A stretch of 64,000 bases of DNA, from positions 62,001 to 126,000 of the forward strand of contig NZ_JASHJC010000013.1 in assembly GCF_030733385.1 (NCBI RefSeq), in the 5' to 3' direction. Under the pieces are notes generated by a model. That model was given only the letters and a program-made list of their open reading frames with translations. It was not told where the DNA came from and ran no database searches. This document shows positions 1-64,000 of the stretch, one piece after another. The DNA comes from Roseovarius sp. MMSF_3359 (GTDB lineage Bacteria > Pseudomonadota > Alphaproteobacteria > Rhodobacterales > Rhodobacteraceae). Position 1 is the first letter of the stretch. Each line of letters opens with the position of its first letter. The position numbers were made by a program, and so were the translations under genes.

Positions 1-8
1 TACCGTCC

Positions 9-1391
9 TCAGGCGTGAATGGCGCGGCCAAGCGCATCTAGGCAGGCTTCCTTGACCGCCTCGCCCATGGCCGGATGCGCGTGGCAGGTCCGGGCCACCT
101 CTTCGACGGTTGCACCCTTGGTCATGGCCAGCACCAGTTCGGCGATCAGATCACCACCATGCGCGCCGCAGATATGAGCACCGAGGACCCTGTCATCCGC
201 CCCGATCAGAACCTTGACCGCGCCATCGGTTTCACCGGATGACCGCGCGCGGGAGTTTGCCATGAAGGCGAATTTTCCCACCCTGTACGGCGTGCCGGCT
301 TCCTTCAGCGTCTCTTCGGTGGCACCGACCGAGGCCACTTCGGGATCGGTGTAAACCACGCCCGGCACGGTGTTGTAATCGACATGGCCGTGAAGCCCGG
401 CGAGGGTTTCGACGCAGGCAACGCCGTCCTCTTCGGCCTTATGCGCCAGCATCGGACCCGGAACGCAATCCCCGATCGCATAGATGCCCGGAACCGAGGT
501 CTGGAATGCGCCATCCACCTCGATAAAGCCGCGATCGTCCACCGCGATACCGAGCGCCTCAAGACCAAGGTCAGCGGTCACCGGACGACGGCCAACGGCG
601 ATCAGGACCTTGTCGGCCTCAAGCACTTCTTCGGTATCTTTCGCGACCCGGTTAAGCGACAGCGACAGGCCGTTCTCCGTTTTGGTGACCGACTGCAGCG
701 CGCGACCCAGTTGAAATTTCAACCCGCGTTTCGACAAGGCGCGCTGCGCCAATTTTGCAATGTCCCCGTCGATGCCCGGCAGGATGCGGTCGAGATATTC
801 CACCACCGTCACCTTCGCCCCAAGCCGGGACCAGACCTGCCCAAGCTCCAGCCCGATCACCCCGGCACCGATGACAACCAGGTGTTCAGGCTCCTCGGTC
901 AGCGCCAGGGCACCGGTGCTGCAAAGTACATCAACTTCGTCGATTGCGATGCCAGGCAACGAGGCCGGCTCGGATCCCGTGGCGATGAGGATGTTTTTCG
1001 CGTCAAAGGACTGCGCTCCGACCTGCACACGACCCGGCGCGGGTATGCTTGCCCACCCTTCGATCAGATCGACGTTGTTCTTGGAAAACAGGAAACCGAT
1101 CCCCTTGGTCAGATCGGCCACGATCTTGTCCTTACGGGCCATCATCGCCGTGACATCGAGGGCGTTTTCACCGACCGTGATGCCGTGCGCCTCAAGGTGA
1201 GAGAGTTCGGCATATTTCGCGGACGACGTCAGCAGCGCCTTGGAGGGAATGCAGCCGACATTGAGACAGGTACCGCCCAATGCGCCACGCCCCTCGACGC
1301 AGGCGACCTTCAAGCCAAGCTGTGCCGCCCGGATGGCCGCGACATAGCCGCCGGGACCGCCGCCAATAACGATGAGGTCATAATCGGACAT
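9..1391 (-). CDS. lpdA: Dihydrolipoyl dehydrogenase (E3)
   Basis: 460-aa flavoprotein that reoxidises dihydrolipoamide of 2-oxoacid dehydrogenase or glycine-cleavage complexes with NAD+. Visible: an FAD-binding GGGPGG at residues 10-15, the redox-disulfide motif GGTCLNVGC with Cys42 and Cys47, a second dinucleotide fold (VIGAGVIGLELG), the ATGSEP and AIGDC FAD motifs, and a C-terminal HAHPAMGE segment carrying the catalytic His-Glu pair. The frame stays open 57 codons upstream, but MSDYDL at 1391 is chosen because family homology begins there and the extension runs through the promoter. It is divergent from the XRE/cupin regulator. No E1 or E2 genes are in view, so the partner complex is unknown. 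Confidence 0.95.
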   Translation of the reverse strand: MSDYDLIVIGGGPGGYVAAIRAAQLGLKVACVEGRGALGGTCLNVGCIPSKALLTSSAKYAELSHLEAHGITVGENALDVTAMMARKDKIVADLTKGIGFLFSKNNVDLIEGWASIPAPGRVQVGAQSFDAKNILIATGSEPASLPGIAIDEVDVLCSTGALALTEEPEHLVVIGAGVIGLELGQVWSRLGAKVTVVEYLDRILPGIDGDIAKLAQRALSKRGLKFQLGRALQSVTKTENGLSLSLNRVAKDTEEVLEADKVLIAVGRRPVTADLGLEALGIAVDDRGFIEVDGAFQTSVPGIYAIGDCVPGPMLAHKAEEDGVACVETLAGLHGHVDYNTVPGVVYTDPEVASVGATEETLKEAGTPYRVGKFAFMANSRARSSGETDGAVKVLIGADDRVLGAHICGAHGGDLIAELVLAMTKGATVEEVARTCHAHPAMGEAVKEACLDALGRAIHA

Positions 1392-1455
1392 GAGTCCCTC
1401 CGGATTTTGCCTGATGTGGTGTCGAGATGGTTGCCGTGCCGGGCGCGTAATGTCG

Positions 1456-1484
1456 CCTATAGGAAACTTTTCTCTTATAATCAA
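1456..1484 (-). promoter_or_regulatory. Candidate lpdA promoter
   Basis: On the minus strand TTGATT (1484-1479) and TATAGG (1461-1456) are separated by 17 nt, a sigma70-type arrangement about 65 nt upstream of the lpdA start. A GAAACTTT element (plus-strand reading, 1463-1470) lies inside the spacer, suggesting repressor control. Confidence 0.45.
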
Positions 1485-1508
1485 CATTTGAATCAATATA
1501 GAAACTTT
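1463..1508. promoter_or_regulatory. Paired GAAACTTT elements, candidate operators
   Basis: GAAACTTT occurs at 1463-1470 and 1501-1508 in the same orientation, 38 bp apart. The first copy sits in the spacer of the predicted lpdA promoter; the second overlaps the -35 of the predicted XRE promoter. Likely binding sites of the adjacent XRE/cupin regulator (inference). Confidence 0.4.
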
Positions 1509-1535
1509 GACCCCTGCATTGATGCTGGATAAACT
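1507..1535 (+). promoter_or_regulatory. Candidate promoter of the XRE/cupin gene
   Basis: TTGACC (1507-1512), a 17-nt spacer, then TAAACT (1530-1535), placed 27 nt before the ATG at 1563. A GAAACTTT repeat overlaps the -35, consistent with autoregulation. Confidence 0.45.
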
Positions 1536-1562
1536 CCTAGAAAAGCAGGGGATTTTTTGCAC

Positions 1563-2177
1563 ATGGAGCCTATTCAGGCAGAAGAAACAGCCATTGCGGC
1601 GGAGGCCATCGAAGCACCGGATGGAGAGGTCTTGGGAAAAATGATTCGGGAGGCGCGCAAGGAAAAGGGGCTGACACTGGAAGAGACCGCCAAGGCGGCA
1701 GCGATAGGACGCTCAACCCTCTCGAAGATCGAGAATAATCAAACCCGGCCGAGTTTCGAAATCATCCGACGGCTGATGCAGACCCTGGAGCTTGAAACAC
1801 CGCAACTCTTTGTTCAGTCAGCGAAAAGTGATATTTCTGGACGCCGGGATTACACCCGGTCCGGCAAAGGAGAACACCAGGCAACACGCACCTATGACCA
1901 CGAATTGCTCTGCACCGAGCTGACCAGTAAACGCATGTTGCCCTACATCAGCACCATCAAGGCCCGCGACGTGACGGAGTTCGATTCCTGGGTGCGCCAC
2001 CAGGGTGAGGAGTTCCTCTTTGTCATCAGCGGCGCGGTGACACTCTTCACCGAACACTACCGGCCTTTGCAGATGAAGGCGGGCGACTCGGTCTATTACG
2101 ACAGCAGCATGGGCCACGGCTGCATCTCCACCAGCGAGGAAGACGCAAAGGTCTTGTGGGTGTCGCTGGAAGGTTAG
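1563..2177 (+). CDS. XRE-family transcriptional regulator with cupin domain
   Basis: 204-aa DNA-binding regulator. The N-terminal third holds a Cro/CI-type helix-turn-helix (IREARKEKGLTLEETAKAA then GRSTLSKIENNQTRPS). The C-terminal half is a cupin_2 barrel (RHQGEEFLFVISGAVTLF and KAGDSVYYDSSMGHG), the usual ligand-sensing module of this architecture. ATG at 1563 is preferred over an in-frame TTG two codons earlier; AGCAGGGGA lies upstream. Divergent orientation and the shared repeats suggest it controls lpdA and itself. The effector cannot be read from the sequence. Confidence 0.88.
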   Translation: MEPIQAEETAIAAEAIEAPDGEVLGKMIREARKEKGLTLEETAKAAAIGRSTLSKIENNQTRPSFEIIRRLMQTLELETPQLFVQSAKSDISGRRDYTRSGKGEHQATRTYDHELLCTELTSKRMLPYISTIKARDVTEFDSWVRHQGEEFLFVISGAVTLFTEHYRPLQMKAGDSVYYDSSMGHGCISTSEEDAKVLWVSLEG

Positions 2178-2271
2178 GCCGGGACCGTCAAATCAAATGG
2201 TGCGGCGCTCAGGCCCCGGGGCTTGATGTCGGAAATACGCAGGGCAAGCTGCGAGATGGCAACACGCCGGT

Positions 2272-2841
2272 CTAGCGCAATCCGTTGCGGGCGATAAAGG
2301 CTGCCAGATCAAGGATCACTTGCCCCCGGGCCTGCGCGATGGCCTGCGGCCCACCCGCCGGATCATAGGGTACCGCGAAATCGAAAAGCCCCGAACGCTC
2401 TCGACCGCCATCGGTGACGCCCACGAAGTACTGCCCCGAGGACCGGAACTGCCCATCGGCACCCGCAACCAGGCTTTCGAATCGCACCTCGAGCCGCGCG
2501 TCCGGGAACGCCTCGAACGGCCAGGGCTCCGAGGCTACGCGCGCACCGGACAACCGCGCCAGGTGACGGGCCAGCTCGAGCGCGACCGCACGCTCGGTGC
2601 TGTCCGCCCAGAGCACATCCGATTGGGTGACCAGCTTGCCATTTGCATCCAGAACCGCGATTTCGTCAGCCGCGGCATAGGTCGGCAACGAGACATCGCG
2701 CACCTCTACCGCGCGAAAACCTATGCGGATCTTTTCCGTCACCTGCGGCGCGGTCACCGGATAGAGGTCCGGCGTGCCGCCACAGGCGGAAAGCGCCAGG
2801 GCAATCCCGAGGAGGGCAGATTTGAAAACAGACATGGTCAT
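2272..2841 (-). CDS. pqiC: PqiC-like outer-membrane lipoprotein (ABC-type transport auxiliary lipoprotein)
   Basis: 189-aa lipoprotein with a signal peptide ending in a lipobox (LALSAC, Cys20). The mature part resembles the PqiC/YmbA family (residues around RIGFRAVEVRDVSLPTYA and an ExxARHLARLSG helix). In E. coli PqiC is the outer-membrane partner of the PqiB tunnel. Its ATG overlaps the pqiB stop as ATGA, so translation is probably coupled. A second ATG two codons in is possible. It is the last gene of the pqi operon. Confidence 0.8.
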   Translation of the reverse strand: MTMSVFKSALLGIALALSACGGTPDLYPVTAPQVTEKIRIGFRAVEVRDVSLPTYAAADEIAVLDANGKLVTQSDVLWADSTERAVALELARHLARLSGARVASEPWPFEAFPDARLEVRFESLVAGADGQFRSSGQYFVGVTDGGRERSGLFDFAVPYDPAGGPQAIAQARGQVILDLAAFIARNGLR

Positions 2842-4922
2842 CGTCCCCTGATTAGCGCGCTGGGATTGCGCTCCAGCATGCGTGCCAACGACGTCATCGC
2901 ATCGGCGGCCTTGGAGATGTCGCGCAGCGCGGCACGGGCATCGCGGCTCAGGACATCCCCCTTGTTGTATCCCGTGATCGTGGCGCTGGCCTGATCGAGA
3001 ACGGCACGAACCCGGTCCACCAGCGCCGGCAGATCCTGGGTCGAGGTCGCCACGGCATCCGCCGCCTTGCGGGTAGAATCGAGCGTGGCGTTTATGTTCC
3101 CAATCGCCCCGCCTTCGCGCAACTCGCTCAACGTCGCCTCGATCTCCTTGAGCGCGGCACCGAGGTCAGCGGGCAGCCTGCGCGCGGCGTCGGTATCAAG
3201 CACTTTTTCCGCGGAGCTTGTCAGCGCGGCAAGTCGGGTCGCCAATTCCTCCAACGGCAATTCTTCGGCTTTGGCGGCAACGGCTCTGATCTGATCGACC
3301 AGGGCGGGGACGCCTTCGACCGATGTTGTCACCCCATTGGCCGCCGCTTCTGCCGCGTCGAGCGCCGCGACCAGGCGCGCGGCGACCTTTTGCTCCTCAA
3401 GCTCTGCAACCAGCCCCTCGATCCGGGTCAAGGCCGCATTCAGCTTGGCCGGGATATCGCGCACATCGTCCGAAGCCACGATGTCACGCACGTCGCCCAG
3501 CAAGGCGCGCACATCCTGCGGGGTCTCGCGCAGATCCTCGTCGGACACGAAGGCTTCGGCACTGTCCAGAAACCTTATCGCGCTGTTGAGCAACTCTTCG
3601 ACGGGCAGGTTGTTGATGCGGGTGACAACGCCTTCAACCGTTGCAGTGGCATCCGAAATGACGCTTTCCGTGGTCGGTATGATCGGAATGATCCCCTCGC
3701 CGGTCAGAAGCACCGCATCGGGCGCATCATCAACCTGGATCAGCTCGATTTTCAACCCGCCCGTCAAAAGACTGGCCGAGGCCAGGCGCGCGCGCAGCCC
3801 CTCCTCGATCCGCGTGGACAGAAAGGCGAGCGCCGCCTCCGGCGTCACCTCGCCCTGCAACCCAAGCCGCGCAGGCTGGATCGAAAGGACAGCATTGAGG
3901 CGGACGCGGCTGTCACCGAATTCATCCGCATCGACCACGCCCGAGATGCTTTGAACCTTGCCGATCTTCAGCCCGCTCAACTCGACCGGCGCATCCACCG
4001 CAAGGCCCGAGATATTTTCATCGAACACGACCCGCACCTCGAGGGCTTCAACCTCTGACGCGATAAAGAGGCTGTTGCGGGCAGCGACCTCATCGGCGAA
4101 AACCTCGAACACCGTGCCATCCGCAACGCGCGCGCCACCGGACACAAACGTATCGAATGTCAGACCGCCCGCAACCAGGGTCGCGACCGAGGAAAAGTCG
4201 ATCTCGGCCCCCTGCGGCCCCACGGAGAAGGTGAAACCCGATGTGTCCCAGAACCGCGTGGTGGGTGAAATCAGACGGCTGTGAGGCTCGAAGATGATCG
4301 CCTCCGCAATAGCAAAATCACCCTGCTGCGAGATACGCGCCTTGCCGACCCGACCGACTTCGATACCGCGGAAGGTGATCGGGCTGTCATCGGTCAGGTT
4401 TCCGCCGGGCGTCGTACGGAGGACGATTTCAAGCCCCTCCTCACCGTTACTCCTGAGGGGGGCTTCCACCAGGCCTTTGAAACGGTTCTGCTTCGGGCCG
4501 ATCTCACTGTCCCACGAGCCTTCGATATAGACGCCCGACAAAACCGTATCCAGACCGCTGACCCCTGTCGTGGTCAATTCCGGACGCACGACCCAAAAGG
4601 TCGAGGACGCATCGACATAGGGCGCCACTTCCTTGTCCACGCGCACGGCGACGACAACGCCGGAAAGATCCTCGGCAAACCGGACATCTTCGACAACGCC
4701 CACCGCGATATCGCGATACCGCAATTCGGTTTCCCGCTTGGCAATGCCAGCGCCATTTTCGAACACGATCTCAACCAGCGGGCCGCGATCATTATAGGTT
4801 TGCCAGGCCACGCCGAGCGCCATCGCAAGCGCGAGAATGGGGATGATCCAGACGACGGAGGCCCGCCCCAGAAAAGACTTGCGCGCCGGTTCAATCGTCA
4901 CGGGCGGAGGGGCATCACTCAT
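2838..4922 (-). CDS. pqiB: PqiB-like MCE-domain protein
   Basis: 694-aa inner-membrane-anchored periplasmic protein for lipid traffic between membranes. It has one N-terminal transmembrane helix (about residues 23-42), then three MCE repeats (about 45-140, 160-225 and 290-395; for example FENGAGIAKRETELRYRDIAVG and ITFRGIEVGRVG), then a long Ala/Glu-rich helical region (about 430-690) as expected for the PqiB coiled-coil needle. It overlaps both neighbours by 4 nt (ATGA). Three MCE domains plus the long helix favour PqiB over YebT or MlaD. Confidence 0.9.
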   Translation of the reverse strand: MSDAPPPVTIEPARKSFLGRASVVWIIPILALAMALGVAWQTYNDRGPLVEIVFENGAGIAKRETELRYRDIAVGVVEDVRFAEDLSGVVVAVRVDKEVAPYVDASSTFWVVRPELTTTGVSGLDTVLSGVYIEGSWDSEIGPKQNRFKGLVEAPLRSNGEEGLEIVLRTTPGGNLTDDSPITFRGIEVGRVGKARISQQGDFAIAEAIIFEPHSRLISPTTRFWDTSGFTFSVGPQGAEIDFSSVATLVAGGLTFDTFVSGGARVADGTVFEVFADEVAARNSLFIASEVEALEVRVVFDENISGLAVDAPVELSGLKIGKVQSISGVVDADEFGDSRVRLNAVLSIQPARLGLQGEVTPEAALAFLSTRIEEGLRARLASASLLTGGLKIELIQVDDAPDAVLLTGEGIIPIIPTTESVISDATATVEGVVTRINNLPVEELLNSAIRFLDSAEAFVSDEDLRETPQDVRALLGDVRDIVASDDVRDIPAKLNAALTRIEGLVAELEEQKVAARLVAALDAAEAAANGVTTSVEGVPALVDQIRAVAAKAEELPLEELATRLAALTSSAEKVLDTDAARRLPADLGAALKEIEATLSELREGGAIGNINATLDSTRKAADAVATSTQDLPALVDRVRAVLDQASATITGYNKGDVLSRDARAALRDISKAADAMTSLARMLERNPSALIRGR

Positions 4923-5581
4923 TCCTCGGGCGCTCCTTTTTGCTTGGCCTGCACATCCCAGATCATGCGACTGTCAAAGGCCTGCGCGGAAAGCATCGTA
5001 AAAATGACCGACAGGGCGAAAAACAGGCTTGCCCGTCCCGGGTTCACCGCGGCCAGGGTGTTCAGTTGCACCAGAGACGACATGATCGCAACAACAAAGA
5101 TGTCGATCATCGACCAGCGTCCGATATACTCGACAACCTCATAAAGAAGCTGCCGGTGGTGGTTCGAGACGCTGGACGGACGTGTTACGGAAATCGCCAG
5201 AAAGGCGATTGCCATGAACTTGGCCAGGGGGATGACAACGCTGGCGATCAGGATGATGACCGCAACGCCGACAGCGCCGTGGTGCATGAGTTCGACCGCG
5301 CCGCCAACGATCGTGTCTTCCTGCACGCTGAGCAATGTGCGCGTCTGCAACATCGGGTACATGTTGGCGGGCACATAGCACATCAACCCGACCAGCCAGA
5401 GCGCCCAGACCCGTTGCAGGCTCTTTTCATCGCGCGCCACAAGGGCTTTGCCGCAACGGCCACAGGTGGCCGTGCCCGCCGGCCAGACCTTTGTGCAGCG
5501 TGTGCAGGCAACGACACCCAGATCGCGCGCGCTTTTGATAGCTAGGTTTTGTCCAGCGATGTCCATACCGACCACCTGCAC
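4919..5581 (-). CDS. pqiA: PqiA-like membrane protein, second half
   Basis: Up to 220 aa. An N-terminal zinc-ribbon-like pair of CxxC motifs (CTRC and CGRC) is followed by four probable membrane segments, with the family pattern NMYPMLQT. E. coli PqiA fuses two such modules; here each is a separate gene. The start is uncertain: the first ATG (5581) overlaps the upstream gene by 40 nt, while an ATG five codons later (MDIAGQ, 5566) overlaps less. It probably pairs with the next gene to form the inner-membrane part of the Pqi system. Confidence 0.85.
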   Translation of the reverse strand: MQVVGMDIAGQNLAIKSARDLGVVACTRCTKVWPAGTATCGRCGKALVARDEKSLQRVWALWLVGLMCYVPANMYPMLQTRTLLSVQEDTIVGGAVELMHHGAVGVAVIILIASVVIPLAKFMAIAFLAISVTRPSSVSNHHRQLLYEVVEYIGRWSMIDIFVVAIMSSLVQLNTLAAVNPGRASLFFALSVIFTMLSAQAFDSRMIWDVQAKQKGAPEE

Positions 5582-6168
5582 AGGAAATTGTCCTGCACCA
5601 CAACAAGAACGACAAGCGCGGCAAACATCCAGAATGCCGGGCCAAAAGCCACATCGGCGAGGTCACTGATCTTGGTCAACGCCACCGCGCAGCCGATTGC
5701 AAAGATCTCCGCCATGGACCACGGCCTGAGCGCCTCTGACAAGCGAAACGCCTGGGTTGCGCCGCGTGCGGGCGGCCTGTCCAACACGATGGGCACAAGC
5801 ACATAGATCGACAAGAGCACGCGCGTCAGTGGAATGAAGATAATGAGCGCCGCCGTCGTCAGCGCCAGCGCGATCAGCGGTCCATCACTGAACGCCAGCG
5901 CCGCGTCCAGGATCGAGACGGAATTGGCCGTCCCCCCAGCCTTGATGGTGAGGAACGGAAAAACGGTCGCGGCCACGATGAGGATCGCAACGGCCAGGGA
6001 CACCGCGATGATCTGCAAGCCCGCCTTGCGACGCGGCGTTATCAGAACAGTGCCGCAACGCTGGCATTTTGCCTTCTCGCCAACGCCCGGACGCTGCAAT
6101 TGGTAGGCCGCATCGCAGTGCGGACAAACAATCAACGTATCGAGGGGAATCGGTTGAGGCGACGTCAT
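5542..6168 (-). CDS. pqiA: PqiA-like membrane protein, first half
   Basis: 208-aa PqiA module with N-terminal CPHC and CQRC zinc-ribbon cysteines and four hydrophobic segments (including AVSLAVAILIVAATVFPFL and LALTTAALIIFIPL). It is the promoter-proximal gene of a four-gene operon (PqiA half 1, PqiA half 2, PqiB, PqiC), all overlapping, and is divergent from the GntR gene. Two half-size PqiA proteins in place of one fused PqiA are probably a heteromer. Confidence 0.85.
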   Translation of the reverse strand: MTSPQPIPLDTLIVCPHCDAAYQLQRPGVGEKAKCQRCGTVLITPRRKAGLQIIAVSLAVAILIVAATVFPFLTIKAGGTANSVSILDAALAFSDGPLIALALTTAALIIFIPLTRVLLSIYVLVPIVLDRPPARGATQAFRLSEALRPWSMAEIFAIGCAVALTKISDLADVAFGPAFWMFAALVVLVVVQDNFLCRWSVWTSLDKT

Positions 6169-6276
6169 CAGGTCAAATTATCGCATTTCGCCATCCCGAA
6201 ACACATCTTTCGGCCTGATCGGCAAGCAATCTCAATTGGTTGCAGGGTGCGATCCCCCTACCTCATCCACTGGCAG

Positions 6277-6306
6277 TTGACGGATGGCGCGCGGCCACCC
6301 TATGGT
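6277..6306 (+). promoter_or_regulatory. Candidate GntR-gene promoter (leaderless)
   Basis: TTGACG (6277-6282), 18-nt spacer, TATGGT (6301-6306). The -10 ends only 6 nt before the ATG at 6313, so the predicted transcript would start at or next to the start codon. No clear Shine-Dalgarno sequence precedes the ATG, which agrees with leaderless translation. Confidence 0.4.
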
Positions 6307-6312
6307 ACAGGT

Positions 6313-7050
6313 ATGAACAAGTATGAACAGGATCAAACAAGATCGGACCTGATCGGCGCCCCGAAATCCGTCAGGATCGCCGACATACTTGAGACCGAAA
6401 TCCGGTCTGGCACCTTGGGCAACGGCGCGCCGCTCGAAAGTGAAAACGCCTTGGTGGAGCGATTTTCGGTCAGCCGAAACACCGTGCGACGCGGTCTTGA
6501 AATCCTGAACGACAAGGGGCTTATCACCACGAAGAAGGGCATCGGGTCCTTCGTCACCTTTGGCGGCAAGACGATTGATGACCGAAGCGGATGGAGCGTG
6601 GCGCTCTCCGCCAGCGATGTGGAGCTTGCGACGCGGATCGTCACCCTCCGGCGCGGCGCGATGGACCTTCTGAACGCCCCTGAGGCGTTTGCCAACGATT
6701 GCCTGATCGTTGATCGCCTGCGGTTTCGCATATCGACCGGCGAGGGCGTGTCGCTTGAGCGCAGCCGCATGATTTGGCGGGAAAGTTTCACAACAATCCT
6801 GGCGCAGGGCCTGACCGATGGCTCATTGACAGCAACATTGCGCGAACACGGTTTATCTGTGGCCAGCGGTGATGAATGGGCCAGTGTCCTGCCTGTTCTG
6901 CCGCAGGAAGATGCCGAGTTGATGGGACGCGAACGGGGGGACCCGATGCTCTTCCTTCGCCGCCTGACCCGCGCCTCCGATGGCTCGGTCGTCGAATATG
7001 TCGAAAGCACGCTGGACCCCGATCTTTTTGGCCTGCATATGGTGTTCTGA
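6313..7050 (+). CDS. GntR-family (HutC/UTRA-type) transcriptional regulator
   Basis: 245 aa. A winged helix at about residues 18-82 carries the GntR signature (SENALVERFSVSRNTVRRGLE, GLITTKKGIGSFV). The rest is a UTRA-like effector domain ending VEYVESTLDPDLF. ATG at 6313 begins the homology; the open frame upstream crosses the pqi promoter region. It precedes the ADP-ribosylglycohydrolase gene by 10 nt and likely regulates that catabolic and uptake operon, as YegW is thought to do for yegTUV in E. coli. Confidence 0.88.
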   Translation: MNKYEQDQTRSDLIGAPKSVRIADILETEIRSGTLGNGAPLESENALVERFSVSRNTVRRGLEILNDKGLITTKKGIGSFVTFGGKTIDDRSGWSVALSASDVELATRIVTLRRGAMDLLNAPEAFANDCLIVDRLRFRISTGEGVSLERSRMIWRESFTTILAQGLTDGSLTATLREHGLSVASGDEWASVLPVLPQEDAELMGRERGDPMLFLRRLTRASDGSVVEYVESTLDPDLFGLHMVF

Positions 7051-7060
7051 GGGCAGGTTG

Positions 7061-8095
7061 ATGGATCACGATACACAGTTTGACCGTTCCTGCGCCGCGC
7101 TGATTGGCATGGCGATTGGTGATGCTTTGGGCATGCCATCTCAAACCCTGACGCGGCAAGAAATTCAGCAGCACTACGGCACGATCACGGAGTTTACCGC
7201 GCCGTTCGACGACCACCCGGTTTCCCACGGCCTTGAGGCAGCGCAAGTAACGGATGACACCGAGCAGAGCCTTCTGTTGGCACGCCGCCTGATCGCGGAT
7301 CACGGCCAAATCGTTGAAACCGCCTGGGCGCGCGACCTGCTGGACTGGGAGGCGGACATCCGCGCACGCGGGCTGCGCGACCTTCTGGGGCCATCATCCA
7401 AGGCAGCACTGGACAAGATCCTTGCAGGCGCGCCGCCGTCGGAGACCGGTAAACACGGTACCACCAATGGCGCGGCAATGCGCATCGCGCCCATCGGCAT
7501 TGCAAACCCGGTATCACCACAAGAGGCATTTCTGGATCAGGTCGAAATGGCCTGCCGCATGACCCACAATACCGGTGAGGCCATTGCCGCGGCCGCAGCC
7601 GTCGCCACCACGATCAGCGGCGGGATCAGTGGCCAATGCTTTGAGGACACCTTGGAGCACGCGGTTGCCGCCGCCAAGACCGGTCAACAAAGGGGATACC
7701 ATGAAGGCGCACCCGACATGGCTGACCGCCTGTCCCGCGCTCTCTCGCTGGCGGAAGCGGGTCTACCTGCGGAGAAGTTCGCCGATGAGGTCGGCACGTC
7801 GGTGCATTCCCGCCACTCTATTCCGGCGGCGTTCGGGATCGTTCGGCTGGCGAATGGTGATCCATGGCAGGCCACGGTGATCGCGGCGAACATCGGCGAT
7901 GATACCGACACGATCGGCGCCATTGCGGGGGCGATGGCAGGTGCCTGCTCCGGCCTCAAATCCTTCCCGCCCGAACAGGTTCGCACCATTCGGGCGGCAA
8001 ATGATCTGCCGGTCGAGGACATCGTTCGCGGCCTCCTGAACCTTCGCCACATCAGGGCGCAGGCGGCCCTTGAGAATCCGGAGGTCGTCACATGA
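7061..8095 (+). CDS. ADP-ribosylglycohydrolase-family hydrolase
   Basis: 344 aa. It has the paired metal-binding motifs of the ARH fold: GDALG (20-24) and TDDTE (64-68) near the N-terminus, MTHNTGEA in the middle, and GDDTDTIGAIAGAMAG near the C-terminus. These ligate two Mg2+ in the family. The enzymes cleave N-glycosidic bonds to ribose (ADP-ribosyl-Arg and other N-ribosides). MDHDTQ at 7061 is chosen over a 27-codon extension overlapping the regulator. It overlaps the PfkB kinase start by 4 nt (ATGA), which suggests that the released ribosyl product is phosphorylated next. Confidence 0.88.
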   Translation: MDHDTQFDRSCAALIGMAIGDALGMPSQTLTRQEIQQHYGTITEFTAPFDDHPVSHGLEAAQVTDDTEQSLLLARRLIADHGQIVETAWARDLLDWEADIRARGLRDLLGPSSKAALDKILAGAPPSETGKHGTTNGAAMRIAPIGIANPVSPQEAFLDQVEMACRMTHNTGEAIAAAAAVATTISGGISGQCFEDTLEHAVAAAKTGQQRGYHEGAPDMADRLSRALSLAEAGLPAEKFADEVGTSVHSRHSIPAAFGIVRLANGDPWQATVIAANIGDDTDTIGAIAGAMAGACSGLKSFPPEQVRTIRAANDLPVEDIVRGLLNLRHIRAQAALENPEVVT

Positions 8096-9024
8096 CGGGC
8101 CGCCTACTCCAGTTGTCCGGCGTGATTGTCGACCTGATCTATGACGTGGTCGCCGTCCCCAAGGCGGGGGAAGAAGCCAGTGTGACCGGGTTTTCGATCT
8201 CACCCGGCGGCGGGTTCAACGCGATGATTGCCGCCAAACGTGCGGGCATGGAGGTGTTCTATGGCGGGTCAATCGGCACAGGTCCATTTGCCGAGATCAC
8301 GAAACAGGGGCTGTCAAAAGCCGGGATCGACGCCCTGCGCTCACCTGTCCCCACGTTAGATCAGGGCTGCAGCACGGTGCTCGTCGACGCAAAGGGCGAG
8401 CGGACATTCATCGCCATGGAGGGCGCAGACGGGCATGTCACCCCAGAAGACCTATCGGGGATCGAGCATGCCCAATTCGACTGGGCATTGCTTTCTGGTT
8501 ACGCGCTGCACTACGCCGGTTCGCGGGCGGCATTTCTTGGCTGGCTGGAACGCGGCGATGCGATCCCCAACCTGGTCTTCGACCCCTCCCCGATGGTGTC
8601 CGAGATATCCCGGGATCTGCTTGAGGCCGCGCTGAACCGCGCCCATTGGGTGAGCGCAAATGCGCAGGAAGCCACGATCCTGACCGGTGAGGCGGACCCC
8701 GTGAAATCCGCCGCGGCACTGGCGGCGCGTTGCCCGGCCACAGGGGGTGCTGTTGTCCGAACTGGCGCGCAGGGATGCGTGGTTGCTACCTCTCAAACCA
8801 TCCGCCAAATCGCCCCCTATACGGTCACGCCGATCGACACCAACGGCGCCGGTGACGCGCATCTCGGCAGTTTCATCGCGCAGCTTTCCGAGGGCAAAGA
8901 TCCTTTTAAGGCTGCCGCATATGCAAATGTCGCGGCGGCGCTTTCGACAACGAAAAAAGGGCCTGCAACGGCACCTGAGCGCGCGGTGGTCGAAGCCGCG
9001 ATGCAGGGCGAAGCGGCCATCTGA
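8092..9024 (+). CDS. PfkB-family sugar or nucleoside kinase
   Basis: 310-aa ribokinase-fold enzyme. The N-terminal substrate-binding GGGFNA (39-44) and the C-terminal ATP-site signature DTNGAGDAH (249-257, catalytic base Asp255) are intact. The order of hydrolase then kinase matches E. coli yegU-yegV. The likely role is phosphorylation of ribose, or a ribosyl compound, produced by the upstream hydrolase. Substrate not determined. Confidence 0.88.
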   Translation: MTGRLLQLSGVIVDLIYDVVAVPKAGEEASVTGFSISPGGGFNAMIAAKRAGMEVFYGGSIGTGPFAEITKQGLSKAGIDALRSPVPTLDQGCSTVLVDAKGERTFIAMEGADGHVTPEDLSGIEHAQFDWALLSGYALHYAGSRAAFLGWLERGDAIPNLVFDPSPMVSEISRDLLEAALNRAHWVSANAQEATILTGEADPVKSAAALAARCPATGGAVVRTGAQGCVVATSQTIRQIAPYTVTPIDTNGAGDAHLGSFIAQLSEGKDPFKAAAYANVAAALSTTKKGPATAPERAVVEAAMQGEAAI

Positions 9025-9062
9025 ACAGGCATTGATAGAAATCACATCACGGAGGAACAACA

Positions 9063-10103
9063 ATGAACAAGAGCTTTTTCGCCGCATCGGCTTTGGCGGC
9101 ATTTTCCATCGGATCGGCGGTTGCGGCTGACGAAATCCGGGTCCTGAACTGGCAAGGGTATGGCACCGATCTTGACTGGGCAGTGGCCGCCTTCACCGAC
9201 AAGACCGGCCACACGGTCGTGCATGAGTATTTCAATTCGGAGCAGGAAATGCTGACCAAGCTCCGGACCAATCCCGGCGCCTATGACGTTGTTCTGATCA
9301 ACGCGGCCTTCACGCCGCAAGCCCAAGACGAAGGGTTGATCGGGCCTATCGACGCGTCGAAAATCTCGAACATCGCGGATGTTCCCGAAAACCTGACCGG
9401 CAATGAGGACCTGAATGCCGGTGGCGCGCTCCATGGTGTCCCTTGGACCTGGGGCCTGACCTCTTTCGCGGTCAACACCAACGAATTCGACACCATGCCC
9501 AGTTCCATCGAAGTGTTCTGGGACCAAAGTCACCAAGGCAAGGTTTCGATCCGGGACGACGCGCTTGAGGCCGTGCAATTTGCCGCCATCGCGACCGGCC
9601 AGGATATCAACAACATCGAAAACCTGGATGCGGTGAAAGAAAAACTCGCGTCGCTGATGCCGCAGATCAAGACATATTGGGGATCAGAAAACGACTGGAA
9701 CCAGTTCATGGCCGCCGGTGACCTGTCGGTCGCAACCTTCTGGTCAGGATCGGCCAGCCGGTCGATGTCCGCCGGTCTGCCCGTGCAATTCGTCGTGCCG
9801 CAGGAAGGCGCGATCGGCTGGCTCGACGGGCTGTCCATCCCGGCCTCGTCAACGAAACAGGACGCGGCTCATGCTTTCATCGACTGGATGATTGATCCGG
9901 AATTCTATGTGAAATGGGCCGCCGAAGGTGCGCCCGCATCGGCAAACGCCAAGGCCGCGGCCGCCTTGCCCGACGATGCCTTCAACAAGCGCGTGCTGGG
10001 TGATCCCGAAGTTGTCGCTCGGGTGCAATTCCAACGCCCGGTTTCGGACGAAGATCGCGAAGCATATCTTGCGCTCTGGCAGGAGCTCAAGGCCGCGCAG
10101 TAG
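9063..10103 (+). CDS. ABC transporter periplasmic substrate-binding protein (PotD/PotF type)
   Basis: 346 aa with a signal peptide (about residues 1-21, ending SAVAA-DE). The mature domain follows the polyamine-binding-protein pattern (IRVLNWQGYGTDLDWAVAAF, WTWGLTSFAVNTNEF, GWLDGLSIPASS). A GGAGG ribosome-binding site precedes the ATG. It lies 38 nt after the kinase gene and before two permeases and an ATPase. Despite the PotD-like fold, the operon context points to an N-riboside or related compound rather than a plain polyamine. Confidence 0.9.
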   Translation: MNKSFFAASALAAFSIGSAVAADEIRVLNWQGYGTDLDWAVAAFTDKTGHTVVHEYFNSEQEMLTKLRTNPGAYDVVLINAAFTPQAQDEGLIGPIDASKISNIADVPENLTGNEDLNAGGALHGVPWTWGLTSFAVNTNEFDTMPSSIEVFWDQSHQGKVSIRDDALEAVQFAAIATGQDINNIENLDAVKEKLASLMPQIKTYWGSENDWNQFMAAGDLSVATFWSGSASRSMSAGLPVQFVVPQEGAIGWLDGLSIPASSTKQDAAHAFIDWMIDPEFYVKWAAEGAPASANAKAAAALPDDAFNKRVLGDPEVVARVQFQRPVSDEDREAYLALWQELKAAQ

Positions 10104-10124
10104 AGCACCGAGGGCGGCGGGGAC

Positions 10125-10988
10125 ATGTCAACGGTTCTGGCAAAACAGGACAGGCTGAAGATCTTCGGACTTCTGTCCCCGGCCTATCTCTGGCTGACAG
10201 TGGCGATTTTCCTGCCACTGTCGGCGATGCTCTATTTCAGTTTTCTGTCGGACGTGCCTTTCGGCCAAAAAGAATGGTTTCACACGACGGAAAACTACAA
10301 GGCGTTCTTTACCACCCCGACCTATTCGATCCTGCTTTGGAAATCCCTGCGCTTGGCCCTGATGGTCACGGTGATTTCCGTTTTTATCGGTTTCCCCTGC
10401 GCCTATGTCCTGGCCAAAACGATCAAGGGGCGGGCACGTGAGGCCCTGTTTTTACTCGTCATCCTGCCGTTCTGGTCCAATTCCCTTGTCCGGATCTTTT
10501 CCTGGGCGATCGTTCTGCGCGGAAACGGCATCCTCGAGGTCGGGCTGAACGCCGTTCTGCCTTTCGAAGTGGACGTGAACCTGATGTTTTCGACACCGGC
10601 GATCGTCATCGGGCTGGTCCATTCCTATCTTCCGTACGTCATCCTCACCTCATACCTCGCGCTACAGGCGATCGACGACAACCTGATTGATGCGGCGCGC
10701 TCGATGGGGGCGGGCAAGCTGACAATCCTGTGGCGCATCATCCTTCCCCTTTCGCTGCCGGGCCTTCTTGCCGGTGCGGTGCTGATCTTTGTCCCGGTTG
10801 TCGGATCGTTCATGGAACCCCGCATTCTCGGCGGCAGGGTGGGCACCTATTTCGGCACCGTGATCGAGGATCAGTTCGTCGCCGTCTACAACTGGCCTCT
10901 CGGCGCGGCGCTGTCCTTCGTGCTGCTGGCTGTGGTCCTGCTGATCCTCGCGATCTCCAGCCCGATCTTGCGAAAGGCCCGGACATGA
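10125..10988 (+). CDS. ABC transporter permease (PotB type)
   Basis: 287 aa with six predicted membrane helices and the EAA-loop signature (IDAARSMGAGKLTILWRIILPLS) that docks on the ATPase. It resembles PotB-type permeases and follows the binding-protein gene by 21 nt. Its TGA overlaps the ATG of the next permease. Confidence 0.9.
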   Translation: MSTVLAKQDRLKIFGLLSPAYLWLTVAIFLPLSAMLYFSFLSDVPFGQKEWFHTTENYKAFFTTPTYSILLWKSLRLALMVTVISVFIGFPCAYVLAKTIKGRAREALFLLVILPFWSNSLVRIFSWAIVLRGNGILEVGLNAVLPFEVDVNLMFSTPAIVIGLVHSYLPYVILTSYLALQAIDDNLIDAARSMGAGKLTILWRIILPLSLPGLLAGAVLIFVPVVGSFMEPRILGGRVGTYFGTVIEDQFVAVYNWPLGAALSFVLLAVVLLILAISSPILRKART

Positions 10989-11770
10989 ACTCCCGTCTTC
11001 TTGCTAACCTCGGGCGGCTATGGCTTGGCCTGATCCTCGTCTTTCTCTACGCGCCGATCCTGGTGATGGCATTCATGTCCTTCAACGCCTCGCAATACTA
11101 TCAATTGCCCTTCGAGTTTTCGATGCGATGGTATGAGAAATTGGCCAGCAATGGCGAAATCATTGATGCGGCGACGCGCTCGGTCCTGATTGCCATCGTG
11201 ACCACAATCCTTGCCACAACCCTCGGAACCGCAGCGTCGGTCGCGCTCTTTCGATTTGAGTTCAGGGGCAAACGATTTTTGCAGGTGATGCTGTTTCCAC
11301 CCATCGCGATCCCGTGGCTCATTACCGGCACGGCGATGCTCATTTTCTTCTTTGGTGTCGGACTTGGCCGCGGCACGCCATCGGTCATCATCGGACATGT
11401 CGCACTGGCGCTGCCTTACGTCATCGTCGTGGTCAGCGCCCGGCTCGCCACGTTCGACGCCACGCTGGAAGAGGCCGCACGCTCCATGGGGGCTGGCGGC
11501 TGGACGATTACCCGGCGCGTCACGCTCCCCTGGATCGCCCCCGGCATCATCGCGGGCGCCCTCTTCGCCTTTGCCGTCAGCTTCGATCAGTTCGTGGTGT
11601 CGTATTTCCTGTCGGAGCCGGGCGACAGCACGTTGCCGGTCCTGATCTACACATCCATTCGCAAGGGTTTCACCCCGGAGATCAATGCAATCTCGACCAT
11701 CATCATTGTCATCTCGATGGCTGTGATGCTGTTCGCGGCGCGGTTCTCCAATTTCGGAGGAGAGCGGTAA
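10985..11770 (+). CDS. ABC transporter permease (PotC type)
   Basis: 261 aa with six membrane helices and the EAA loop (LEEAARSMGAGGWTITRRVTLP). The start ATG at 10985 overlaps the previous stop (ATGA). The frame is open further upstream, but that part reads through the previous gene and has no membrane-protein character. It pairs with the PotB-like permease. Its stop TAA shares an A with the ATG of the ATPase gene. Confidence 0.9.
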   Translation: MNSRLLANLGRLWLGLILVFLYAPILVMAFMSFNASQYYQLPFEFSMRWYEKLASNGEIIDAATRSVLIAIVTTILATTLGTAASVALFRFEFRGKRFLQVMLFPPIAIPWLITGTAMLIFFFGVGLGRGTPSVIIGHVALALPYVIVVVSARLATFDATLEEAARSMGAGGWTITRRVTLPWIAPGIIAGALFAFAVSFDQFVVSYFLSEPGDSTLPVLIYTSIRKGFTPEINAISTIIIVISMAVMLFAARFSNFGGER

Positions 11771-12819
11771 TGGCCGAAGTATCCGTGCAGAACGTCACCA
11801 AGAAATTCGGCACCCTGAAGGCGCTGGATGACGTGTCGATGGATTTCCCTGATGGCGGGTTCTTTGGGCTTCTCGGTCCGTCGGGGAGCGGTAAGACAAC
11901 GCTCTTGAGGGCCATCGCCGGGTTCATTTTCGTCGATGGCGGTACGATCCGGATCGGTGAACAATCGGTCGAACACGTGCCGGTCGAAAAGCGGGACATC
12001 GGCATGATGTTCCAGAATTACGCGCTTTTTCCCAACATGACGGTGGCCGACAATATCGGCTTTGGGCTCAGGGTGCGCAAGGTCGGCGCGGCCGAGGAAA
12101 GGCGGCGGATTGGGGAGGCGCTCGAACTGGTTCAGCTGGCCGAGCACGGTCAACGCAAACCGCATCAGCTTTCGGGCGGGCAACGGCAGCGCGTCGCATT
12201 GGCCCGCGCAATTGTGACCAATCCGCGGGTGCTTTTGCTGGATGAACCGCTGTCGGCGCTCGATAAGGCTTTGCGCGTTGACATGCAGATCGAACTCAAA
12301 CGCATTCAGCGCGAGATCGGCATTACCACGATTTTTGTCACCCACGATCAGGAAGAGGCCCTGACGCTGTCGGACAAGATCGGCATTCTCAAGGACGGTC
12401 GCATGACGCAAGCGGGGCCGCCGCGCGATGTCTATAATGCGCCGAACGATATCTTCTCAGCCACGTTTCTGGGCGACGCCAACATCCTTTCAGGCTCTGG
12501 AGCCACGGATGATCTGCGCAGGAACGAGGAGGCCGATATCAGGATGCCACAGGGGTTTGACGGAAAATCGACCCTGGTGGTACGCCCTGAGAACATGTCT
12601 ATCTCCTTGACCAAACCGGATCAGGAGGGGCTCTCAAAGCTCAAGGCGACCGTGGTACAGCGCGTTTTCGCTGGGGCCATGGCAACCTGTATCCTGCAAA
12701 GCGGCGGCAACACGATCAAGGTGATCGCTCGGGATCAGGAGTTTCCGGACCTTTCGGAAGGCGCCCAGGTCTGGGTGAGCTGGCCACAGGACAAGACGAT
12801 TGCGATACCCGCTAATTGA
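11770..12819 (+). CDS. ABC transporter ATP-binding protein (PotA type)
   Basis: 349 aa. Walker A GPSGSGKT (36-43), a Q-loop (MMFQNYALFP), the signature LSGGQRQRVALARA, Walker B LLLDEP, and the switch His in FVTHDQEEA are all present. A C-terminal TOBE-like regulatory domain (about 245-349, with VVRPENMSISL) is typical of the polyamine and iron CUT-like ATPases. ATG at 11770 is chosen; the upstream open frame is a shadow of the permease gene. Last gene of the six-gene operon that follows the GntR regulator. Confidence 0.92.
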   Translation: MAEVSVQNVTKKFGTLKALDDVSMDFPDGGFFGLLGPSGSGKTTLLRAIAGFIFVDGGTIRIGEQSVEHVPVEKRDIGMMFQNYALFPNMTVADNIGFGLRVRKVGAAEERRRIGEALELVQLAEHGQRKPHQLSGGQRQRVALARAIVTNPRVLLLDEPLSALDKALRVDMQIELKRIQREIGITTIFVTHDQEEALTLSDKIGILKDGRMTQAGPPRDVYNAPNDIFSATFLGDANILSGSGATDDLRRNEEADIRMPQGFDGKSTLVVRPENMSISLTKPDQEGLSKLKATVVQRVFAGAMATCILQSGGNTIKVIARDQEFPDLSEGAQVWVSWPQDKTIAIPAN

Positions 12820-12914
12820 GCATCTTCTGACGCTCGAACAGGTTTCCCGGTGATGCACGAGCGGTTATTTGCGAAGACCACGTTCCTGCCTCGCGATCAC
12901 CCGCCATCTGCATC

Positions 12915-14099
12915 TCACGTGCTTGTGGCAAGTCCTTTGCCCGCCGCCATGGCGCAGAAGGCTGCGATGAAACAGGACACGCATATCACCGGGGCGGCAT
13001 AGGCGAAGTTCATATCGGCAACAGCCGCGACGGTGATGATCCCCCCCAGCCGTGCGAACGTAATGTCGAGACTCGTCGAAACCGCGCTCATCCCCTTGGG
13101 TGCCAGTCTCAGGATCAGTTGCGTCGACGGCGCATTGCTGCATGCAAGGCCCGAGCCGACCAGAACCGATGACACGATGACAAGCAGGAGGTTTTCGCTG
13201 AAGTAAGAGAGCAGAAATCCAGCGGCGATAAGGAAAGGCGCGGCCGCCATGATCGTCCGTAGATGGTGCCGGTCCACCATGTTGCGCAATAGGGTGCTGA
13301 GGCCCGAGAAGGTCAGCCAGACAACCGACAATGCAAAACCAACGCTTGCCGCCCCAACGTCACTGCTCGACAGCCAGACAGGGAGCCGGAACAGGTAGTA
13401 GGTGATGCAGCCATAGGTGCAGAAAACGTAGAGAAACGTCACCCAGAGACGGTGCGCTTTGAGGAGTTCCTTGTAGCTGTTCTTCGCCCGAAAATATGAT
13501 GCAGACGTATCCGCACCCGGCGTCCCGCTCAGGATCACCAATGAGATGGACGCGATGATGGCGATGAAGACAAATGCGTTACTCCACCCATAGTCCACGA
13601 GGAAACTACCATAGAAAAGCGGCGCCAGAGCCGCCACGTATCCCGCGATACTGCCCCAGAAAATCAGCGCCCTGCCGGGCCTGAGCGGTGACGCCCGCGT
13701 CAGGAGAAGCGGCACGAGAGGTGAAAATATACCGCCGCCCAGGCCCTGCAATGCGCGCCCGGCGATGAGCATCGCGAAACTATCCGCCGAGGCCACGAGG
13801 AGCGAACCGGCAGCAAAGAAGGCAACCCCGTAGGCAAAGACTTTGCGCGTGTTGAAAACATCACCACACCAGCCGCCGACGAGAACGCCCACCGCGACCG
13901 CGATCCCGTAGGAATTGAAGACCCAGGCCAGTTCACCGATCGACAGGCCAAACTGACCCTGGATCGCGGGCAACAGGAGCGGGACCAGCGTGAGTTCCAT
14001 CACGAAGGCGATGTTTGCCGCGATCGGTCCGATGATCGCGCTTCGCGGCGACGTGGCCACCTGCTCCGCCTTGTTGATGTCCGGCGTATGGGATGTCAT
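12915..14099 (-). CDS. MFS transporter
   Basis: 394 aa with about twelve hydrophobic segments. The loop after helix 2 has the MFS motif variant GGWCGDVFNTRKVF, and helix 4 carries LIAGRALQGLGGGIFSPLVP, a drug:H+ antiporter-like signature. The substrate is unknown. It starts 16 nt after the stop of the unknown gene at 14116-14904 on the same strand, so the two are probably co-transcribed, perhaps export of whatever that protein makes or modifies. Confidence 0.85.
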   Translation of the reverse strand: MTSHTPDINKAEQVATSPRSAIIGPIAANIAFVMELTLVPLLLPAIQGQFGLSIGELAWVFNSYGIAVAVGVLVGGWCGDVFNTRKVFAYGVAFFAAGSLLVASADSFAMLIAGRALQGLGGGIFSPLVPLLLTRASPLRPGRALIFWGSIAGYVAALAPLFYGSFLVDYGWSNAFVFIAIIASISLVILSGTPGADTSASYFRAKNSYKELLKAHRLWVTFLYVFCTYGCITYYLFRLPVWLSSSDVGAASVGFALSVVWLTFSGLSTLLRNMVDRHHLRTIMAAAPFLIAAGFLLSYFSENLLLVIVSSVLVGSGLACSNAPSTQLILRLAPKGMSAVSTSLDITFARLGGIITVAAVADMNFAYAAPVICVSCFIAAFCAMAAGKGLATST

Positions 14100-14115
14100 T
14101 TATCTATCGCGCCCG

Positions 14116-14904
14116 TCAGACATTCGCTTTGGCATTCGTGCGGCCCTTTGCGCCGACGGCAATCGTGTCGGCTTGGACCGCCGAAACACTGGCCGTGCGC
14201 TGAAGACTGGCCGGCGCGCGCGCAATCATGTTGGCCATGTCATTGGCCCCCATCCAGATCAGGTAATCCTCTTCAGTCACCTGTTGATCCGGCCCCAGCC
14301 AGCGGCCTGGCTCACAATGGCTATACCCGTAGCGGAGATGTGCGCCCTTTGCCGCCAGTTGTTTCGGCACGAATGCAAAGACGAAGGACGGGTCCCAGGC
14401 GCCCACCATGAGTTCGAGCAGGACGCGCGACAACAGCGACGTCGCACCCTGGCTTCGGGGGCCGCCAAGGCCACTCGCGCGCAACCAAAACTCTCCCTGA
14501 TAGCAGACCTTGCCGGTGATCGTTTTCAGGGCCTCGGGCCCCGAATAGAAGGTCAGATCCGGGTCGGGCGTCGTATCGGGTGTAATATACTTGTGACGGT
14601 GCGTATTCAGATGGGCCTCAAGGGAAGTTCCAGTGAGGTCGAGAAGACGCACGGCTTGTGTGTGGATCAACTCATCGCTTGAATTGAACCCGCAAACCCA
14701 GAAACCATTGGTGTGGTCGATATAGGAACTTGCCACATCAAACATCGGGTAAATGGGACCGCGATCAGGCTGCTGAGCCCGGTAGGCGCGGTATGCCGCG
14801 AAATCGTCACCGATTTCGATCCGGGTTCCCGCCTCCTCGAGATCGCGGAGGATACCAGACAGGTGTGACGTCAATTCAAACAGTTTACTTGGTGACATCC
14901 CCAT
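14116..14904 (-). CDS. Unknown GNAT-like protein, copy 1 of a paralogous pair
   Basis: 262 aa, not assigned to a known family. Closely related along most of its length to the product of 30853-31629, sharing blocks such as DRGPIYPMFDVASSYID, HLNTHRHKYITPD, VCYQGEFWLRASGLGGPRS and LRYGYSHCEPGRWLG. The segment GLGGPRSxGATSLLSRVLLE followed by AxKGAHLRYGY looks like a GNAT acetyl-CoA-binding loop and following strand (inference). The start is set at MGMSPSK by alignment with the paralogue; the ATG two codons later has an equally good ribosome site. It sits just upstream of the MFS gene, likely one transcript. Confidence 0.7.
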   Translation of the reverse strand: MGMSPSKLFELTSHLSGILRDLEEAGTRIEIGDDFAAYRAYRAQQPDRGPIYPMFDVASSYIDHTNGFWVCGFNSSDELIHTQAVRLLDLTGTSLEAHLNTHRHKYITPDTTPDPDLTFYSGPEALKTITGKVCYQGEFWLRASGLGGPRSQGATSLLSRVLLELMVGAWDPSFVFAFVPKQLAAKGAHLRYGYSHCEPGRWLGPDQQVTEEDYLIWMGANDMANMIARAPASLQRTASVSAVQADTIAVGAKGRTNAKANV

Positions 14905-15306
14905 CCTACTGGCCTTCTGATCCCGGTGCAGCGTGCAGGGTCTCATCAAATGGTTAACGGCGGGTTAGCCCCTGCCCGTATTCTGCCGGTTTATGATTTC
15001 GCCTTGTGGCCTTTACGGATTTCCCTGACCCGCATTCCCGATCATCCGGTAGAGAAAGTGGCCAAACCAAGGAAAACCTTTAGAATTGAGAGGATCAAAA
15101 ATTCCTCCAAGACAATCTCCCAACTCATTGAGAAAATTTGGTTTTTGATAGTTTTCTGGTTTCAGAGAGATGACCGGATCAGGAGTTATTGCACGCGCCC
15201 CTGCCCCGTCCATCTGAAAATACGGCGCCGAAGTGGCATGCGGGCAGGTGCAGCCTTACTTCGGCCAGATCCTGCCTGTTGAATCTCCTCAGGAAAGGGG
15301 ATCACC
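14905..15306. other. Intergenic region between divergent genes
   Basis: About 400 nt upstream of the GNAT-like gene (minus) and the small Cys-rich gene (plus). The middle (about 15080-15185) is AT-richer than its surroundings. No convincing gene, strong promoter or long inverted repeat was seen. Confidence 0.5.
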
Positions 15307-15573
15307 ATGAATCTTGCCAAGTTTTTCGACACGTCGATGATTGTGTCTTGCCCGCCGCCGGGATCCGTCAATGTGCGGACCGGAACCGCTATCGAAGGCC
15401 CCGGAGGAAGATGGATTCCCTGCGCCTCCGAAGTCTCCGACGGGGCATATGTGTCCTGCGTCTACGAGGTTGGCCCCGGACGCAAGCAGGTTTGCGCGGG
15501 CACCAGGCCAACCTCCTGCGCGGAAGAAGCCCTCTCCAATGCCGCAGAACTCGCCGCCACCGCAGCCGCCTAG
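15307..15573 (+). CDS. Small cysteine-containing hypothetical protein
   Basis: 88 aa with no recognised family. It is supported by a strong ribosome site (AGGAAAGGGG, 6 nt before the ATG) and GC-rich wobble positions. Six Cys are spread through a Gly/Pro-rich body, followed by an Ala-rich tail (AELAATAAA). There is no signal peptide or membrane segment. It lies between the divergent GNAT-like gene and the convergent GGDEF-EAL gene. Confidence 0.5.
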   Translation: MNLAKFFDTSMIVSCPPPGSVNVRTGTAIEGPGGRWIPCASEVSDGAYVSCVYEVGPGRKQVCAGTRPTSCAEEALSNAAELAATAAA

Positions 15574-15720
15574 GCAATCCGCATAAGGGTATTTCTGGGA
15601 ATGCGTCCTGCTGGCACAAACCAATTGCGTTTTCATCGGTCCGATGTAGAGAACCAGCGAAAGCATCTGACCTTGGGCTTGAAAGGTTAGTCGACCGATC
15701 CCTTGGTCAGTGACGCAGTT

Positions 15721-17598
15721 TCAGCCGGCTTTGCCGACGCTACGCACGGCGGTGCTCTGAGCTCCTCCGGACCAGAAATCTCCGCGGTTCTCGATCAGCG
15801 TGTCGCGAAGATTATCCTCGCTCATTGGCTTGCCGAAGTAGAAACCTTGGAGATAATCGCAGCCCATCTCGCATGCGAGCTGCGCATGTTCTTCGGTCTC
15901 GACGCCTTCGGCAACCACCTGCATATCCAGGCTTTTCCCGATTCCGATGATGGAGGCTGCCAGCCGTCTGCTGCTCGGGTTCTCGACGATGGGCTGGATG
16001 AAGTGGCGGTCGATTTTCAGGATCGACGGACGGATCTCGAGCAGGCCGCTGACCGATGCATGGCCCGTGCCGAAATCGTCGAGAGCAATCCCCACGCCCA
16101 GTTCATCAAGTTCGTCTATGGTCCAGCGGACCACATCGCCCATCCGGTCCAGATAGACCGATTCAAGGATTTCAACCGTCAGCCTTTCCGGTGCAATCCC
16201 GGAGCTCTTGATGTCATGGATGAAGGTCGGATCCGCAAGCCGTGCCGCGGACACGTTTACCGCGACGCGCGGCAGGTCGACCCCGGCCTCATCTAGATGG
16301 GTCAAGGCCCCATGCACGCTGGCAAAGATGATCTCATCAATCCGCTTGAGAATCCCGATTTGCGCCGCGGTATCGAGAAACGCAGCCGGCGCCAGAATGC
16401 CCTTGGTGGGATGACACCACCTGACGAGCATCTCCGCATAGGCGATCCGGCCAGTCCGGGCATCAATCAGAGGCTGAAAGTAGGGGATAAATTCACGCCG
16501 CTCGCAGGCGAGCAGCAGGTCCGACGCAAGTTGCTTGGTTGAAATTGATTTGGCATGCATCTCTTCGGTAAAGAATGACCATCGCCCCTTCCCCTGATCC
16601 TTCGCGTGATAAAGCGCCGCATCAGCATCTGCGACGACCTGTTCAGGGTTTGCCATGCTTGCCTTGGCAATCGCCACACCGACACTCGCGCTGCAAGCGG
16701 TTGATTTACCATCGAAACTAAAGGGCGCCTGCATCCGCTGAACGATTTCGTCGGCCAGGCTGCTTACGTTGAGGGCACTCTTACCAAGCGGCTTGAGGAC
16801 GACGTATTCGTCACCGCCGAGGCGCGCAACGAGGTCGGATTTCTCAGTCAACTCCTTTAGCATTTTGGCGACGGAAACCAGCAACCGGTCACCGGCATCA
16901 TGCCCAAGCGTATCGTTGACGAATTTGAAACGATCCAGGTCGATGTAAAGCACGGCAAACTCCGCGCCATGCTCCTTCAGGTTCTCGATCCAGGTCTTCA
17001 GCTCGACCTCGAAATGCCTGCGGTTGGAAAGGCCGGTCAAGGCATCTTCGTTTGCATCCTTGGCAACCGACCTGGCAAGCCGATGGAGGCGCACATTCTC
17101 CTTCTCAAGCCGATGAACCTTTTCAACGGCCCTCTCATAACTCTCCTGATCCGGTACCGAGGCATCCAACACCTCTGGCTTCGTGGGCTCGGCGCGTTCT
17201 TCTTCCAACTCGATGATCGAGCAGAGCCACCAGTGATTCCCCGTCTCGGGATCCGAAAGATGCGTCCAACTCATACGCTGCCAATAGGTCTCGCCATTCT
17301 TCCGGTTGTTGAGGGCCTTGGTCGAAAAATTCTCCCAGTTCATGAGCTTTTCGATGATGTAGAGGTGAATGCCCTGCTCCAGGTCGGCACCGATCAATAT
17401 GGTGCCACGTTGCCCCAGGGCCTCATGCTCTTCATACCCGGTAATCCTGGTGAATGCCTTGTTGCACCACTGGAACTCCATGATCGCTCCGTCGTCGTTC
17501 GACGCCAAAGCAAGTGCAAGGCCTTCGGAGCACTTTTCGTTGATCTGATTGAGTATCTGCGCAGGTATCACAAGTCGGGCCCAAATCGTTCCGCTCAC
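15721..17598 (-). CDS. PAS-GGDEF-EAL cyclic-di-GMP signalling protein
   Basis: 625 aa. An N-terminal PAS domain with a PAC-like end (about 25-135; GYEEHEALGQ, YWQRMSWTHL) is followed by a short coiled coil (150-180). The GGDEF domain (about 183-345) has an intact GGDEY at 261-265 but no RxxD inhibitory site. The EAL domain (about 360-605) has EML at 389-391 in place of EAL but keeps the DDFGTG, KIDRHFI and EGVET motifs, so phosphodiesterase activity is plausible. No membrane segment, so probably a cytoplasmic redox or ligand sensor. Monocistronic. Confidence 0.93.
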   Translation of the reverse strand: MSGTIWARLVIPAQILNQINEKCSEGLALALASNDDGAIMEFQWCNKAFTRITGYEEHEALGQRGTILIGADLEQGIHLYIIEKLMNWENFSTKALNNRKNGETYWQRMSWTHLSDPETGNHWWLCSIIELEEERAEPTKPEVLDASVPDQESYERAVEKVHRLEKENVRLHRLARSVAKDANEDALTGLSNRRHFEVELKTWIENLKEHGAEFAVLYIDLDRFKFVNDTLGHDAGDRLLVSVAKMLKELTEKSDLVARLGGDEYVVLKPLGKSALNVSSLADEIVQRMQAPFSFDGKSTACSASVGVAIAKASMANPEQVVADADAALYHAKDQGKGRWSFFTEEMHAKSISTKQLASDLLLACERREFIPYFQPLIDARTGRIAYAEMLVRWCHPTKGILAPAAFLDTAAQIGILKRIDEIIFASVHGALTHLDEAGVDLPRVAVNVSAARLADPTFIHDIKSSGIAPERLTVEILESVYLDRMGDVVRWTIDELDELGVGIALDDFGTGHASVSGLLEIRPSILKIDRHFIQPIVENPSSRRLAASIIGIGKSLDMQVVAEGVETEEHAQLACEMGCDYLQGFYFGKPMSEDNLRDTLIENRGDFWSGGAQSTAVRSVGKAG

Positions 17599-17672
17599 CT
17601 ATCGCACCCAAATTAGTAGGAACGGTTAAACCGCAACTAAGCACCGGTTTTATTTATAGAAAATTGAATAGA

Positions 17673-17924
17673 TTAACGAATGACCATCCAATTCGACCGC
17701 TTGACAGGAAGTACCAGACGGGCCATGGCACCGTCATTGGGAACTGAAAACCACCCCATCTCGTCGACCGAAAACCCGTTGACTTTCAACGCCGAAACCT
17801 CGTGAGACCATCGCGCGTTCCAGACCCCGGCCAACGTCATCCCTTCCCCGTTGACCACCGATTTCAAGATCGTTTTTGCGTTAACGTTCTCGCCCGTTTC
17901 AGAGCAATGCCTCTGGGGTGGCAA
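17673..17924 (-). CDS. Hypothetical small protein (weak)
   Basis: Open frame of up to 83 codons starting at a TTG; an internal ATG (MTLAGVWNARW, start 17840) has GGGGAA just upstream and would give 55 aa. Wobble positions look coding-like and the sequence is Trp-rich (GVWNARWSHEV, EMGWFSVP). It may be a decayed or short domain. No family recognised. Confidence 0.3.
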   Translation of the reverse strand: MPPQRHCSETGENVNAKTILKSVVNGEGMTLAGVWNARWSHEVSALKVNGFSVDEMGWFSVPNDGAMARLVLPVKRSNWMVIR

Positions 17925-18161
17925 AACATACCGGGCTTGGATGTCTGGCCAACCCGGCGATCAGAGGACGCCCACAACTTGGTCATTCGTCTGGAGATTC
18001 TGAGATCGTCGACTGACGGGGTTGCGCGCCACCTGATCCCATGGGCGCTGATGTAAGGCAGGCTCTCGGGGCTCATTCGGCGCTTTCGCTGCCCATACGA
18101 AATCGGGCATATCGTCAAAAGCCAGAGGAAGCAGAACGCGCCCGTCGTCGGAGACAAGAAC

Positions 18162-18701
18162 TTGGAAAATTCCACAGAATACAAGGCGCATGCCGCAGCG
18201 ATCACTGACCTTTTCACGGCCACCTTCACCACGTCCGAAGGCGTGGAGGAAGGTGCGCTGATCGGGGAATTGACCTGCCGCCTGATGGCGGAAACACCAT
18301 TGCAGGATCTCCGGGTTTTCACTGCCTGGAACGGTGGTGAACTGGACAGCGCCATCATTTTCTCGCGCCTCATTTTCGAGAGCGACAACCGCACGGTTTT
18401 TGTTCTCGGTCCGGTCGCGGTGGCGACCAATCGGCAGGGCCAGAATATCGGGCAGAGGTTGATCACCCATGGCCTCGAGGCGCTTCGGACCGAAGGCGTC
18501 GATCTGGTGGTCACTTATGGCGATCCAAACTTTTACAAGCGCATCGGTTTCTCGGCCATCACCGAGGAAGATGTGCCCGCACCTTTTCCCTTGCAGTACC
18601 CTGAAGGCTGGCTGGGTCAGTCTCTCGACGATATGCCTCTGACGCCACTCAATGGGCCGTCACGCTGCGTACCGGCCTTCAACGATCCAGTTTTCTGGTA
18701 G
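18162..18701 (+). CDS. GNAT-family N-acetyltransferase
   Basis: 179 aa, YhbS-like GNAT. The acetyl-CoA-binding region reads LGPVAVATNRQGQNIGQRLITHGLEAL (motif A, Q/RxxGxG/A as RQGQNIGQ), followed by VVTYGDPNFYKRIGF, typical of YhbS proteins. Translation appears to start at a TTG (18162) with GGAGA 8 nt upstream. Acceptor substrate unknown. It is followed by a strong bidirectional hairpin. Confidence 0.85.
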   Translation: MENSTEYKAHAAAITDLFTATFTTSEGVEEGALIGELTCRLMAETPLQDLRVFTAWNGGELDSAIIFSRLIFESDNRTVFVLGPVAVATNRQGQNIGQRLITHGLEALRTEGVDLVVTYGDPNFYKRIGFSAITEEDVPAPFPLQYPEGWLGQSLDDMPLTPLNGPSRCVPAFNDPVFW

Positions 18702-18863
18702 CCGTCGACATCCACGATCCGGTGCGAGGGAGACGTTTTTCCGATTGCTTCGGTGTCGTCAAGCGTCACAGCATTCCTGACCTTCTCGGCATTGGCAAGG
18801 TTTCACCGAGCACAGGCTTTGCCGAGGATCTCTCTAGTTTACCGCCTCGAATTCGCGCATCTA

Positions 18864-18892
18864 CCTTGCCCGAACCAACCGGTCGGGCAAGG
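18864..18892. terminator. Bidirectional hairpin terminator
   Basis: A perfect 10-bp stem (18864-18873 with 18883-18892, CCTTGCCCGA/TCGGGCAAGG) and a 9-nt loop between the convergent GNAT and TPR genes. Only a weak T-run follows on either side. Confidence 0.6.
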
Positions 18893-18912
18893 TATTCTTG
18901 GCCATTAGGTCA

Positions 18913-20247
18913 TCATTCACCCACAGCCTGGTGAGAGGCGGTTGCGCGCTTGAGAAAGCGCCGGTTGATCGGGCTGTGCGGTTTCACCGCCAGTCTTTCA
19001 GAGGCCATGGCCTCCGCAACCCCACTCTTGCCCGATCGCACGGCTGCTTCGGTCAAGGTCCAGTCGATGATGTCACGCTGGGCGTGGCTCCCCCCGAAGG
19101 AATTTGCGACATATCTCGCCGGATGAAGGATATCGACCGTGTCGTCGTAGCGGCCCTCCCAGAATGCGCGGAAGCCCTGGATCAACGGAAGACCCGTGGC
19201 CTGCGCCCAGCGGGCAGTTTCACCGCCACTCTCACCAGCGGATCGGTACTGATCCAAGATCCGGCTCACCTCGTCTTCACGACCAGCGCCCAGATAAGAC
19301 ATGACTGCGTGCCAGTCGTTGAAGGGGTAGAGCTTTCCATCCGCATGCGCATCCCAGCACTGTGCCACCTCGGTCCAGCGATCACCGACATCATGCCCTT
19401 CCATATGTAGCCGCCACAGCAAGGCTGAGGCATCCACCAGATCAAGCGCAACTTGACTTTCGTCGCCACGGATCCGCGCATCGTAAAGCTCAATCACGGT
19501 GTCGGATTTGCCGACGTCCAGATGGTAGAGCGCGTTATGCCACCAGTTATGCACCTTGAAAAAATTGTCATCGCCAGTCCAATGCGGCTCGCGCGAGGCC
19601 ATCCATTCAATGCCGTCCTCGGCACGGCCCTGCATCTCAAGGACATGCGCGACCGCGTGGTGCGCCCAGCAATCAAGTGGCTCGCGCTCGGTTGCCTCGC
19701 GACCGACGGCCTCGGCCCGGGCATAGTCTCCGGCCTCTTCCAGACCGAAGGAATACATGCCCAGAACGACGGAGTATCCCGGCTGATCTTCGGACCATTT
19801 CGGCAGGACTCGCGCCACCCGGTCGCGCAAGTTACGCGCGTTCGCGCGGTAGAAATCCATCAGGTGGCCCGCCTGCAGGCCAACGATATCATGCGGGAAT
19901 TCGATGTTGTGGCGGTCAAGCTGAACCGCGGCATCGGTCCAGTTGTTGCCCAACAGGGCCTCCAGTGCCGCAATGTGGGACATCTCGTTTTCGGTCTTCG
20001 CAAGGGGCGTCACCGTCTCCAGAATAGACTTGGCCTCGGCGGTTGCCTCGGGTTCTGTCGCCAGGCCAAACAGATAGGCCTTGAGAATATGTGCCATTGC
20101 AAAATCGGGCGCGGCTTCAATCGCCTGATCCGCCAGCGCCACCGGATCGCCCCGATAGATGTTGAATGCCCGCACCGCGGCGTCGAAATGCTCGATGGCG
20201 GTCCCGTCGACCCCGTTCGCGTTTGCCAAATACATACTGTCTTTCAT
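18913..20247 (-). CDS. Tetratricopeptide-repeat protein, TTC38 family
   Basis: About 444 aa, all-helical, with TPR-like repeats (AIEAAPDFAMAHILKAYLFGL, GDYARAEAVGREATEREPLDCWAHHAVAHVLEMQG) and the family-typical HNWWHNALYHLD. Length and pattern match the TTC38-like proteins found in bacteria and animals; their function is unknown. The start is placed at the ATG 5 nt after GGAGG (MKDSMYLANANG) rather than four codons earlier. Divergent from a tetR gene with a palindromic operator between them, so it may be a target of that regulator. Confidence 0.85.
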   Translation of the reverse strand: MKDSMYLANANGVDGTAIEHFDAAVRAFNIYRGDPVALADQAIEAAPDFAMAHILKAYLFGLATEPEATAEAKSILETVTPLAKTENEMSHIAALEALLGNNWTDAAVQLDRHNIEFPHDIVGLQAGHLMDFYRANARNLRDRVARVLPKWSEDQPGYSVVLGMYSFGLEEAGDYARAEAVGREATEREPLDCWAHHAVAHVLEMQGRAEDGIEWMASREPHWTGDDNFFKVHNWWHNALYHLDVGKSDTVIELYDARIRGDESQVALDLVDASALLWRLHMEGHDVGDRWTEVAQCWDAHADGKLYPFNDWHAVMSYLGAGREDEVSRILDQYRSAGESGGETARWAQATGLPLIQGFRAFWEGRYDDTVDILHPARYVANSFGGSHAQRDIIDWTLTEAAVRSGKSGVAEAMASERLAVKPHSPINRRFLKRATASHQAVGE

Positions 20248-20460
20248 CATTTCCTCCATGAATGGCTAACTGAAATTCGTAATCTATCCGCCCGGGTCAC
20301 AAATCCTCGGGCGTGTCCAAGGCAATACTGGTTTTCGTTCACATCGGGCAGTGTACCCGTTGGTCGGTTGGTGGTGTTTTATTTTTTCACAATAGAAACA
20401 ATATTTTGATCGACCTCCCGCGATGGAAAACACTATTGGCAGAGCGAGATGCGATCTGCA

Positions 20461-20479
20461 ACTGGACCATTGGTACAGT
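20461..20479. promoter_or_regulatory. Candidate TetR operator
   Basis: A 19-bp near-perfect palindrome ACTGnACCAnTGGTnCAGT, 47 nt before the tetR start and in the shared upstream region of the divergent TPR gene. Size and symmetry fit a TetR-dimer site; binding is inferred. Confidence 0.5.
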
Positions 20480-20526
20480 AGTTGTGGTAGAGTTTTGCCG
20501 ATAGGGCCAGAGGACGAGGACGAAAC

Positions 20527-21141
20527 GTGACCAAGCCGACCCCGCAGACCAAAGAGCACATCCTCGTGGCCGCCGAAACTGCCATCCTGGCGAAAGGGTT
20601 TTCTGCAACCTCGATTGATGAACTGATTGCCGAGGTGGGCATCTCCAAGAGCGGTTTCTTCTACCACTTCCGCGACAAGACGACATTGGCCCGCGCGTTG
20701 CTTGAACGCTATATCGAGCAGGATGCCGAGGTCATTGATGATGTATTCACCGAAGCTGACGACCTCAGTGAGGATCCGCTGCACAATTTTCTGATCGCCC
20801 TCAAGCTCCTTGCGAAGGTGTTCGACGACCTGCCAAACGGCCATCCCGGATGCGTGGTGGCATCTGTTTGTTACCATGAACAGCTTTTTGACCAGGAAGT
20901 GCGCGATCTCAATGCAAAGGCGTTGCTGTTCTGTCGGGCACGTTTTCGCGAGCGCATCGACAAGATCGCGGACCGATACCAGCCACGGATCGACATCAAT
21001 CTCGACGACCTCGCCGACATGCTATCGGGCGTCGCAGATGGCGGCATCATCCTGTCCAGGGTATTGGGCGACAGATCCCTGCTGCCCAAACAGTTGCTTC
21101 TTTACCGCGACTTCATACGTCTGGTCTTCGATCCTGCCTGA
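20527..21141 (+). CDS. TetR-family transcriptional regulator
   Basis: 204 aa. The N-terminal helix-turn-helix (about 8-55) has the family pattern ILAKGFSATSIDELIAEVGISKSGFFYHFRDKTTLARALLERY. The C-terminal part (about 80-200) is the ligand and dimer domain, with GHPGCVVASVCYHEQLF. It reads into the first adenylate cyclase gene with a 51-nt gap and is divergent from the TPR gene, so it could control the cyclase island, the TPR gene, or both. Confidence 0.88.
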   Translation: MTKPTPQTKEHILVAAETAILAKGFSATSIDELIAEVGISKSGFFYHFRDKTTLARALLERYIEQDAEVIDDVFTEADDLSEDPLHNFLIALKLLAKVFDDLPNGHPGCVVASVCYHEQLFDQEVRDLNAKALLFCRARFRERIDKIADRYQPRIDINLDDLADMLSGVADGGIILSRVLGDRSLLPKQLLLYRDFIRLVFDPA

Positions 21142-21192
21142 TGGTCTGTGGTACCTGATCTTCGGTCACCCTTGTCACGAAAAGAGGATAGT

Positions 21193-22428
21193 ATGGCTGC
21201 GCCAATACGCGAAACCCAAGAGATAACGGCGGCGCTGGATGATCTTGCGCATTGGTTGATCCAGCAGGGGCTTGAAAACACGCCCGTCGAGGTCTGGCTT
21301 GAGGCGTGCTGTAACCGGTTGGTCACGGCCGGCATACCCTTGCAGCGCGTGAACGTTACCATGCAAGCGCACCACCCCGAGATCGGCGCTGTCGGTTTTC
21401 TCTGGCACCGCGGCGGCCACAATGAACGAGAGGACTTTGAGCGCACAACAGAAGTACAGGAAGATTTTCTGCGCAGCCCGATTTACTACCTGCTGAGCAA
21501 GAATACGGAAGAGATCCGGCAAAATCTGACAGTGCCGGACCCGGTATTGAATTTCCCGATCTTCGATGAGTTCCGTGCATATGGCGCCACGGAATACTTT
21601 GCCGCGAAGAGACTGTTTCTTCGTGACGACAGCACGGCCCTCGAAGACCCGCTGCAATCTGAAGAGGGCGTGGTCATCTCCCTGACGACAGATGCACCCG
21701 ATGGTTTCTCCGACGCCCATCTTGATGGACTACGCGAGATATTCGCACCCCTTTGCCTGACCCTCAAATCCGCGGCAAACCGGCAGATGGCCGAAGATAT
21801 CACAGCCGCCTACATGGGCCGCGATGCAAGCAGAAGGGTCCTGTCCGGTGATATCACCCGCGGATCGACACAAACGATCCCGGCGGTGATTTGGTATTTC
21901 GACTTGAAGGGGTTCACCAAACTTTCGGAAGCGATGCCCGGCACCGCGGTTATCGACATGTTGAATGACTACTTTGCCGTGGTCGTTGAGGTTGTTGAGG
22001 GTCACGGGGGCAATGTCCTGAAATTCATGGGTGATGGCCTGCTGGCAATCTTCGACATGGATCAGGTTGCCAACGCGCGGCGGGTCGCCATCGAGGCCGC
22101 TCTGCAGTTGCGCGATACGTTTATCTCCGTGAACGAACGGCGCGAGGCTGACGGATTGACGACCACAGGCTTCACCCTCGCTCTGCATGCGGGTGACGTT
22201 CTCTACGGGAATATCGGTGGCAAAACCCGGCTTGATTTCACGGTGATCGGCCCGGCGGTCAACACCACCTCGCGCATCCTGGGCATGTGCAGCGCCGTCG
22301 ATCAGGCCATCGTGATTTCCGCCAAGGTGGCCGCTCCGATGTTGGAGACCATTCCAAACCTGGTCTCACTCGGCCAATATCGCCTCCGCGGTGTGCGTGA
22401 CCGTCAGGAGCTTTTCACACTAGATTAG
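21193..22428 (+). CDS. Class III adenylate cyclase 1
   Basis: 411 aa. The N-terminal about 190 residues form an unassigned sensor-like domain shared in outline with the next gene. The C-terminal cyclase domain (about 215-405) has the metal-binding Asp in WYFDLKGFT, Lys and second Asp in KFMGDGLLAIF, Thr in LDFTVIG (with the Lys, the pair expected for adenine selection) and the NTTSR transition-state residues. All catalytic positions are present, so it should make cAMP from ATP. Soluble. Start at ATG 21193 with an AAAGAGG ribosome site. Confidence 0.9.
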   Translation: MAAPIRETQEITAALDDLAHWLIQQGLENTPVEVWLEACCNRLVTAGIPLQRVNVTMQAHHPEIGAVGFLWHRGGHNEREDFERTTEVQEDFLRSPIYYLLSKNTEEIRQNLTVPDPVLNFPIFDEFRAYGATEYFAAKRLFLRDDSTALEDPLQSEEGVVISLTTDAPDGFSDAHLDGLREIFAPLCLTLKSAANRQMAEDITAAYMGRDASRRVLSGDITRGSTQTIPAVIWYFDLKGFTKLSEAMPGTAVIDMLNDYFAVVVEVVEGHGGNVLKFMGDGLLAIFDMDQVANARRVAIEAALQLRDTFISVNERREADGLTTTGFTLALHAGDVLYGNIGGKTRLDFTVIGPAVNTTSRILGMCSAVDQAIVISAKVAAPMLETIPNLVSLGQYRLRGVRDRQELFTLD

Positions 22429-22507
22429 ACATGACCGCGAACCAATCGAAAGAATTCATCAGAACTAATCTCTATGCGTCGCTATCGTCAGGACCTATTT
22501 TAACGCC

Positions 22508-23680
22508 ATGGAACATTTGGCCAAACTCACCAACTGGATGATCAATGACGGCCGCCGCTCGGGCGATCCGGTCAAGGTCGTGTCGCATTTTTGCGCGTCG
22601 CTGATTGACGCGGGGGTGCCGCTCTGGCGCGCCAATATTGGCCAACGTTTCGCCAATCCCCTGCTCATTGCATGGGGTGTCGTCTGGAAACCTGAGGAAA
22701 CCGAAACCTATGACGTCACTCATGAAGTCACATTGACGGACAGCTACGTGGGCAGTTCTTTCGAATACATCCTGGAAAACAGAAAACCCCTGCACAAAAG
22801 CCTGCGCCAGCTTGACCCGAAAACCGACCACATCTCCTACCTGGAATTCGCCGAGCAGGGCGGCACGGATTATTACGCCACCCTGCTCTACTATGGCGAT
22901 GAATCGCTCCACGGCTGTACATTTGTGACGCAGGATCCGAACGGGTTCTTGCCGCAGCACCTAGAGATGATCGAAGCGGCATTGCCGGCCCTCTCCTGTG
23001 CGCTTGAACCCGTGACCATGCGCAAATCATCCAAAGGTCTCTTGCGCACCTATCTCGGGGATGGGCCGTCCGAGGCCGTTTGGAACGGCACGATCAAACG
23101 CGGGGAACGCACAACGATCGAGGCCGTCGTCATGTTCTGCGATCTGCGCGGCTTTACGGCAATGTCCGACAACGCGACCGAAGAACAGGTTTTTGAGGCG
23201 TTGAACGGGTATTTCGACCTGGTGGTGCAATCCGTCGAGGATCATGGCGGCGATGTGCTCAAATTCATGGGCGACGGCATCCTGTCGATTTTTCCGATTT
23301 CAGATCATGTTGGGCGGGCTGAACAGTGCAGAAACGCGGCGCGCGCCGCACAAGACTCGCTTGCCGGCCTTGATGCGCTCAATGTCAATCGAAAGGAGGC
23401 TGGTCTACCGCCTTTGGATTTCGGCGTCGGGATCAATGTTGGGCAGGTCAGCTATGGCAATATCGGCAGCCCAGGCAGGTTGGATTTCACGGTCCTTGGC
23501 GGTGCGGTGAATGTTGCCAGTCGGATTGAAGGGTTGACCAAGACAGCAGGCCACCAAATCTTGGCCACGTCCGCTGTCGCAGATGCGGCGCCTGAGTTGT
23601 TTTCGTCATGTGGACCCCACGCGATACGTGGCCTCGCTGATCCGATGGAATTGTTCACGCCTATTGACGTGTCTCATTAG
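22508..23680 (+). CDS. Class III adenylate cyclase 2
   Basis: 390 aa, same layout as the preceding cyclase: an N-terminal sensor-like region (about 1-185) and a C-terminal class III domain (about 200-385) with FCDLRGFT, KFMGDGILSIF, LDFTVLG and NVASR. Metal, purine-specifying and transition-state residues are all present. The N-terminus (MEHLAKLTNWMINDGRRSGDP, LIDAGVPLWRANI) aligns loosely with that of cyclase 1 (LAHWLIQQGLENTP, LVTAGIPLQRVNV), suggesting a tandem duplication with divergence of the input domain. Confidence 0.9.
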   Translation: MEHLAKLTNWMINDGRRSGDPVKVVSHFCASLIDAGVPLWRANIGQRFANPLLIAWGVVWKPEETETYDVTHEVTLTDSYVGSSFEYILENRKPLHKSLRQLDPKTDHISYLEFAEQGGTDYYATLLYYGDESLHGCTFVTQDPNGFLPQHLEMIEAALPALSCALEPVTMRKSSKGLLRTYLGDGPSEAVWNGTIKRGERTTIEAVVMFCDLRGFTAMSDNATEEQVFEALNGYFDLVVQSVEDHGGDVLKFMGDGILSIFPISDHVGRAEQCRNAARAAQDSLAGLDALNVNRKEAGLPPLDFGVGINVGQVSYGNIGSPGRLDFTVLGGAVNVASRIEGLTKTAGHQILATSAVADAAPELFSSCGPHAIRGLADPMELFTPIDVSH

Positions 23681-23767
23681 GCAGAGGCGGACGATCCAGG
23701 CAAACGTCAGGTGACCGGTCCCCGCGAAGACTCTAGGCTCAAGGCGCCATCATGGCTATGGTGCAGC

Positions 23768-24916
23768 ATGGACACTGCAAACACCGACGTATCATTTTAC
23801 AAGAGTTTAACCACCTATTCCGATTTCGCAGAATTGTCCGATTCCGGGAGTTATTCACCATTGCCAGATGATTGGTGGATCGGAACCTCGGATGTCAGGG
23901 GATCGACCAAAGCTGTCGAAGATGGACAGTACAAGACGGTCAACATGATCGGTGCCGCGGTCATTTCCGCCCAGATCAACACCCATCGTGGCGCGTCATT
24001 CCCGTATATTTTTGGCGGAGATGGCGCAAGTTTCGCCATCCCGCCCTCCTGGAAAGACCGTGCCAGCGATGCGTTGGCTGCGGTGCGGCTTTGGGCGCAT
24101 GAGGAATTCGGAATGGAGTTGCGCGTCGGCATGGTGCCCCTTTCCAGGGTTCGCGCAGCGGGATTTGATGTGAAGGTCGCCCGCTTCCAGGCCTCGGAAG
24201 GCGTCGACTATGCGATGTTTTTCGGAGGCGGGCTCAACTGGGCAGAAATGCAAATGAAAGCGGGTGAACACGCCGTTCCGGAGGCGGCCCCTGGGTCGAC
24301 ACCAGATCTCACGGGATTGTCCTGTCGGTGGAGCCATATGCCCAGCAAAAACGGTGTCATTCTGTCGATGATCGTCATGCCAAAAGACGATGTCGCCTGG
24401 CCGAGGTTCACCCAATTCGTGTCTCGTCTTCTTGATCGGATAAGCCACCTTGAGGCGAACGGCCATCCTGCGGGGAATGAGCCGCCCGGTATTTCATGGC
24501 CGCCCGCCGGGGCCACCCTTGAGGCGCACGCCCAGCGCGGGCAAGGGTCTTTGGGCAAAGCGCGTCGAAAGGCACTGTTCGAGAGTTTTTTGGCCTGGGT
24601 CCTCATCAAGACCGGCTTGAAAGTCGGAGGTTTCGATGCCCGCAGGTACCGCCGCATGGTCGGCGAAAATGCCGATTTTCGCAAGTTTGAAGACGGGCTG
24701 AAAATGACGCTGGATTGCGACAGCGCGACCGAAGCAGATTTGCGGTCTTTGCTCGAAGACGGCGCAAAAGACGGCATTATCCAGTTTGGCCTCCACACCC
24801 AGTCCGAGGCCATGCTGACCTGTATCGTCCCCTCTATCATGGAAGACAATCACGTCCATTTTGTCGATGGCGCCTCTGGTGGATACACGGCAGCCTCGCG
24901 GTTCTTGAAAACCTGA
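23768..24916 (+). CDS. DUF3095 family protein, cyclase-like
   Basis: About 382 aa, resembling DUF3095 proteins. The N-terminal part has GTSDVRGSTKAVEDGQYK and, about 40 residues on, FPYIFGGDGASFAIP. These align in spacing and key residues with the two metal-binding Asp motifs of class III cyclases (FxDIRGFT and MGDG), so the fold is probably cyclase-like, although the downstream N/R motif is not obvious. A C-terminal region (about 250-382) is specific to the family. The frame is open 19 codons upstream; MDTANTD at 23768 is used. It sits between cyclase 2 and the PDE-like gene. Confidence 0.8.
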   Translation: MDTANTDVSFYKSLTTYSDFAELSDSGSYSPLPDDWWIGTSDVRGSTKAVEDGQYKTVNMIGAAVISAQINTHRGASFPYIFGGDGASFAIPPSWKDRASDALAAVRLWAHEEFGMELRVGMVPLSRVRAAGFDVKVARFQASEGVDYAMFFGGGLNWAEMQMKAGEHAVPEAAPGSTPDLTGLSCRWSHMPSKNGVILSMIVMPKDDVAWPRFTQFVSRLLDRISHLEANGHPAGNEPPGISWPPAGATLEAHAQRGQGSLGKARRKALFESFLAWVLIKTGLKVGGFDARRYRRMVGENADFRKFEDGLKMTLDCDSATEADLRSLLEDGAKDGIIQFGLHTQSEAMLTCIVPSIMEDNHVHFVDGASGGYTAASRFLKT

Positions 24917-24947
24917 CGTAAGTATTTGTCTTGTAAGGTAGCCGTGG

Positions 24948-24962
24948 TCACATGTGTTCACA
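24948..24962. promoter_or_regulatory. Two TCACA half-sites, 10 bp apart
   Basis: TCACA at 24948-24952 and again at 24958-24962 (on the other strand two TGTGA half-sites in direct repeat), about 100 nt before the PDE-like gene. TGTGA is the CRP half-site, but the copies are direct rather than inverted, so CRP-type binding is only a possibility. Confidence 0.2.
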
Positions 24963-25063
24963 TCAAAGACGGTCGGAGCCTTTGAATGTCCGGTTTGGTT
25001 GATAAGGGGTCAACTTGTGCCTAAGCTGCCTTGGAGCGTTTCAGCGATGTTGGGAATGCAATA

Positions 25064-25915
25064 ATGTTCAACCCCGCCGCAGTTTTATCTGCTGCTTTTG
25101 GCGATCATCTTGCTGAAACTTACCTGCAGGTCTTTCCGGATCAGAAACCGCAATACGCCGATTTCTTGAACCATATGGCGCGCGAGGCGCTTGAACATAT
25201 CAGTAGGTCCGACGCCCCCTATCATAATTCAGAACATACGATGATGGTCACGCTGGTGGGCGAGCAGATCATCCGGGGGAAGCACAAAACGGACACCGTG
25301 GAGCCAGAGGATTGGGTGCATTACATCGTGGCACTTCTGCTCCATGACATCGGCTTTGCGCGGGGCGTTTGTGAGGGCGACATGGCCAAGGCGGTCGTTA
25401 TCAACGATAAGGGAGAGCGTTTTTGCCCACCCCGCGGCGCCACCGATGCCTCCCTGGGACCCTACCATGTTGACCGGGGCAAGATCTATGCCCGCAACCG
25501 CTTTGCGGCGTGTGAAGTCATTAACCCGGAACGTATCGCGAGAGCCATCGAATACACGCGCTTTCCCGTGCCGGATGACCCGGCTTATGCCAGTTTGGAC
25601 AGCGAACCCGCGCTGGTACGGGCCGCGGACCTGATTGGCCAAATTGCCGATCCTTACTATCTGCGCAAGGTAAGCGGACTATACAACGAGTTCCTGGAAA
25701 CCGGCTTTGCAGAGACACTTGGATGCCAGTCTCCCATGGATTTGGTAGAGCTTTTCCCAAGCTTTTTCAGCGAGCAAGTAGAGCCACTCATTGGTCCGGC
25801 CCTTGAGCATTTAAGGCAAACCCCGGACGGCAAAGAAGTGATTGCAGAGCTCTACAATCGTGTGTCCGAAGCCTCTGGGCGCGACAACAAACTCGGACCG
25901 TTCGCGGGTCCTTAG
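25064..25915 (+). CDS. HD-domain phosphohydrolase resembling class I cyclic-nucleotide phosphodiesterase
   Basis: 283 aa (an in-frame TTG 11 codons upstream is an alternative start). The metal-binding pattern YHNSEHTMMV, then LLLHDIGFARG about 35 residues later, matches the HN-x2-H and HD elements of class I PDEs (catalytic His in YHN). Later Asp-rich sequence (VRAADLIGQIADP) supplies another metal ligand position. With adenylate cyclases on one side and a cyclic-nucleotide-binding protein on the other, cAMP hydrolysis is the most likely role (inference). Confidence 0.75.
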   Translation: MFNPAAVLSAAFGDHLAETYLQVFPDQKPQYADFLNHMAREALEHISRSDAPYHNSEHTMMVTLVGEQIIRGKHKTDTVEPEDWVHYIVALLLHDIGFARGVCEGDMAKAVVINDKGERFCPPRGATDASLGPYHVDRGKIYARNRFAACEVINPERIARAIEYTRFPVPDDPAYASLDSEPALVRAADLIGQIADPYYLRKVSGLYNEFLETGFAETLGCQSPMDLVELFPSFFSEQVEPLIGPALEHLRQTPDGKEVIAELYNRVSEASGRDNKLGPFAGP

Positions 25916-25967
25916 AACTCGCGGCTTGGTGTCGCCGATGAACAATGTAACCTTGGTATGTTGAAGG

Positions 25968-26591
25968 CTAAGCCTCCTGCGTATGCGCAGCATTCGCCAC
26001 AAGCCGCTTGGTGACGAGGCGCATCACCGACATCGCAAACTTGGGGTCTTCATACTGCAACCGCGCAAAGCGTTTCTCGTTGACCTCGTAAACAACCGTA
26101 TCCTCCACGCACCGCACCGTCGCCATGCGCACCGCACTGCTGTTGAAGAACGCCATTTCACCAAAGATATTCCCCGCGGGCACAGTCACATCCTGCCCTT
26201 CAATTTCAACAAGGCCCTCGGCCAGATAATAGAGGCTGTCAACCGGATCGCCCTTTTCGAAAAGGACGTCGCCCGCCTGGATGTCGCGTCGTTTGCCATA
26301 GGCCATGGCGGCGGAGAAATCAGCCTCCGAGTCGTCCGTCATATGCGTCACCAACCTGCGCAGCGCGATGAGTTCATAGAGGCGATAGGCGTTGACGCAA
26401 AGCAAGACGACTTCAATCGCCAGAAGCGGCCAGATCTGAAACAGGGCGCTATAGATGATGAAGCAGACCGACGACAAAATCACCAGGACCCGCAGCCAGA
26501 TCATCGAATTCATCGACAGTGTTGCCAACTTGAACAGAACAGCGAGCCAGCCAACGGCCTCAATCATGTAGTTTGTGGTGATAGATTCCAT
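25968..26591 (-). CDS. Membrane protein with C-terminal cyclic-nucleotide-binding domain
   Basis: 207 aa. Three probable transmembrane helices (about 9-72) are followed by a cNMP-binding beta-barrel (about 95-200): IQAGDVLFEKGDPVDSLYYL, then the phosphate-binding cassette GNIFGEMAFFNSSAVRMATV with the Glu and Arg that hold the cyclic phosphate and ribose. There is no DNA-binding domain. The layout of three helices then a cNMP domain resembles Popeye-type proteins. It is convergent with the PDE-like gene and upstream of the MATE gene on the same strand, so it is a likely membrane-located cAMP receptor. Confidence 0.85.
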   Translation of the reverse strand: MESITTNYMIEAVGWLAVLFKLATLSMNSMIWLRVLVILSSVCFIIYSALFQIWPLLAIEVVLLCVNAYRLYELIALRRLVTHMTDDSEADFSAAMAYGKRRDIQAGDVLFEKGDPVDSLYYLAEGLVEIEGQDVTVPAGNIFGEMAFFNSSAVRMATVRCVEDTVVYEVNEKRFARLQYEDPKFAMSVMRLVTKRLVANAAHTQEA

Positions 26592-26708
26592 TGGCTTGCT
26601 CTCCTAATGCGCCTGTCGCGCCAATATACAGGTCAGGGTTTTGTTGTCGCGTCTATGCGGACATGTACGGGTTTAGTTAATGTTTGGCATTTGGTCTCAC
26701 GGTCAGGA

Positions 26709-28127
26709 TTATTTGTCTTCCAAATGCTTGTGCAAGGTATGGGCAATGAGGCTGCCATGACCAAAAAGCGCGCTGTGGCTGCGATGGCGCATGTTTTCCT
26801 GCGGCGGGTTCTTTATCAACCGCCAGCCCAGCCATAACGCGACGGATGCGAAGATGACGCTGCCAAGCGCCTGCCCGATCAAAACCCCCTGCGCCCCCAT
26901 CAGGATCCCGCCGACGACGACAAACGGCCAGGTGCCCAGGGTGTGCTGTCCCCAACTCAACCACGTCGAATAAGACGGGCGGCCCAGCGTGTTGAATGAC
27001 GCGCTTGCTACAAATACCGAGCCGCTAAAAAACGCGGACAGCGCCACCGGGAAGCAATAGAGGTAAATCAGCTCCCTCGTCAGGTTCTGGGCACTGAAGA
27101 GATCGGCAATCGGGCCACGGAGGGCAAACAATATCAGGGTGATGCACAGTACATAGATCGCCACAAAAGTGATGGCATCGAGATACGCGCGTCTGACCCG
27201 ATCCACATGACCGGCCCCGAAATTCTGCCCGATGATCGGCCCGATGGCCCCCGATAGCGCCCAAATGACCGAAAAGGCAACGGGCGTCATCCGGCCGATC
27301 ACAGCCATCCCGGCCACCGCCTCTGGTCCGAATTTTGACATTTCGCGGGTCACGATCGCCGTGCCGATGGGTGTGGCAACATTGGCCAAAACGGCGCGGC
27401 TGGCGAAATGGGTCACCGTCTGGAGGTCGCGCCAAAGCAGGCGCAGGCTTGGGCGAACGAACGCATTGTGCTTGCGCAAGGCCGGATAAAGGGCAAGCCC
27501 GAGCGTCACGAACCGCGCCGCCACCGTGGCCCAGGCAGCCCCTGGCAAACCCATTCCCAGGGCAAAGATGAAAATTGGGTCAAGCACCCCATTGGTCAGC
27601 GCCCCGAAGAGAGATGGATACATCGCCAGCCGATGCTCACCGTAGCACCGCAAAGACGCGACAGTCACCATGGACAGACCCGATACCCAAGTGAAGGGCA
27701 CGACAATCCAGAGATAGGTTGCCGCCAGCTCCGCCACCTGTCCCGTGGCCCCGAGAAGGCCCACGAAGAACTCGACATTGATCAATAGAATCAAAGGAAT
27801 GGCGATTCCGGTCAGCATCACGAGCATCGCCGTACTTGTGGCGTATTCGCGCGCCTCCAGCTCATCATCCTCGCCGATGGATCGCGACACCAAAACGCCT
27901 GCCGCGACCGACAGGCCGATATTGATCGCGCTGGTAAAGAACATGAGGGCGCTGGCATAACCCGCCGCAGCGGCCATTTCCTCGTAGCCCAGCATCGAGA
28001 TGAATATCAGGTCAATCAGATCGACCGCATAGATCGCCATCAGGCCGATGCTGGCCGTAAATGAAGAGACCGAAACGTGACGCATGATACTGCCGGTCGT
28101 GTACTTCGCGGTTTTCCCGGTCGTCAT
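26709..28127 (-). CDS. MATE-family efflux transporter
   Basis: About 472 aa with twelve membrane segments and MATE patterns (GVLDPIFIFALGMGLPGAAWATVAAR; PIIGQNFGAGHVDRVRRA). It should export a cationic or amphipathic compound with H+ or Na+. ATG at 28127 is chosen; a GTG 24 codons earlier adds a hydrophilic tail. It lies 117 nt upstream of the cyclic-nucleotide-binding protein gene on the same strand, a possible regulatory pairing. Confidence 0.9.
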   Translation of the reverse strand: MTTGKTAKYTTGSIMRHVSVSSFTASIGLMAIYAVDLIDLIFISMLGYEEMAAAAGYASALMFFTSAINIGLSVAAGVLVSRSIGEDDELEAREYATSTAMLVMLTGIAIPLILLINVEFFVGLLGATGQVAELAATYLWIVVPFTWVSGLSMVTVASLRCYGEHRLAMYPSLFGALTNGVLDPIFIFALGMGLPGAAWATVAARFVTLGLALYPALRKHNAFVRPSLRLLWRDLQTVTHFASRAVLANVATPIGTAIVTREMSKFGPEAVAGMAVIGRMTPVAFSVIWALSGAIGPIIGQNFGAGHVDRVRRAYLDAITFVAIYVLCITLILFALRGPIADLFSAQNLTRELIYLYCFPVALSAFFSGSVFVASASFNTLGRPSYSTWLSWGQHTLGTWPFVVVGGILMGAQGVLIGQALGSVIFASVALWLGWRLIKNPPQENMRHRSHSALFGHGSLIAHTLHKHLEDK

Positions 28128-28627
28128 CTCTGGTCTTTCGTAATTTGAACCGTCATCGGCAATAAAACTCTCTTGGGGCGCATAATTTCCCCGCTGCACA
28201 CAACCAGTTTACAAAGATTAATCAAATGCGGGTAGCCTCGAGTTTCCGAGGCCCCAAAGCCGCTCGACCTCTTCCATTAGCTCAGAGAAATCCTTCGCGG
28301 TGAAGGGATGATCAAGTCAATACCGGCTCAACGCCGGCATTCGCTCTGCAGTGTAGCACCGTGGCCCCGCCTCTGAGCTAAAATTCTCTGGGGGCTTGGC
28401 GGATCAGGGGTTTCGTCATGGACACGCCCGACCTACCCTCCATTTGCGCTTTCGAAATGCCAATTAGATCCAACAAGGGCAAAGATGCTCCAGATGCGAC
28501 ATCTGTTGTTTGCGACCCTTGGATAAATACTTTGAGGAACGCTTCCCCGCGTTTATCATGCAAAAGGGCGTTCCCGTCGGGCAATGCCGGTTGAACAGTG
28601 CTATTGACGTCGAAGAGAGATCCAAAG
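28128..28627. other. Intergenic region between divergent MATE and ferredoxin-cyclase genes
   Basis: About 500 nt. A small hairpin (GCCTCG, 6-nt loop, CGAGGC; 28235-28252) is present without a T-run. A minus-strand frame of 85 codons (28378-28635) overlaps the next gene's start and lacks good coding character. No clear promoter was identified. Confidence 0.4.
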
Positions 28628-30322
28628 TTGGACACTCCTGACCAGCCGACCTCCGACTCGGCGATAAGGCGGACCTTTTATGTGCCGCAGCTACGCATCG
28701 CGTCGGGGCTGATCCTTTTCACCTTTGCCATCACCCACTTCATCAATCACGCTCTGGGCTTGGTCTCGCTTGATACCATGCAGGCGGGTCAGGACATCAG
28801 GGTGTGGGTGACGCAAAGCGCGGCGGGAACGGCGCTGCTGATTACGGCCGCGACAGTTCACTTCGTGCTGGGCATCGCGAAATTCATCGGAACGCGCACC
28901 TGGCGACTCGGAAGACGGGATTTCATTCAATTGATCTTCGGGCTTCTTATCCCCCTATTCCTGATCCGTCATGTGCTCGGCACCCGCGGCGTTCAAGAGA
29001 TGTTTGGCATCGAGGCCGACTATACCTATGCCATGTGGGCCATGTGGCCGAATGAGGCGCTGTCGCAGGCCTTGCTGATGACGCTTGTCTGGGTTCACGG
29101 CTGTATCGGCATGCATCACTGGCTGATCGTCCGAGCTTGGTACCGCCGGTCACTCTGGCTCTGGTACGGGTTGGCGGTGGGCATACCCGCATTGGCCTAT
29201 GCAGGCTATGTCGCCGCAGGCCGGGTCAGTGCGTTGCAGTCAAGCTATTCCAACCCGTTCTCGGCAGAGCAATATGCGACGTTCGTGTCGACGCTTCAGG
29301 CGACCAACACAGTTTACTACGCCATCCTCGCGGGCGCCTTGGGGATATGGCTGCTGCTGTTGACGAGGCAGCGTTTTTCCGGACGCGTTATCGTCACTTA
29401 CGCCAATGGCCCCATCATCCCGGCATCCCGAGGGCTTTCAGTGCTGGACATCAGCCGGATCAATCGTGTCCCACACGCCTCGGTCTGCGGCGGGCGGGCA
29501 CGATGCTCCACTTGCCGCGTTCGGGTGATCGAGGGCCACGAGATGTTGCCTCCGCCAACCGAGATCGAAACCACGGTGCTAAAGCGGGTCGCAGCGCCGG
29601 CAAATGTCCGGCTGGCCTGTCAATTGCGCCCGACCGCCAATCTGACCATCTCGACGCTGATGCCGGGCAACATAGACGCTACGCGCGGGGTCGCGATTGA
29701 TCGCTACCATTGGGGCGTCGAACGGGACGCAACGATCCTGTTCTGCGATCTGCGCGGATTTACGAAGATGTCCGAGGGCAAGCTATCCTACGATGTGGTT
29801 TTTCTCCTGAACCAGTTCCTCGGTCGGATGGCCGAGGCCATTCAGGATTCCGGCGGGTATGTCGACAAGTTCATGGGCGACGGGATCATGGCGATCTTCG
29901 GGATGGAGACGTCGATTCAAGACAGTGCGGTTCGCGCGATCAAGGCTGCACGGGCGATGGGCGGCGTTCTCGACGGACTCAATCAAAGCCTGCAAGAGGA
30001 ACTTCCGGAGCCGCTTCAGATCGGGATCGGGTTGAATACCGGACCCGTGGTTCTGGGCCGCATCGGGGCGGGTCACAGAACCGACGCCGCGGCGCGTATC
30101 ACGGCACTTGGGGAAACGGTGAACACGGCAAGCCGCCTGGAGGGGCTAACAAAATCGATGGAAGTACAGATCATCGTCTCAAACACAACGATTGCAGCGT
30201 CAGGTCTGACCCCCGGCGACAAGATGGCGCGCCAGAGTGTCGATGTCAGAGGGCTCAGCCAGCCGATCATCGTCTACACCGTCAAGCGGGCAACCGACCT
30301 GCCCTCTTCGGAAAGCCCCTGA
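28628..30322 (+). CDS. Membrane-ferredoxin-adenylate cyclase fusion
   Basis: About 564 aa from a TTG at 28628 (GAAGAGAGA upstream); GTG at 28598 is an alternative. Residues below are counted from that GTG. Region 30-255 has five or six membrane helices with several intramembrane His (47, 51, 88, 125, 167, 173, 174), resembling a haem-b succinate dehydrogenase anchor. Region 262-355 is a [2Fe-2S] ferredoxin domain with Cys297, 303, 306 and 341. Region 372-565 is a class III cyclase with FCDLRGFT, KFMGDGIMAIF and NTASR, catalytically complete. It probably couples membrane redox state or electron flow to cAMP output; related ferredoxin-cyclases are known in alphaproteobacteria. Confidence 0.9.
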   Translation: MDTPDQPTSDSAIRRTFYVPQLRIASGLILFTFAITHFINHALGLVSLDTMQAGQDIRVWVTQSAAGTALLITAATVHFVLGIAKFIGTRTWRLGRRDFIQLIFGLLIPLFLIRHVLGTRGVQEMFGIEADYTYAMWAMWPNEALSQALLMTLVWVHGCIGMHHWLIVRAWYRRSLWLWYGLAVGIPALAYAGYVAAGRVSALQSSYSNPFSAEQYATFVSTLQATNTVYYAILAGALGIWLLLLTRQRFSGRVIVTYANGPIIPASRGLSVLDISRINRVPHASVCGGRARCSTCRVRVIEGHEMLPPPTEIETTVLKRVAAPANVRLACQLRPTANLTISTLMPGNIDATRGVAIDRYHWGVERDATILFCDLRGFTKMSEGKLSYDVVFLLNQFLGRMAEAIQDSGGYVDKFMGDGIMAIFGMETSIQDSAVRAIKAARAMGGVLDGLNQSLQEELPEPLQIGIGLNTGPVVLGRIGAGHRTDAAARITALGETVNTASRLEGLTKSMEVQIIVSNTTIAASGLTPGDKMARQSVDVRGLSQPIIVYTVKRATDLPSSESP

Positions 30323-30454
30323 CCTTGCGCGACGGGTCAACCCAGCCCCCAACACCATTGGCACGGTCGTCTTGCGAAACCATATGGACCACCTGTAGCT
30401 CCAGGGCGATTTGGACAGATTCAACCAATTGTCCAGTTAACCAAGAACAAATCT

Positions 30455-30507
30455 AAACGTATTCGGGTAAAGTTTTCCGAAATATAAAGGGAAAACTTTA
30501 GACGTTT
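30455..30507. repeat. Long inverted repeat, regulatory hairpin or operator
   Basis: A perfect 11-bp inverted repeat (30468-30478 TAAAGTTTTCC with 30490-30500 GGAAAACTTTA) encloses 11 nt. An outer pair AAACGT (30455-30460) and ACGTTT (30502-30507) extends the symmetry. It lies between the cyclase gene and a small reading frame, in AT-rich sequence, without a terminal T-run. Confidence 0.6.
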
Positions 30508-30528
30508 CTTTCGTTTCTTGGAGTGAAC

Positions 30529-30768
30529 ATGGCAGCGACGCCAGAATATGCAGCCTTTGCCTTGGGCCTTAGCTTCGCAGCCACGCTTGAAAGCAGCAGG
30601 CACGGGCGCTGCAAAACTGACGAGGCAAAGACAACCTCATCCGCAGAAAGCGCCTTCCTATTTTGCGCCGCATTTCACCTTCTACGAAACCAACCGTCGT
30701 GCACCATCCACAGTGTCGAGGGGGCCGACATGAATTGCGGACCCAATGCTTATGAGAACGGCACATGA
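30529..30768 (+). CDS. Hypothetical small protein
   Basis: 79 aa, not recognised. The start ATG is preceded by CTTGGAG at 5 nt. Several Cys and a hydrophobic stretch (ESAFLFCAAFHLL). It lies directly after the long inverted repeat and 84 nt before the GNAT-like paralogue. Coding support is moderate only. Confidence 0.35.
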   Translation: MAATPEYAAFALGLSFAATLESSRHGRCKTDEAKTTSSAESAFLFCAAFHLLRNQPSCTIHSVEGADMNCGPNAYENGT

Positions 30769-30852
30769 GGGATGCGCCAAACTGAAAAACGAACTTACTG
30801 TTGACCGATTGACCGAGGTCAACAGCCAAACCGGGAAGAGAGGGCGAGCTCC

Positions 30853-31629
30853 ATGAGGACGTCACCAAAGAGACTTTTTGAACTAGTTACAAATATTTCG
30901 GGCGTCCTTCGCGATCTGGAACAGATGGGAATCCGTCTGGAGATTGGCGATGATTTCGCCAAGTACCGCACGTTGAGAAGCCAACTGCCAGATCGCGGGC
31001 CGATCTATCCGATGTTCGATGTCGCGAGTTCGTATATTGACGAGGGCAACGGGTTCTGGATCTGCGGGTTCGACCCCAGCGGCGAGCTGGTCCACACGCA
31101 GGCAGTACGCCTTCTCGATCTCGAGGGCGTTTCACTGGCCCAGCACCTGAATACCCACCGCCACAAGTACATCACCCCTGATTCAACCCCGGACCCAGAT
31201 CTCACGTTTTATTCAGGCCCCCAAGCACTCCAGACGATCACGGGCAAAGTCTGCTACCAGGGCGAATTCTGGCTTCGTGCCAGCGGTCTCGGCGGTCCGC
31301 GCAGCCACGGTGCGACGTCGCTGTTGTCACGCGTCCTGCTGGAGATCATGGTCGGCGCCTGGAACCCGGCCTTCGTGTTTGCGCTTGTCCCCCAAAGGCT
31401 TGCCGCCAAGGGCGCACATCTCCGCTATGGCTACAGCCATTGCGAACCCGGTCGCTGGCTGGGGCAGGACCAACAGGTAACGGAAGAAGACCATTTGATC
31501 TGGATGGGCGCCAAGGACATGGCAAATCTGCTCGCGCGGACACCACAGGGTGTTAGACGTCCGAACAGTGTTTCCAAGCTCCGGGTCGCCGGGCCCTCCA
31601 CCAAGACAAAGCACCATCTGCAAGCGTGA
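30853..31629 (+). CDS. Unknown GNAT-like protein, copy 2 of a paralogous pair
   Basis: 258 aa, collinear with the product of 14116-14904. Long identical blocks cover most of the central 200 residues (DRGPIYPMFDVASSYID, HLNTHRHKYITPD, LRYGYSHCEPGRWLG), while the N-terminal 30 and C-terminal 35 residues diverge. The GLGGPRSHGATSLLSRVLLE segment resembles a GNAT cofactor loop (inference). No MFS gene follows here, unlike copy 1. ATG at 30853 with a GAGAGGGCGAG ribosome site. Confidence 0.7.
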   Translation: MRTSPKRLFELVTNISGVLRDLEQMGIRLEIGDDFAKYRTLRSQLPDRGPIYPMFDVASSYIDEGNGFWICGFDPSGELVHTQAVRLLDLEGVSLAQHLNTHRHKYITPDSTPDPDLTFYSGPQALQTITGKVCYQGEFWLRASGLGGPRSHGATSLLSRVLLEIMVGAWNPAFVFALVPQRLAAKGAHLRYGYSHCEPGRWLGQDQQVTEEDHLIWMGAKDMANLLARTPQGVRRPNSVSKLRVAGPSTKTKHHLQA

Positions 31630-31908
31630 TGCGGCTTTCCGATGACGCCTGCAAAACAGACAAAGCTGTCGTGCCCGGCGGCTTGGCTTGCGGTACTGAC
31701 GCGGAATTCGGGTCTACTCGACCTGGCTGAGCCGTTTCCCGAAACGGTCGTTTGGGGAGAGCGCAACAGTACGAAAGAAATGCAGGGTTCTCGGGTCAAC
31801 GCCAACAGACACGATGCAAGTTCGGCATCGCGCCCTTTCGCTTGACGCGCGCCCCTTAGTTCTTCACTAAACGCAGGTCATAATTTTCAGCGGTGGCAGT
31901 CTTCAGCA

Positions 31909-33048
31909 ATGGCCGACAAAATTCTCGAAAAAGTAAACGATATCGTAAACGATGGCGCGAGAAATCTTGTTGACCGGCGGGTCATTTTCGAGCTTGCGGT
32001 ACTTGGTGTTCTGGCAAAAGAACATGTGCTGATGATCGGTCCTCCGGGGACGGGCAAATCGGCCGCGGTACGTGCCGTCGCCCAACGGTTTTCAGGCCGC
32101 CATTTTGAGTATTTGCTGGGCCGGTTTACGGAGCCAGCGGAATTGTTTGGTGCGCTCAGCATCGAGGCCCTTCGAGACGGGCGCGTCGAGGTGGTGACCG
32201 AAGGCATGCTGCCGGAGGCCAATGTTGCGTTTCTCGACGAGATCTTTCTGGGCTCGACCGCAATTCTGAACACGCTTCTCGGGCTGTTGAACGAGCGCGT
32301 CTACCGTCGCGGCGCACAACAGATTGACGTGCCGCTCTGGACTTGTTTCGCGGCCTCCAATGCCATGCCGGATGATCCCATGTTGGCGGCGTTTGCCGAC
32401 CGGTTTCTGATGACCACCTTTGTTGATCCGGTCGGCCTCGACAACGTGGCCAGCCTTCTTCGGTCAGGCTGGTCGCTGACCCAGGCCGTGGCACCCTCGG
32501 ACCCTGGCCAGGTCTTGACCGAAGCTGAAGTGCGGGACCTGGTTCAGCGCGTGCACGAGGTGGATCTTGACCAGATCATTGATCCCTTTTCGCAGATAGT
32601 CGGCAAACTGTCTGTCAGAGGCATCAGTTTTTCTGATCGCCGGATTGTTCGAGGTCAGAAGCTGATCGCCGCGGCTGCCGTTCTGGCAGGCCGACAACAG
32701 GCAACGCTGGCCGATTTGTGGCCGGTCGTCTTCATGGTGCAGGACCGCAGTTTGCAGGAGCAGGCCAAAGAGATTTTGGCGGAAGAGCTTCAACTGGCCG
32801 AAAACCCGGTTCTGGACCAGGCCGCCAAGACAGCCGCCTATGGCCCTGCCGCTTATGCCGCTGATCTTGCCAAATCCGCGCAGGAGCATCTCGACAACAA
32901 ACCGCAGTTGCGCGACGACCCTTCCTTCGAGCCCTGGTGTATCCGTGCCGAGAGCATGATTGCCCGCATTGATGCCGGGTTCGCAGAAGAAATGCGCCCC
33001 GAAACGCTTGCTTTGGCACGGTCGGCCCTTGTCGCAGCAATCCGCTAG
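31909..33048 (+). CDS. MoxR-type AAA+ ATPase of a ternary system
   Basis: 379 aa. Walker A GPPGTGKS (44-51), Walker B VAFLDEIF (about 105-112), sensor 1 region FAASNAMPDDP and the arginine-rich ADRF follow the MoxR/RavA plan, with a helical C-terminal part (about 220-379). First gene of a tight four-gene set; the next start is 9 nt downstream. In MoxR systems the ATPase works with a vWA protein on a protein target, probably remodelling the beta-propeller effector encoded downstream. Confidence 0.9.
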   Translation: MADKILEKVNDIVNDGARNLVDRRVIFELAVLGVLAKEHVLMIGPPGTGKSAAVRAVAQRFSGRHFEYLLGRFTEPAELFGALSIEALRDGRVEVVTEGMLPEANVAFLDEIFLGSTAILNTLLGLLNERVYRRGAQQIDVPLWTCFAASNAMPDDPMLAAFADRFLMTTFVDPVGLDNVASLLRSGWSLTQAVAPSDPGQVLTEAEVRDLVQRVHEVDLDQIIDPFSQIVGKLSVRGISFSDRRIVRGQKLIAAAAVLAGRQQATLADLWPVVFMVQDRSLQEQAKEILAEELQLAENPVLDQAAKTAAYGPAAYAADLAKSAQEHLDNKPQLRDDPSFEPWCIRAESMIARIDAGFAEEMRPETLALARSALVAAIR

Positions 33049-33057
33049 GATCGTGTC

Positions 33058-33483
33058 ATGGATCTGGCGGTCAAACTTGTCGATGATAGGGTACCCGCCA
33101 GGCCCTGCGGGTTGATCGCCGATATCGGGTTTCTGACCAAACTCGCACCGCGTGTCGCCGCTTTGGACGGTTTTCTGCTGGCCCGCCAAAACGCGAAATT
33201 CATCCTCTATCATCCCCATGCAACCGATCCTGATCTGCCATGGTTGGGGGACGATATCATTTACCTGAACCGGTATTCCCACGGCCTCTATGGTCCCGCC
33301 GGATCGCGCCTGAACATTCCCGCTCATCTGCTTGCGCAATTCCGGGTCGACATCACCTCTCGCAAGGGGTTCAAGGGTGACCTGCTGATGATGTCGGGTG
33401 ATGAGTTGAAGGTGGTGGACCTGTCACCTGCAATGCCCGTGCACCGCGTCGATCTGGATGCCACGATGGGGCAGGTAAATTGA
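33058..33483 (+). CDS. Small accessory protein of the MoxR-vWA-propeller system
   Basis: 141 aa, alpha/beta, no signal peptide or membrane helix. Visible features: GLIADIGFLTKLAPRVAALDG, YHPHATDPDLPWLGDDI and LLMMSGDELKVVDLSP. Likely one of the bpX-type domains defined for MoxR-vWA-beta-propeller ternary systems, judged by position and size; I cannot assign the subtype. Its stop overlaps the TTG start of the next gene, showing tight coupling. Confidence 0.7.
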   Translation: MDLAVKLVDDRVPARPCGLIADIGFLTKLAPRVAALDGFLLARQNAKFILYHPHATDPDLPWLGDDIIYLNRYSHGLYGPAGSRLNIPAHLLAQFRVDITSRKGFKGDLLMMSGDELKVVDLSPAMPVHRVDLDATMGQVN

Positions 33484-35354
33484 CCATCGCAGAGACCGGC
33501 AAAGCCGCAAACGCCATTGAACAGACCGCCCATCTCTTTCGGCAGATGGAAAAGCCCCTGAGAACGGTTTTGGAGGGGCTGCTGAGGGATTTTGATGGCT
33601 TTTCCGACCTTGTGACCCATCACTCGGAGCCCGGGTTGGGGCAATTCAGTGGCTATGAAGGCATCGAAAACCGCGGCGAGGTCGGTGATATACTGGCGTC
33701 TGAATGGGCAATCCACGATCTGGATCCGGTCGAATTCATGCGCCGTGTCGCGATGCAGGAAACCCTGTACCGCCGCAGGATACACGAGACCGAAACCCAG
33801 GGTCGTGCCATCTGCCTGATTGTTGATAGTGGCGCATGGATGCTGGGTCATAACCGGCTTCTGGGGCTTGGGGCGGTCTTCTGGCTTGCGGCGCAGTCCG
33901 CCAGGCAGGGCGTTGACTTCTGCTGGTGTCATACGGCCGATCCGGGCACCTGGCATCAAGGCCTCGAGCGCAGGCAGATCGAAACGTATCTGAGCACCGT
34001 TTCGCAGCATGAACTCGACCAGGACATGCTCGAAGAGATCGTCACCGGTCTACAGCCAACCGAGAAGGTAACGCGCGAATACTGGATCGTTGGGCCAACG
34101 CGCTTGGAGCATCAGGTCAACCTGCTCAATCTTCGCGCGGCGCTTCTCGCCGATTTGCCAAAGAACCACGAAAGTACCAATCAGGTCGCCAGTGCGCTCA
34201 GGCTCTGGACAAAGGGCACTCTCAGGCGCCTTGCCCAGATGCACTTTCCCGAGGACGGTTTATGCATCGGCGCCTTGCGCAGACCCTTCGCGCTGGATCT
34301 TTCGCAGTCGAACGTGACAAGGGATTATCTGGTCGACAATTGGGCGCCCCGGCACTGGCTTGAGCTGGACAATGGCAAGGTTGCAGTTCGGTGGCGAAAC
34401 GGCCTGCTTCTGACAAACCACTTTTCCGCCGACAAGGCATCGGACCATTGGTTTCCCTTGCCGGAAGACGCACAGATTTCTGCGGTTTTCTGCGAAGGGT
34501 CCACCTTCCATCTGCTGTGGCAGTCTGCCGAGTACCAACCGCATCAACTGAAATACGCCGTGGTTAACCTGACCGGCAACGACCACGAACCCAAGGTCCA
34601 GGAGGTCCCGGTTCATGCAAAGCTGGACGATTTCGCATTCGGTGCAACCGCATTGCCGTGGCAAGACCTGGGGTATGACAATCGCGAAGATGGCGCGTTA
34701 GCGGTTATTGATCGTCTGGGACAAAGCAGAACCATCAACCTGAAAACCGGTCTGGTGCGGCATGATGCGGAGCAGCCAACGCTCCTTGCGCGCGACGGCA
34801 GTAGCCAGCTATGGGCGGTTCCGATGGGCGACCCCCGACTGGGCGGTGAGATCTTGCAGTCAACAGCCGGTCATCCCTATCGGAACCTGACGATAAGGCT
34901 GGAGGATCCAGTGAATTGGACCTCGAACTTGCGCGACATTCGATTGGCAATCAGCGATATCGCCGTGCTGATGACTGAAGACGGCACACGTTATGTCATC
35001 CGCGACCGGCATGAAGAGATCGAGATGATCTGGCCTGACGGCCTGGTGCCACTTCAGGCGCTCGGCCCCAAGAAAGGTTTCGGCTATCATCCCTCCTCGG
35101 GCACCATCATCCAGTATCGCTGGCACGAGGGGGCGAAGCCGCAATTGCACCCCAAGAACCACAAAGGCCACAAGACCGGACTGTCGCATCTGCGCTCTTC
35201 GCGCATGGGGCGGTTTGCCTATGGCGTGGCGCTGGACGATGGGCAACCTCAGGAACTTGTGAGGTTGCGGCTTGGTGGCAAGGGGCCCGGGTTCGAGAGT
35301 ATTTCCGTCGTGGACCTGATCGCGGAAGCGAGGACCGTATGGCTCAGCGATTGA
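33480..35354 (+). CDS. Degenerate vWA-like protein of the ternary system
   Basis: 624 aa, starting at a TTG that overlaps the previous stop. Region about 105-215 looks like a von Willebrand A fold (GRAICLIVDSGAWMLG, then LLGLGAVFWLAAQ), but the MIDAS DxSxS is Asp116-x-Gly118-x-Trp120, so metal binding is probably lost or altered. Region about 260-620 is beta-rich with repeated WxLP, LAVIDRLGQ and TEDGTRYVI patterns, probably a beta-propeller. Ends overlapping the next gene by 16 nt. Confidence 0.75.
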   Translation: MTIAETGKAANAIEQTAHLFRQMEKPLRTVLEGLLRDFDGFSDLVTHHSEPGLGQFSGYEGIENRGEVGDILASEWAIHDLDPVEFMRRVAMQETLYRRRIHETETQGRAICLIVDSGAWMLGHNRLLGLGAVFWLAAQSARQGVDFCWCHTADPGTWHQGLERRQIETYLSTVSQHELDQDMLEEIVTGLQPTEKVTREYWIVGPTRLEHQVNLLNLRAALLADLPKNHESTNQVASALRLWTKGTLRRLAQMHFPEDGLCIGALRRPFALDLSQSNVTRDYLVDNWAPRHWLELDNGKVAVRWRNGLLLTNHFSADKASDHWFPLPEDAQISAVFCEGSTFHLLWQSAEYQPHQLKYAVVNLTGNDHEPKVQEVPVHAKLDDFAFGATALPWQDLGYDNREDGALAVIDRLGQSRTINLKTGLVRHDAEQPTLLARDGSSQLWAVPMGDPRLGGEILQSTAGHPYRNLTIRLEDPVNWTSNLRDIRLAISDIAVLMTEDGTRYVIRDRHEEIEMIWPDGLVPLQALGPKKGFGYHPSSGTIIQYRWHEGAKPQLHPKNHKGHKTGLSHLRSSRMGRFAYGVALDDGQPQELVRLRLGGKGPGFESISVVDLIAEARTVWLSD

Positions 35355-38338
35355 CCGCGATACGGCACCGCCGGAAGAAGCCCTTGCCGCCGCGCGAATG
35401 GGTTTGGCTATCCGTGGGCCAGTATGACGGCATTCTTCTGCCGGATGCCACCGGTCCAACGCAGGCGACGCCGCTCCTGCCATTTCTGAAAGGCATTACG
35501 GCGCTTTTTGAGACCCCTGTCGGGTTGATGGCGCTGTTTGAAGCGCCGATCGAACTCGACCCGGCGCAACTGGGATCAGCATTGCCGCTGCGCCGGAACG
35601 CGGCCGGCAGCTTGTCCAGTTACGCAGATGCCCCGCAAGCGGTGGCTGATACTCTCGACTGCTTTCTGGCAGGACAGCGTCACGTCATCGCGTCCAAGGA
35701 ATGGGTTTCGATTGATCCCCTTGTCTTCTGGAACCTGGACGCCATCGGCACCGCCCGCTGTGACAGCCCGCCCTTGGCGAAGCGGCCCAAGATGGAACCG
35801 GCAAGCGCTGCCAAGCCCGACCCACGCATAAAAGCCACGATCGAGCGCACATCCGAATTGCAGATGGAAAGCGCCCGGATTTCCCAAACGAGTATTCGAA
35901 AGAGCGCAGTGATCGCCGACGGGGCGCGCCGCACGGTGAGATTTCTGTTCAAAACCTGCTTTACTATTGGCCTCATCCTTTTCGGGCTGGTCATGGTTCT
36001 AGGCCTGGCGAAAACGATCCTGACCGCTCCAAATCCGCAAGACGGCAGTTGGCTTTGGGCGGTGTTGCTGTTTCTGGCGTTGGCTTATGTTCTGCTCAGG
36101 ATTTTCAGTGGCCCCGGCGGATCGGTGACCCGAATTCTTCGCGCCGGGCAACGGGGCGGGACACGGGACGGCCGGGCCGCGCGATCGGCCACGGCACCTG
36201 CCCAACGGCCCAAATCACCAGGACTTCTCGACAAGTTTCACGGCTGGCTTTTGTGGAACACGCCCGCGGGTGACAGCTTGCGGCGTGGCTTGGAGGGCCG
36301 CTTGAAGGAGATGGAAAAGCTGTTGAAGGCCGGGCACATAGATGAGGCGTTGAAGCGCGCCCTTTCCGCCGCGGCCAGCGAGCGCAAGAAGCCGCCTTCA
36401 ATGGCGTCACGCCTGCCTGAAATCCGCTCAAACCTGGGGCTCAACTTCGGCCAAAAGGTCGATGGGCCGTCGATCCCGATCGGCATGAGCTCCTTTCAGG
36501 AAATGCGGCAAATGTACCTGGGTCTCGCCCGCGAATACGAAGCTAAGGGTGACCACGGGCGCGCCGCCTTTATCTATGACGAATTGTTGGGGGACTACGC
36601 CGCCGCCCTCCGGGTTCTGGAACATGCCAAGCGATACGAAGACGCGGCCAAGCTCGCGATGGCCCGCAACCAGAGTGGCGGTGACATCGTGTGCCTGTGG
36701 TACCTGGCAGGAAAGCGTGATGTCGCCATCGCGCTCGCCGAACGGTACAGCTGCTTTGACGTCCTGGTCCGTGCTGCGGAGAACAAGAACATCCAGGCGG
36801 GACAGTTCATTCGCAAGATCTGGGCCGAACGTCTGGTCCAGACCGGGGACATCGCGCAGGCGCTTCTGGTGTCCGACGATGTGCCGGGCCTCGAAGAGAT
36901 CCGCCTAAGATGGCTGGCGCAGGCAATCGGGCAGGGTGAACTTGAAGACCCGGCCATTTTCCACCGCGCGTTGCTGGTCTTGCCCTGGCGGGCCGAGGTG
37001 GCTGACGGGGCCGCGATCGCCGATCCCGGGACCGTTGGCGCGGCGCTCGAAAGCAAGGTTTCGACGGTGCTCAATCCCTCGACCGACCCCGATGAACGGA
37101 CCTCGCTCTTGGATCACCTTCTGGACGGAACCAGGAAAAAGGGTTGGCGGAGCGAGGTGTTGCAAAAGCCAAACATCAGCCGCCTCTGCGACAACATCAT
37201 CCGGCAGACCATCACCGATGCGGTCCCGCTGACAAAGAAATCTCTCGAAGGTTACAGCGCCATTGCCCGGGCCGCCGGTCTGGGCCCCTTGGCGGCGGAC
37301 CTGCGTCGCATCAAGCGTGCCCAACCGACCGAAACCGCACCGGGGAACGCATTGCTGTTGCCGCCTGTATCATTGGCACAGCCCAAGTGGTGCCATCTGG
37401 CCTGTTTGCCGCGCGGGCGGGTCTTGGTCGGCGATCCATCCGGGACGGTGCGCATTCTGGCGCCTTCCGGCAAGATCGAATGGGCGGATCAGGTCACGGA
37501 CCTGGCAGGGTTTGTGCGCATCCGAACCGGGCGTTTCGTTATTCTGGTTCTCGGCCATGAGGCGCATGCCCGCCGTATCCTCATGCTCGACACGTTGCGC
37601 CACACTTACAGAAAGCTCGGCAACCTGCCATTGGAAGCGTGGCACAGCGAAAGCAATGAACACATCTGGATGGTCAAATCCGGTCGCCGTATCCAGGCAC
37701 TGTCGGTGGTTGCCTTGTTCAACGAAGAGGCTCCTGAATTTCGGGAAAGCTGGGGCGTTACGATCAACGAGGATGTTGTGGTTCTAGGTTTTGTCCGGAA
37801 CGACAGCGTGATCGGTTGGTACTTTCAACGCCGCGAGGGTGCGGCCGGGTTCGGATTGATCGAGTATTGGACCGCACCGACAAGAACGCTCAGCTTCTCC
37901 ACCTATTTTCTTGTTCCCCCGGGCGAAAACGAGCGCGGAAAAACGAACATCTACACCGAACCGACAGCCCTCAGAGGTACAATTTTTTCGTATTCCGGCA
38001 ACACCGCAGGCAAGGCGATCCATACGAACCTCAGAGCGTATACATGGGATAATGAAAGAGCCTTGAAGTCCGACCATTTTCGGTTTCTGCAGACGCTTTC
38101 CAACCCTGCTCCGATCCGCTCCTACGCGATGGGCCCACTGGTGATCGAAAGCTCGGGCGCGTTGATCCCGTCATTGCGCCTGCTCCGTCAGGGAACGGAA
38201 ACATTTGTTCGTCTGGAACGAAGCTCCTGGCGTGCATCGGATGCGGCGCCCAACGGCAGGACCTGGGCGATCATTGATAACGAACATCGCGTGATCCTGA
38301 TTGAACCGGGGAAAGCCACCAGCCGGATTGTTTCTTAG
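35339..38338 (+). CDS. Membrane-anchored beta-propeller protein of the ternary system
   Basis: 999 aa. An N-terminal domain (about 1-145; WVWLSVGQYDGILLPDATGP) is probably a bpX-type module. Two membrane helices follow (about 204-225 and 237-256). A charged linker leads into TPR-like helices (about 320-640; YLGLAREYEAKGDHGRAAFIYDELLGDY). The C-terminal third (about 690-999) is beta-rich (CLPRGRVLVGDPSGTVRILAPSGKIEWADQV), a probable beta-propeller. It would place the complex at the membrane. GCGAGGA ribosome site before the ATG. Confidence 0.75.
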   Translation: MAQRLTAIRHRRKKPLPPREWVWLSVGQYDGILLPDATGPTQATPLLPFLKGITALFETPVGLMALFEAPIELDPAQLGSALPLRRNAAGSLSSYADAPQAVADTLDCFLAGQRHVIASKEWVSIDPLVFWNLDAIGTARCDSPPLAKRPKMEPASAAKPDPRIKATIERTSELQMESARISQTSIRKSAVIADGARRTVRFLFKTCFTIGLILFGLVMVLGLAKTILTAPNPQDGSWLWAVLLFLALAYVLLRIFSGPGGSVTRILRAGQRGGTRDGRAARSATAPAQRPKSPGLLDKFHGWLLWNTPAGDSLRRGLEGRLKEMEKLLKAGHIDEALKRALSAAASERKKPPSMASRLPEIRSNLGLNFGQKVDGPSIPIGMSSFQEMRQMYLGLAREYEAKGDHGRAAFIYDELLGDYAAALRVLEHAKRYEDAAKLAMARNQSGGDIVCLWYLAGKRDVAIALAERYSCFDVLVRAAENKNIQAGQFIRKIWAERLVQTGDIAQALLVSDDVPGLEEIRLRWLAQAIGQGELEDPAIFHRALLVLPWRAEVADGAAIADPGTVGAALESKVSTVLNPSTDPDERTSLLDHLLDGTRKKGWRSEVLQKPNISRLCDNIIRQTITDAVPLTKKSLEGYSAIARAAGLGPLAADLRRIKRAQPTETAPGNALLLPPVSLAQPKWCHLACLPRGRVLVGDPSGTVRILAPSGKIEWADQVTDLAGFVRIRTGRFVILVLGHEAHARRILMLDTLRHTYRKLGNLPLEAWHSESNEHIWMVKSGRRIQALSVVALFNEEAPEFRESWGVTINEDVVVLGFVRNDSVIGWYFQRREGAAGFGLIEYWTAPTRTLSFSTYFLVPPGENERGKTNIYTEPTALRGTIFSYSGNTAGKAIHTNLRAYTWDNERALKSDHFRFLQTLSNPAPIRSYAMGPLVIESSGALIPSLRLLRQGTETFVRLERSSWRASDAAPNGRTWAIIDNEHRVILIEPGKATSRIVS

Positions 38339-38576
38339 ACGATCTTCAACCTGAATGTGCCAGATCCGGCTCGGTGCAAACGTGGTTGTCAACGACGGAT
38401 GCGATACCCCAGGTCGAAGGGCAAAGTTCTCCGTATCTTTCGCCATGGGGCAGCTCAGCACGATCTGACGGGCGAAGTGGGCGGCGGCCTCCACCAACCC
38501 AGCACAACCAACATTTGAGACGCACGAAAACGCCGCGTTTCGACCCGGCACTCTTTTCCGTCGTCCGCCGGTCTCC

Positions 38577-39458
38577 TCAGCCAACAACGCGGTTCGCGCC
38601 ATCAATCGTGCCAAGGGCTGCGTACATGTCGGGGCGGCGATCCCGAAACACACCCCAAGAGAGGCGATAGTCGCGTACCGCCTGGAGATCGAATGTCGCG
38701 GTCAGGTAAGTCTCATCCGTGCGGTTTGCCTCGGCGACTTTGGCACCGGTATGATCCGCTATGAAGGATGAGCCATAGAAGGTCATTTCGGTCTCACCAT
38801 CCTTTTCCGATCCAATCCGATTTGAAGCGACCAGCGGCATGATGTTCGCCGCGGCATGACCTTGCATCGTGCGCTGCCAATGGGCGGCACTGTCCAGATC
38901 GGGATAATGCGGCTCGGATCCGATGGCGGTCGGGAACATCAGCACCTCGGCGCCCATCAATGCAAGGGACCGTGCGGTTTCGGGAAACCACTGATCCCAA
39001 CACACCCCGCATCCCAACCGGGCATAGCGCGTATCGACCACCTGGAACCCGGTATCACCGGGCGTGAAATAGAACTTCTCCTCATAGCCCGCGGCCTGCG
39101 GGATGTGGGTCTTGCGGTAGTTGGTCAGTATCTCGCCGTCAGCATCTATCACCGCCAGCGAGTTGTAATGCGCGAGACCCGCACGCTCGAAATAGGAGAT
39201 TGGCAGGACCACGTTCAGCCGTCTGGCCAGATCGCGAAAATGCTGCACCAAACGGCTTTCCTGCAATGTGCTGGCCAGAGCCAGGTGCCTCGCCGAGATC
39301 TCGAGACAGAAATAGGGTGTCTGGAACAACTCCTGCAGCAGGATGATCTGCGCGCCATCCTCGGCGGCGGCGGTGACGATATCCTCGGCTTTCTGGATGT
39401 TTTCATCCTGGTCCCAGGAACAGGCCATCTGGGTGGCCGCGATGGTGACATTCGACAT
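38577..39458 (-). CDS. aguB: N-carbamoylputrescine amidase
   Basis: 293-aa nitrilase-superfamily enzyme that hydrolyses N-carbamoylputrescine to putrescine, CO2 and NH3, the last step of the agmatine deiminase route. The catalytic triad is visible: Glu43 (LLQELF), Lys116 (YRKTHIP) and Cys153 (GCGVCWDQWFPE). Length and the QTPYFC and GYEEKFYFTPGDTGF segments match AguB. Last gene of the polyamine ABC operon; no agmatine deiminase is present in the window. Confidence 0.9.
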   Translation of the reverse strand: MSNVTIAATQMACSWDQDENIQKAEDIVTAAAEDGAQIILLQELFQTPYFCLEISARHLALASTLQESRLVQHFRDLARRLNVVLPISYFERAGLAHYNSLAVIDADGEILTNYRKTHIPQAAGYEEKFYFTPGDTGFQVVDTRYARLGCGVCWDQWFPETARSLALMGAEVLMFPTAIGSEPHYPDLDSAAHWQRTMQGHAAANIMPLVASNRIGSEKDGETEMTFYGSSFIADHTGAKVAEANRTDETYLTATFDLQAVRDYRLSWGVFRDRRPDMYAALGTIDGANRVVG

Positions 39459-39543
39459 GACAATCTCCGTTCGGCCCCGGTAGGTGGCCGGTCATTCAAT
39501 TTGCAAAGCAGGTGCGCGGCACACACGGCACCGCGCGGTCAGG

Positions 39544-40581
39544 TCAGTTCATCAGTTTCGTCCAGACCCGATCATAAAGTTCGGTCGATTCCGGGCTGCA
39601 GGTCGGGATGAACTCAGGTGCCGGGGCATCTGCAGGCGGGGTCATTTCCGGCGCGCCGGAAAGATCCGCGTCCACAAACGCCTCCGACCCCTTGATGCCA
39701 TTGGAATAGCGCGCGTAATTGGTGATCATCGCCGCATTTTCCGGTGCCATCACGAAGTTAATGAAATCCTTGGCGTTTTCGATGTTCTGAGCGCCTTTGG
39801 GAACTGCCAGGTTGTCCATCCAACCGGTGAACCCTTCCTTGGGATAGACATAGCGCAGCGATGGCTTTTCATCGCGGGCGCGCATGGCATAGCCGTTCCA
39901 GCTCATCGATACGACTGCCTCGCCAGAGACAAGCGGTTCCTTGGTCTCGGAATCGAAGCTCTTGACCCATTCTTTCTGGGTTTCCAGCAAGGCCAGCACT
40001 TTCTTCATGTCCGCGGGGTTGTCATTGCAGCGCGGCAGATCAAGATACCGCAGCGCCATGTTGATGACATCATTGATGTCGCGCAGCATGTTGATCTTGC
40101 CTTTGACCTCGTCCGACGGGTCAAACAACACCGCCAACGTGTCGATGTCGCCGGTCACGATCTCGGTATCGACAACGAAGGCGGTCGACCCCCAGGCCCA
40201 GGGCGCGGAAAATTCCCGCTCAGGATCCCAATAGACTTCACGCCACCGCTCATCGACATGTTCAAAGTTCGGCATCGCGTGCACGTCGATCTGCTCGACC
40301 ATGTTTTCGGCGATCAGGATCTGCATTGTGCCGTCGCCCGGCACGATGATGTCATATCCGCCGGCCCCTGCACGCAGCTTGGAGATCATGGTTTCCATGC
40401 TGTCATAGGTGTCGATATGCACATCGACGCCAAATTCCGCCTCGAACTTCTCGACCAGATCGGGCGGCGTGTATTCCCCCCAGCTATAGATATAAAGGTC
40501 CCCCTCGGCGGCGGCGGCAGAGGCCAGCGTCGATGTTCCCAGAGCCAGAATGGCCATGCGGGTCAGGTTCTTCAGAATCAT
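39544..40581 (-). CDS. Polyamine ABC transporter substrate-binding protein (PotD/PotF type)
   Basis: 345 aa with a signal peptide (about 1-24, ASAAAAEG). Mature sequence begins LYIYSWGEYTPPDLVEKFEAEFGV, the PotD/PotF start, and includes AWGSTAFVVDTE and GFTGWMDNLAVPKGAQN. The binding protein of the importer encoded upstream, it likely takes putrescine, N-carbamoylputrescine or spermidine. It is 20 nt after the PotC-like gene and 85 nt before aguB. Confidence 0.92.
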   Translation of the reverse strand: MILKNLTRMAILALGTSTLASAAAAEGDLYIYSWGEYTPPDLVEKFEAEFGVDVHIDTYDSMETMISKLRAGAGGYDIIVPGDGTMQILIAENMVEQIDVHAMPNFEHVDERWREVYWDPEREFSAPWAWGSTAFVVDTEIVTGDIDTLAVLFDPSDEVKGKINMLRDINDVINMALRYLDLPRCNDNPADMKKVLALLETQKEWVKSFDSETKEPLVSGEAVVSMSWNGYAMRARDEKPSLRYVYPKEGFTGWMDNLAVPKGAQNIENAKDFINFVMAPENAAMITNYARYSNGIKGSEAFVDADLSGAPEMTPPADAPAPEFIPTCSPESTELYDRVWTKLMN

Positions 40582-40601
40582 GGTTAGTCTCCCTTGGTAG
40601 A

Positions 40602-41405
40602 TCAGGTTTTGGTTTTGCGGCTGAGCACCGCGGAAATCAGGACAAGGATGGATGAGGCCGCGATCATCAGGCTCGACACCGCGTTGACCTCGGGCGTGAT
40701 GCCAAGGCGCAGCATGGAATAGATATGAACCGGCAATGTGGTGGCACCGGGTCCGGCAACCATGGCCGAGATGATGAAGTCATCCAGCGAGATGATGAAA
40801 GCAAGCAGCCACCCCGAGATGATCCCGGGCATAAGGATCGGCAATGTGATCCGGCGAAACGCCATCATCGGACGGGCAAAGAGATCGCGCGCCGCCTGCT
40901 CCAGCCCGGCATCCATCGACGCCAAACGCGCCCGGATCGGCAGATAGGCGAAGGGGATGCAAAAGACGATATGGGCCACGATCACCGTCATCAGCCCCAG
41001 CCGGAAACCGATCGTCGCGAAGAAGATCAGCGTGGCGATGGCCGTGACGATCTCGGGGACCATCAGGGGGAAGTTGATGATGCCATAGGCCACTTCCTTG
41101 CCACGAAACCGCAGGCGCACGGTGGCCATGGCCGCCGCGGTTGCCAGCACGGTTGCGACGCTCGATGCGATGACGGCCACGGTCAGCGAATTCAGAGCGG
41201 CAGTCTGAATGCCTTCATTGGCAAAAACGGCCTTGTACCAACGCAGGGAAAACCCGTCGAGCTGGCTGATCGAGCGGCCCGAGTTGAAGGAATAGAGGGT
41301 CAAAAACGCGATCGGAGCGTAAAGAAACACCACTGCAACAACCGCCATCGTGCCAAAGCCGGGCAGGTTGCGGATATCCTTGTCGCGTCGATCCAGAAGC
41401 GCCAT
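40602..41405 (-). CDS. potC: Polyamine ABC transporter permease (PotC type)
   Basis: 267 aa with six membrane helices and the EAA loop (LEQAARDLFARPMMAFRRITLPILMPG). The frame remains open 93 codons upstream, but MALLDRR at 41405 is used because that ATG overlaps the stop of the PotB-like gene by one base and family homology starts there. Forms the membrane channel with the PotB-like subunit. Confidence 0.9.
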   Translation of the reverse strand: MALLDRRDKDIRNLPGFGTMAVVAVVFLYAPIAFLTLYSFNSGRSISQLDGFSLRWYKAVFANEGIQTAALNSLTVAVIASSVATVLATAAAMATVRLRFRGKEVAYGIINFPLMVPEIVTAIATLIFFATIGFRLGLMTVIVAHIVFCIPFAYLPIRARLASMDAGLEQAARDLFARPMMAFRRITLPILMPGIISGWLLAFIISLDDFIISAMVAGPGATTLPVHIYSMLRLGITPEVNAVSSLMIAASSILVLISAVLSRKTKT

Positions 41406-42298
41406 TACACCACCTCCGTACCGGCTTTGGCCGCACGACGGGCAGACCACATGAGCGCGATCAGTGTCAGCGTCATCAGCACGGTTGAAAGAGCAGCCCC
41501 AAAGGGCCAGTTGCGCGACCCCTGGAATTGCTGACCGATCAGGTTGCCAATCATGATGGTCTTGCCGCCGCCCAGGATGTCCGGGGCCAGAAAGGCACCG
41601 ATGCCGGGGATGAAGACCAGAAGGCTGCCCGCGACAACGCCCGGCCGCAGGATCGGCAGAACCACGCCAACAAAGGCCTTCCACCGGTTGGCATGCAGGT
41701 CATAGGCCGCCTCAAGCAGACTGAAGTCGAACCGCTCGATCGCGGCATAGAGCGGCAGGATCATGAAGGGCAGAAAGCTGTAGGCAAGCCCCAGGCCAAC
41801 GGCGAAGTTGTTATACGACAGCGGCAACGGGCCAGAGGTCAGGCCAATCGCCTGCAAACTGTCGTTGATCGGTCCTTCGTCGCGCAAGATGAGCAGCATC
41901 GCGATGGTGCGCACCAGAAGGTTGACCCAGTACGGCACCGTGACCAGCATCAACCAGAGTGTCTTTTGCCGGTCCGGGCGTGTGGCGATGAACCAGGCCG
42001 TCGGGATGCCAATGAGCAGGCAGAGCAGTGTCGCCACGCCTGCCTGCACGAGCGAGCGCACGAAAATGCGAATGTAGTCGGTCGAGAAACTGAGCGTGTC
42101 GTCAAAGATGTCACGCTCGAACAAGAGGCGGACATAGGCATCTGTCGAGAATTCCCAGATCACACCGCCATATCGGGCAGGTTCGAGAAAGGAATAGAGC
42201 GTCGTGATGCCGATCGGCACGATCATGAACACGGCAATGATGGCCAGAGCGGGTGACAAAAGCAGCGCCGCCAGTCTGGTGTGCCCATGCACCTTCAT
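41405..42298 (-). CDS. potB: Polyamine ABC transporter permease (PotB type)
   Basis: 297 aa with six membrane helices; the large periplasmic loop after helix 1 (FLEPARYGGVIWEFSTDAYVRLLF) is typical of PotB. The EAA-like loop is LLEAAYDLHANRWKAFVGVVLPILRPG. Its ATG overlaps the ATPase gene stop by 4 nt. Confidence 0.9.
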   Translation of the reverse strand: MKVHGHTRLAALLLSPALAIIAVFMIVPIGITTLYSFLEPARYGGVIWEFSTDAYVRLLFERDIFDDTLSFSTDYIRIFVRSLVQAGVATLLCLLIGIPTAWFIATRPDRQKTLWLMLVTVPYWVNLLVRTIAMLLILRDEGPINDSLQAIGLTSGPLPLSYNNFAVGLGLAYSFLPFMILPLYAAIERFDFSLLEAAYDLHANRWKAFVGVVLPILRPGVVAGSLLVFIPGIGAFLAPDILGGGKTIMIGNLIGQQFQGSRNWPFGAALSTVLMTLTLIALMWSARRAAKAGTEVV

Positions 42299-43425
42299 TG
42301 GATCAAAACCCTTAAGGCCCCCGCCTCGAAATCTGCATAGACCTGATCGCCCGGCTGGAAATCCAACTGCCCGCGCGCGCCACCCCGCGGCATATGCGCG
42401 GTGACCATTTGCCCCTCGGCTTTCAGATGAAAGGCGACGGCATTGCCCAGATAGGTGCGGTCGATCACCTGAAACGGACCAATGCCGTCTGCGCCTGACG
42501 CGCTAAGCACGAGTTGTTCCGGCCGGATGCACAGCGTCACCGGTTTTCCGCTTTCAACCTGTCCGGTCTCGGCATCGAGTTCCCCCAGGTCCGAAACACG
42601 AACGCGGCCTCTTGCGCTGACCCGAGCCTCCAGTAGGTTCGAGCCGCCAATGAAATCCGCGACGAAACGATTGGCCGGCGCGTCATAGATCTCCTCCGGC
42701 GTTCCCAATTGCTGAACGCGGCCATCGGCCAGCACCGCGATACGGTCGCTCATGGCCAGGGCTTCTTCCTGGTCATGGGTGACGAAGACAAAGGTGATGC
42801 CCGTCTCCCGCTGCAGCGCCTTGAGTTCCAGCCGCATTTTCTGCCGCAGCTTGAGGTCGAGCGCCGACAGGGGTTCATCAAGCAGAAGAATCTTGGGCTG
42901 TGGCGCAAGGGCGCGCGCCAGAGCGACACGTTGCCTTTGGCCGCCGGAAAGCTGGTCCGGCATCCTGTCCGCCATCGCGTCCAGCCCGACTAGGCCAAGC
43001 ATACGATCGGTCACATCGGCAATCTCCGCCCGATCACGTCCCAGCATTTCAAGGCTGAACCCGATATTGCGGCGCACATTGAGGTGCGGAAACAAGGCGT
43101 AGTGCTGGAAAACAGTGTTTACCGGGCGCTGTTCGGGCGGTTGGCCTGCCATTTCCTCGTTGAAAATTGCAATGCTTCCGGATGTCGGTTGCTCGAAGCC
43201 CCCGATCAGACGCAGGAGCGTCGTCTTGCCACAACCCGAGGGGCCAAGCAGCGTGAAAAACTCGTTCTCGTGGATTTCCAGCTCGATGCCATCCAGGGCG
43301 ACGTGAGGGGTACCGGCCGCATCGAAATACGTCTTGGAAACATTCCGCATGAGAGCCGCTTGTGACGGTTCTTTGCCAAGCCGTCCCCCGACATGAACTG
43401 GTTCCAACCGTGATGTGGCACCCAC
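42295..43425 (-). CDS. potA: Polyamine ABC transporter ATP-binding protein (PotA type)
   Basis: About 376 aa. Walker A GPSGCGKTT, Q-loop VFQHYALFPH, signature LSGGQRQRVALARA, Walker B ILLLDEPLSALD and FVTHDQEEAL are intact, with a C-terminal TOBE domain (IRPEQLVLSASGADG). The start is set at a GTG (43425) with GGAGA 7 nt upstream; a GTG 14 codons earlier lacks a ribosome site. First gene of the operon potA-potB-potC-binding protein-aguB. Confidence 0.92.
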   Translation of the reverse strand: MGATSRLEPVHVGGRLGKEPSQAALMRNVSKTYFDAAGTPHVALDGIELEIHENEFFTLLGPSGCGKTTLLRLIGGFEQPTSGSIAIFNEEMAGQPPEQRPVNTVFQHYALFPHLNVRRNIGFSLEMLGRDRAEIADVTDRMLGLVGLDAMADRMPDQLSGGQRQRVALARALAPQPKILLLDEPLSALDLKLRQKMRLELKALQRETGITFVFVTHDQEEALAMSDRIAVLADGRVQQLGTPEEIYDAPANRFVADFIGGSNLLEARVSARGRVRVSDLGELDAETGQVESGKPVTLCIRPEQLVLSASGADGIGPFQVIDRTYLGNAVAFHLKAEGQMVTAHMPRGGARGQLDFQPGDQVYADFEAGALRVLIQ

Positions 43426-44817
43426 GTTTTCTCTCCAAGTCTCGTTCTTGTGGAGAAAGGGTGTCACTTAGATTTTGAGTCGCATATCACCTAGAGTGGG
43501 TATTGCAGCGGCTGGCTTGGCCGCCGCTACCGCCTTGCTCAACCGAGCGCGAGAAACAATCATACTGACCTTGGACACACTGTGAATCCGCTGGCAGAGG
43601 TCAAACTGAGAAGAAATTACCCTTTGACCTTGTCTGTTTCACGGACTTCGAAGCAGTCAGTAGGAACATCAACATTGCCGGCTTAGCGGACAGTCTGTTC
43701 TCGTAGATACTGCACGGCACACGAATGCCGGGACCATCTCACTCCCCCCCCCGCGGTATCCAAGTCGCAACAGCACCTAGTCATTCCCCAAAGATAATTT
43801 GGAACGCAACAAATGGTGCTACGGTTTGGTTGACAACGACCCGCCACAAAAGAGCGGTTACAAAAACCGCCTCAAACGGGTTAGTGCTGCATTACCGTCC
43901 GACACGGAGGTGCAGTGTCACAAACCTCAAAAAGCCGTCTATTGCAGGGCGAAATGGCGGACCGAGGATCAGCCTTATTGATATTGTAAATTATTGTAAT
44001 AATTTTACTTTCTTAAAAGTCTAAAGATCCATACCACATTTTATACCACGCACAAAATCTCAAACATCTCCGATTACCGTTGTTTGCCCCAAAAGAGGAC
44101 ACCCGCCAACACTTTGCATTGCCGCAGCACAGTCGCTCAATCTGGACCTTCGCTACAATCACGAAACCATCGCTGTGATAGCCTCCCGCTTTGCGGACGA
44201 AGCGGACATCCACGCACGAGCCGTGCGATCGCCAGACCGGGGGATGGTGATCGACCGTTGGTTAAGTGCACTTTTATCTTTGCCAAGTCCGAAAAACCTC
44301 TGATCGGCGCTCAACCTCTTCAAGTCGTCAGCTCTCTCGGGAGGTCTGGCCATCGCGCGGCAGCGCTACGAAACATGCTAAACAAAAAAAGCATGACTCC
44401 TTATCATTATGTGTCTGGTGGCCAAGCGTCATTCTGGATCCAGGTACTGTCTGCCCTGACACTCGGAGTTCAGGCCGGAAAGATCAGAGGAGCGGCGGCA
44501 AGCAGAAATGCTTCGTAGAGAATCGCCCCTCGTTTGTTATTTGCCGGTGAGCCTGAGCCTCGCTCCCAACCTTGTCTCTGAGTGGTTCTGTTGGCCAAAA
44601 TGCACTCTGCGGTCGCACGTTTTCCGGCTCCAGGTGATCAAGTCCTAGCGGGTCAATATCAGGACAGCAGTGCTCGTGGACGTCACTGAGAAAGCCGTGC
44701 ACCATGAACCACGCGGGCGCGTGGCATTGAGGAACTTAATCCGATCTCGTTTGTTGGGGTCTCGACACGCTGAATCGACTTTCAGCTCCTAAGGTATGCT
44801 AGCCGGGGGAACAGCAC
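43426..44817. other. Gene-poor region, about 1.4 kb
   Basis: No frame here has a good start, ribosome site and family match. It contains a run of nine C (about 43744-43752) and an AT-rich core (about 43975-44060). One plus-strand frame near 44115-44303 reads protein-like (RYNHETIAVIASRFADEADI) without a start, possibly a decayed gene. The left edge should hold the potA promoter. Confidence 0.45.
44731..44755 (+). promoter_or_regulatory. Weak EcfG-like promoter before the App1 gene
   Basis: GGAAC (44731-44735), 16 nt, TGTT (44752-44755): one mismatch to GGAAC-N16/17-CGTT, about 60 nt before the TTG start. Confidence 0.3.
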
Positions 44818-45840
44818 TTGACCACAGCCAGTCCAAAGTTCTTGCGAATGGCCGTCAGATTGGAGGAAGCCCTCTCGGGCCTCCGCGGCGCCAACCGGCA
44901 ACCCAAGATCATAGAACCTTACGCTGGCTACGCGACCCCCGAACACCTGGTTGTTCGGGGACGGGTTCATGACAGTTTTGCGCCCGCAGCGCCGAGGCCC
45001 GGACAGGGGCGGTTCACCAACCTGCGGCAGATGCTGGCCATGTTCCGAACCCAGGAAGTCGCCGGGGCGACTGTCACCGCTGGTGCTCAGGAGGCGATGA
45101 CGGATGAGGAGGGGTACTTTACCCTTCAGCTCGAGCGACCATCGGTGGCAGGATGGCATGATGTTGAGCTTACCCTTGAAGCGAATGGCAGCACGGCGAC
45201 CTGTCCGGTCTTGGTGCCGAATCCGCGGACATCGGCGATTGTCATCTCGGACATCGACGACACTGTCATGAAGACGGGCGCCTATTCTCTTCTGCGAAAC
45301 CTGTGGACCACTTTCACCGGCAGCGCGCTGACCCGTCAGGTTTACCCCGATGCGGCCGTTCTGCTGCACGAGCTTGCTGCGAGGGGTGAACGCCCCGTCT
45401 ACTACGTGAGTTCGTCGCCATGGAACCTTTACGCCTTTCTGCGATCCGTCTTTGAACGGGCATCCGTGGTACAGGGGCCGATGTTCCTGCGGGACATGGG
45501 CCTGAGCGAGACAAAACTCATCACCGATGGCCATGGCGACCACAAGGGGCAGAGTATCGATACGATCCTTGCAGCGACGCCCGACTGTTCAGTTGTCCTG
45601 ATGGGTGACACCGGGCAAAAGGACGCCCTGATCTATCGTGACGTGATCGAGCGTCACCCCGGGCGCGTTAAGGCCGTTGTGCTGCGCGCACCCGGACCGG
45701 GGCTGGATGACGACGACCGCCGCGCCATCGCTGCGCTAGAGGAAACCGGTGTTCTGGTGCTCCATGGTCGGTCCTTTGCCGGTTTTGCCGGGCGGATCGA
45801 AGAGGCTCTCGCTCCGGATCGCAGTCAAGAGAAGCAATGA
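44818..45840 (+). CDS. App1-like phosphatase (DUF2183), HAD-type
   Basis: 340 aa. The catalytic DxDxT is at 145-149 (VISDIDDTV), followed by YYVSSSPWNLY and the Asp-rich VLMGDTGQKD, the pattern of App1 phosphatidate phosphatases. An N-terminal beta-rich region (about 30-135; VVRGRVHDSF, GATVTAGAQEAMTDEEGYF) precedes it. It probably dephosphorylates phosphatidic acid or a related phospholipid. Starts at TTG 44818 with GGGGGA 7 nt upstream. The next gene, creA, follows by 10 nt. Confidence 0.85.
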   Translation: MTTASPKFLRMAVRLEEALSGLRGANRQPKIIEPYAGYATPEHLVVRGRVHDSFAPAAPRPGQGRFTNLRQMLAMFRTQEVAGATVTAGAQEAMTDEEGYFTLQLERPSVAGWHDVELTLEANGSTATCPVLVPNPRTSAIVISDIDDTVMKTGAYSLLRNLWTTFTGSALTRQVYPDAAVLLHELAARGERPVYYVSSSPWNLYAFLRSVFERASVVQGPMFLRDMGLSETKLITDGHGDHKGQSIDTILAATPDCSVVLMGDTGQKDALIYRDVIERHPGRVKAVVLRAPGPGLDDDDRRAIAALEETGVLVLHGRSFAGFAGRIEEALAPDRSQEKQ

Positions 45841-45850
45841 AAGGTCACAC

Positions 45851-46318
45851 ATGTTCCGATCAATTTTCACCGTAGCCGCCACCATGGCTGCCATGACCTC
45901 GTCGGTGACCGCCGAGACAGTCGGCAAGGTCGATGTCGACTGGCTGGGCAACGACATCGTGATCGAAGCCTTCGCTGACCCCGATGTCGAAGGCGTGACC
46001 TGCTACGTCGCCTATTTCGAACGCGGTCTCATCGACCGTCTGCAGAAAGGAAGCTGGTTCGAGGACCCCTCCAACTCCTCGATTTCCTGCGAACAAACCG
46101 GACCGATCGTCGTCGGAGATATCGACAGATCACGAGAGGGAGAATCCGTGTTCTCTGAGCGCCGGTCGATCATCTGGAAGTCCATCAAGATCACCAGGAT
46201 CCTCGAATCGGAAAGCCAGACATTGATGTATGTGTCCCACGCGCGCGATATCCAGGACGGATCGGCGAAGATGTCATTGTCGACGGTGCCGCTCTACGCC
46301 CCGCCGACAAGCCCGTAA
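45851..46318 (+). CDS. creA: CreA family periplasmic protein
   Basis: 155 aa with a signal peptide (about 1-21, TSSVTA-E). The family core is clear: IVIEAFADPDVEGVTCYVAYFERG and WFEDPSNSSISCEQTGPI, with two conserved Cys. CreA function is unknown. ATG at 45851, 10 nt after the phosphatase gene; likely co-transcribed with it. Convergent with the MscS gene. Confidence 0.9.
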   Translation: MFRSIFTVAATMAAMTSSVTAETVGKVDVDWLGNDIVIEAFADPDVEGVTCYVAYFERGLIDRLQKGSWFEDPSNSSISCEQTGPIVVGDIDRSREGESVFSERRSIIWKSIKITRILESESQTLMYVSHARDIQDGSAKMSLSTVPLYAPPTSP

Positions 46319-46356
46319 ACCGGTTCACCGGATGCTGTTGAAATCGTCCGTTCTGC

Positions 46357-47805
46357 TTAGGCCCTGTCCGGTTCGCCCAGCAGATCTTCTTCGCCTTCCT
46401 CCACTTCCGGTGAAATCTGCTGCTGTAAATCCTCAGATTCGTTTGCCAGATCGACCTCGCTTGCAGAGTATTTCGGTTCTGCTTGCGCGCCGCTTTCGGA
46501 AATGCTGGGCTGGATGGCCTTACCCGGTTTGTCGGGGGACGACCCGGATGGAGGCATGATCGGTATACCTTCGGGGAAGATGACTTCGCGGGCCTCATCA
46601 GGCATCGAAATGCCTGCATCTGTCAGGGCACGTTTGCTCTGCCGCAGCAATGCTGATTTGAGCTTCAGGAACGAATACTGCATGCCGTCGAACCAATAAT
46701 AGACCCGGATGTTGACTGTGGACGCCCCCAGTTCGTCAACTAGTACCAGGGGCGCAGGGTCCGCGAAAATCGCCTCATGTTCGCTTAGAAGCCCCATGAG
46801 CACATCCTGCGTCTCCGCCACCGACGCATCATAGCCGATGCCGATCAGGAAATCGCCCCGTCGCTTGGAGGCCGCTGTAAAGTTCTCGATTGTCGCCTTG
46901 AACACCGTCGCATTGGGGATCTGGATGTGGTTGCCTTCGATTGAGATCAGCACGGTGCTACGCGTGTTCATGCTTTGCACGATCCCTTCCTTGTCACCAA
47001 CCCGTATCCAATCGCCCCGCCGGAACGGGCGCCGAATGCTCAGAAGCAGGCTGGCCAGGAAGTTCTCGGCAATATCCCGGAAGGCAAAGCCGATGACGAT
47101 CCCGACAACCCCTGCGCCACCAACAATCGAAAGCGCCAGTTGCGTGAGGCCTGCGACCTGCAGCACCAGATAGACACCGAGCAGAAAGACCGGGAATGCA
47201 ACGGCCCACGCGATCACGTCCTTCAGAAACGGACTGTCGATGCGATTGACCAGGAGCCAGCGCATGACCTTCGCGATCAACCGTGCGAGGATCCATGCCA
47301 GGGGAAGGATGAAGATCGCAAGAGCCACGAGGGGCATTGCAGCGATGATTTGTTCTGCCACCCGCTGCAATTCGGCCTGGGCGGGCTCGAAACTCCACGA
47401 GATCGGCTGCTCGACGGCGATGTTGTTGACAACGGCAACGACCCCGTCGGTTTTGGCCGCAAGGTCGCGCGCCCATTGTCGGTGATCCGAATTTTCTGCC
47501 GTGCCATTTAGAAAGGCGACACCCTCCTGAACCTCCACGCGCGGCTCTCTGAACCAACCGGTTGCTTCGAAAATATTCTCTATCCGCTGACTGATGCCCT
47601 CGTCGCTCGCCTTTGGCGTCACGTCTACGGTCTGCTCCGGCGCCGCCACCTCGGTGCCAGTCCCGGTTGTCTGTGCGGCTGATGGCGATGCGCAGACGGT
47701 GGCGATCATCAGCACACCTAGGGCAAGCCACAACAAAAAACCTCGTGCCGCTCGGCACGGCGGAGATGGTTCCATCACGCACACGCAGGCTGGGTTGTTT
47801 TTCAC
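46357..47805 (-). CDS. MscS-family mechanosensitive channel with N-terminal BON domain
   Basis: 482 aa. A signal sequence (about 20-44) leads to a periplasmic BON domain (about 68-120; ISQRIENIFEATGWFREPRVEV, GVAFLNGTAENSDHR), three membrane helices (about 150-250) and the MscS pore helix plus beta domain (GVVGIVIGFAFRDIAENFLASLLL, RRPFRRGDWI, IPNATVFKATIENFT). The C-terminal 60 residues are acidic and disordered. The BON domain suggests contact with periplasmic or membrane lipid. Monocistronic. Confidence 0.9.
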   Translation of the reverse strand: MKNNPACVCVMEPSPPCRAARGFLLWLALGVLMIATVCASPSAAQTTGTGTEVAAPEQTVDVTPKASDEGISQRIENIFEATGWFREPRVEVQEGVAFLNGTAENSDHRQWARDLAAKTDGVVAVVNNIAVEQPISWSFEPAQAELQRVAEQIIAAMPLVALAIFILPLAWILARLIAKVMRWLLVNRIDSPFLKDVIAWAVAFPVFLLGVYLVLQVAGLTQLALSIVGGAGVVGIVIGFAFRDIAENFLASLLLSIRRPFRRGDWIRVGDKEGIVQSMNTRSTVLISIEGNHIQIPNATVFKATIENFTAASKRRGDFLIGIGYDASVAETQDVLMGLLSEHEAIFADPAPLVLVDELGASTVNIRVYYWFDGMQYSFLKLKSALLRQSKRALTDAGISMPDEAREVIFPEGIPIMPPSGSSPDKPGKAIQPSISESGAQAEPKYSASEVDLANESEDLQQQISPEVEEGEEDLLGEPDRA

Positions 47806-47992
47806 GTCAGCGCCCCTTGAAGCGAAATCTGCAAATCGCGGTATGGAAGTCTTCTGCCGCTAAATGCTGCAAGGGCACTGACGTGCGGCGACGTCAAAGA
47901 AAGCGATGACGCCGTCAGGGTGCTGGCGGCATCGGTCGTGGAGGCTGTATCGGCCTTCGCTTGGTGAAAAACAGGCGCCATGATTCTAACCC

Positions 47993-48021
47993 AAAAAAAG
48001 ACCGGGCGGGAGGCCCGGTCT
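47993..48021 (-). terminator. Rho-independent terminator of the PRC-barrel gene
   Basis: On the minus strand a perfect 9-bp stem (48021-48013 with 48007-47999, AGACCGGGC/GCCCGGTCT) with a 5-nt loop is followed by a run of T. It lies 10 nt after the stop codon at 48032. Confidence 0.9.
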
Positions 48022-48031
48022 TGAGAGGTAA

Positions 48032-48988
48032 TTAGCCTTCGTATTCAGGCTGTTGTTCCAAGGCTTCCTGCGTGCTGTCGATATAGACGCGCAGTTCTCC
48101 GCCGTCGCTTTCACGCATGATCTGCAGTTCCTCGAATGTCACGGCAACGGGCCGCTCGCCAATACCGAGGAAACCACCGACGTCAATCACCGCACGGTCG
48201 AGCTTTCCGCTTTCGGCGACCAGCAATTCGCTGATTTCACCGATGTCTTCGTCGCCCGGACCATAAACGCGCGCGCCGGTCAGTTCGTCCGCGGTCAGCT
48301 CTTCTGCCTTGGTCGTCTCGTACCCTTCACGTTCGATCGACGGAGGCGTCAGCATCGGACGCTCTGCATCCATTTCCGACATCGTATCGGCTGCTGCCTG
48401 TTCGGCTTCTGCTGCTGTATTCTCGGCTGCTTGCCCAGCCTCTGCAGCTGTGTCCTCGACGGTTTGCTCGGCCTCCGCCAATGTGTCAGCGACAGGTTGC
48501 TCTGTCTCAGACATCTCGACATTTTCGTCTGTGGCCGCTTCGTTTTGTTCACCGTGGCCGGAGTATTCATAGGCTGGTGCATTCTCCACATCGGCCTTTG
48601 CCGAGTTGAGAACCAGGAAGAAGTCGCCGTCAGTGCCATCCTCGCTCACGAACTTCAGCTCGGACATGTTCACGGCTACATCCTTTTCACCGATACCCAG
48701 AAATCCACCGACACCGACGATGATCGACTGCACGTCGCCGTCACGGTTCAGCACGATCTCGTTGATCTCGCCGATGTCGTCCCATTCTTTCTCGCCATCG
48801 GTCGCGATGGTGTCATCGGTCTTGATCTCGTTCTCGGTGGCGTAGACCCGCATGCCGATGAGTTCAGATGCATTGAGATTTGTCGCAGGGTCAAAAGTCA
48901 GATCGTTGAAAGCCGCAGAATGGCTGTCGGCATAAGCAGCGGTGCTCAGCACAAGTGCGGTTGCGGCGGTCGTCATAAAGCGTTTCAT
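48032..48988 (-). CDS. Secreted protein with two PRC-barrel domains
   Basis: 318 aa with a signal peptide (about 1-20, STAAYADS). Two PRC-barrels flank a helical linker: barrel 1 about 38-140 (LIGMRVYATE, GVGGFLGIGEKDVAV) and barrel 2 about 232-315 (LTGARVYGPGDEDIGEI, DVGGFLGIGERPVAV). The linker (about 165-205) repeats an Ala/Glu-rich unit (AEAEQTVEDTAAEAGQAAEN). An exact EcfG-type promoter lies upstream and a strong terminator downstream, so it is probably a monocistronic stress gene. Confidence 0.88.
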   Translation of the reverse strand: MKRFMTTAATALVLSTAAYADSHSAAFNDLTFDPATNLNASELIGMRVYATENEIKTDDTIATDGEKEWDDIGEINEIVLNRDGDVQSIIVGVGGFLGIGEKDVAVNMSELKFVSEDGTDGDFFLVLNSAKADVENAPAYEYSGHGEQNEAATDENVEMSETEQPVADTLAEAEQTVEDTAAEAGQAAENTAAEAEQAAADTMSEMDAERPMLTPPSIEREGYETTKAEELTADELTGARVYGPGDEDIGEISELLVAESGKLDRAVIDVGGFLGIGERPVAVTFEELQIMRESDGGELRVYIDSTQEALEQQPEYEG

Positions 48989-49037
48989 GATGTTTCCTTC
49001 CAGTTGGTTGCTGTGGAATCAACGTTGATGGTTATCC

Positions 49038-49062
49038 AACGATTTTGCGTCGAGCCGGTTCC
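49038..49062 (-). promoter_or_regulatory. EcfG-type stress promoter of the PRC-barrel gene
   Basis: On the minus strand GGAAC (49062-49058), 16 nt, CGTT (49041-49038): an exact match to the alphaproteobacterial EcfG consensus, 49 nt before the start codon. Confidence 0.65.
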
Positions 49063-49250
49063 GCACCAGTCGCAAAAAATCCGGAATTTTTTTCAAGGCC
49101 AAAAACCATTTGCACAAGATGCCGTGACGGCCGAACCATCCGGCAAAGGAGACTTCTGATTTGGCTTGAAGGTCGAAAACGTGACTCGGAATCCGGATCG
49201 AACCTACAGTTGTCGGACCCAATCTCGGTGGTACGGCATCAAGGAAACTT

Positions 49251-49276
49251 GGAACCAAATGCGATGCCCCGGTGTT
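49251..49276 (+). promoter_or_regulatory. Weak EcfG-like promoter before the AI-2E-family gene
   Basis: GGAAC (49251-49255), 17 nt, TGTT (49273-49276), one mismatch in the -10, 94 nt before the start at 49371. Confidence 0.35.
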
Positions 49277-49370
49277 CCAAACTACGTCTCAGCTGGACAA
49301 TCGGGTTTGCGCAAGGCGGGGTTTGCCGGAGCCGTTTATCCAAGGTTGGCGCGTGAACGAGGGGTGGCAG

Positions 49371-50447
49371 ATGGAAGAAGACATTAAGGCGTTGAAACGC
49401 GGCGTCACGGCACTGATCACGATTTCGCTTTTCGTGATCTGTTACTTCGCAAAGGACTTGCTTCTGCCGATTGTACTGGGGTTCCTGATATCGCTTACGC
49501 TTAGTCCCATCAGCCGGTCGCTGCAGAAGCTCGGCCTGCCGTCGGTCGTGGCGGCCAGCTTCCTGATCTTTGTTGCAACGTCCGCAGCCGTAGGGGCGGG
49601 GTACTTTGCAGGGGGCATCATCTCATCCTGGTCGCGGGATCTACCACGGATCGCCTACGAGCTGAAAGTGAAGCTGAGCGACGTGAGCGAGACAATCGAC
49701 GCGGTCAAGGACGTTTCGGACGAGGTGGAAAACATGACTGCTACCGATCCCGAAGGGCCGCAAAAGGTCGTGATCGAACAGCCCGGCCTTCTGGATTCTG
49801 CGGTCACTGTCTTGGCCAGCACGGCGACGACGCTCATTGTCGCGATGATCCTGGCATTCTTTCTCTTGGCTTCGGGGAACATGTTTTATGCGAAGCTGGT
49901 GCAGGTATTCGAGACGATCAGCGAAAAGAAACGTGCTCTGGCCACGGTCTATGACATCGAGCGACGCGTCTCCGCCTATCTGCTGACCATCACGATCATC
50001 AATGCGTCGCTTGGTCTTGTGGTCGCGGTCGCGCTTTATCTCTTGGGTCTCGAACACGCCTATGTGTGGGGAATTGCCGCGTTCCTGTTGAATTATCTGC
50101 CGATCCTTGGCGGGCTGGCGGGCACCATAATGGTCGGCGTGCATGCAATCGTCTATTTCGACAGCTTGACCTACGCGCTTGCCATCCCCGTCACCTATCA
50201 GGCCCTGACGGCAATCGAGGCAAATTTCATCACGCCATACCTGGTGGGGAGACGTATGGAACTAAACATCGTCGCTGTTTTCCTGACCGTGGTGGTCTGG
50301 GCATGGCTATGGGGTGTCGCGGGAGCATTGATGGCCGTTCCGTTTCTCCTCGTCTTCAAAGTCGTCTGCGACAACTTCGAGGCACTGAACACGATCGGCA
50401 TCTTCCTGGGCGGTCCGAACGCCAAACCGAAAGCGCACGCGGGATGA
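49371..50447 (+). CDS. AI-2E family (PerM/YdiK-type) permease
   Basis: 358 aa with about seven or eight membrane segments and a central hydrophilic insert (about 90-150). Patterns LLLPIVLGFLISLTLSPI near the N-terminus and NYLPILGGLAGTIMVGV and NFITPYLVGRRMELN near the C-terminus define the family. Members export small molecules or Na+; no AI-2 genes are nearby, so substrate is open. ATG at 49371 (GAGGGG upstream) is chosen over a 33-codon upstream extension. Confidence 0.88.
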   Translation: MEEDIKALKRGVTALITISLFVICYFAKDLLLPIVLGFLISLTLSPISRSLQKLGLPSVVAASFLIFVATSAAVGAGYFAGGIISSWSRDLPRIAYELKVKLSDVSETIDAVKDVSDEVENMTATDPEGPQKVVIEQPGLLDSAVTVLASTATTLIVAMILAFFLLASGNMFYAKLVQVFETISEKKRALATVYDIERRVSAYLLTITIINASLGLVVAVALYLLGLEHAYVWGIAAFLLNYLPILGGLAGTIMVGVHAIVYFDSLTYALAIPVTYQALTAIEANFITPYLVGRRMELNIVAVFLTVVVWAWLWGVAGALMAVPFLLVFKVVCDNFEALNTIGIFLGGPNAKPKAHAG

Positions 50448-51032
50448 GACTGCCGCCGGAAGCGATGATGCCGCGCGTTTTCGGTGATTTAAATGCCACA
50501 TGGTGCGGTTCGATGGCTGGAATTCATCCGCTTAAAGGTTCTCGTGGCAACTATGCTGCTTGCAGCGATCACACGAGTGACCTTGGACCCGATCAGGCGG
50601 ATGGCGCACACGCTCTGTTTACACTGGCGGTGTGAAAAGCGACCAAAATTGCAAAGCTAACATCGATACAGCCGTCGCAGTTCAGGTGCCCTTATCGCCA
50701 CATGATGGAGCGAGAGGATCGCACCGTCTCGGCACTTGCGGGCAAACATCGAGATCCCCAACCAGCGACATGACCGGTTCATATCCGTCGTCGAAGATAG
50801 TGATCCGGATATCCTGATCGTGGTGCAGGTTGACGACAACCTGGCGGATACGGCGACGATCCGGTTTGCTCTACATGTAAACAAAGCCGGGGAGATTTAT
50901 CTGCAATTGCGTTTGGTGTCCGTTTGGTTCGAGTTCAATACGACTAGGTGCGAGTTCGCAGCTGAATGCCCTTAAATGGTCGCGCCCGCTCCTTCATCCT
51001 TGGCTGGGAAGATACGCGATGCCTAGTGGAAT
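50448..51032. other. Intergenic region with a gene remnant
   Basis: About 585 nt between the AI-2E-family gene and the DUF202 gene. Apart from the endonuclease-like remnant listed separately, no complete gene or strong signal was seen. Confidence 0.45.
50733..50870 (+). pseudogene. Remnant of an endonuclease/exonuclease/phosphatase-family gene
   Basis: The frame reads RANIEIPNQRHDRFISVV followed by DPDILIVVQVDDNLAD, which resembles the N-terminal strand-helix-strand of EEP-fold proteins (NxxxxNxR...DPDILxLxEVD, with Glu replaced by Gln). The preceding strand and the remaining ~200 residues of the catalytic domain are missing. A short real gene is possible but less likely. Confidence 0.4.
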
Positions 51033-51377
51033 TTATCGGATCCACAAAAAGCCCCCGACCAGCAGCGCAACCGTAGACAGAACGCCGGCGGTGAGCGTCA
51101 TTTTGGTGCGTGCGGCGCGCGTCCTTGGGCGATCCGAAATACCTTTGAGCGAGTGTCGCCCGCGGCGTGCGGAGATCAAAAATGTGAACAAGGCGATCAC
51201 GAGAAAGAAACCTGCGACGCTGCGTGGGATCGCTGGGTTTGGTGCATTGTCGAGGACAACACTCAAGCCGAGCGCAATCCCGATGCAGGACGCGCCGAGG
51301 CGCATCCAGGATGCAAATGTCCGTTCGACCGCCAGCAATGTACGATCCTCCGCGTAGTCATCCTTGGTGTCGGTCAT
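51033..51377 (-). CDS. DUF202 (YidH-like) membrane protein
   Basis: 114 aa. The N-terminal LLAVERTFASWMRLGASCIGIALG is the DUF202 signature; three membrane helices follow (about 30-48, 53-70, 90-112) separated by a basic loop. Family function unknown. Divergent from the MscS gene at 51638. Confidence 0.88.
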   Translation of the reverse strand: MTDTKDDYAEDRTLLAVERTFASWMRLGASCIGIALGLSVVLDNAPNPAIPRSVAGFFLVIALFTFLISARRGRHSLKGISDRPRTRAARTKMTLTAGVLSTVALLVGGFLWIR

Positions 51378-51584
51378 TCATTGCACCCTTCAGAGTCCAA
51401 AGGTTTGCGAGGGCAACTGTGCGACGTGCTGTCTGGCATATCGCCCCCACCGGATCGCGATTCCAACGACGCGCAGTTATTCGCCTCTCACTACCTAAGC
51501 GGTTAATGGGGCCATTTTGTTCCAGATAATCGGATATCGCCGGGTCAAGCTGCCCCGTTGTGGCGCCGAGATTAAGGTGTGCGT

Positions 51585-51610
51585 GGAACCAATTTGGCGG
51601 ATCATGCGTT
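51585..51610 (+). promoter_or_regulatory. EcfG-type stress promoter of the second MscS gene
   Basis: GGAAC (51585-51589), 17 nt, CGTT (51607-51610), an exact consensus match 27 nt before the start at 51638. Confidence 0.65.
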
Positions 51611-51637
51611 CCGACGGTGACAATATGCAGGGACGCA

Positions 51638-52537
51638 ATGGACATTGAAGTCGTCACAACGACACTGACCGATCAACTGAACGCCTATGCAACGGGGTTG
51701 ATCGAGGCAACGCCGAGGTTGGTGGTGGCCATCATCATCATCCTCGCCACCTGGGCCATCGTCGCGCTCGCCAAAATGCTGGTGCGGCGCCTCGGCGGCA
51801 GGTTCAGACTCCGGCGAAACCTCATCAATGTGCTCGCAATGATGGCAGGGGTCGGGCTGTGGTTCGTCGGCCTGCTGACGGCGCTGACCGTTGTTTTCCC
51901 GTCAATTACGCCAGGCAAGGCGCTGACGACACTTGGGCTAGGATCTGTTGCCATCGGGTTTGCCTTCAAGGACACGTTCGAGAATTTCCTGGCGGGCATT
52001 CTGATCCTTCTTCGGGAACCCTTCCAAATCAGCGACCATATCGAATGTGACGACGTGGAAGGGCAGGTCGAAGAAATCACCATCCGCGACAGCCATATCC
52101 GACAAACGGATGGCCAGTTGGTGGTCGTTCCAAACCACATGCTGTTTCAGAACGCAGTTGTTGTGCGCACCGACCGGGATTTGCGCCGGACGACCGTGAT
52201 GTGCGGCGTGGCCTATGGCGAAGATGTCGACGAGGCGCGATCGGTCATCCTGAACGCGGTAGAAGCGGTGGACAGCGTGCGAAACGACGTCAAGGATGTC
52301 GAGGTTTTCGCGCAATCCTTCGGCGCGTCGTCCATTGATTTCGAAGTGACCTGGTGGACAGGTTCCCGGCCAATCGACATCCGTCGCTCCCGCGACCAGG
52401 TCGTGGCCAAGGTCAAGGCGGCGCTTGATGAAGCGGGGATCGAAATTCCCTTTCCGTACCGTACACTTACGTTTAAGGAGCCGCTGGCGATCGCCACCGA
52501 CCACGGGACCAAAGAACAGGCAACTGCGGACGACTAA
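51638..52537 (+). CDS. MscS-family mechanosensitive channel (short form)
   Basis: 299 aa with three membrane helices (about 25-45, 65-90, 95-115), the pore segment LGLGSVAIGFAFKDTFENFLAGILIL, the beta-domain motif FQISDHIECDDVEGQVEEI and VPNHMLFQNAVVV. It should open under membrane tension to release osmolytes. ATG at 51638 has an AGGGA ribosome site. The next gene starts directly after the stop. Unlike the channel at 46357 it lacks signal peptide and BON domain. Confidence 0.92.
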   Translation: MDIEVVTTTLTDQLNAYATGLIEATPRLVVAIIIILATWAIVALAKMLVRRLGGRFRLRRNLINVLAMMAGVGLWFVGLLTALTVVFPSITPGKALTTLGLGSVAIGFAFKDTFENFLAGILILLREPFQISDHIECDDVEGQVEEITIRDSHIRQTDGQLVVVPNHMLFQNAVVVRTDRDLRRTTVMCGVAYGEDVDEARSVILNAVEAVDSVRNDVKDVEVFAQSFGASSIDFEVTWWTGSRPIDIRRSRDQVVAKVKAALDEAGIEIPFPYRTLTFKEPLAIATDHGTKEQATADD

Positions 52538-53758
52538 ATGGGTAAACGGGCGCAGCTTCTCAAGATCTGGCTGGATATTCGGGCAAGCTATTGGTTCTTG
52601 CCCTCGCTTTTGGTGATCTGCGGGCTGCTCCTTGCCGGGGTTACCGATTGGCTGGACCACAATGTCGGATACTTCCCGTTGGAATTGCCCGACACATTGC
52701 TGGACACGCAGTCGGAAGGCGCGCGGTCGACACTCGCCGTCATCGCACAATCCATCATCGGGGTCACGGGGGTGATGTTTTCGATGACGATCGTTGCCGT
52801 GTCCTTCGCCTCGGGCAATTTCGGCCCCCGGCTCATCGGCAATTTCATGCGGGATCGGGGCAACCAATGGAGTCTGGGTATTCTCATCTCCACGTTCGTC
52901 TATGCAATTTTCGTTCTGCGATCCGTGCAGGACGGTGTCGATGGCGGCGCCGAACAATTCGTACCGCAGTATTCGCTGATCGTGGCGCTGTTGCTGACGC
53001 TGGTCTGCGTGTTCACAATGATCTACTTCGTCCACCACGTCCCTGAAACCATCAATGTTAGCAGGATCTCGGCCAACCTCGGTGCGAAACTCGAAGATCA
53101 AGTCCGGCAATTGATCGACGCCCAGGAGGATGCGTTTGAACCCGAACTGTTACCGGAACGGCCGCCGGACCACACCATTGCTGCCGGCTCATCCGGATAT
53201 ATCCAGACCTGTTATGTCAGCCGTCTGGAGGAACTGGCGGAAGAAAACGCGTGGCACATTCAGATGCTGCCTGCGGTCGGAGATTTCGTAACCGAAGTAA
53301 CTGATGTATTTCGCTTGTGGGCCGATGCCCCCCTTGATGACGACGCGCTCAGCGACTTGGCGGATTGTTTCGCCATCGGATCAGAACGGACAGAAAACCA
53401 GAACCCGGCTTTCCTTGCCAATCAACTGGTCGAGATGGCGGCAAGGGCATTGTCACCCGGCGTGAACGATCCCTATACGGCGATGGATTGCCTCAATCGC
53501 ATGCATGCGGCTTTGACCGTTGCATCGGCCTACAAAGGCGGTCTGTCGCCCCACCAACGTGACCGCGTCAAAATCCCGAAACTGGACTTTGACGCACTGT
53601 TTGCCGAGACATTCCCGCTGTGCCGGGAATACGTCAAACCAGACGATCTGACGAGGCGGCACGCGGTCAGCTTGCTCGAAACGCTGGAACAATCCGTCCG
53701 CGAGGAAGACGGCGCCGTTATTCGGCGTGAGGTGTCACGGCTCAGCGACGACACCTGA
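52538..53758 (+). CDS. DUF2254 membrane protein
   Basis: 406 aa. Four membrane helices in the first half (about 18-38, 65-90, 110-128, 142-165) with the family pattern SIIGVTGVMFSMTIVAVSFASGNFGPRL; the soluble second half includes AARALSPGVNDPYTAMDCL. Family function unknown; often near channels. It begins at the base after the MscS stop, so the pair is one operon under the EcfG-type promoter. Confidence 0.9.
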   Translation: MGKRAQLLKIWLDIRASYWFLPSLLVICGLLLAGVTDWLDHNVGYFPLELPDTLLDTQSEGARSTLAVIAQSIIGVTGVMFSMTIVAVSFASGNFGPRLIGNFMRDRGNQWSLGILISTFVYAIFVLRSVQDGVDGGAEQFVPQYSLIVALLLTLVCVFTMIYFVHHVPETINVSRISANLGAKLEDQVRQLIDAQEDAFEPELLPERPPDHTIAAGSSGYIQTCYVSRLEELAEENAWHIQMLPAVGDFVTEVTDVFRLWADAPLDDDALSDLADCFAIGSERTENQNPAFLANQLVEMAARALSPGVNDPYTAMDCLNRMHAALTVASAYKGGLSPHQRDRVKIPKLDFDALFAETFPLCREYVKPDDLTRRHAVSLLETLEQSVREEDGAVIRREVSRLSDDT

Positions 53759-53826
53759 ACGTTCCCTGCCGAAAGCCATGCCACGCAAGTGCACCTCGTG
53801 ATGCCTACTGTGTCTCGATAAACCCC

Positions 53827-53852
53827 GGAACAAAGACATGCCACTGCACGTT
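53827..53852 (+). promoter_or_regulatory. EcfG-type stress promoter of the small membrane-protein gene
   Basis: GGAAC (53827-53831), 17 nt, CGTT (53849-53852), an exact consensus match 33 nt before the ATG at 53886. Confidence 0.65.
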
Positions 53853-53885
53853 TATCTTCCAAGCTGACACATCTTGGAGATTGAC

Positions 53886-54056
53886 ATGCAAGCCGACTCA
53901 CTGGTTATCGCCCTGGCAATATTTACCATCACCGCGGTCGGGGTCTTCGCCCTCATCAGCAAGATCCGCACGCAGCGGCGCTTGCGGGAGGAGAACTCAA
54001 CCAAGTCCACCCTGGCCGCTGATAAGCGCTCAGATGGCGATCCTGCCGACGTCTGA
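53886..54056 (+). CDS. Small single-helix membrane protein
   Basis: 56 aa: one membrane helix (about 5-25, SLVIALAIFTITAVGVFALI), then a basic segment (KIRTQRRLREE) and a hydrophilic tail. A TTGGAG ribosome site precedes the ATG. The EcfG-type promoter just upstream supports that it is a real, stress-induced gene. No family recognised. Confidence 0.65.
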   Translation: MQADSLVIALAIFTITAVGVFALISKIRTQRRLREENSTKSTLAADKRSDGDPADV

Positions 54057-54510
54057 CAGGCCCCAGAAAGACCATTTTCTGTCTGAAAATGGCAGATTGG
54101 CCGGCTTGAGAGACCGGGATTGCGATCGCCCGCCGCAGAGGGCTGACGGAGAGGTTCTGAGAAGAACGCTCCCCACCGAGTAATCGATGGGGAGCAAAAT
54201 GCCATCGGTATCAGGCGGGAACACACATACCGAAAAGCGTGTGAGTGGTGCGTGTACACCGAGCACAGGGGAACCCGGTCTTTTGAACCTGTAATGGGCT
54301 AACCGATCTCATCAATAAAAGTTCCGCGGCGGGTAGCGACTTCTGCACATCAGGTTTTCAACGGAGACCCCCTGGGTCAAGTCTCCCGACCGGCAAGCGT
54401 TCTGATGGCCCAGATTTCGGTATCACCGCAAAGGCCTGGTTCGAGGTAGTCGCCGAAGGGTCTTTCCCCGACCGTTCACCTTAGCCGCACAGAAAGGAGA
54501 GTCGGCACGA
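54057..54510. other. Intergenic region with two hairpins
   Basis: About 450 nt. Hairpin 1 (54072-54079 with 54085-54092, CCATTTTC/GAAAATGG, 5-nt loop) could end the preceding small gene. Hairpin 2 (54168-54175 with 54188-54195, GCTCCCCA/TGGGGAGC, 12-nt loop) is of unknown role. No gene seen. Confidence 0.5.
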
Positions 54511-54903
54511 TCAATCGGTGCCATTCTCCCAGGCTTCAGACGATTTCGAGACCGTGCTCATCGCCTCTTCAACATTTGTCAGCTGCTCCTGGCAGGCCTC
54601 CTCATCGCCGGCATCCATGGCTTCCTTGGCGGCCACCAGATATTCATCCACGGCCTCGGGGCTTGGCGGTTTCCCAAACCAATTCTCTGTCGGCTGGGCA
54701 TCGCTCGCACTGACATCTACAGAACCGTCGGTCGTCTGAACGGAAACTTCTTCAGCTTCGCCCAACTCGGATTTCGCCGCTTCCCAGGCCTTGGTTACCT
54801 CTGGCATCCGCGTGGCGCAGGTCTGAGACCCATCTGATGTTGCCAAGGCTGGTCCCGCGGCACACAGCATCGACATCGCAAAGGTCATGTTCAGGAATCT
54901 CAT
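54511..54903 (-). CDS. Small secreted acidic protein
   Basis: 130 aa with a signal peptide (about 1-22, AGPALATS), then an acidic, helical mature part (VTKAWEAAKSELGEAEEV, EYLVAAKEAMDAGDEEACQEQL) with two Cys that could form a disulfide. AGAGGGGAG ribosome site before the ATG at 54903. Not recognised. A GGAAC-N16-AGTT element lies about 30-55 nt upstream on this strand, close to the EcfG pattern. Confidence 0.7.
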   Translation of the reverse strand: MRFLNMTFAMSMLCAAGPALATSDGSQTCATRMPEVTKAWEAAKSELGEAEEVSVQTTDGSVDVSASDAQPTENWFGKPPSPEAVDEYLVAAKEAMDAGDEEACQEQLTNVEEAMSTVSKSSEAWENGTD

Positions 54904-55065
54904 GGTGGTCTCCCCTCTGTTATCCGGGAATAAAACTGCCGGCGCTTGAATTGGTTCCAGCCGTGGCACGACAATCCGGTAAAGCGATGGCGCGCGTCTC
55001 CCCCACGGTGTCGATGTTGGATCTGTTTTACAAGTTCGCCAAAACCTCTGCAGACATGGCAAGTA

Positions 55066-55320
55066 TCATGCACCGCGCTGTTGATCCCTGAGCTTATCCA
55101 ACTCGATCAATGCGTTACGTAGATCATCGGTTGTGGCCGGGTCGTCACCCGTTTCCATACCTTCGGCGGCCGCATCAATCTTCTGCTCGATCTCGTCGGC
55201 GAGAGACCGCAGAACTTTCTCTTTGTCGTCGAGTGACAGCTTCTCATCGTCCAAGATCTGTTTCGGTGCCTCGTAGTATTGCGATGGGTTGGCAATCCGG
55301 TCTTTGACATAGGTACTCAT
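55066..55320 (-). CDS. Small soluble charged protein
   Basis: 84 aa, predicted helical and acidic: STYVKDRIANPSQYYEAP, then LDDKEKVLRSLADEIEQKIDAA and LRNALIELDKLRDQQ. The YVKDRIANPSQYY start is distinctive, but the family is unknown to me. Start at ATG 55320 with AAAGGGAG upstream; the open frame upstream is not supported. Confidence 0.65.
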   Translation of the reverse strand: MSTYVKDRIANPSQYYEAPKQILDDEKLSLDDKEKVLRSLADEIEQKIDAAAEGMETGDDPATTDDLRNALIELDKLRDQQRGA

Positions 55321-55838
55321 TTGCTCCCTTTCTCTGCCTATCGGGTCGATCCCAGGCGCAACCGAAATTGTCATTGGGATCGAAGCGTTGTCGTTTCTCG
55401 GTTTCATTAAACCCAATGCCTGGAGATGCGTGCGGTTCCCCGCGCGGGATGCAAACTTTGCGGCATGGCGGGGTTTTGCAAACAGCAGGCTTTGTTCGGC
55501 CATGGCGGTTGCGCCTGCGGGGCGAGGCCCGACCTAAGCAATACCCTGGAAGAGCTGGGACGTGATTTCCCGTCCGAAATCCGAGTTCAGGGCCGGTGAT
55601 GATCCAGACCTTTGTTCTCCACGCCCCCCAAGACAACGATGCACGACCAAGTCTCCCAAGGTTTTTGGTCCTTCATGGCAAGGCGTAAGCGTCATTGCCC
55701 GCTCTCACGCATTCCAATCGCAATCCGGATCAGGAACTTTTTTCGGCGTGATCGGTTGTGCCTGCATCAACCGCAGCAAGGACTGACGCGAAGAGTCGTC
55801 ATCAGGGCTGCACCATGAGTTGGAAAGAGGAGCACGTT
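55321..55838. other. Intergenic region between divergent stress-type genes
   Basis: About 520 nt. Two near-matches to the EcfG promoter are present: minus strand GGAAC-N16-CATT (55439-55415) toward the 84-aa gene and plus strand GGAAC-N16-GGTT (55733-55757) toward the secreted-protein gene. Each has one mismatch. No gene seen. Confidence 0.35.
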
Positions 55839-56366
55839 ATGAAACTGCTGAAAACAACTGCACTGCTGTGCGCAACGGCTTTGGTATCGACCCCAGCACT
55901 CGCTGCGGATACAGAGCTGTCAAATGTCGAAGTTGTGGTCGATTTGTCCGCAATTGACGGCAGCAACGCGCTGAGCTATTGGCCCGATCTGGAAAAGGAT
56001 CTTGCCGCCGCTTTGACAGAGCGCGCAGCGGTTGACCCTGTCTCCGAAGCGCCCCGAATCCGCGTTGAGATCAACAAGATTTCCGTCGACGGCGACACCC
56101 TTCTGGCTGACTCGGGCGAGTTCAACCGGATGGAAGGCACCGTAGTCATCTACGAAAGTCTGAACTCCGACGGGTCGACTGTGAAAACGACGGGCGATGA
56201 GCGCCTGAACAGCTTCCCCGTACGCCTGAGCGCGCAGACGGCCGACACACCCATCGAGGAAGGATGGACGATGTATGTGCCGCCCAGCAAGGACAAGTTC
56301 TACAGCGTGATGGTGGACACTTACGCAGACACAGTTCTTGAGCGTGTGGAAGATAAACAGAACTGA
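55839..56366 (+). CDS. Secreted hypothetical protein
   Basis: 175 aa with a signal peptide (about 1-22, STPALAAD). The mature part looks like a small alpha/beta domain: VEVVVDLSAIDGSNALSYW, then PRIRVEINKISVDGDTLLADSGEFNRMEGTVV and FYSVMVDTYADTVLERV. No family assigned. AGAGGAG ribosome site before the ATG at 55839. Confidence 0.7.
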   Translation: MKLLKTTALLCATALVSTPALAADTELSNVEVVVDLSAIDGSNALSYWPDLEKDLAAALTERAAVDPVSEAPRIRVEINKISVDGDTLLADSGEFNRMEGTVVIYESLNSDGSTVKTTGDERLNSFPVRLSAQTADTPIEEGWTMYVPPSKDKFYSVMVDTYADTVLERVEDKQN

Positions 56367-56660
56367 TGGTTCTGACCGCAAGGTGAAAGTGTTCGACGGT
56401 TGGTGACGACCACTTCCCCACCGTCCAACACATCGCTCCAAGCAGCATCCATCCGTTCGAATGCTGAGCTTGATATGTTCGGCGAAGAGAGTGCTGCCGG
56501 CTTTTGGGCCGGCGGCTCTGCCTGTTGCCTAGCCGATCAGGGGAGCAAGCATCGTTGTGCCACGAAGTTGAAAGGTCACTGCGTCCAGCATGCACAGAAT
56601 GAGATGCGCTCTCGTGCGACGCGCCCACCGCGAACCCGACAAAGCGAAAGGAAAACTGCA

Positions 56661-57062
56661 ATGCCGAATTTTCACTCCGGGACAGTCACCGAAATCGCTA
56701 CGGAGGCTCCAGACGTCTATGCTTTCAGGTTTTCAGGGCATCTGGACGACGATACAGCCGAGGAGCTGGCGGAATACATGAACCACGCGTTTGATCGGCA
56801 CGAGAAGGTCAACATGCTGATGGACCTGACCGATTTTTCGGGGAGCGATTGGGACGCGATATTGGACTATGATGTCGTCCGCTCACGCCTGAGATCGCTG
56901 TCGCATGTCAACAGATACGCGGTGATTGGCGCTCAGGAACGCGCGGAAACGATGATCAGTATCGCCGACAAACTCCTGCCGGTGGAGGCAAAGGCGTTTG
57001 ATACATCAGAAGCCGACGCGGCATGGGCCTTTGTCGGCACTGTCCCGTCGAAGGCAGCATGA
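56661..57062 (+). CDS. STAS/SpoIIAA-like protein
   Basis: 133 aa, similar to the SpoIIAA-like (DUF3478) family: FRFSGHLDDDTAEELAEYMNHAF, then VNMLMDLTDFSGSDWDAILDYDVV and NRYAVIGAQERAETMISIADKLLP. These proteins have a STAS fold; some bind lipids. No phosphorylatable Ser is obvious. AAAGGA ribosome site before ATG 56661. The topoisomerase gene follows by 9 nt, likely one operon. Confidence 0.8.
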   Translation: MPNFHSGTVTEIATEAPDVYAFRFSGHLDDDTAEELAEYMNHAFDRHEKVNMLMDLTDFSGSDWDAILDYDVVRSRLRSLSHVNRYAVIGAQERAETMISIADKLLPVEAKAFDTSEADAAWAFVGTVPSKAA

Positions 57063-57071
57063 CAATCGGTC

Positions 57072-58031
57072 ATGGCGCATAACCTCGTTTATGTGACGGA
57101 CAGCGACCCCGGGATCACCCGTCGACGTTGTGGGACGGGATTTTCGTACATTGCGCCAGACGGCACCACGATCGCGAGAGGCCCCGAACGCACCAGGCTG
57201 GAAGCTCTTGCGGTTCCGCCTGCCTACGACGATGTCTGGATGTGTCCCTTTGATTACGGCCACATCCTCGCAACAGGTCGGGACGCAAGGAAGAGAAAGC
57301 AGTACAAGTACCACCCCGACTGGGAGGCCACCAGATCGGAGACGAAATTCGGCCAGCTTGTTGATTTCGGACGCGTTCTGCCCCGCATTCGCCGACGCGC
57401 AAAGCGGGATCTGCAGAAGCCACCAGGCAGCGTCGACTTTGCCCTGGCGTCTGCTGTCACGCTGATCGACAAACTGTCGCTTCGGGTGGGTCACGAAACC
57501 TACGTACAAGAAAACGGAAGCTATGGTGCGCTCACACTTCGCAACCGTCACCTAAGGCTGAAAGACAGAACGCTTCATCTTTCATTTCGGGCGAAAGGTG
57601 GCACACGGGTCCGGCGCCAGATCAACGACCGCAGTCTCCAGCGCCTTCTTGGCAAAATCAACGACCTTCCAGGGGCAACCCTTTTATCATGGGTCGACGA
57701 CGATGAGCAGGCACGCACGCTATCGTCGCAAAGCCTGAATACGTATCTCTGCGATGCTGCCGATGATGATTTTCTCACTGCCAAAACCTTCCGAACGTGG
57801 TCCGGTACCGTTGCCGCGTTCGAAGTCGCAGAAACCGGAGAGGCATCGATCAAAGACATGGCCGAGGCCGCCGCGAAGAGGTTGCATAACACCGTCACGG
57901 TGGCGCGTAACAGTTACATCCACCCGAAGGTGATCGGCCTTGCAAATGACTCTCCTCCGGAGTTGAAGGCAGATAAGCTCTCGGGTCTCTACGCGAGCGA
58001 ACAAAGGTTGCTGGCATATCTTGCGGCTTGA
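57072..58031 (+). CDS. DNA topoisomerase IB (poxvirus-type)
   Basis: 319 aa. It relaxes supercoils through a 3'-phosphotyrosyl intermediate. Catalytic residues are visible: Arg138 (LRVGHETY), Lys175 (FRAKGG), Arg241 (KTFRTWSGT) and Tyr282 (ARNSYIHP). Length fits the bacterial poxvirus-like family. It follows the STAS-like gene closely in a stress-gene region, consistent with a role in DNA protection rather than housekeeping. Confidence 0.93.
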   Translation: MAHNLVYVTDSDPGITRRRCGTGFSYIAPDGTTIARGPERTRLEALAVPPAYDDVWMCPFDYGHILATGRDARKRKQYKYHPDWEATRSETKFGQLVDFGRVLPRIRRRAKRDLQKPPGSVDFALASAVTLIDKLSLRVGHETYVQENGSYGALTLRNRHLRLKDRTLHLSFRAKGGTRVRRQINDRSLQRLLGKINDLPGATLLSWVDDDEQARTLSSQSLNTYLCDAADDDFLTAKTFRTWSGTVAAFEVAETGEASIKDMAEAAAKRLHNTVTVARNSYIHPKVIGLANDSPPELKADKLSGLYASEQRLLAYLAA

Positions 58032-58186
58032 AGCGGCCAGCACATCAAAGAACCGGTAACAGGCGTGCTTGGACGCCACGGATGCCCGGGCTGAGCATTC
58101 GATATGTTTGGTTCCCTCCCTGCCGACTGTCGTCTCTGACGAAACCGTCCGGAGATCACCAGGAGTGTTCAGATTGAATTCTACGG

Positions 58187-58211
58187 GGAACCAAACCGGG
58201 CCGGACGTGTT
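58187..58211 (+). promoter_or_regulatory. Weak EcfG-like promoter
   Basis: GGAAC (58187-58191), 16 nt, TGTT (58208-58211), one mismatch, about 130 nt before the small gene at 58343. It lies in a 311-nt intergenic stretch in which I see nothing else. Confidence 0.3.
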
Positions 58212-58342
58212 GTTCCTAAAGACGCCGCCATTGAACAGGCACGGGTTTGTCAGGTGCAAAACGTCAAGGAAAGGCTGACGGCCGCATCCAAAACGCACGC
58301 CGCCCGAGACCCCTTGCCCAGATCCAGAAGGAAGATCAAAAA

Positions 58343-58555
58343 ATGTCTAAAATTCAGTATGATGAGCATCTCGCAGACCTCAAGGGATCGAAACAGCACC
58401 ACGATCTGAAGAACCGTCCGGGTGAAGCTGGCGACCCGAACCATGCAGAGAACGACGGGGAACTGTCTGATGAAGTGGCATCCGCGATCGCTGAGGGCGA
58501 AGGGGACACGCAAATCGCCGACGCTCTGCGGGAAGCTGCGGAAAAAGACGGCTAA
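58343..58555 (+). CDS. Small hydrophilic protein
   Basis: 70 aa, highly charged, probably disordered: MSKIQYDEHLADLKGSKQHH, NRPGEAGDPNHAENDGEL, then a helix DEVASAIAEGEGDTQIADAL. GAAGGAAGA ribosome site before the ATG. No family recognised; composition is like hydrophilic stress proteins. Confidence 0.6.
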   Translation: MSKIQYDEHLADLKGSKQHHDLKNRPGEAGDPNHAENDGELSDEVASAIAEGEGDTQIADALREAAEKDG

Positions 58556-58761
58556 GAAGCCTGTGCAACTATTCGGAGCCAAGTGTGATTTCATCACGCG
58601 AGAGGAGCGATGCGCAAGCCATCCTCCTACGGGTCTCGAGATGGAGCGGAAGCAGGAAGCCACACCGATACCGTGTGGGAGAGAACATCGGCTTTGAGAA
58701 ATGAGCGATGTTTCATTCCGCCATCTAAAACCGAATACGCCCCTCGGGGAGAGGAGACGAA

Positions 58762-59235
58762 ATGAAAGACCATAAGTCAGGACTGCCAGAGGGAGCTTGG
58801 GTGATCATCGCCGACGGTGAGAAAGCCCTGTTTCTGCGCAATATCGGCGATGAAATCGACATGAACCTCGACGTTGTGCGGAAGGAAGAGCAGGACAATC
58901 CAAAGGCGCAGGACTGGGCTGCCAACCGGCCTGGTCGCTTCAACGACGGACCGAGCGTTCACCGCTCTGCCGTTGATGACACCGATTGGCACGAGCTCGA
59001 GAAAGAGCGCTTTGCCAAAGAAATCGCGGACCGACTTTATAAACTTTCCTGCCGCGGAGCGTTCGAGAAACTGGCCATCGCGGCAAGCCGGGTGGTCTTA
59101 AGCGAGCTGCGCAACGAGCTGCATTCGGAGGTGCAGTCAAAGGTCATCTTGGACGTGCCGAAAGTTCTCACCAACCACCCTCTCGATGAAATCGAAAAAG
59201 CAGTGGCACGCGCACTGACCGAGACAGCGGATTAA
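58762..59235 (+). CDS. Host-attachment-like family protein
   Basis: 157 aa with the pattern of proteins named for plant-host attachment: WVIIADGEKALFLRNIGD at the start, RFAKEIADRLYKLSCRGAFEKLAIAASRVVLSELR in the middle and VILDVPKVLTNHPLDEIEKAV at the end. Related to the baeRF/eRF1-like fold group. Biochemical function unknown. Here it sits among stress and DNA-repair genes rather than attachment genes. Confidence 0.85.
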   Translation: MKDHKSGLPEGAWVIIADGEKALFLRNIGDEIDMNLDVVRKEEQDNPKAQDWAANRPGRFNDGPSVHRSAVDDTDWHELEKERFAKEIADRLYKLSCRGAFEKLAIAASRVVLSELRNELHSEVQSKVILDVPKVLTNHPLDEIEKAVARALTETAD

Positions 59236-59441
59236 GGTCTACCTGGGGCGGTGCGAAGGTCGGGAGCACGTCGCCGCCCGTAAAGGAATTGTGGTTTGAC
59301 GTCGCAAATGCCGTGCTTTGGCCCTCATTGACTGAGAGAAAAAGCCACGTCGTCGCGGTTCAGTCCCTCGGCCGATGCATTTTTTCGCCCTCAGTGTCGT
59401 AGATGATAGCGTGCGCGTGAGAAAGAACATATCATGAACAT

Positions 59442-60677
59442 ATGACACGAATCGATCTCAAACAAAAACTGGCCATCCTTTCCGACGCCGCCAAGTATGA
59501 TGCTTCCTGTGCGTCCAGTGGCACAACCAAACGTCATTCACGTGATGGCAAAAGCATCGGCTCGACAGAAGGCTCTGGCATATGTCACGCCTACGCGCCA
59601 GACGGCCGTTGCATCAGCCTCTTGAAGATCCTTATGACTAACTTTTGCATCTATGATTGCGCCTATTGCGTGAACCGGGTCTCTTCGAATGTCAGGCGCG
59701 CCCGATTTACGGTTGATGAGGTTGTCACCCTCACAACGGAATTCTACCGGCGCAATTATATCGAGGGGTTGTTTCTTTCGTCCGGGATCATCCGCTCGCC
59801 GGACGAGACGATGAGTGACATGGTCGAGATTGCGCGCCGCCTGCGCCATGATCTGGCGTTCAAGGGCTATATTCACCTCAAGACGATCCCCGACGCCTCG
59901 CAAGAGTTGATCGACCAAGCGGCGCTTCTTGCCGATCGCATTTCGATCAATGTGGAATTGCCCACGGACGCGAGTGTGAAGGCCTACGCACCGGAAAAGG
60001 ATCCAGCGACGATCCGCAAGGCGATGGCCAGGATCCGCCTCGGGCGTGAAGAACGGAAAGAGAAAAGCTGGCGCGGGAAGCGCGGCGCCAAGTTCGCGCC
60101 AGCGGGACAATCCACGCAGATGATCGTTGGTGCTGACGGATCGACGGATCGCACGATCCTGGGACAGGCCGCCGGTCTCTATGGCAGTTACGGGCTCAAG
60201 CGGGTGTATTACTCCGCGTTTTCGCCCATTCCGGATGCGTCCAGGTCCTTGCCCCTTATCCGTCCACCGCTTGAGCGAGAGCATCGGCTTTATCAGGCCG
60301 ACTGGCTGCTGCGCTTCTATGGATTTGACTTGGACGAGATTACCTCGGTCTCACCAACCGGAAATCTGGACCTGGAGGTGGACCCCAAACTCGCCTGGGC
60401 GCTCGGCAACCGTCATCTGTTCCCGGTCGACGTCAATCGTGCCGACCGCGAAATGCTCCTCAGGGTTCCGGGTTTCGGCACGAAGACCGTCCGGCGTCTT
60501 CTTGCAACCCGGCGTCATCGAACCGTCGGCTATGACGATCTGCACCGGATGGGCGCACGCATGGCGCATGCCAAACCCTTTATCACAGCACGCGGTTGGA
60601 CACCGGGCGCGGTGACGGATTGTGTTGACCTACGCGCGCGCTTCGCAAAGCCGCCGGAGCAACTGGTGTTGTTCTGA
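59442..60677 (+). CDS. Putative DNA modification/repair radical SAM protein
   Basis: 411 aa. The 4Fe-4S/SAM motif is CxxxCxxC at Cys69, 73 and 76 (CIYDCAYC). The barrel includes LFLSSGIIRSPDETM and DRISINVELP. A C-terminal helix-hairpin-helix (PVDVNRADREMLLRVPGFG) suggests DNA binding. It overlaps the next gene (TGATG) and is a usual partner of the DUF4130 protein. Likely a DNA-lesion repair or modification enzyme; the reaction is not established. Confidence 0.9.
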   Translation: MTRIDLKQKLAILSDAAKYDASCASSGTTKRHSRDGKSIGSTEGSGICHAYAPDGRCISLLKILMTNFCIYDCAYCVNRVSSNVRRARFTVDEVVTLTTEFYRRNYIEGLFLSSGIIRSPDETMSDMVEIARRLRHDLAFKGYIHLKTIPDASQELIDQAALLADRISINVELPTDASVKAYAPEKDPATIRKAMARIRLGREERKEKSWRGKRGAKFAPAGQSTQMIVGADGSTDRTILGQAAGLYGSYGLKRVYYSAFSPIPDASRSLPLIRPPLEREHRLYQADWLLRFYGFDLDEITSVSPTGNLDLEVDPKLAWALGNRHLFPVDVNRADREMLLRVPGFGTKTVRRLLATRRHRTVGYDDLHRMGARMAHAKPFITARGWTPGAVTDCVDLRARFAKPPEQLVLF

Positions 60678-62122
60678 TGGTTCAGGTCATCTTGCCCGAG
60701 ATCGGTACATGGGAGACTTGGCGCACAAAGGCACGTGGCCTGCTTCTTGCTGCGATCCCTCCCGAAGAGGTCTTTTGGTCCTTCGGAACAGCCGCGCCAA
60801 CACTCTTTGCGGAAGAGGAATACGAAAGCGGATCGGGCGGCGCGTTCGCTGTCCCCAAATCGTTTCTGACGCTCGCAAAGACGGTCGTCTGGCATGCCGA
60901 CCCCGAACGCTTCGCACAGCTCTACACGCTCCTCTGGCGCCTCCGCCAGACACCGGGGTTAATGGCCGACAGAGGGGATGCGGCATTGGCGCGGCTTTGG
61001 TCCATGGAGAAATCCGTGCGCCGCGACATGCACAAGATGCGCGCTTTCCTGCGCTTCCGCGAAGTTGACCACGGGGTCAGAGATCGCCGCCGCTTTTCCG
61101 CATGGTTCGAGCCGTCGCACCACATCCTCGAACCCAACGCCGCGTTTTTCGCCCGACGTTTTGGCGACATGGATTGGCTTATCGCTACTCCCACGCTCAG
61201 CGCCCGCTTCGAGAATGGCGAGATCTCCTTCGAACCCGGGCAAGCGAAACCCGGCCTTCCGGAGGATAGGACCGAGGAGCTTTGGACGACCTATTACAAG
61301 AATATCTTCAACCCCGCCCGCCTGAAGGTGAAAGCGATGGCGGCGGAAATGCCAAAGAAATACTGGAAGAACCTACCAGAAGCCGCTGCGATCCCCGAAC
61401 TTATCGCCAGCGCACAGCAGCGGGTGGTGGAGATGCAGGAAACGGCCCCGACCAAGCCGCCGTTGCGCGCAGATCGTATCCTTTCATGCCTGCCAAAACG
61501 GAACGCACCCGTGACCGGCACCCCAGCCACCATTCCTCAACTTTCTCTGGCTTTGAGGGATTGCCAACGCTGCCCATTACATTGCGCCGCGACGCAAGCC
61601 GTCCCCGGGGAAGGCCCTTCCAATGCCGATGTGATGATTGTCGGCGAACAACCTGGCGACCGCGAGGACCTGGAGGGCCGGCCTTTCGTTGGCCCTGCCG
61701 GCCAGCTCCTCGACCGCATTGCGCGGGAAGCGGGGCTGGATCGCAACAACGCATTTGTCACCAACGCCGTGAAGCATTTCAAATTCCGTCCGCGCGGCAA
61801 ACGCCGCATCCATCAGCACCCGAATGCAAGCGAGGTACAAAGCTGCAAATGGTGGCTCGACCTGGAACGTGAGCTTGTCCGGCCAAAACTCATTCTTGCA
61901 ATGGGTGGGACCGCGGCCGGCGCGGTCACGGGCGAGGCAAAGAACGTGATGGCGCGCCGCGGCCAGTTCGAGGTTGCTGCCGACGGCACTCCTGTCCTTG
62001 TGACAGTCCATCCGTCTTATCTTCTGCGGGTGCCGGATGCTGCTGCGCGAAGAGACGGGGAAGGGAACTTCCGGGCAGATCTTGCGAAAGCGACCGCCTT
62101 CCTTCGACAGACATGCGGCTGA
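60677..62122 (+). CDS. udgX: DUF4130 protein fused to UdgX uracil-DNA glycosylase
   Basis: 481 aa. Residues about 1-260 are the DUF4130 domain (YTLLWRLRQTPGLMADRGD, MRAFLRFREV, HHILEPNAAFFARRF), the usual partner of the radical SAM protein. Residues about 285-481 are a family-4-like UDG with motif A GEQPGDREDLEGRPFVGPAG and the UdgX-specific loop KRRIHQHPN, whose His379 corresponds to the residue that bonds covalently to the uracil site. Cys296, 299, 303 and 390 are candidate Fe-S ligands. The one-base overlap with the upstream gene indicates translational coupling. Confidence 0.93.
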   Translation: MVQVILPEIGTWETWRTKARGLLLAAIPPEEVFWSFGTAAPTLFAEEEYESGSGGAFAVPKSFLTLAKTVVWHADPERFAQLYTLLWRLRQTPGLMADRGDAALARLWSMEKSVRRDMHKMRAFLRFREVDHGVRDRRRFSAWFEPSHHILEPNAAFFARRFGDMDWLIATPTLSARFENGEISFEPGQAKPGLPEDRTEELWTTYYKNIFNPARLKVKAMAAEMPKKYWKNLPEAAAIPELIASAQQRVVEMQETAPTKPPLRADRILSCLPKRNAPVTGTPATIPQLSLALRDCQRCPLHCAATQAVPGEGPSNADVMIVGEQPGDREDLEGRPFVGPAGQLLDRIAREAGLDRNNAFVTNAVKHFKFRPRGKRRIHQHPNASEVQSCKWWLDLERELVRPKLILAMGGTAAGAVTGEAKNVMARRGQFEVAADGTPVLVTVHPSYLLRVPDAAARRDGEGNFRADLAKATAFLRQTCG

Positions 62123-62276
62123 CCTGAACCGGCTGCCTTATGGCGAATGCTTTTTCCGTCGTGTTGGTGTCGCCTTTGGCTTCGAGCCACTTTCCGGATA
62201 AGCGATCCGTCATCGGTTCGATCGTGCAGGCCCGCCAATTGGCGGCAAGTTACCGCGATCCTGTCACAGATTAGTG

Positions 62277-62302
62277 GGAACTTTCTCACGGCCTGCGCGG
62301 TT
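62277..62302 (+). promoter_or_regulatory. Weak EcfG-like promoter
   Basis: GGAAC (62277-62281), 17 nt, GGTT (62299-62302), one mismatch, about 100 nt before the DUF998 gene. Confidence 0.25.
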
Positions 62303-62404
62303 GGTGTTAAGACTGCAACCAAGGACCTTGCAATCGACCTGACCGTCAGCGTTTCATCATGCGTGAGCGTATCCGACGCCAGGCTTTACCGAGAAGATAT
62401 CACC

Positions 62405-63046
62405 TTGCAGATAACCTCATCCGCGCCGAATTCGGAGCTTCTCTTTGGTGCCGCAACGGTTGCGATCGTCGGCAATGCAGCGATGCTAATGGGAAATGTC
62501 ATTGGCAGTATGGTCGTACCAAATCATGACTGGGTCGCCGATACAGTGAGCGACCTTGCCGCCGGGAAATACGAGATCATTCAGGATGTCGCGCTCTACG
62601 GCTATGCCAGTGCGCTCGTCGCCTGCGCTGTGGCCGCCGCGCACCTTCACCTTGACGGCACACGCTGGAATGTCGGCATCGCGTGTCTCGCGTTGCTGGC
62701 GATGTGTGTGGTCGTGATTGGGGCACGCAATGAATATGGCGACAATGACAACGAGGGTGTCGTCATTCACATCTACGTCGTCTACGTGATCGGCCTGTTG
62801 TTTGCCGTGCTCTTCTTGTCTCTGGCGCGGGGGCTCGGCAAGATTGCACGGCGATATGGCATCATGAGCTATTGCTGCGCTGCGCTTTGGATTATCGGGG
62901 CGCCGGTCTTTTTCTTTATGCCGACCGGGTACGATGGCGCTTACGAACGTGGATTAGGGGTCATCACGATGATCTGGGTGCTTTCCTTTTCCTGGATGCT
63001 GATCTCCCTTGCACGGGGCGAGCGGCAGACACCGTCTCAACCCTGA
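62405..63046 (+). CDS. DUF998 membrane protein
   Basis: About 213 aa with six membrane helices; NHDWVADTVSDLAAGKYEIIQDVALYGYA is typical of DUF998. The start is uncertain: a TTG at 62405 with GAGAAG 8 nt upstream is used; GTG at 62363 is an alternative, and the longer frame to 62147 is not coding-like. Function unknown. The DUF421 gene follows by 10 nt. Confidence 0.75.
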   Translation: MQITSSAPNSELLFGAATVAIVGNAAMLMGNVIGSMVVPNHDWVADTVSDLAAGKYEIIQDVALYGYASALVACAVAAAHLHLDGTRWNVGIACLALLAMCVVVIGARNEYGDNDNEGVVIHIYVVYVIGLLFAVLFLSLARGLGKIARRYGIMSYCCAALWIIGAPVFFFMPTGYDGAYERGLGVITMIWVLSFSWMLISLARGERQTPSQP

Positions 63047-63056
63047 GGCTGGTTCC

Positions 63057-63587
63057 ATGTTTCTGGATCATATCGTTGCCGATGCCGTCGCCAAAGGTCT
63101 CCTGCTCAGCGCGCTAGGCCTGGGGTGGATCATTCTTCTTGTTCGGATCGTCGGACTGCGTTCGTTTTCCAAGATGACAAATTTCGACTTTGTCATGACC
63201 GTCGCAATGGGATCCCTGTTGGCCGGGGCGGCGCAGACGAGCAAATGGGTTGATCTGGTCCAGATCATGACCGCCATGGCCGCACTATTCCTGATGCAAT
63301 TTGGGGCCGCCTGGCTTCGTCAAAGGTCCGATCAACTGGATGCGGCACTTCAGAATTCGCCGGTATTGCTGATGAAGGACGGCAAAGTCCTGCATGCCGC
63401 GCTCCGCGAAACACGCGTGACCGAAAGCGATCTTATGGCAAAACTCCGCGAAGCGAATGCGTTGGACCTTTCATCGGTCAGGGCGGTTATTCTCGAGACA
63501 ACCGGTGACGTCTCGGTCCTCCACGGCAATTCGGTTGACCAAGCCCTTCTGCGTGATGTTCGCCAGACAACCGACACCGATCGCTAA
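63057..63587 (+). CDS. DUF421 (YetF-like) membrane protein
   Basis: 176 aa. Three N-terminal helices (about 12-85) include IVGLRSFSKMTNFDFVMTVAMGSLLA, the DUF421 core, followed by a soluble alpha/beta domain (SPVLLMKDGKVLHAALRETRVTESDLMAKLRE). Shorter than YetF. Function unknown. ATG at 63057 with GAGG upstream; operon with the DUF998 gene. Confidence 0.88.
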   Translation: MFLDHIVADAVAKGLLLSALGLGWIILLVRIVGLRSFSKMTNFDFVMTVAMGSLLAGAAQTSKWVDLVQIMTAMAALFLMQFGAAWLRQRSDQLDAALQNSPVLLMKDGKVLHAALRETRVTESDLMAKLREANALDLSSVRAVILETTGDVSVLHGNSVDQALLRDVRQTTDTDR

Positions 63588-63718
63588 GTCCTCCACAAAG
63601 ATAATCCGAGTTTCCAAGGTCGAACATGTTTCGCAGCGGCTTGGCGCATCGCCACGCTGCTTCTGTCGGCAGGGCAAAAGGACGACGATGGACAAGTCCG
63701 AGGAAGCGCGTGCAGCGG

Positions 63719-64000
63719 TTAGGTCTCTGTCTTTTCGTCAACCGCCGCTTTGCCTAATGTATCGGCCTTTACGGCGCCCCGGGACCCCATCGGCATGTCA
63801 GGGCCCGTCGTGGTGTCTTTTCGCGTCTGAGCTTCGATCTCGGCGTTCAGTTCCGCGCCAAAGAGGATGATGAAGGCCGAGATCCAGAACCACATCAGCA
63901 AGACAATCACGCCTGCAAGGGTGCCGAAGCTTTCATTGTAAGAACCGAAGTTGCTGACGTAGAAAGCAAACCCGGCGGAGGCGATGATCCACACGAGGCA
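63719..64000 (-). CDS. YihY/BrkB-family membrane protein, C-terminal fragment
   Basis: The frame runs off the right edge, so the start is missing. The visible 93 residues hold the last two membrane helices (VWIIASAGFAFYVSNFGSY and LAGVIVLLMWFWISAFIILFGAELNAEIE), the diagnostic end of the BrkB/YihY family, then a hydrophilic tail. Convergent with the DUF421 gene. Confidence 0.88.
   Translation of the reverse strand, partial: CLVWIIASAGFAFYVSNFGSYNESFGTLAGVIVLLMWFWISAFIILFGAELNAEIEAQTRKDTTTGPDMPMGSRGAVKADTLGKAAVDEKTET

Follow-up and report, generated by a model that had tools for sequence, protein, structure and literature searches.

The window analysed here, a stretch of 64,000 nucleotides from Roseovarius sp. 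MMSF_3359, carries on its forward strand (31909-38338) a four-gene cassette that our data support as a divergent MoxR-vWA-beta-propeller ternary system of the bpX5/bpX6 type. A role in conflict has been proposed for these systems (subsystem 4) in the sections of Kaur et al. 2020 (PMC7159879) on which we draw. A sequence-only reading had matched the cassette to them, and we retain this assignment because of the bpMoxR score of the first gene, the agreement in gene order and architecture, and the homology of genes 2-4 to bpX5/bpX6 cassettes. The window shares with the ternary systems of Kaur et al. a bpMoxR ATPase and an adjacent small gene, a vWA-position protein with a C-terminal propeller and a degenerate MIDAS-like motif, and a third component with an N-terminal domain, a membrane segment, repeats and a propeller. 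In another proteobacterial class, canonical cassettes share this gene order and contain Pfam bpX5 and bpX6, whereas genes 2-4 of the window fall outside these two models. The best explanation, which we hold with somewhat more confidence than doubt, is a membrane-tethered, ATP-driven conflict switch of a divergent bpX5/bpX6 type, built as one four-protein complex; its role in defence is inferred.

The four genes are collinear on the plus strand and all of their ORFs were verified in place, in agreement with the tight coupling described before. Gene 1 (31909-33048) codes for a MoxR-clade AAA+ ATPase (bpMoxR) of 379 aa, gene 2 (33058-33483) for a bpX5-like protein of 141 aa, gene 3 (33480-35354, TTG start) for a vWA-position protein of 624 aa with a C-terminal beta-propeller, and gene 4 (35339-38338) for a bpX6-type third component of 999 aa. 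The TTG start of gene 3 lies over the TGA stop of gene 2 in a 4-nt overlap (TTGA, 33480-33483), the end of gene 3 overlaps the start of gene 4 by 16 nt (35339-35354), both as noted earlier, and the two overlaps were found again in loci L008, L009 and L057. These overlapping starts suggest translational coupling; the fixed stoichiometry that had been read from them does not follow from overlaps. The complete set, in the same order, was present in seven of nine further loci examined (L008, L009, L010, L057, L013, L014 and L055) and the other two, L056 and L060, are interrupted by contig ends, so the arrangement is not a chance one. Across the eight complete cassettes, a count that includes the window and omits the two contig-cut loci, the order is identical and intergenic gaps range from -29 to +9 nt, with the starts of the L010 and L014 genes set by analogy. 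The small bpX5-like gene is present in all eight, a point of difference from the bpX5/bpX6 type of Kaur et al. L055 and L056 lend no independent support to this constancy, since both were located via bpX5 itself. The L056 contig stops shortly past its bpX5 gene, and the L060 ORF at the bpX5 position matched neither P0002 nor P0023 by BLAST at E 0.01. Furthermore, the MoxR, gene 3 and gene 4 trees gave concordant branching of the alphaproteobacterial loci, and thus the set looks co-inherited. Scans for promoters and terminators returned 0 sites (2.3 expected) and 6 sites (9.3 expected), respectively, and were uninformative.

Gene 1 is the sole member of the set with a Pfam match (PF20030 bpMoxR, 3.7e-73, 245.4 bits, cut-off 27), which confirms its earlier identification as a MoxR AAA+ ATPase. 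Its product is 42-56% identical to the MoxR proteins of the seven other complete cassettes and 42-47% identical to the three canonical ones; it is this identity, together with the high score, that carries weight, because the bpMoxR model matches widely, with matches in 12 of 14 control genomes, among them E. coli, as well as at four further places of the window's own genome (65 bits or less). Walker B (FLDE, residues 108-111, 32230-32241, plus strand) is invariant in all nine MoxR rows. Walker A (GPPGTGKS, residues 44-51, 32038-32061, plus strand) differs from the GXXXTAKS that the cited sections of PMC7159879 describe as frequent in ternary systems: TGKS occurs in five of five alphaproteobacterial rows, the window's among them, and TAKS in four of four rows of the class of G576. 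The ATP-binding part also matched PADLOC-DB 2.0.0 weakly (best E 1.9e-4). Phage records with a MoxR-like ORF (n=19) were set aside, as they look like generic MoxR proteins.

A distinctly less probable explanation, although one deserving attention, is that the cassette is a specialised chaperone for assembly or stress, associated with the membrane and similar in working to RavA-ViaA or NorQ-NorD, that serves a host membrane complex and has no conflict role. Every solved chain that the MoxR profile matched at E 1e-10 is RavA (E 2.8e-54), the partner protein of the window is predicted to be hairpin-anchored, and E. coli RavA-ViaA likewise combines a MoxR AAA+ protein with a vWA partner at the inner membrane, where the pair works according to the sections of PMC9489729 used here. 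However, gene 1 reached 148.6 of the 681 bits needed for the NCBIfam RavA equivalog, with a match that stops at RavA residue 277 of 498, and the C-terminal part of RavA is unmatched by the window MoxR. To our knowledge, bpX5/bpX6 partners are not part of RavA-ViaA.

For genes 2-4 the link to the ternary systems emerged by profile-profile comparison, as no bpX model matched them directly and NCBIfam scans gave nothing useful. The profile search suggested by the sequence-only reading therefore succeeded in its indirect form and failed in its direct one, and taking a missing bpX match as evidence against membership would misfire here, because profile-profile comparison shows the link. Gene 2 had no Pfam match in the direct scan, nor did any of its 19 relatives at E 0.01; one of these relatives, P0039, bears a precomputed PF19921 label all the same. 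Compared with bpX5 proteins by hhalign, gene 2 reached 93.4% (E 2.6e-7), against at most 5.89% for 60 shuffles and 0.36% for 24 unrelated pieces, and with its 19 rows it scored 46.8, against a maximum of 22.4 for 60 column shuffles. On these alignments, the gene 2 product is a bpX5 homologue. Gene 4, missed by the bpX6 model in the direct scan (as P0004; the model matches 4 of the 15 rows of A10), aligned to bpX6 proteins at 100% (hhalign, E 2.9e-43) and to the L013 bpX6 protein by BLASTP (29% over 401 aa, E 7e-18 in a search space of the L013 locus ORFs). Its residues 1-140 matched the bpX6 region at 95.65% (E 1.1e-8), its repeats the canonical repeat region at 99.88% and its propeller the canonical bpX6 propeller at 88.29%, with 30 shuffles reaching 1.2% or less in each case; judged by these profiles, the homology of gene 4 to bpX6 proteins extends across N-domain, repeats and propeller. 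The N-half of gene 3 is homologous to the canonical-cassette proteins at the same position (hhalign, 99.83%). That the cassette is an unrelated mix of common folds (MoxR, propellers, repeats) merely resembling ternary systems would agree with the missing Pfam bpX5/bpX6 matches and with the gene 3 propeller, which aligned to the canonical one no better than its own shuffles (0.24%). Yet the gene order is identical and all four proteins are homologous to their counterparts at the corresponding positions, which for genes 2-4 was controlled by cross-pairs or shuffles. This shuffle-controlled homology largely contradicts such a mix, which we regard as very improbable.

The predicted structures allowed us to refine the domain layout of the two large proteins. 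The gene 4 model (pTM 0.40) contains an N-terminal alpha+beta domain equivalent to bpX6 (residues 20-132, 35396-35734), a helical-repeat array (residues 296-657, 36224-37309) and a beta-propeller (residues 663-999, 37325-38335), and hydropathy places a two-TM hairpin at residues 206-224 and 239-257 (35954-36109), all on the plus strand and in accordance with the membrane anchor, helical repeats and propeller ascribed to it earlier. The hairpin has a short loop and positive flanks. Both segments recur in all seven alphaproteobacterial gene 4 proteins tested, whereas among three canonical third components one has one clear segment and two have none. Searched against solved structures, the gene 4 profile weakly matched designed propellers at residues 692-716 (E 0.0011), with BamB following at E 0.79, and the gene 3 profile gave nothing useful. 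In the gene 3 model (mean pLDDT 71.0, pTM 0.57), the part formerly described as beta-rich is a predicted beta-propeller (residues 285-616, 34332-35327, plus strand), preceded by a putative vWA-like alpha/beta region at residues about 106-270 (33795-34289, plus strand, pLDDT about 40-80). The vWA label is plausible in view of the strand and helix order in this low-confidence part of the model and of the homology to canonical vWA-position proteins. No vWA profile, solved vWA chain or other PDB sequence matched gene 3; the L013 and L008 proteins at this position have no Pfam vWA match either. The MIDAS consensus is DxSxS. In an alignment of 13 rows (10 of A5 and 3 of A6) the MIDAS-like motif of gene 3, D116-S117-G118 (33825-33833, plus strand), is degenerate, the aspartate being kept in every row and the two DxSxS serines in none, and metal-dependent peptide capture is thus unlikely with this motif broken. 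When all genes were compared over the same five alphaproteobacterial loci, the gene 3 propeller, and not the bpX6 N-domain, was the least conserved globular part. VIA-align lists for the gene 3 and gene 4 models were filled by propellers. A further point of reference is 6ND4, which we take to be a 90S pre-ribosome entry with propellers. To this entry Foldseek matched the third gene of a Pseudomonas syringae set in the sections of PMC9677677 consulted, where ravA, bpX5, a 6ND4-like gene and bpX6 are clade-unique genes of P. syringae 2b-a in RGP_32, a region of genome plasticity. The same four gene kinds thus stand in the same sequence in that table, and, unlike those of the window, the P. syringae genes are annotated directly as bpX5/bpX6, the likeness being one of annotation (PMC9677677).

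Of the 84 genomes belonging to the genus, the window's own alone contained gene 4, which excludes the conservation in all relatives that had been named as evidence against a conflict module. Its absence from the other 83 implies that the cassette has no general function, which argues against the chaperone. Counting the own genome, the distribution is patchy (2 of 394 genomes of the family and 2 of 385 of the class), bpX6 occurs in 2 of 299 genomes of the phylum, and bpX5 in 5 of 369 genomes of the class of G576, 4 of them above the cut-off. Additionally, two relatives have mobile or defence neighbours, which also speaks against the chaperone: in Paenihalocynthiibacter styelae (L009) TniB, TniQ, an exonuclease and a COR-TIR protein adjoin the cassette, and on plasmid 1 of Methylobacterium bullatum (L057), classed as non-mobilizable in PLSDB, a relaxase-domain gene lies about 2 kb upstream. 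Mobile context, which the sequence-only reading had proposed to look for, was seen in these relatives, and in the window itself no transposase, integrase or relaxase was recognised among 36 non-cassette ORFs scanned (30 against Pfam and 6 more with PADLOC alone), a result that, like the ordinary GC, sits well with a chaperone. The four genes are ordinary in GC and GC3, with no signal of foreign origin, flanking repeats were short imperfect pairs, and one scan of viral contigs found no gene 4 relatives. On the left, synteny with G687 extends up to 30312, and on the right, synteny with G692 begins at 38576; these are two different genomes, and no single one provided an empty site. The sole PADLOC match among the scanned non-cassette ORFs of the window, PycC for 28598-30322, is a generic cyclase domain; no PADLOC-DB 2.0.0 system model fitted the four cassette proteins, and genes 2-4 had no match at E 0.1. 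We consider it improbable that the cassette serves mobile elements as an addiction-like or cargo-stabilising module, kept off but harmful to the membrane once that element is lost or perturbed, defence being a by-product. The TniB/TniQ and relaxase neighbours, the apparent co-inheritance and the membrane hairpin would suit such a module, but Pfam and PADLOC scans recognised no toxin-antitoxin family, four genes over 6.4 kb are a costly design, and no element was seen beside the cassette in the window or, judging by eye from ORF starts, in Yoonia (L008), where no mobile gene was recognised.

Under the conflict switch that we favour, the four proteins would form one membrane-tethered complex. 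The bpX6-type protein would be anchored in the inner membrane by its short hairpin, with both soluble ends probably cytoplasmic given the positive flanks, and its repeats and propeller may form a scaffold to which the vWA-position protein binds, possibly with the two propellers in contact. The MoxR ring would then engage that protein at its N-half and twist it on ATP hydrolysis, bringing the complex from "off" to "on", while the bpX5-like protein could act as a constant adaptor or brake. This switch step is modelled on the proposal of Kaur et al. and on NorQ-NorD, where a MoxR ring also works on a vWA protein and, in the sections of PMC13036017 cited, NorQ acts on the NorD linker; that system differs in serving metal insertion into NO reductase, and propeller partners are not named in those sections. 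The trigger would most likely be an intracellular component of the invader, sensed by the vWA-position protein through its fast-changing propeller, and the output may be exerted at the membrane. Several results count against this switch: the cassette contains no recognisable enzymatic effector, its MIDAS-like motif is broken, no PADLOC model fitted it, its GC is ordinary, no mobile gene was recognised among the scanned window ORFs or by eye in L008, one scan of viral contigs found no relative, and the L057 plasmid is classed as non-mobilizable.

Lastly, for the family the N-terminal region of the third component was proposed as the variable invader-reading module. Our alignments indicate where specificity is most likely carried, and they lead us to suggest tentatively, as a rather unlikely proposal when taken as a whole, that in this branch the reading module is instead the vWA-position propeller, so that the ATP-driven membrane switch would have a fast-evolving propeller as its sensor and would lack an enzymatic effector. 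Among the literature matches listed we found no experiments on beta-propeller ternary systems, for which there is so far the comparative-genomics proposal of 2020, and at 6.4 kb this compact cassette is convenient to test. An alphaproteobacterial branch of the family escapes the standard bpX5/bpX6 profiles, and therefore profile-based counts will overlook it too.

Re-reading the sequence bore out the four forward-strand ORFs of the cassette (31909..38338) that had been called in the sequence-only reading: a MoxR gene (gene 1, 31909-33048), a 141-aa bpX5-like gene (gene 2, 33058-33483), a 624-aa protein in the vWA position with a propeller (gene 3, 33480-35354) and a 999-aa bpX6-type protein (gene 4, 35339-38338), together with the TTGA overlap between genes 2 and 3 and the 16-nt overlap between genes 3 and 4. 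The identity of gene 1 as a MoxR AAA+ ATPase also stood, as its top Pfam match was bpMoxR, a model built for the ternary system (245.4 bits, cut-off 27). Taken alone this model is unselective, as it also matches 12 of the 14 control genomes and four further places of the window's own genome (≤65 bits, two above cut-off). For genes 2-4, neither Pfam (at E 1) nor PADLOC (at E 0.1) gave a match, and no NCBIfam equivalog scored above its cut-off, so the direct profile test proposed earlier succeeded for gene 1 and failed for three of the four genes, which required profile-profile comparison. Additionally, Pfam bpX5 matched none of 19 gene-2 relatives in our local scan, yet one of them, P0039, bears a precomputed bpX5 label, a conflict between the two sources.

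A search for bpX6 in 299 genomes of the phylum returned two genomes. One of them, G576, carries at locus L013 four genes in the same order as the window, coding for bpMoxR (302.9 bits), bpX5 (176.7 bits), a protein of 615 aa lacking any significant Pfam match and a bpX6 protein (203.4 bits). This genome and G542, G1061 and G776 all belong to one class of the same phylum, which is not the window's class. BLASTP of the window against L013, in which E-values refer to that locus's set of ORFs, gave 43% identity for MoxR, 28% over 85 aa for gene 2 (E 0.018), 27% over 154 aa for gene 3 (E 2e-8) and 29% over 401 aa for gene 4 (E 7e-18). Furthermore, when the alphaproteobacterial and canonical (Pfam bpX5/bpX6-bearing) sets were compared profile to profile, gene 2 scored 93.4%, gene 3 99.8% and gene 4 100%, whereas two cross-pairings gave 1.6% and 0.1%. 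In further controls on gene 2, none of 60 column shuffles exceeded 5.89% and none of 24 unrelated pieces exceeded 0.36%. Domain by domain (30 shuffles each, all ≤1.2%), the values were 95.65% for the bpX6 N-domain, 99.88% for the helical repeats and 88.29% for the propeller of gene 4, and 99.83% for the N-half of gene 3. The gene-3 propeller could not be aligned to the canonical one (0.24%, which is no higher than its own shuffles or the 0.29% and 0.46% of two crossed propeller pairs). The earlier ternary-system reading thus holds by profile-profile homology with controls and, judged from these sequence comparisons, the cassette is a real, divergent member of the MoxR-vWA-beta-propeller ternary systems.

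Mean pairwise identity, compared for all genes over the same five alphaproteobacterial loci, was 60.6% for MoxR and 31.2% for gene 2; in gene 3 it was 38.7% (residues 1-105), 33.6% (106-270) and 23.1% (propeller), and in gene 4 31.8% (N-domain), 36.4% (repeats) and 28.3% (propeller). Among globular parts, the gene-3 propeller also ranked lowest across the three canonical loci (19.6%) and in a separate comparison that used unequal sets of rows. The sole stretches equally variable were linkers in gene 4. For the family, the N-terminal region of the third component has been proposed as the variable part; in the present cassettes its linker varies, the globular N-domain not being outstanding. The apparent fast divergence of the gene-3 propeller is only a lead, because weak constraint can also give fast divergence.

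The order MoxR, bpX5-like, vWA-position, bpX6-type is common to eight complete cassettes, namely those of the window, Yoonia maricola (L008), Paenihalocynthiibacter styelae (L009), an uncultured Jannaschia (L010), Methylobacterium bullatum plasmid 1 (L057) and the canonical loci L013, L014 and L055, with intergenic gaps of -29 to +9 nt, some starts being chosen by analogy. Two additional loci hold a cassette truncated by a contig end. Among the five alphaproteobacterial loci, the MoxR, gene 3 and gene 4 trees branched identically; the gene 2 tree left one node unresolved (support 0.361), and the grouping of the three canonical loci in the MoxR tree departed from that in the other genes' trees. 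In another assembly, P0031, P0005 and P0011 are 96% identical to genes 2, 3 and 4, respectively; P0005 and P0011 are recorded at 401 and 904 aa only, perhaps through breakage, truncation or misassembly of these copies.

The counts that follow include the window's own genome wherever it matched. Gene 4 was found in 1 of the 84 genomes searched in the genus; its profile matched 2 of 385 genomes in the class, and that of gene 3 matched 2 of 394 in the family. For bpX5, the count was 5 of 369 genomes from the class to which G576 belongs. Two plasmid records match gene 4. The window's left neighbours are kept in G687 and its right neighbours in G692, both genomes lacking gene 4. In P. styelae, TniB, TniQ and exonuclease genes and a divergent COR-TIR gene, matched by PADLOC to bSEFIR, precede the cassette; this adjoining stretch (L009 2742-8042) is possibly a Tn7-like element with defence cargo. 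The M. bullatum plasmid has a relaxase-domain gene (2089-3327) about 2 kb upstream of MoxR, despite which PLSDB types the record as non-mobilizable. Against mobility, the GC content of the window's cassette is ordinary, no mobile gene came up among the 36 window ORFs scanned (30 by Pfam, 6 by PADLOC only), and none was recognised by eye around the Yoonia locus.

Other neighbours were also recorded. A familyless 258-aa ORF (30853-31629) lies directly upstream of the window's MoxR; its relatives occur in 23 rhizobial plasmid records typed conjugative or mobilizable, with a LuxR-family gene and transposase genes nearby in the two records inspected. Three class III adenylate/guanylate cyclase-domain ORFs (starting at 21148, 22508 and 28598, the last with an additional 2Fe-2S domain) and a DUF3095 gene are grouped within about 9 kb near the cassette (21148-30322). 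Farther along are a topoisomerase IB gene (57072-58031) and a radical SAM gene followed by a DUF4130-uracil-DNA-glycosylase fusion (59442-62122). At L013, the bpX6 gene is followed after 65 nt, on the same strand, by a pentapeptide-repeat gene (4501-5865), possibly an extra effector.

Lastly, among the matches listed in our literature search, whose scope left out most subscription journals, there was no experimental study of the bpX5/bpX6 subtype. PMC9677677 places four clade-unique genes, listed as ravA, bpX5, a 6ND4-like protein and bpX6, in a single region of genome plasticity, PMC10910872 reports the VMAP type near CRISPR loci, and PMC9489729 and PMC13036017 are the sources of the RavA-ViaA and NorQ-NorD analogies, respectively. 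Kaur et al. 2020 (PMC7159879) defined the system and proposed a conflict role, and such a putative role is likely for the cassette described here.
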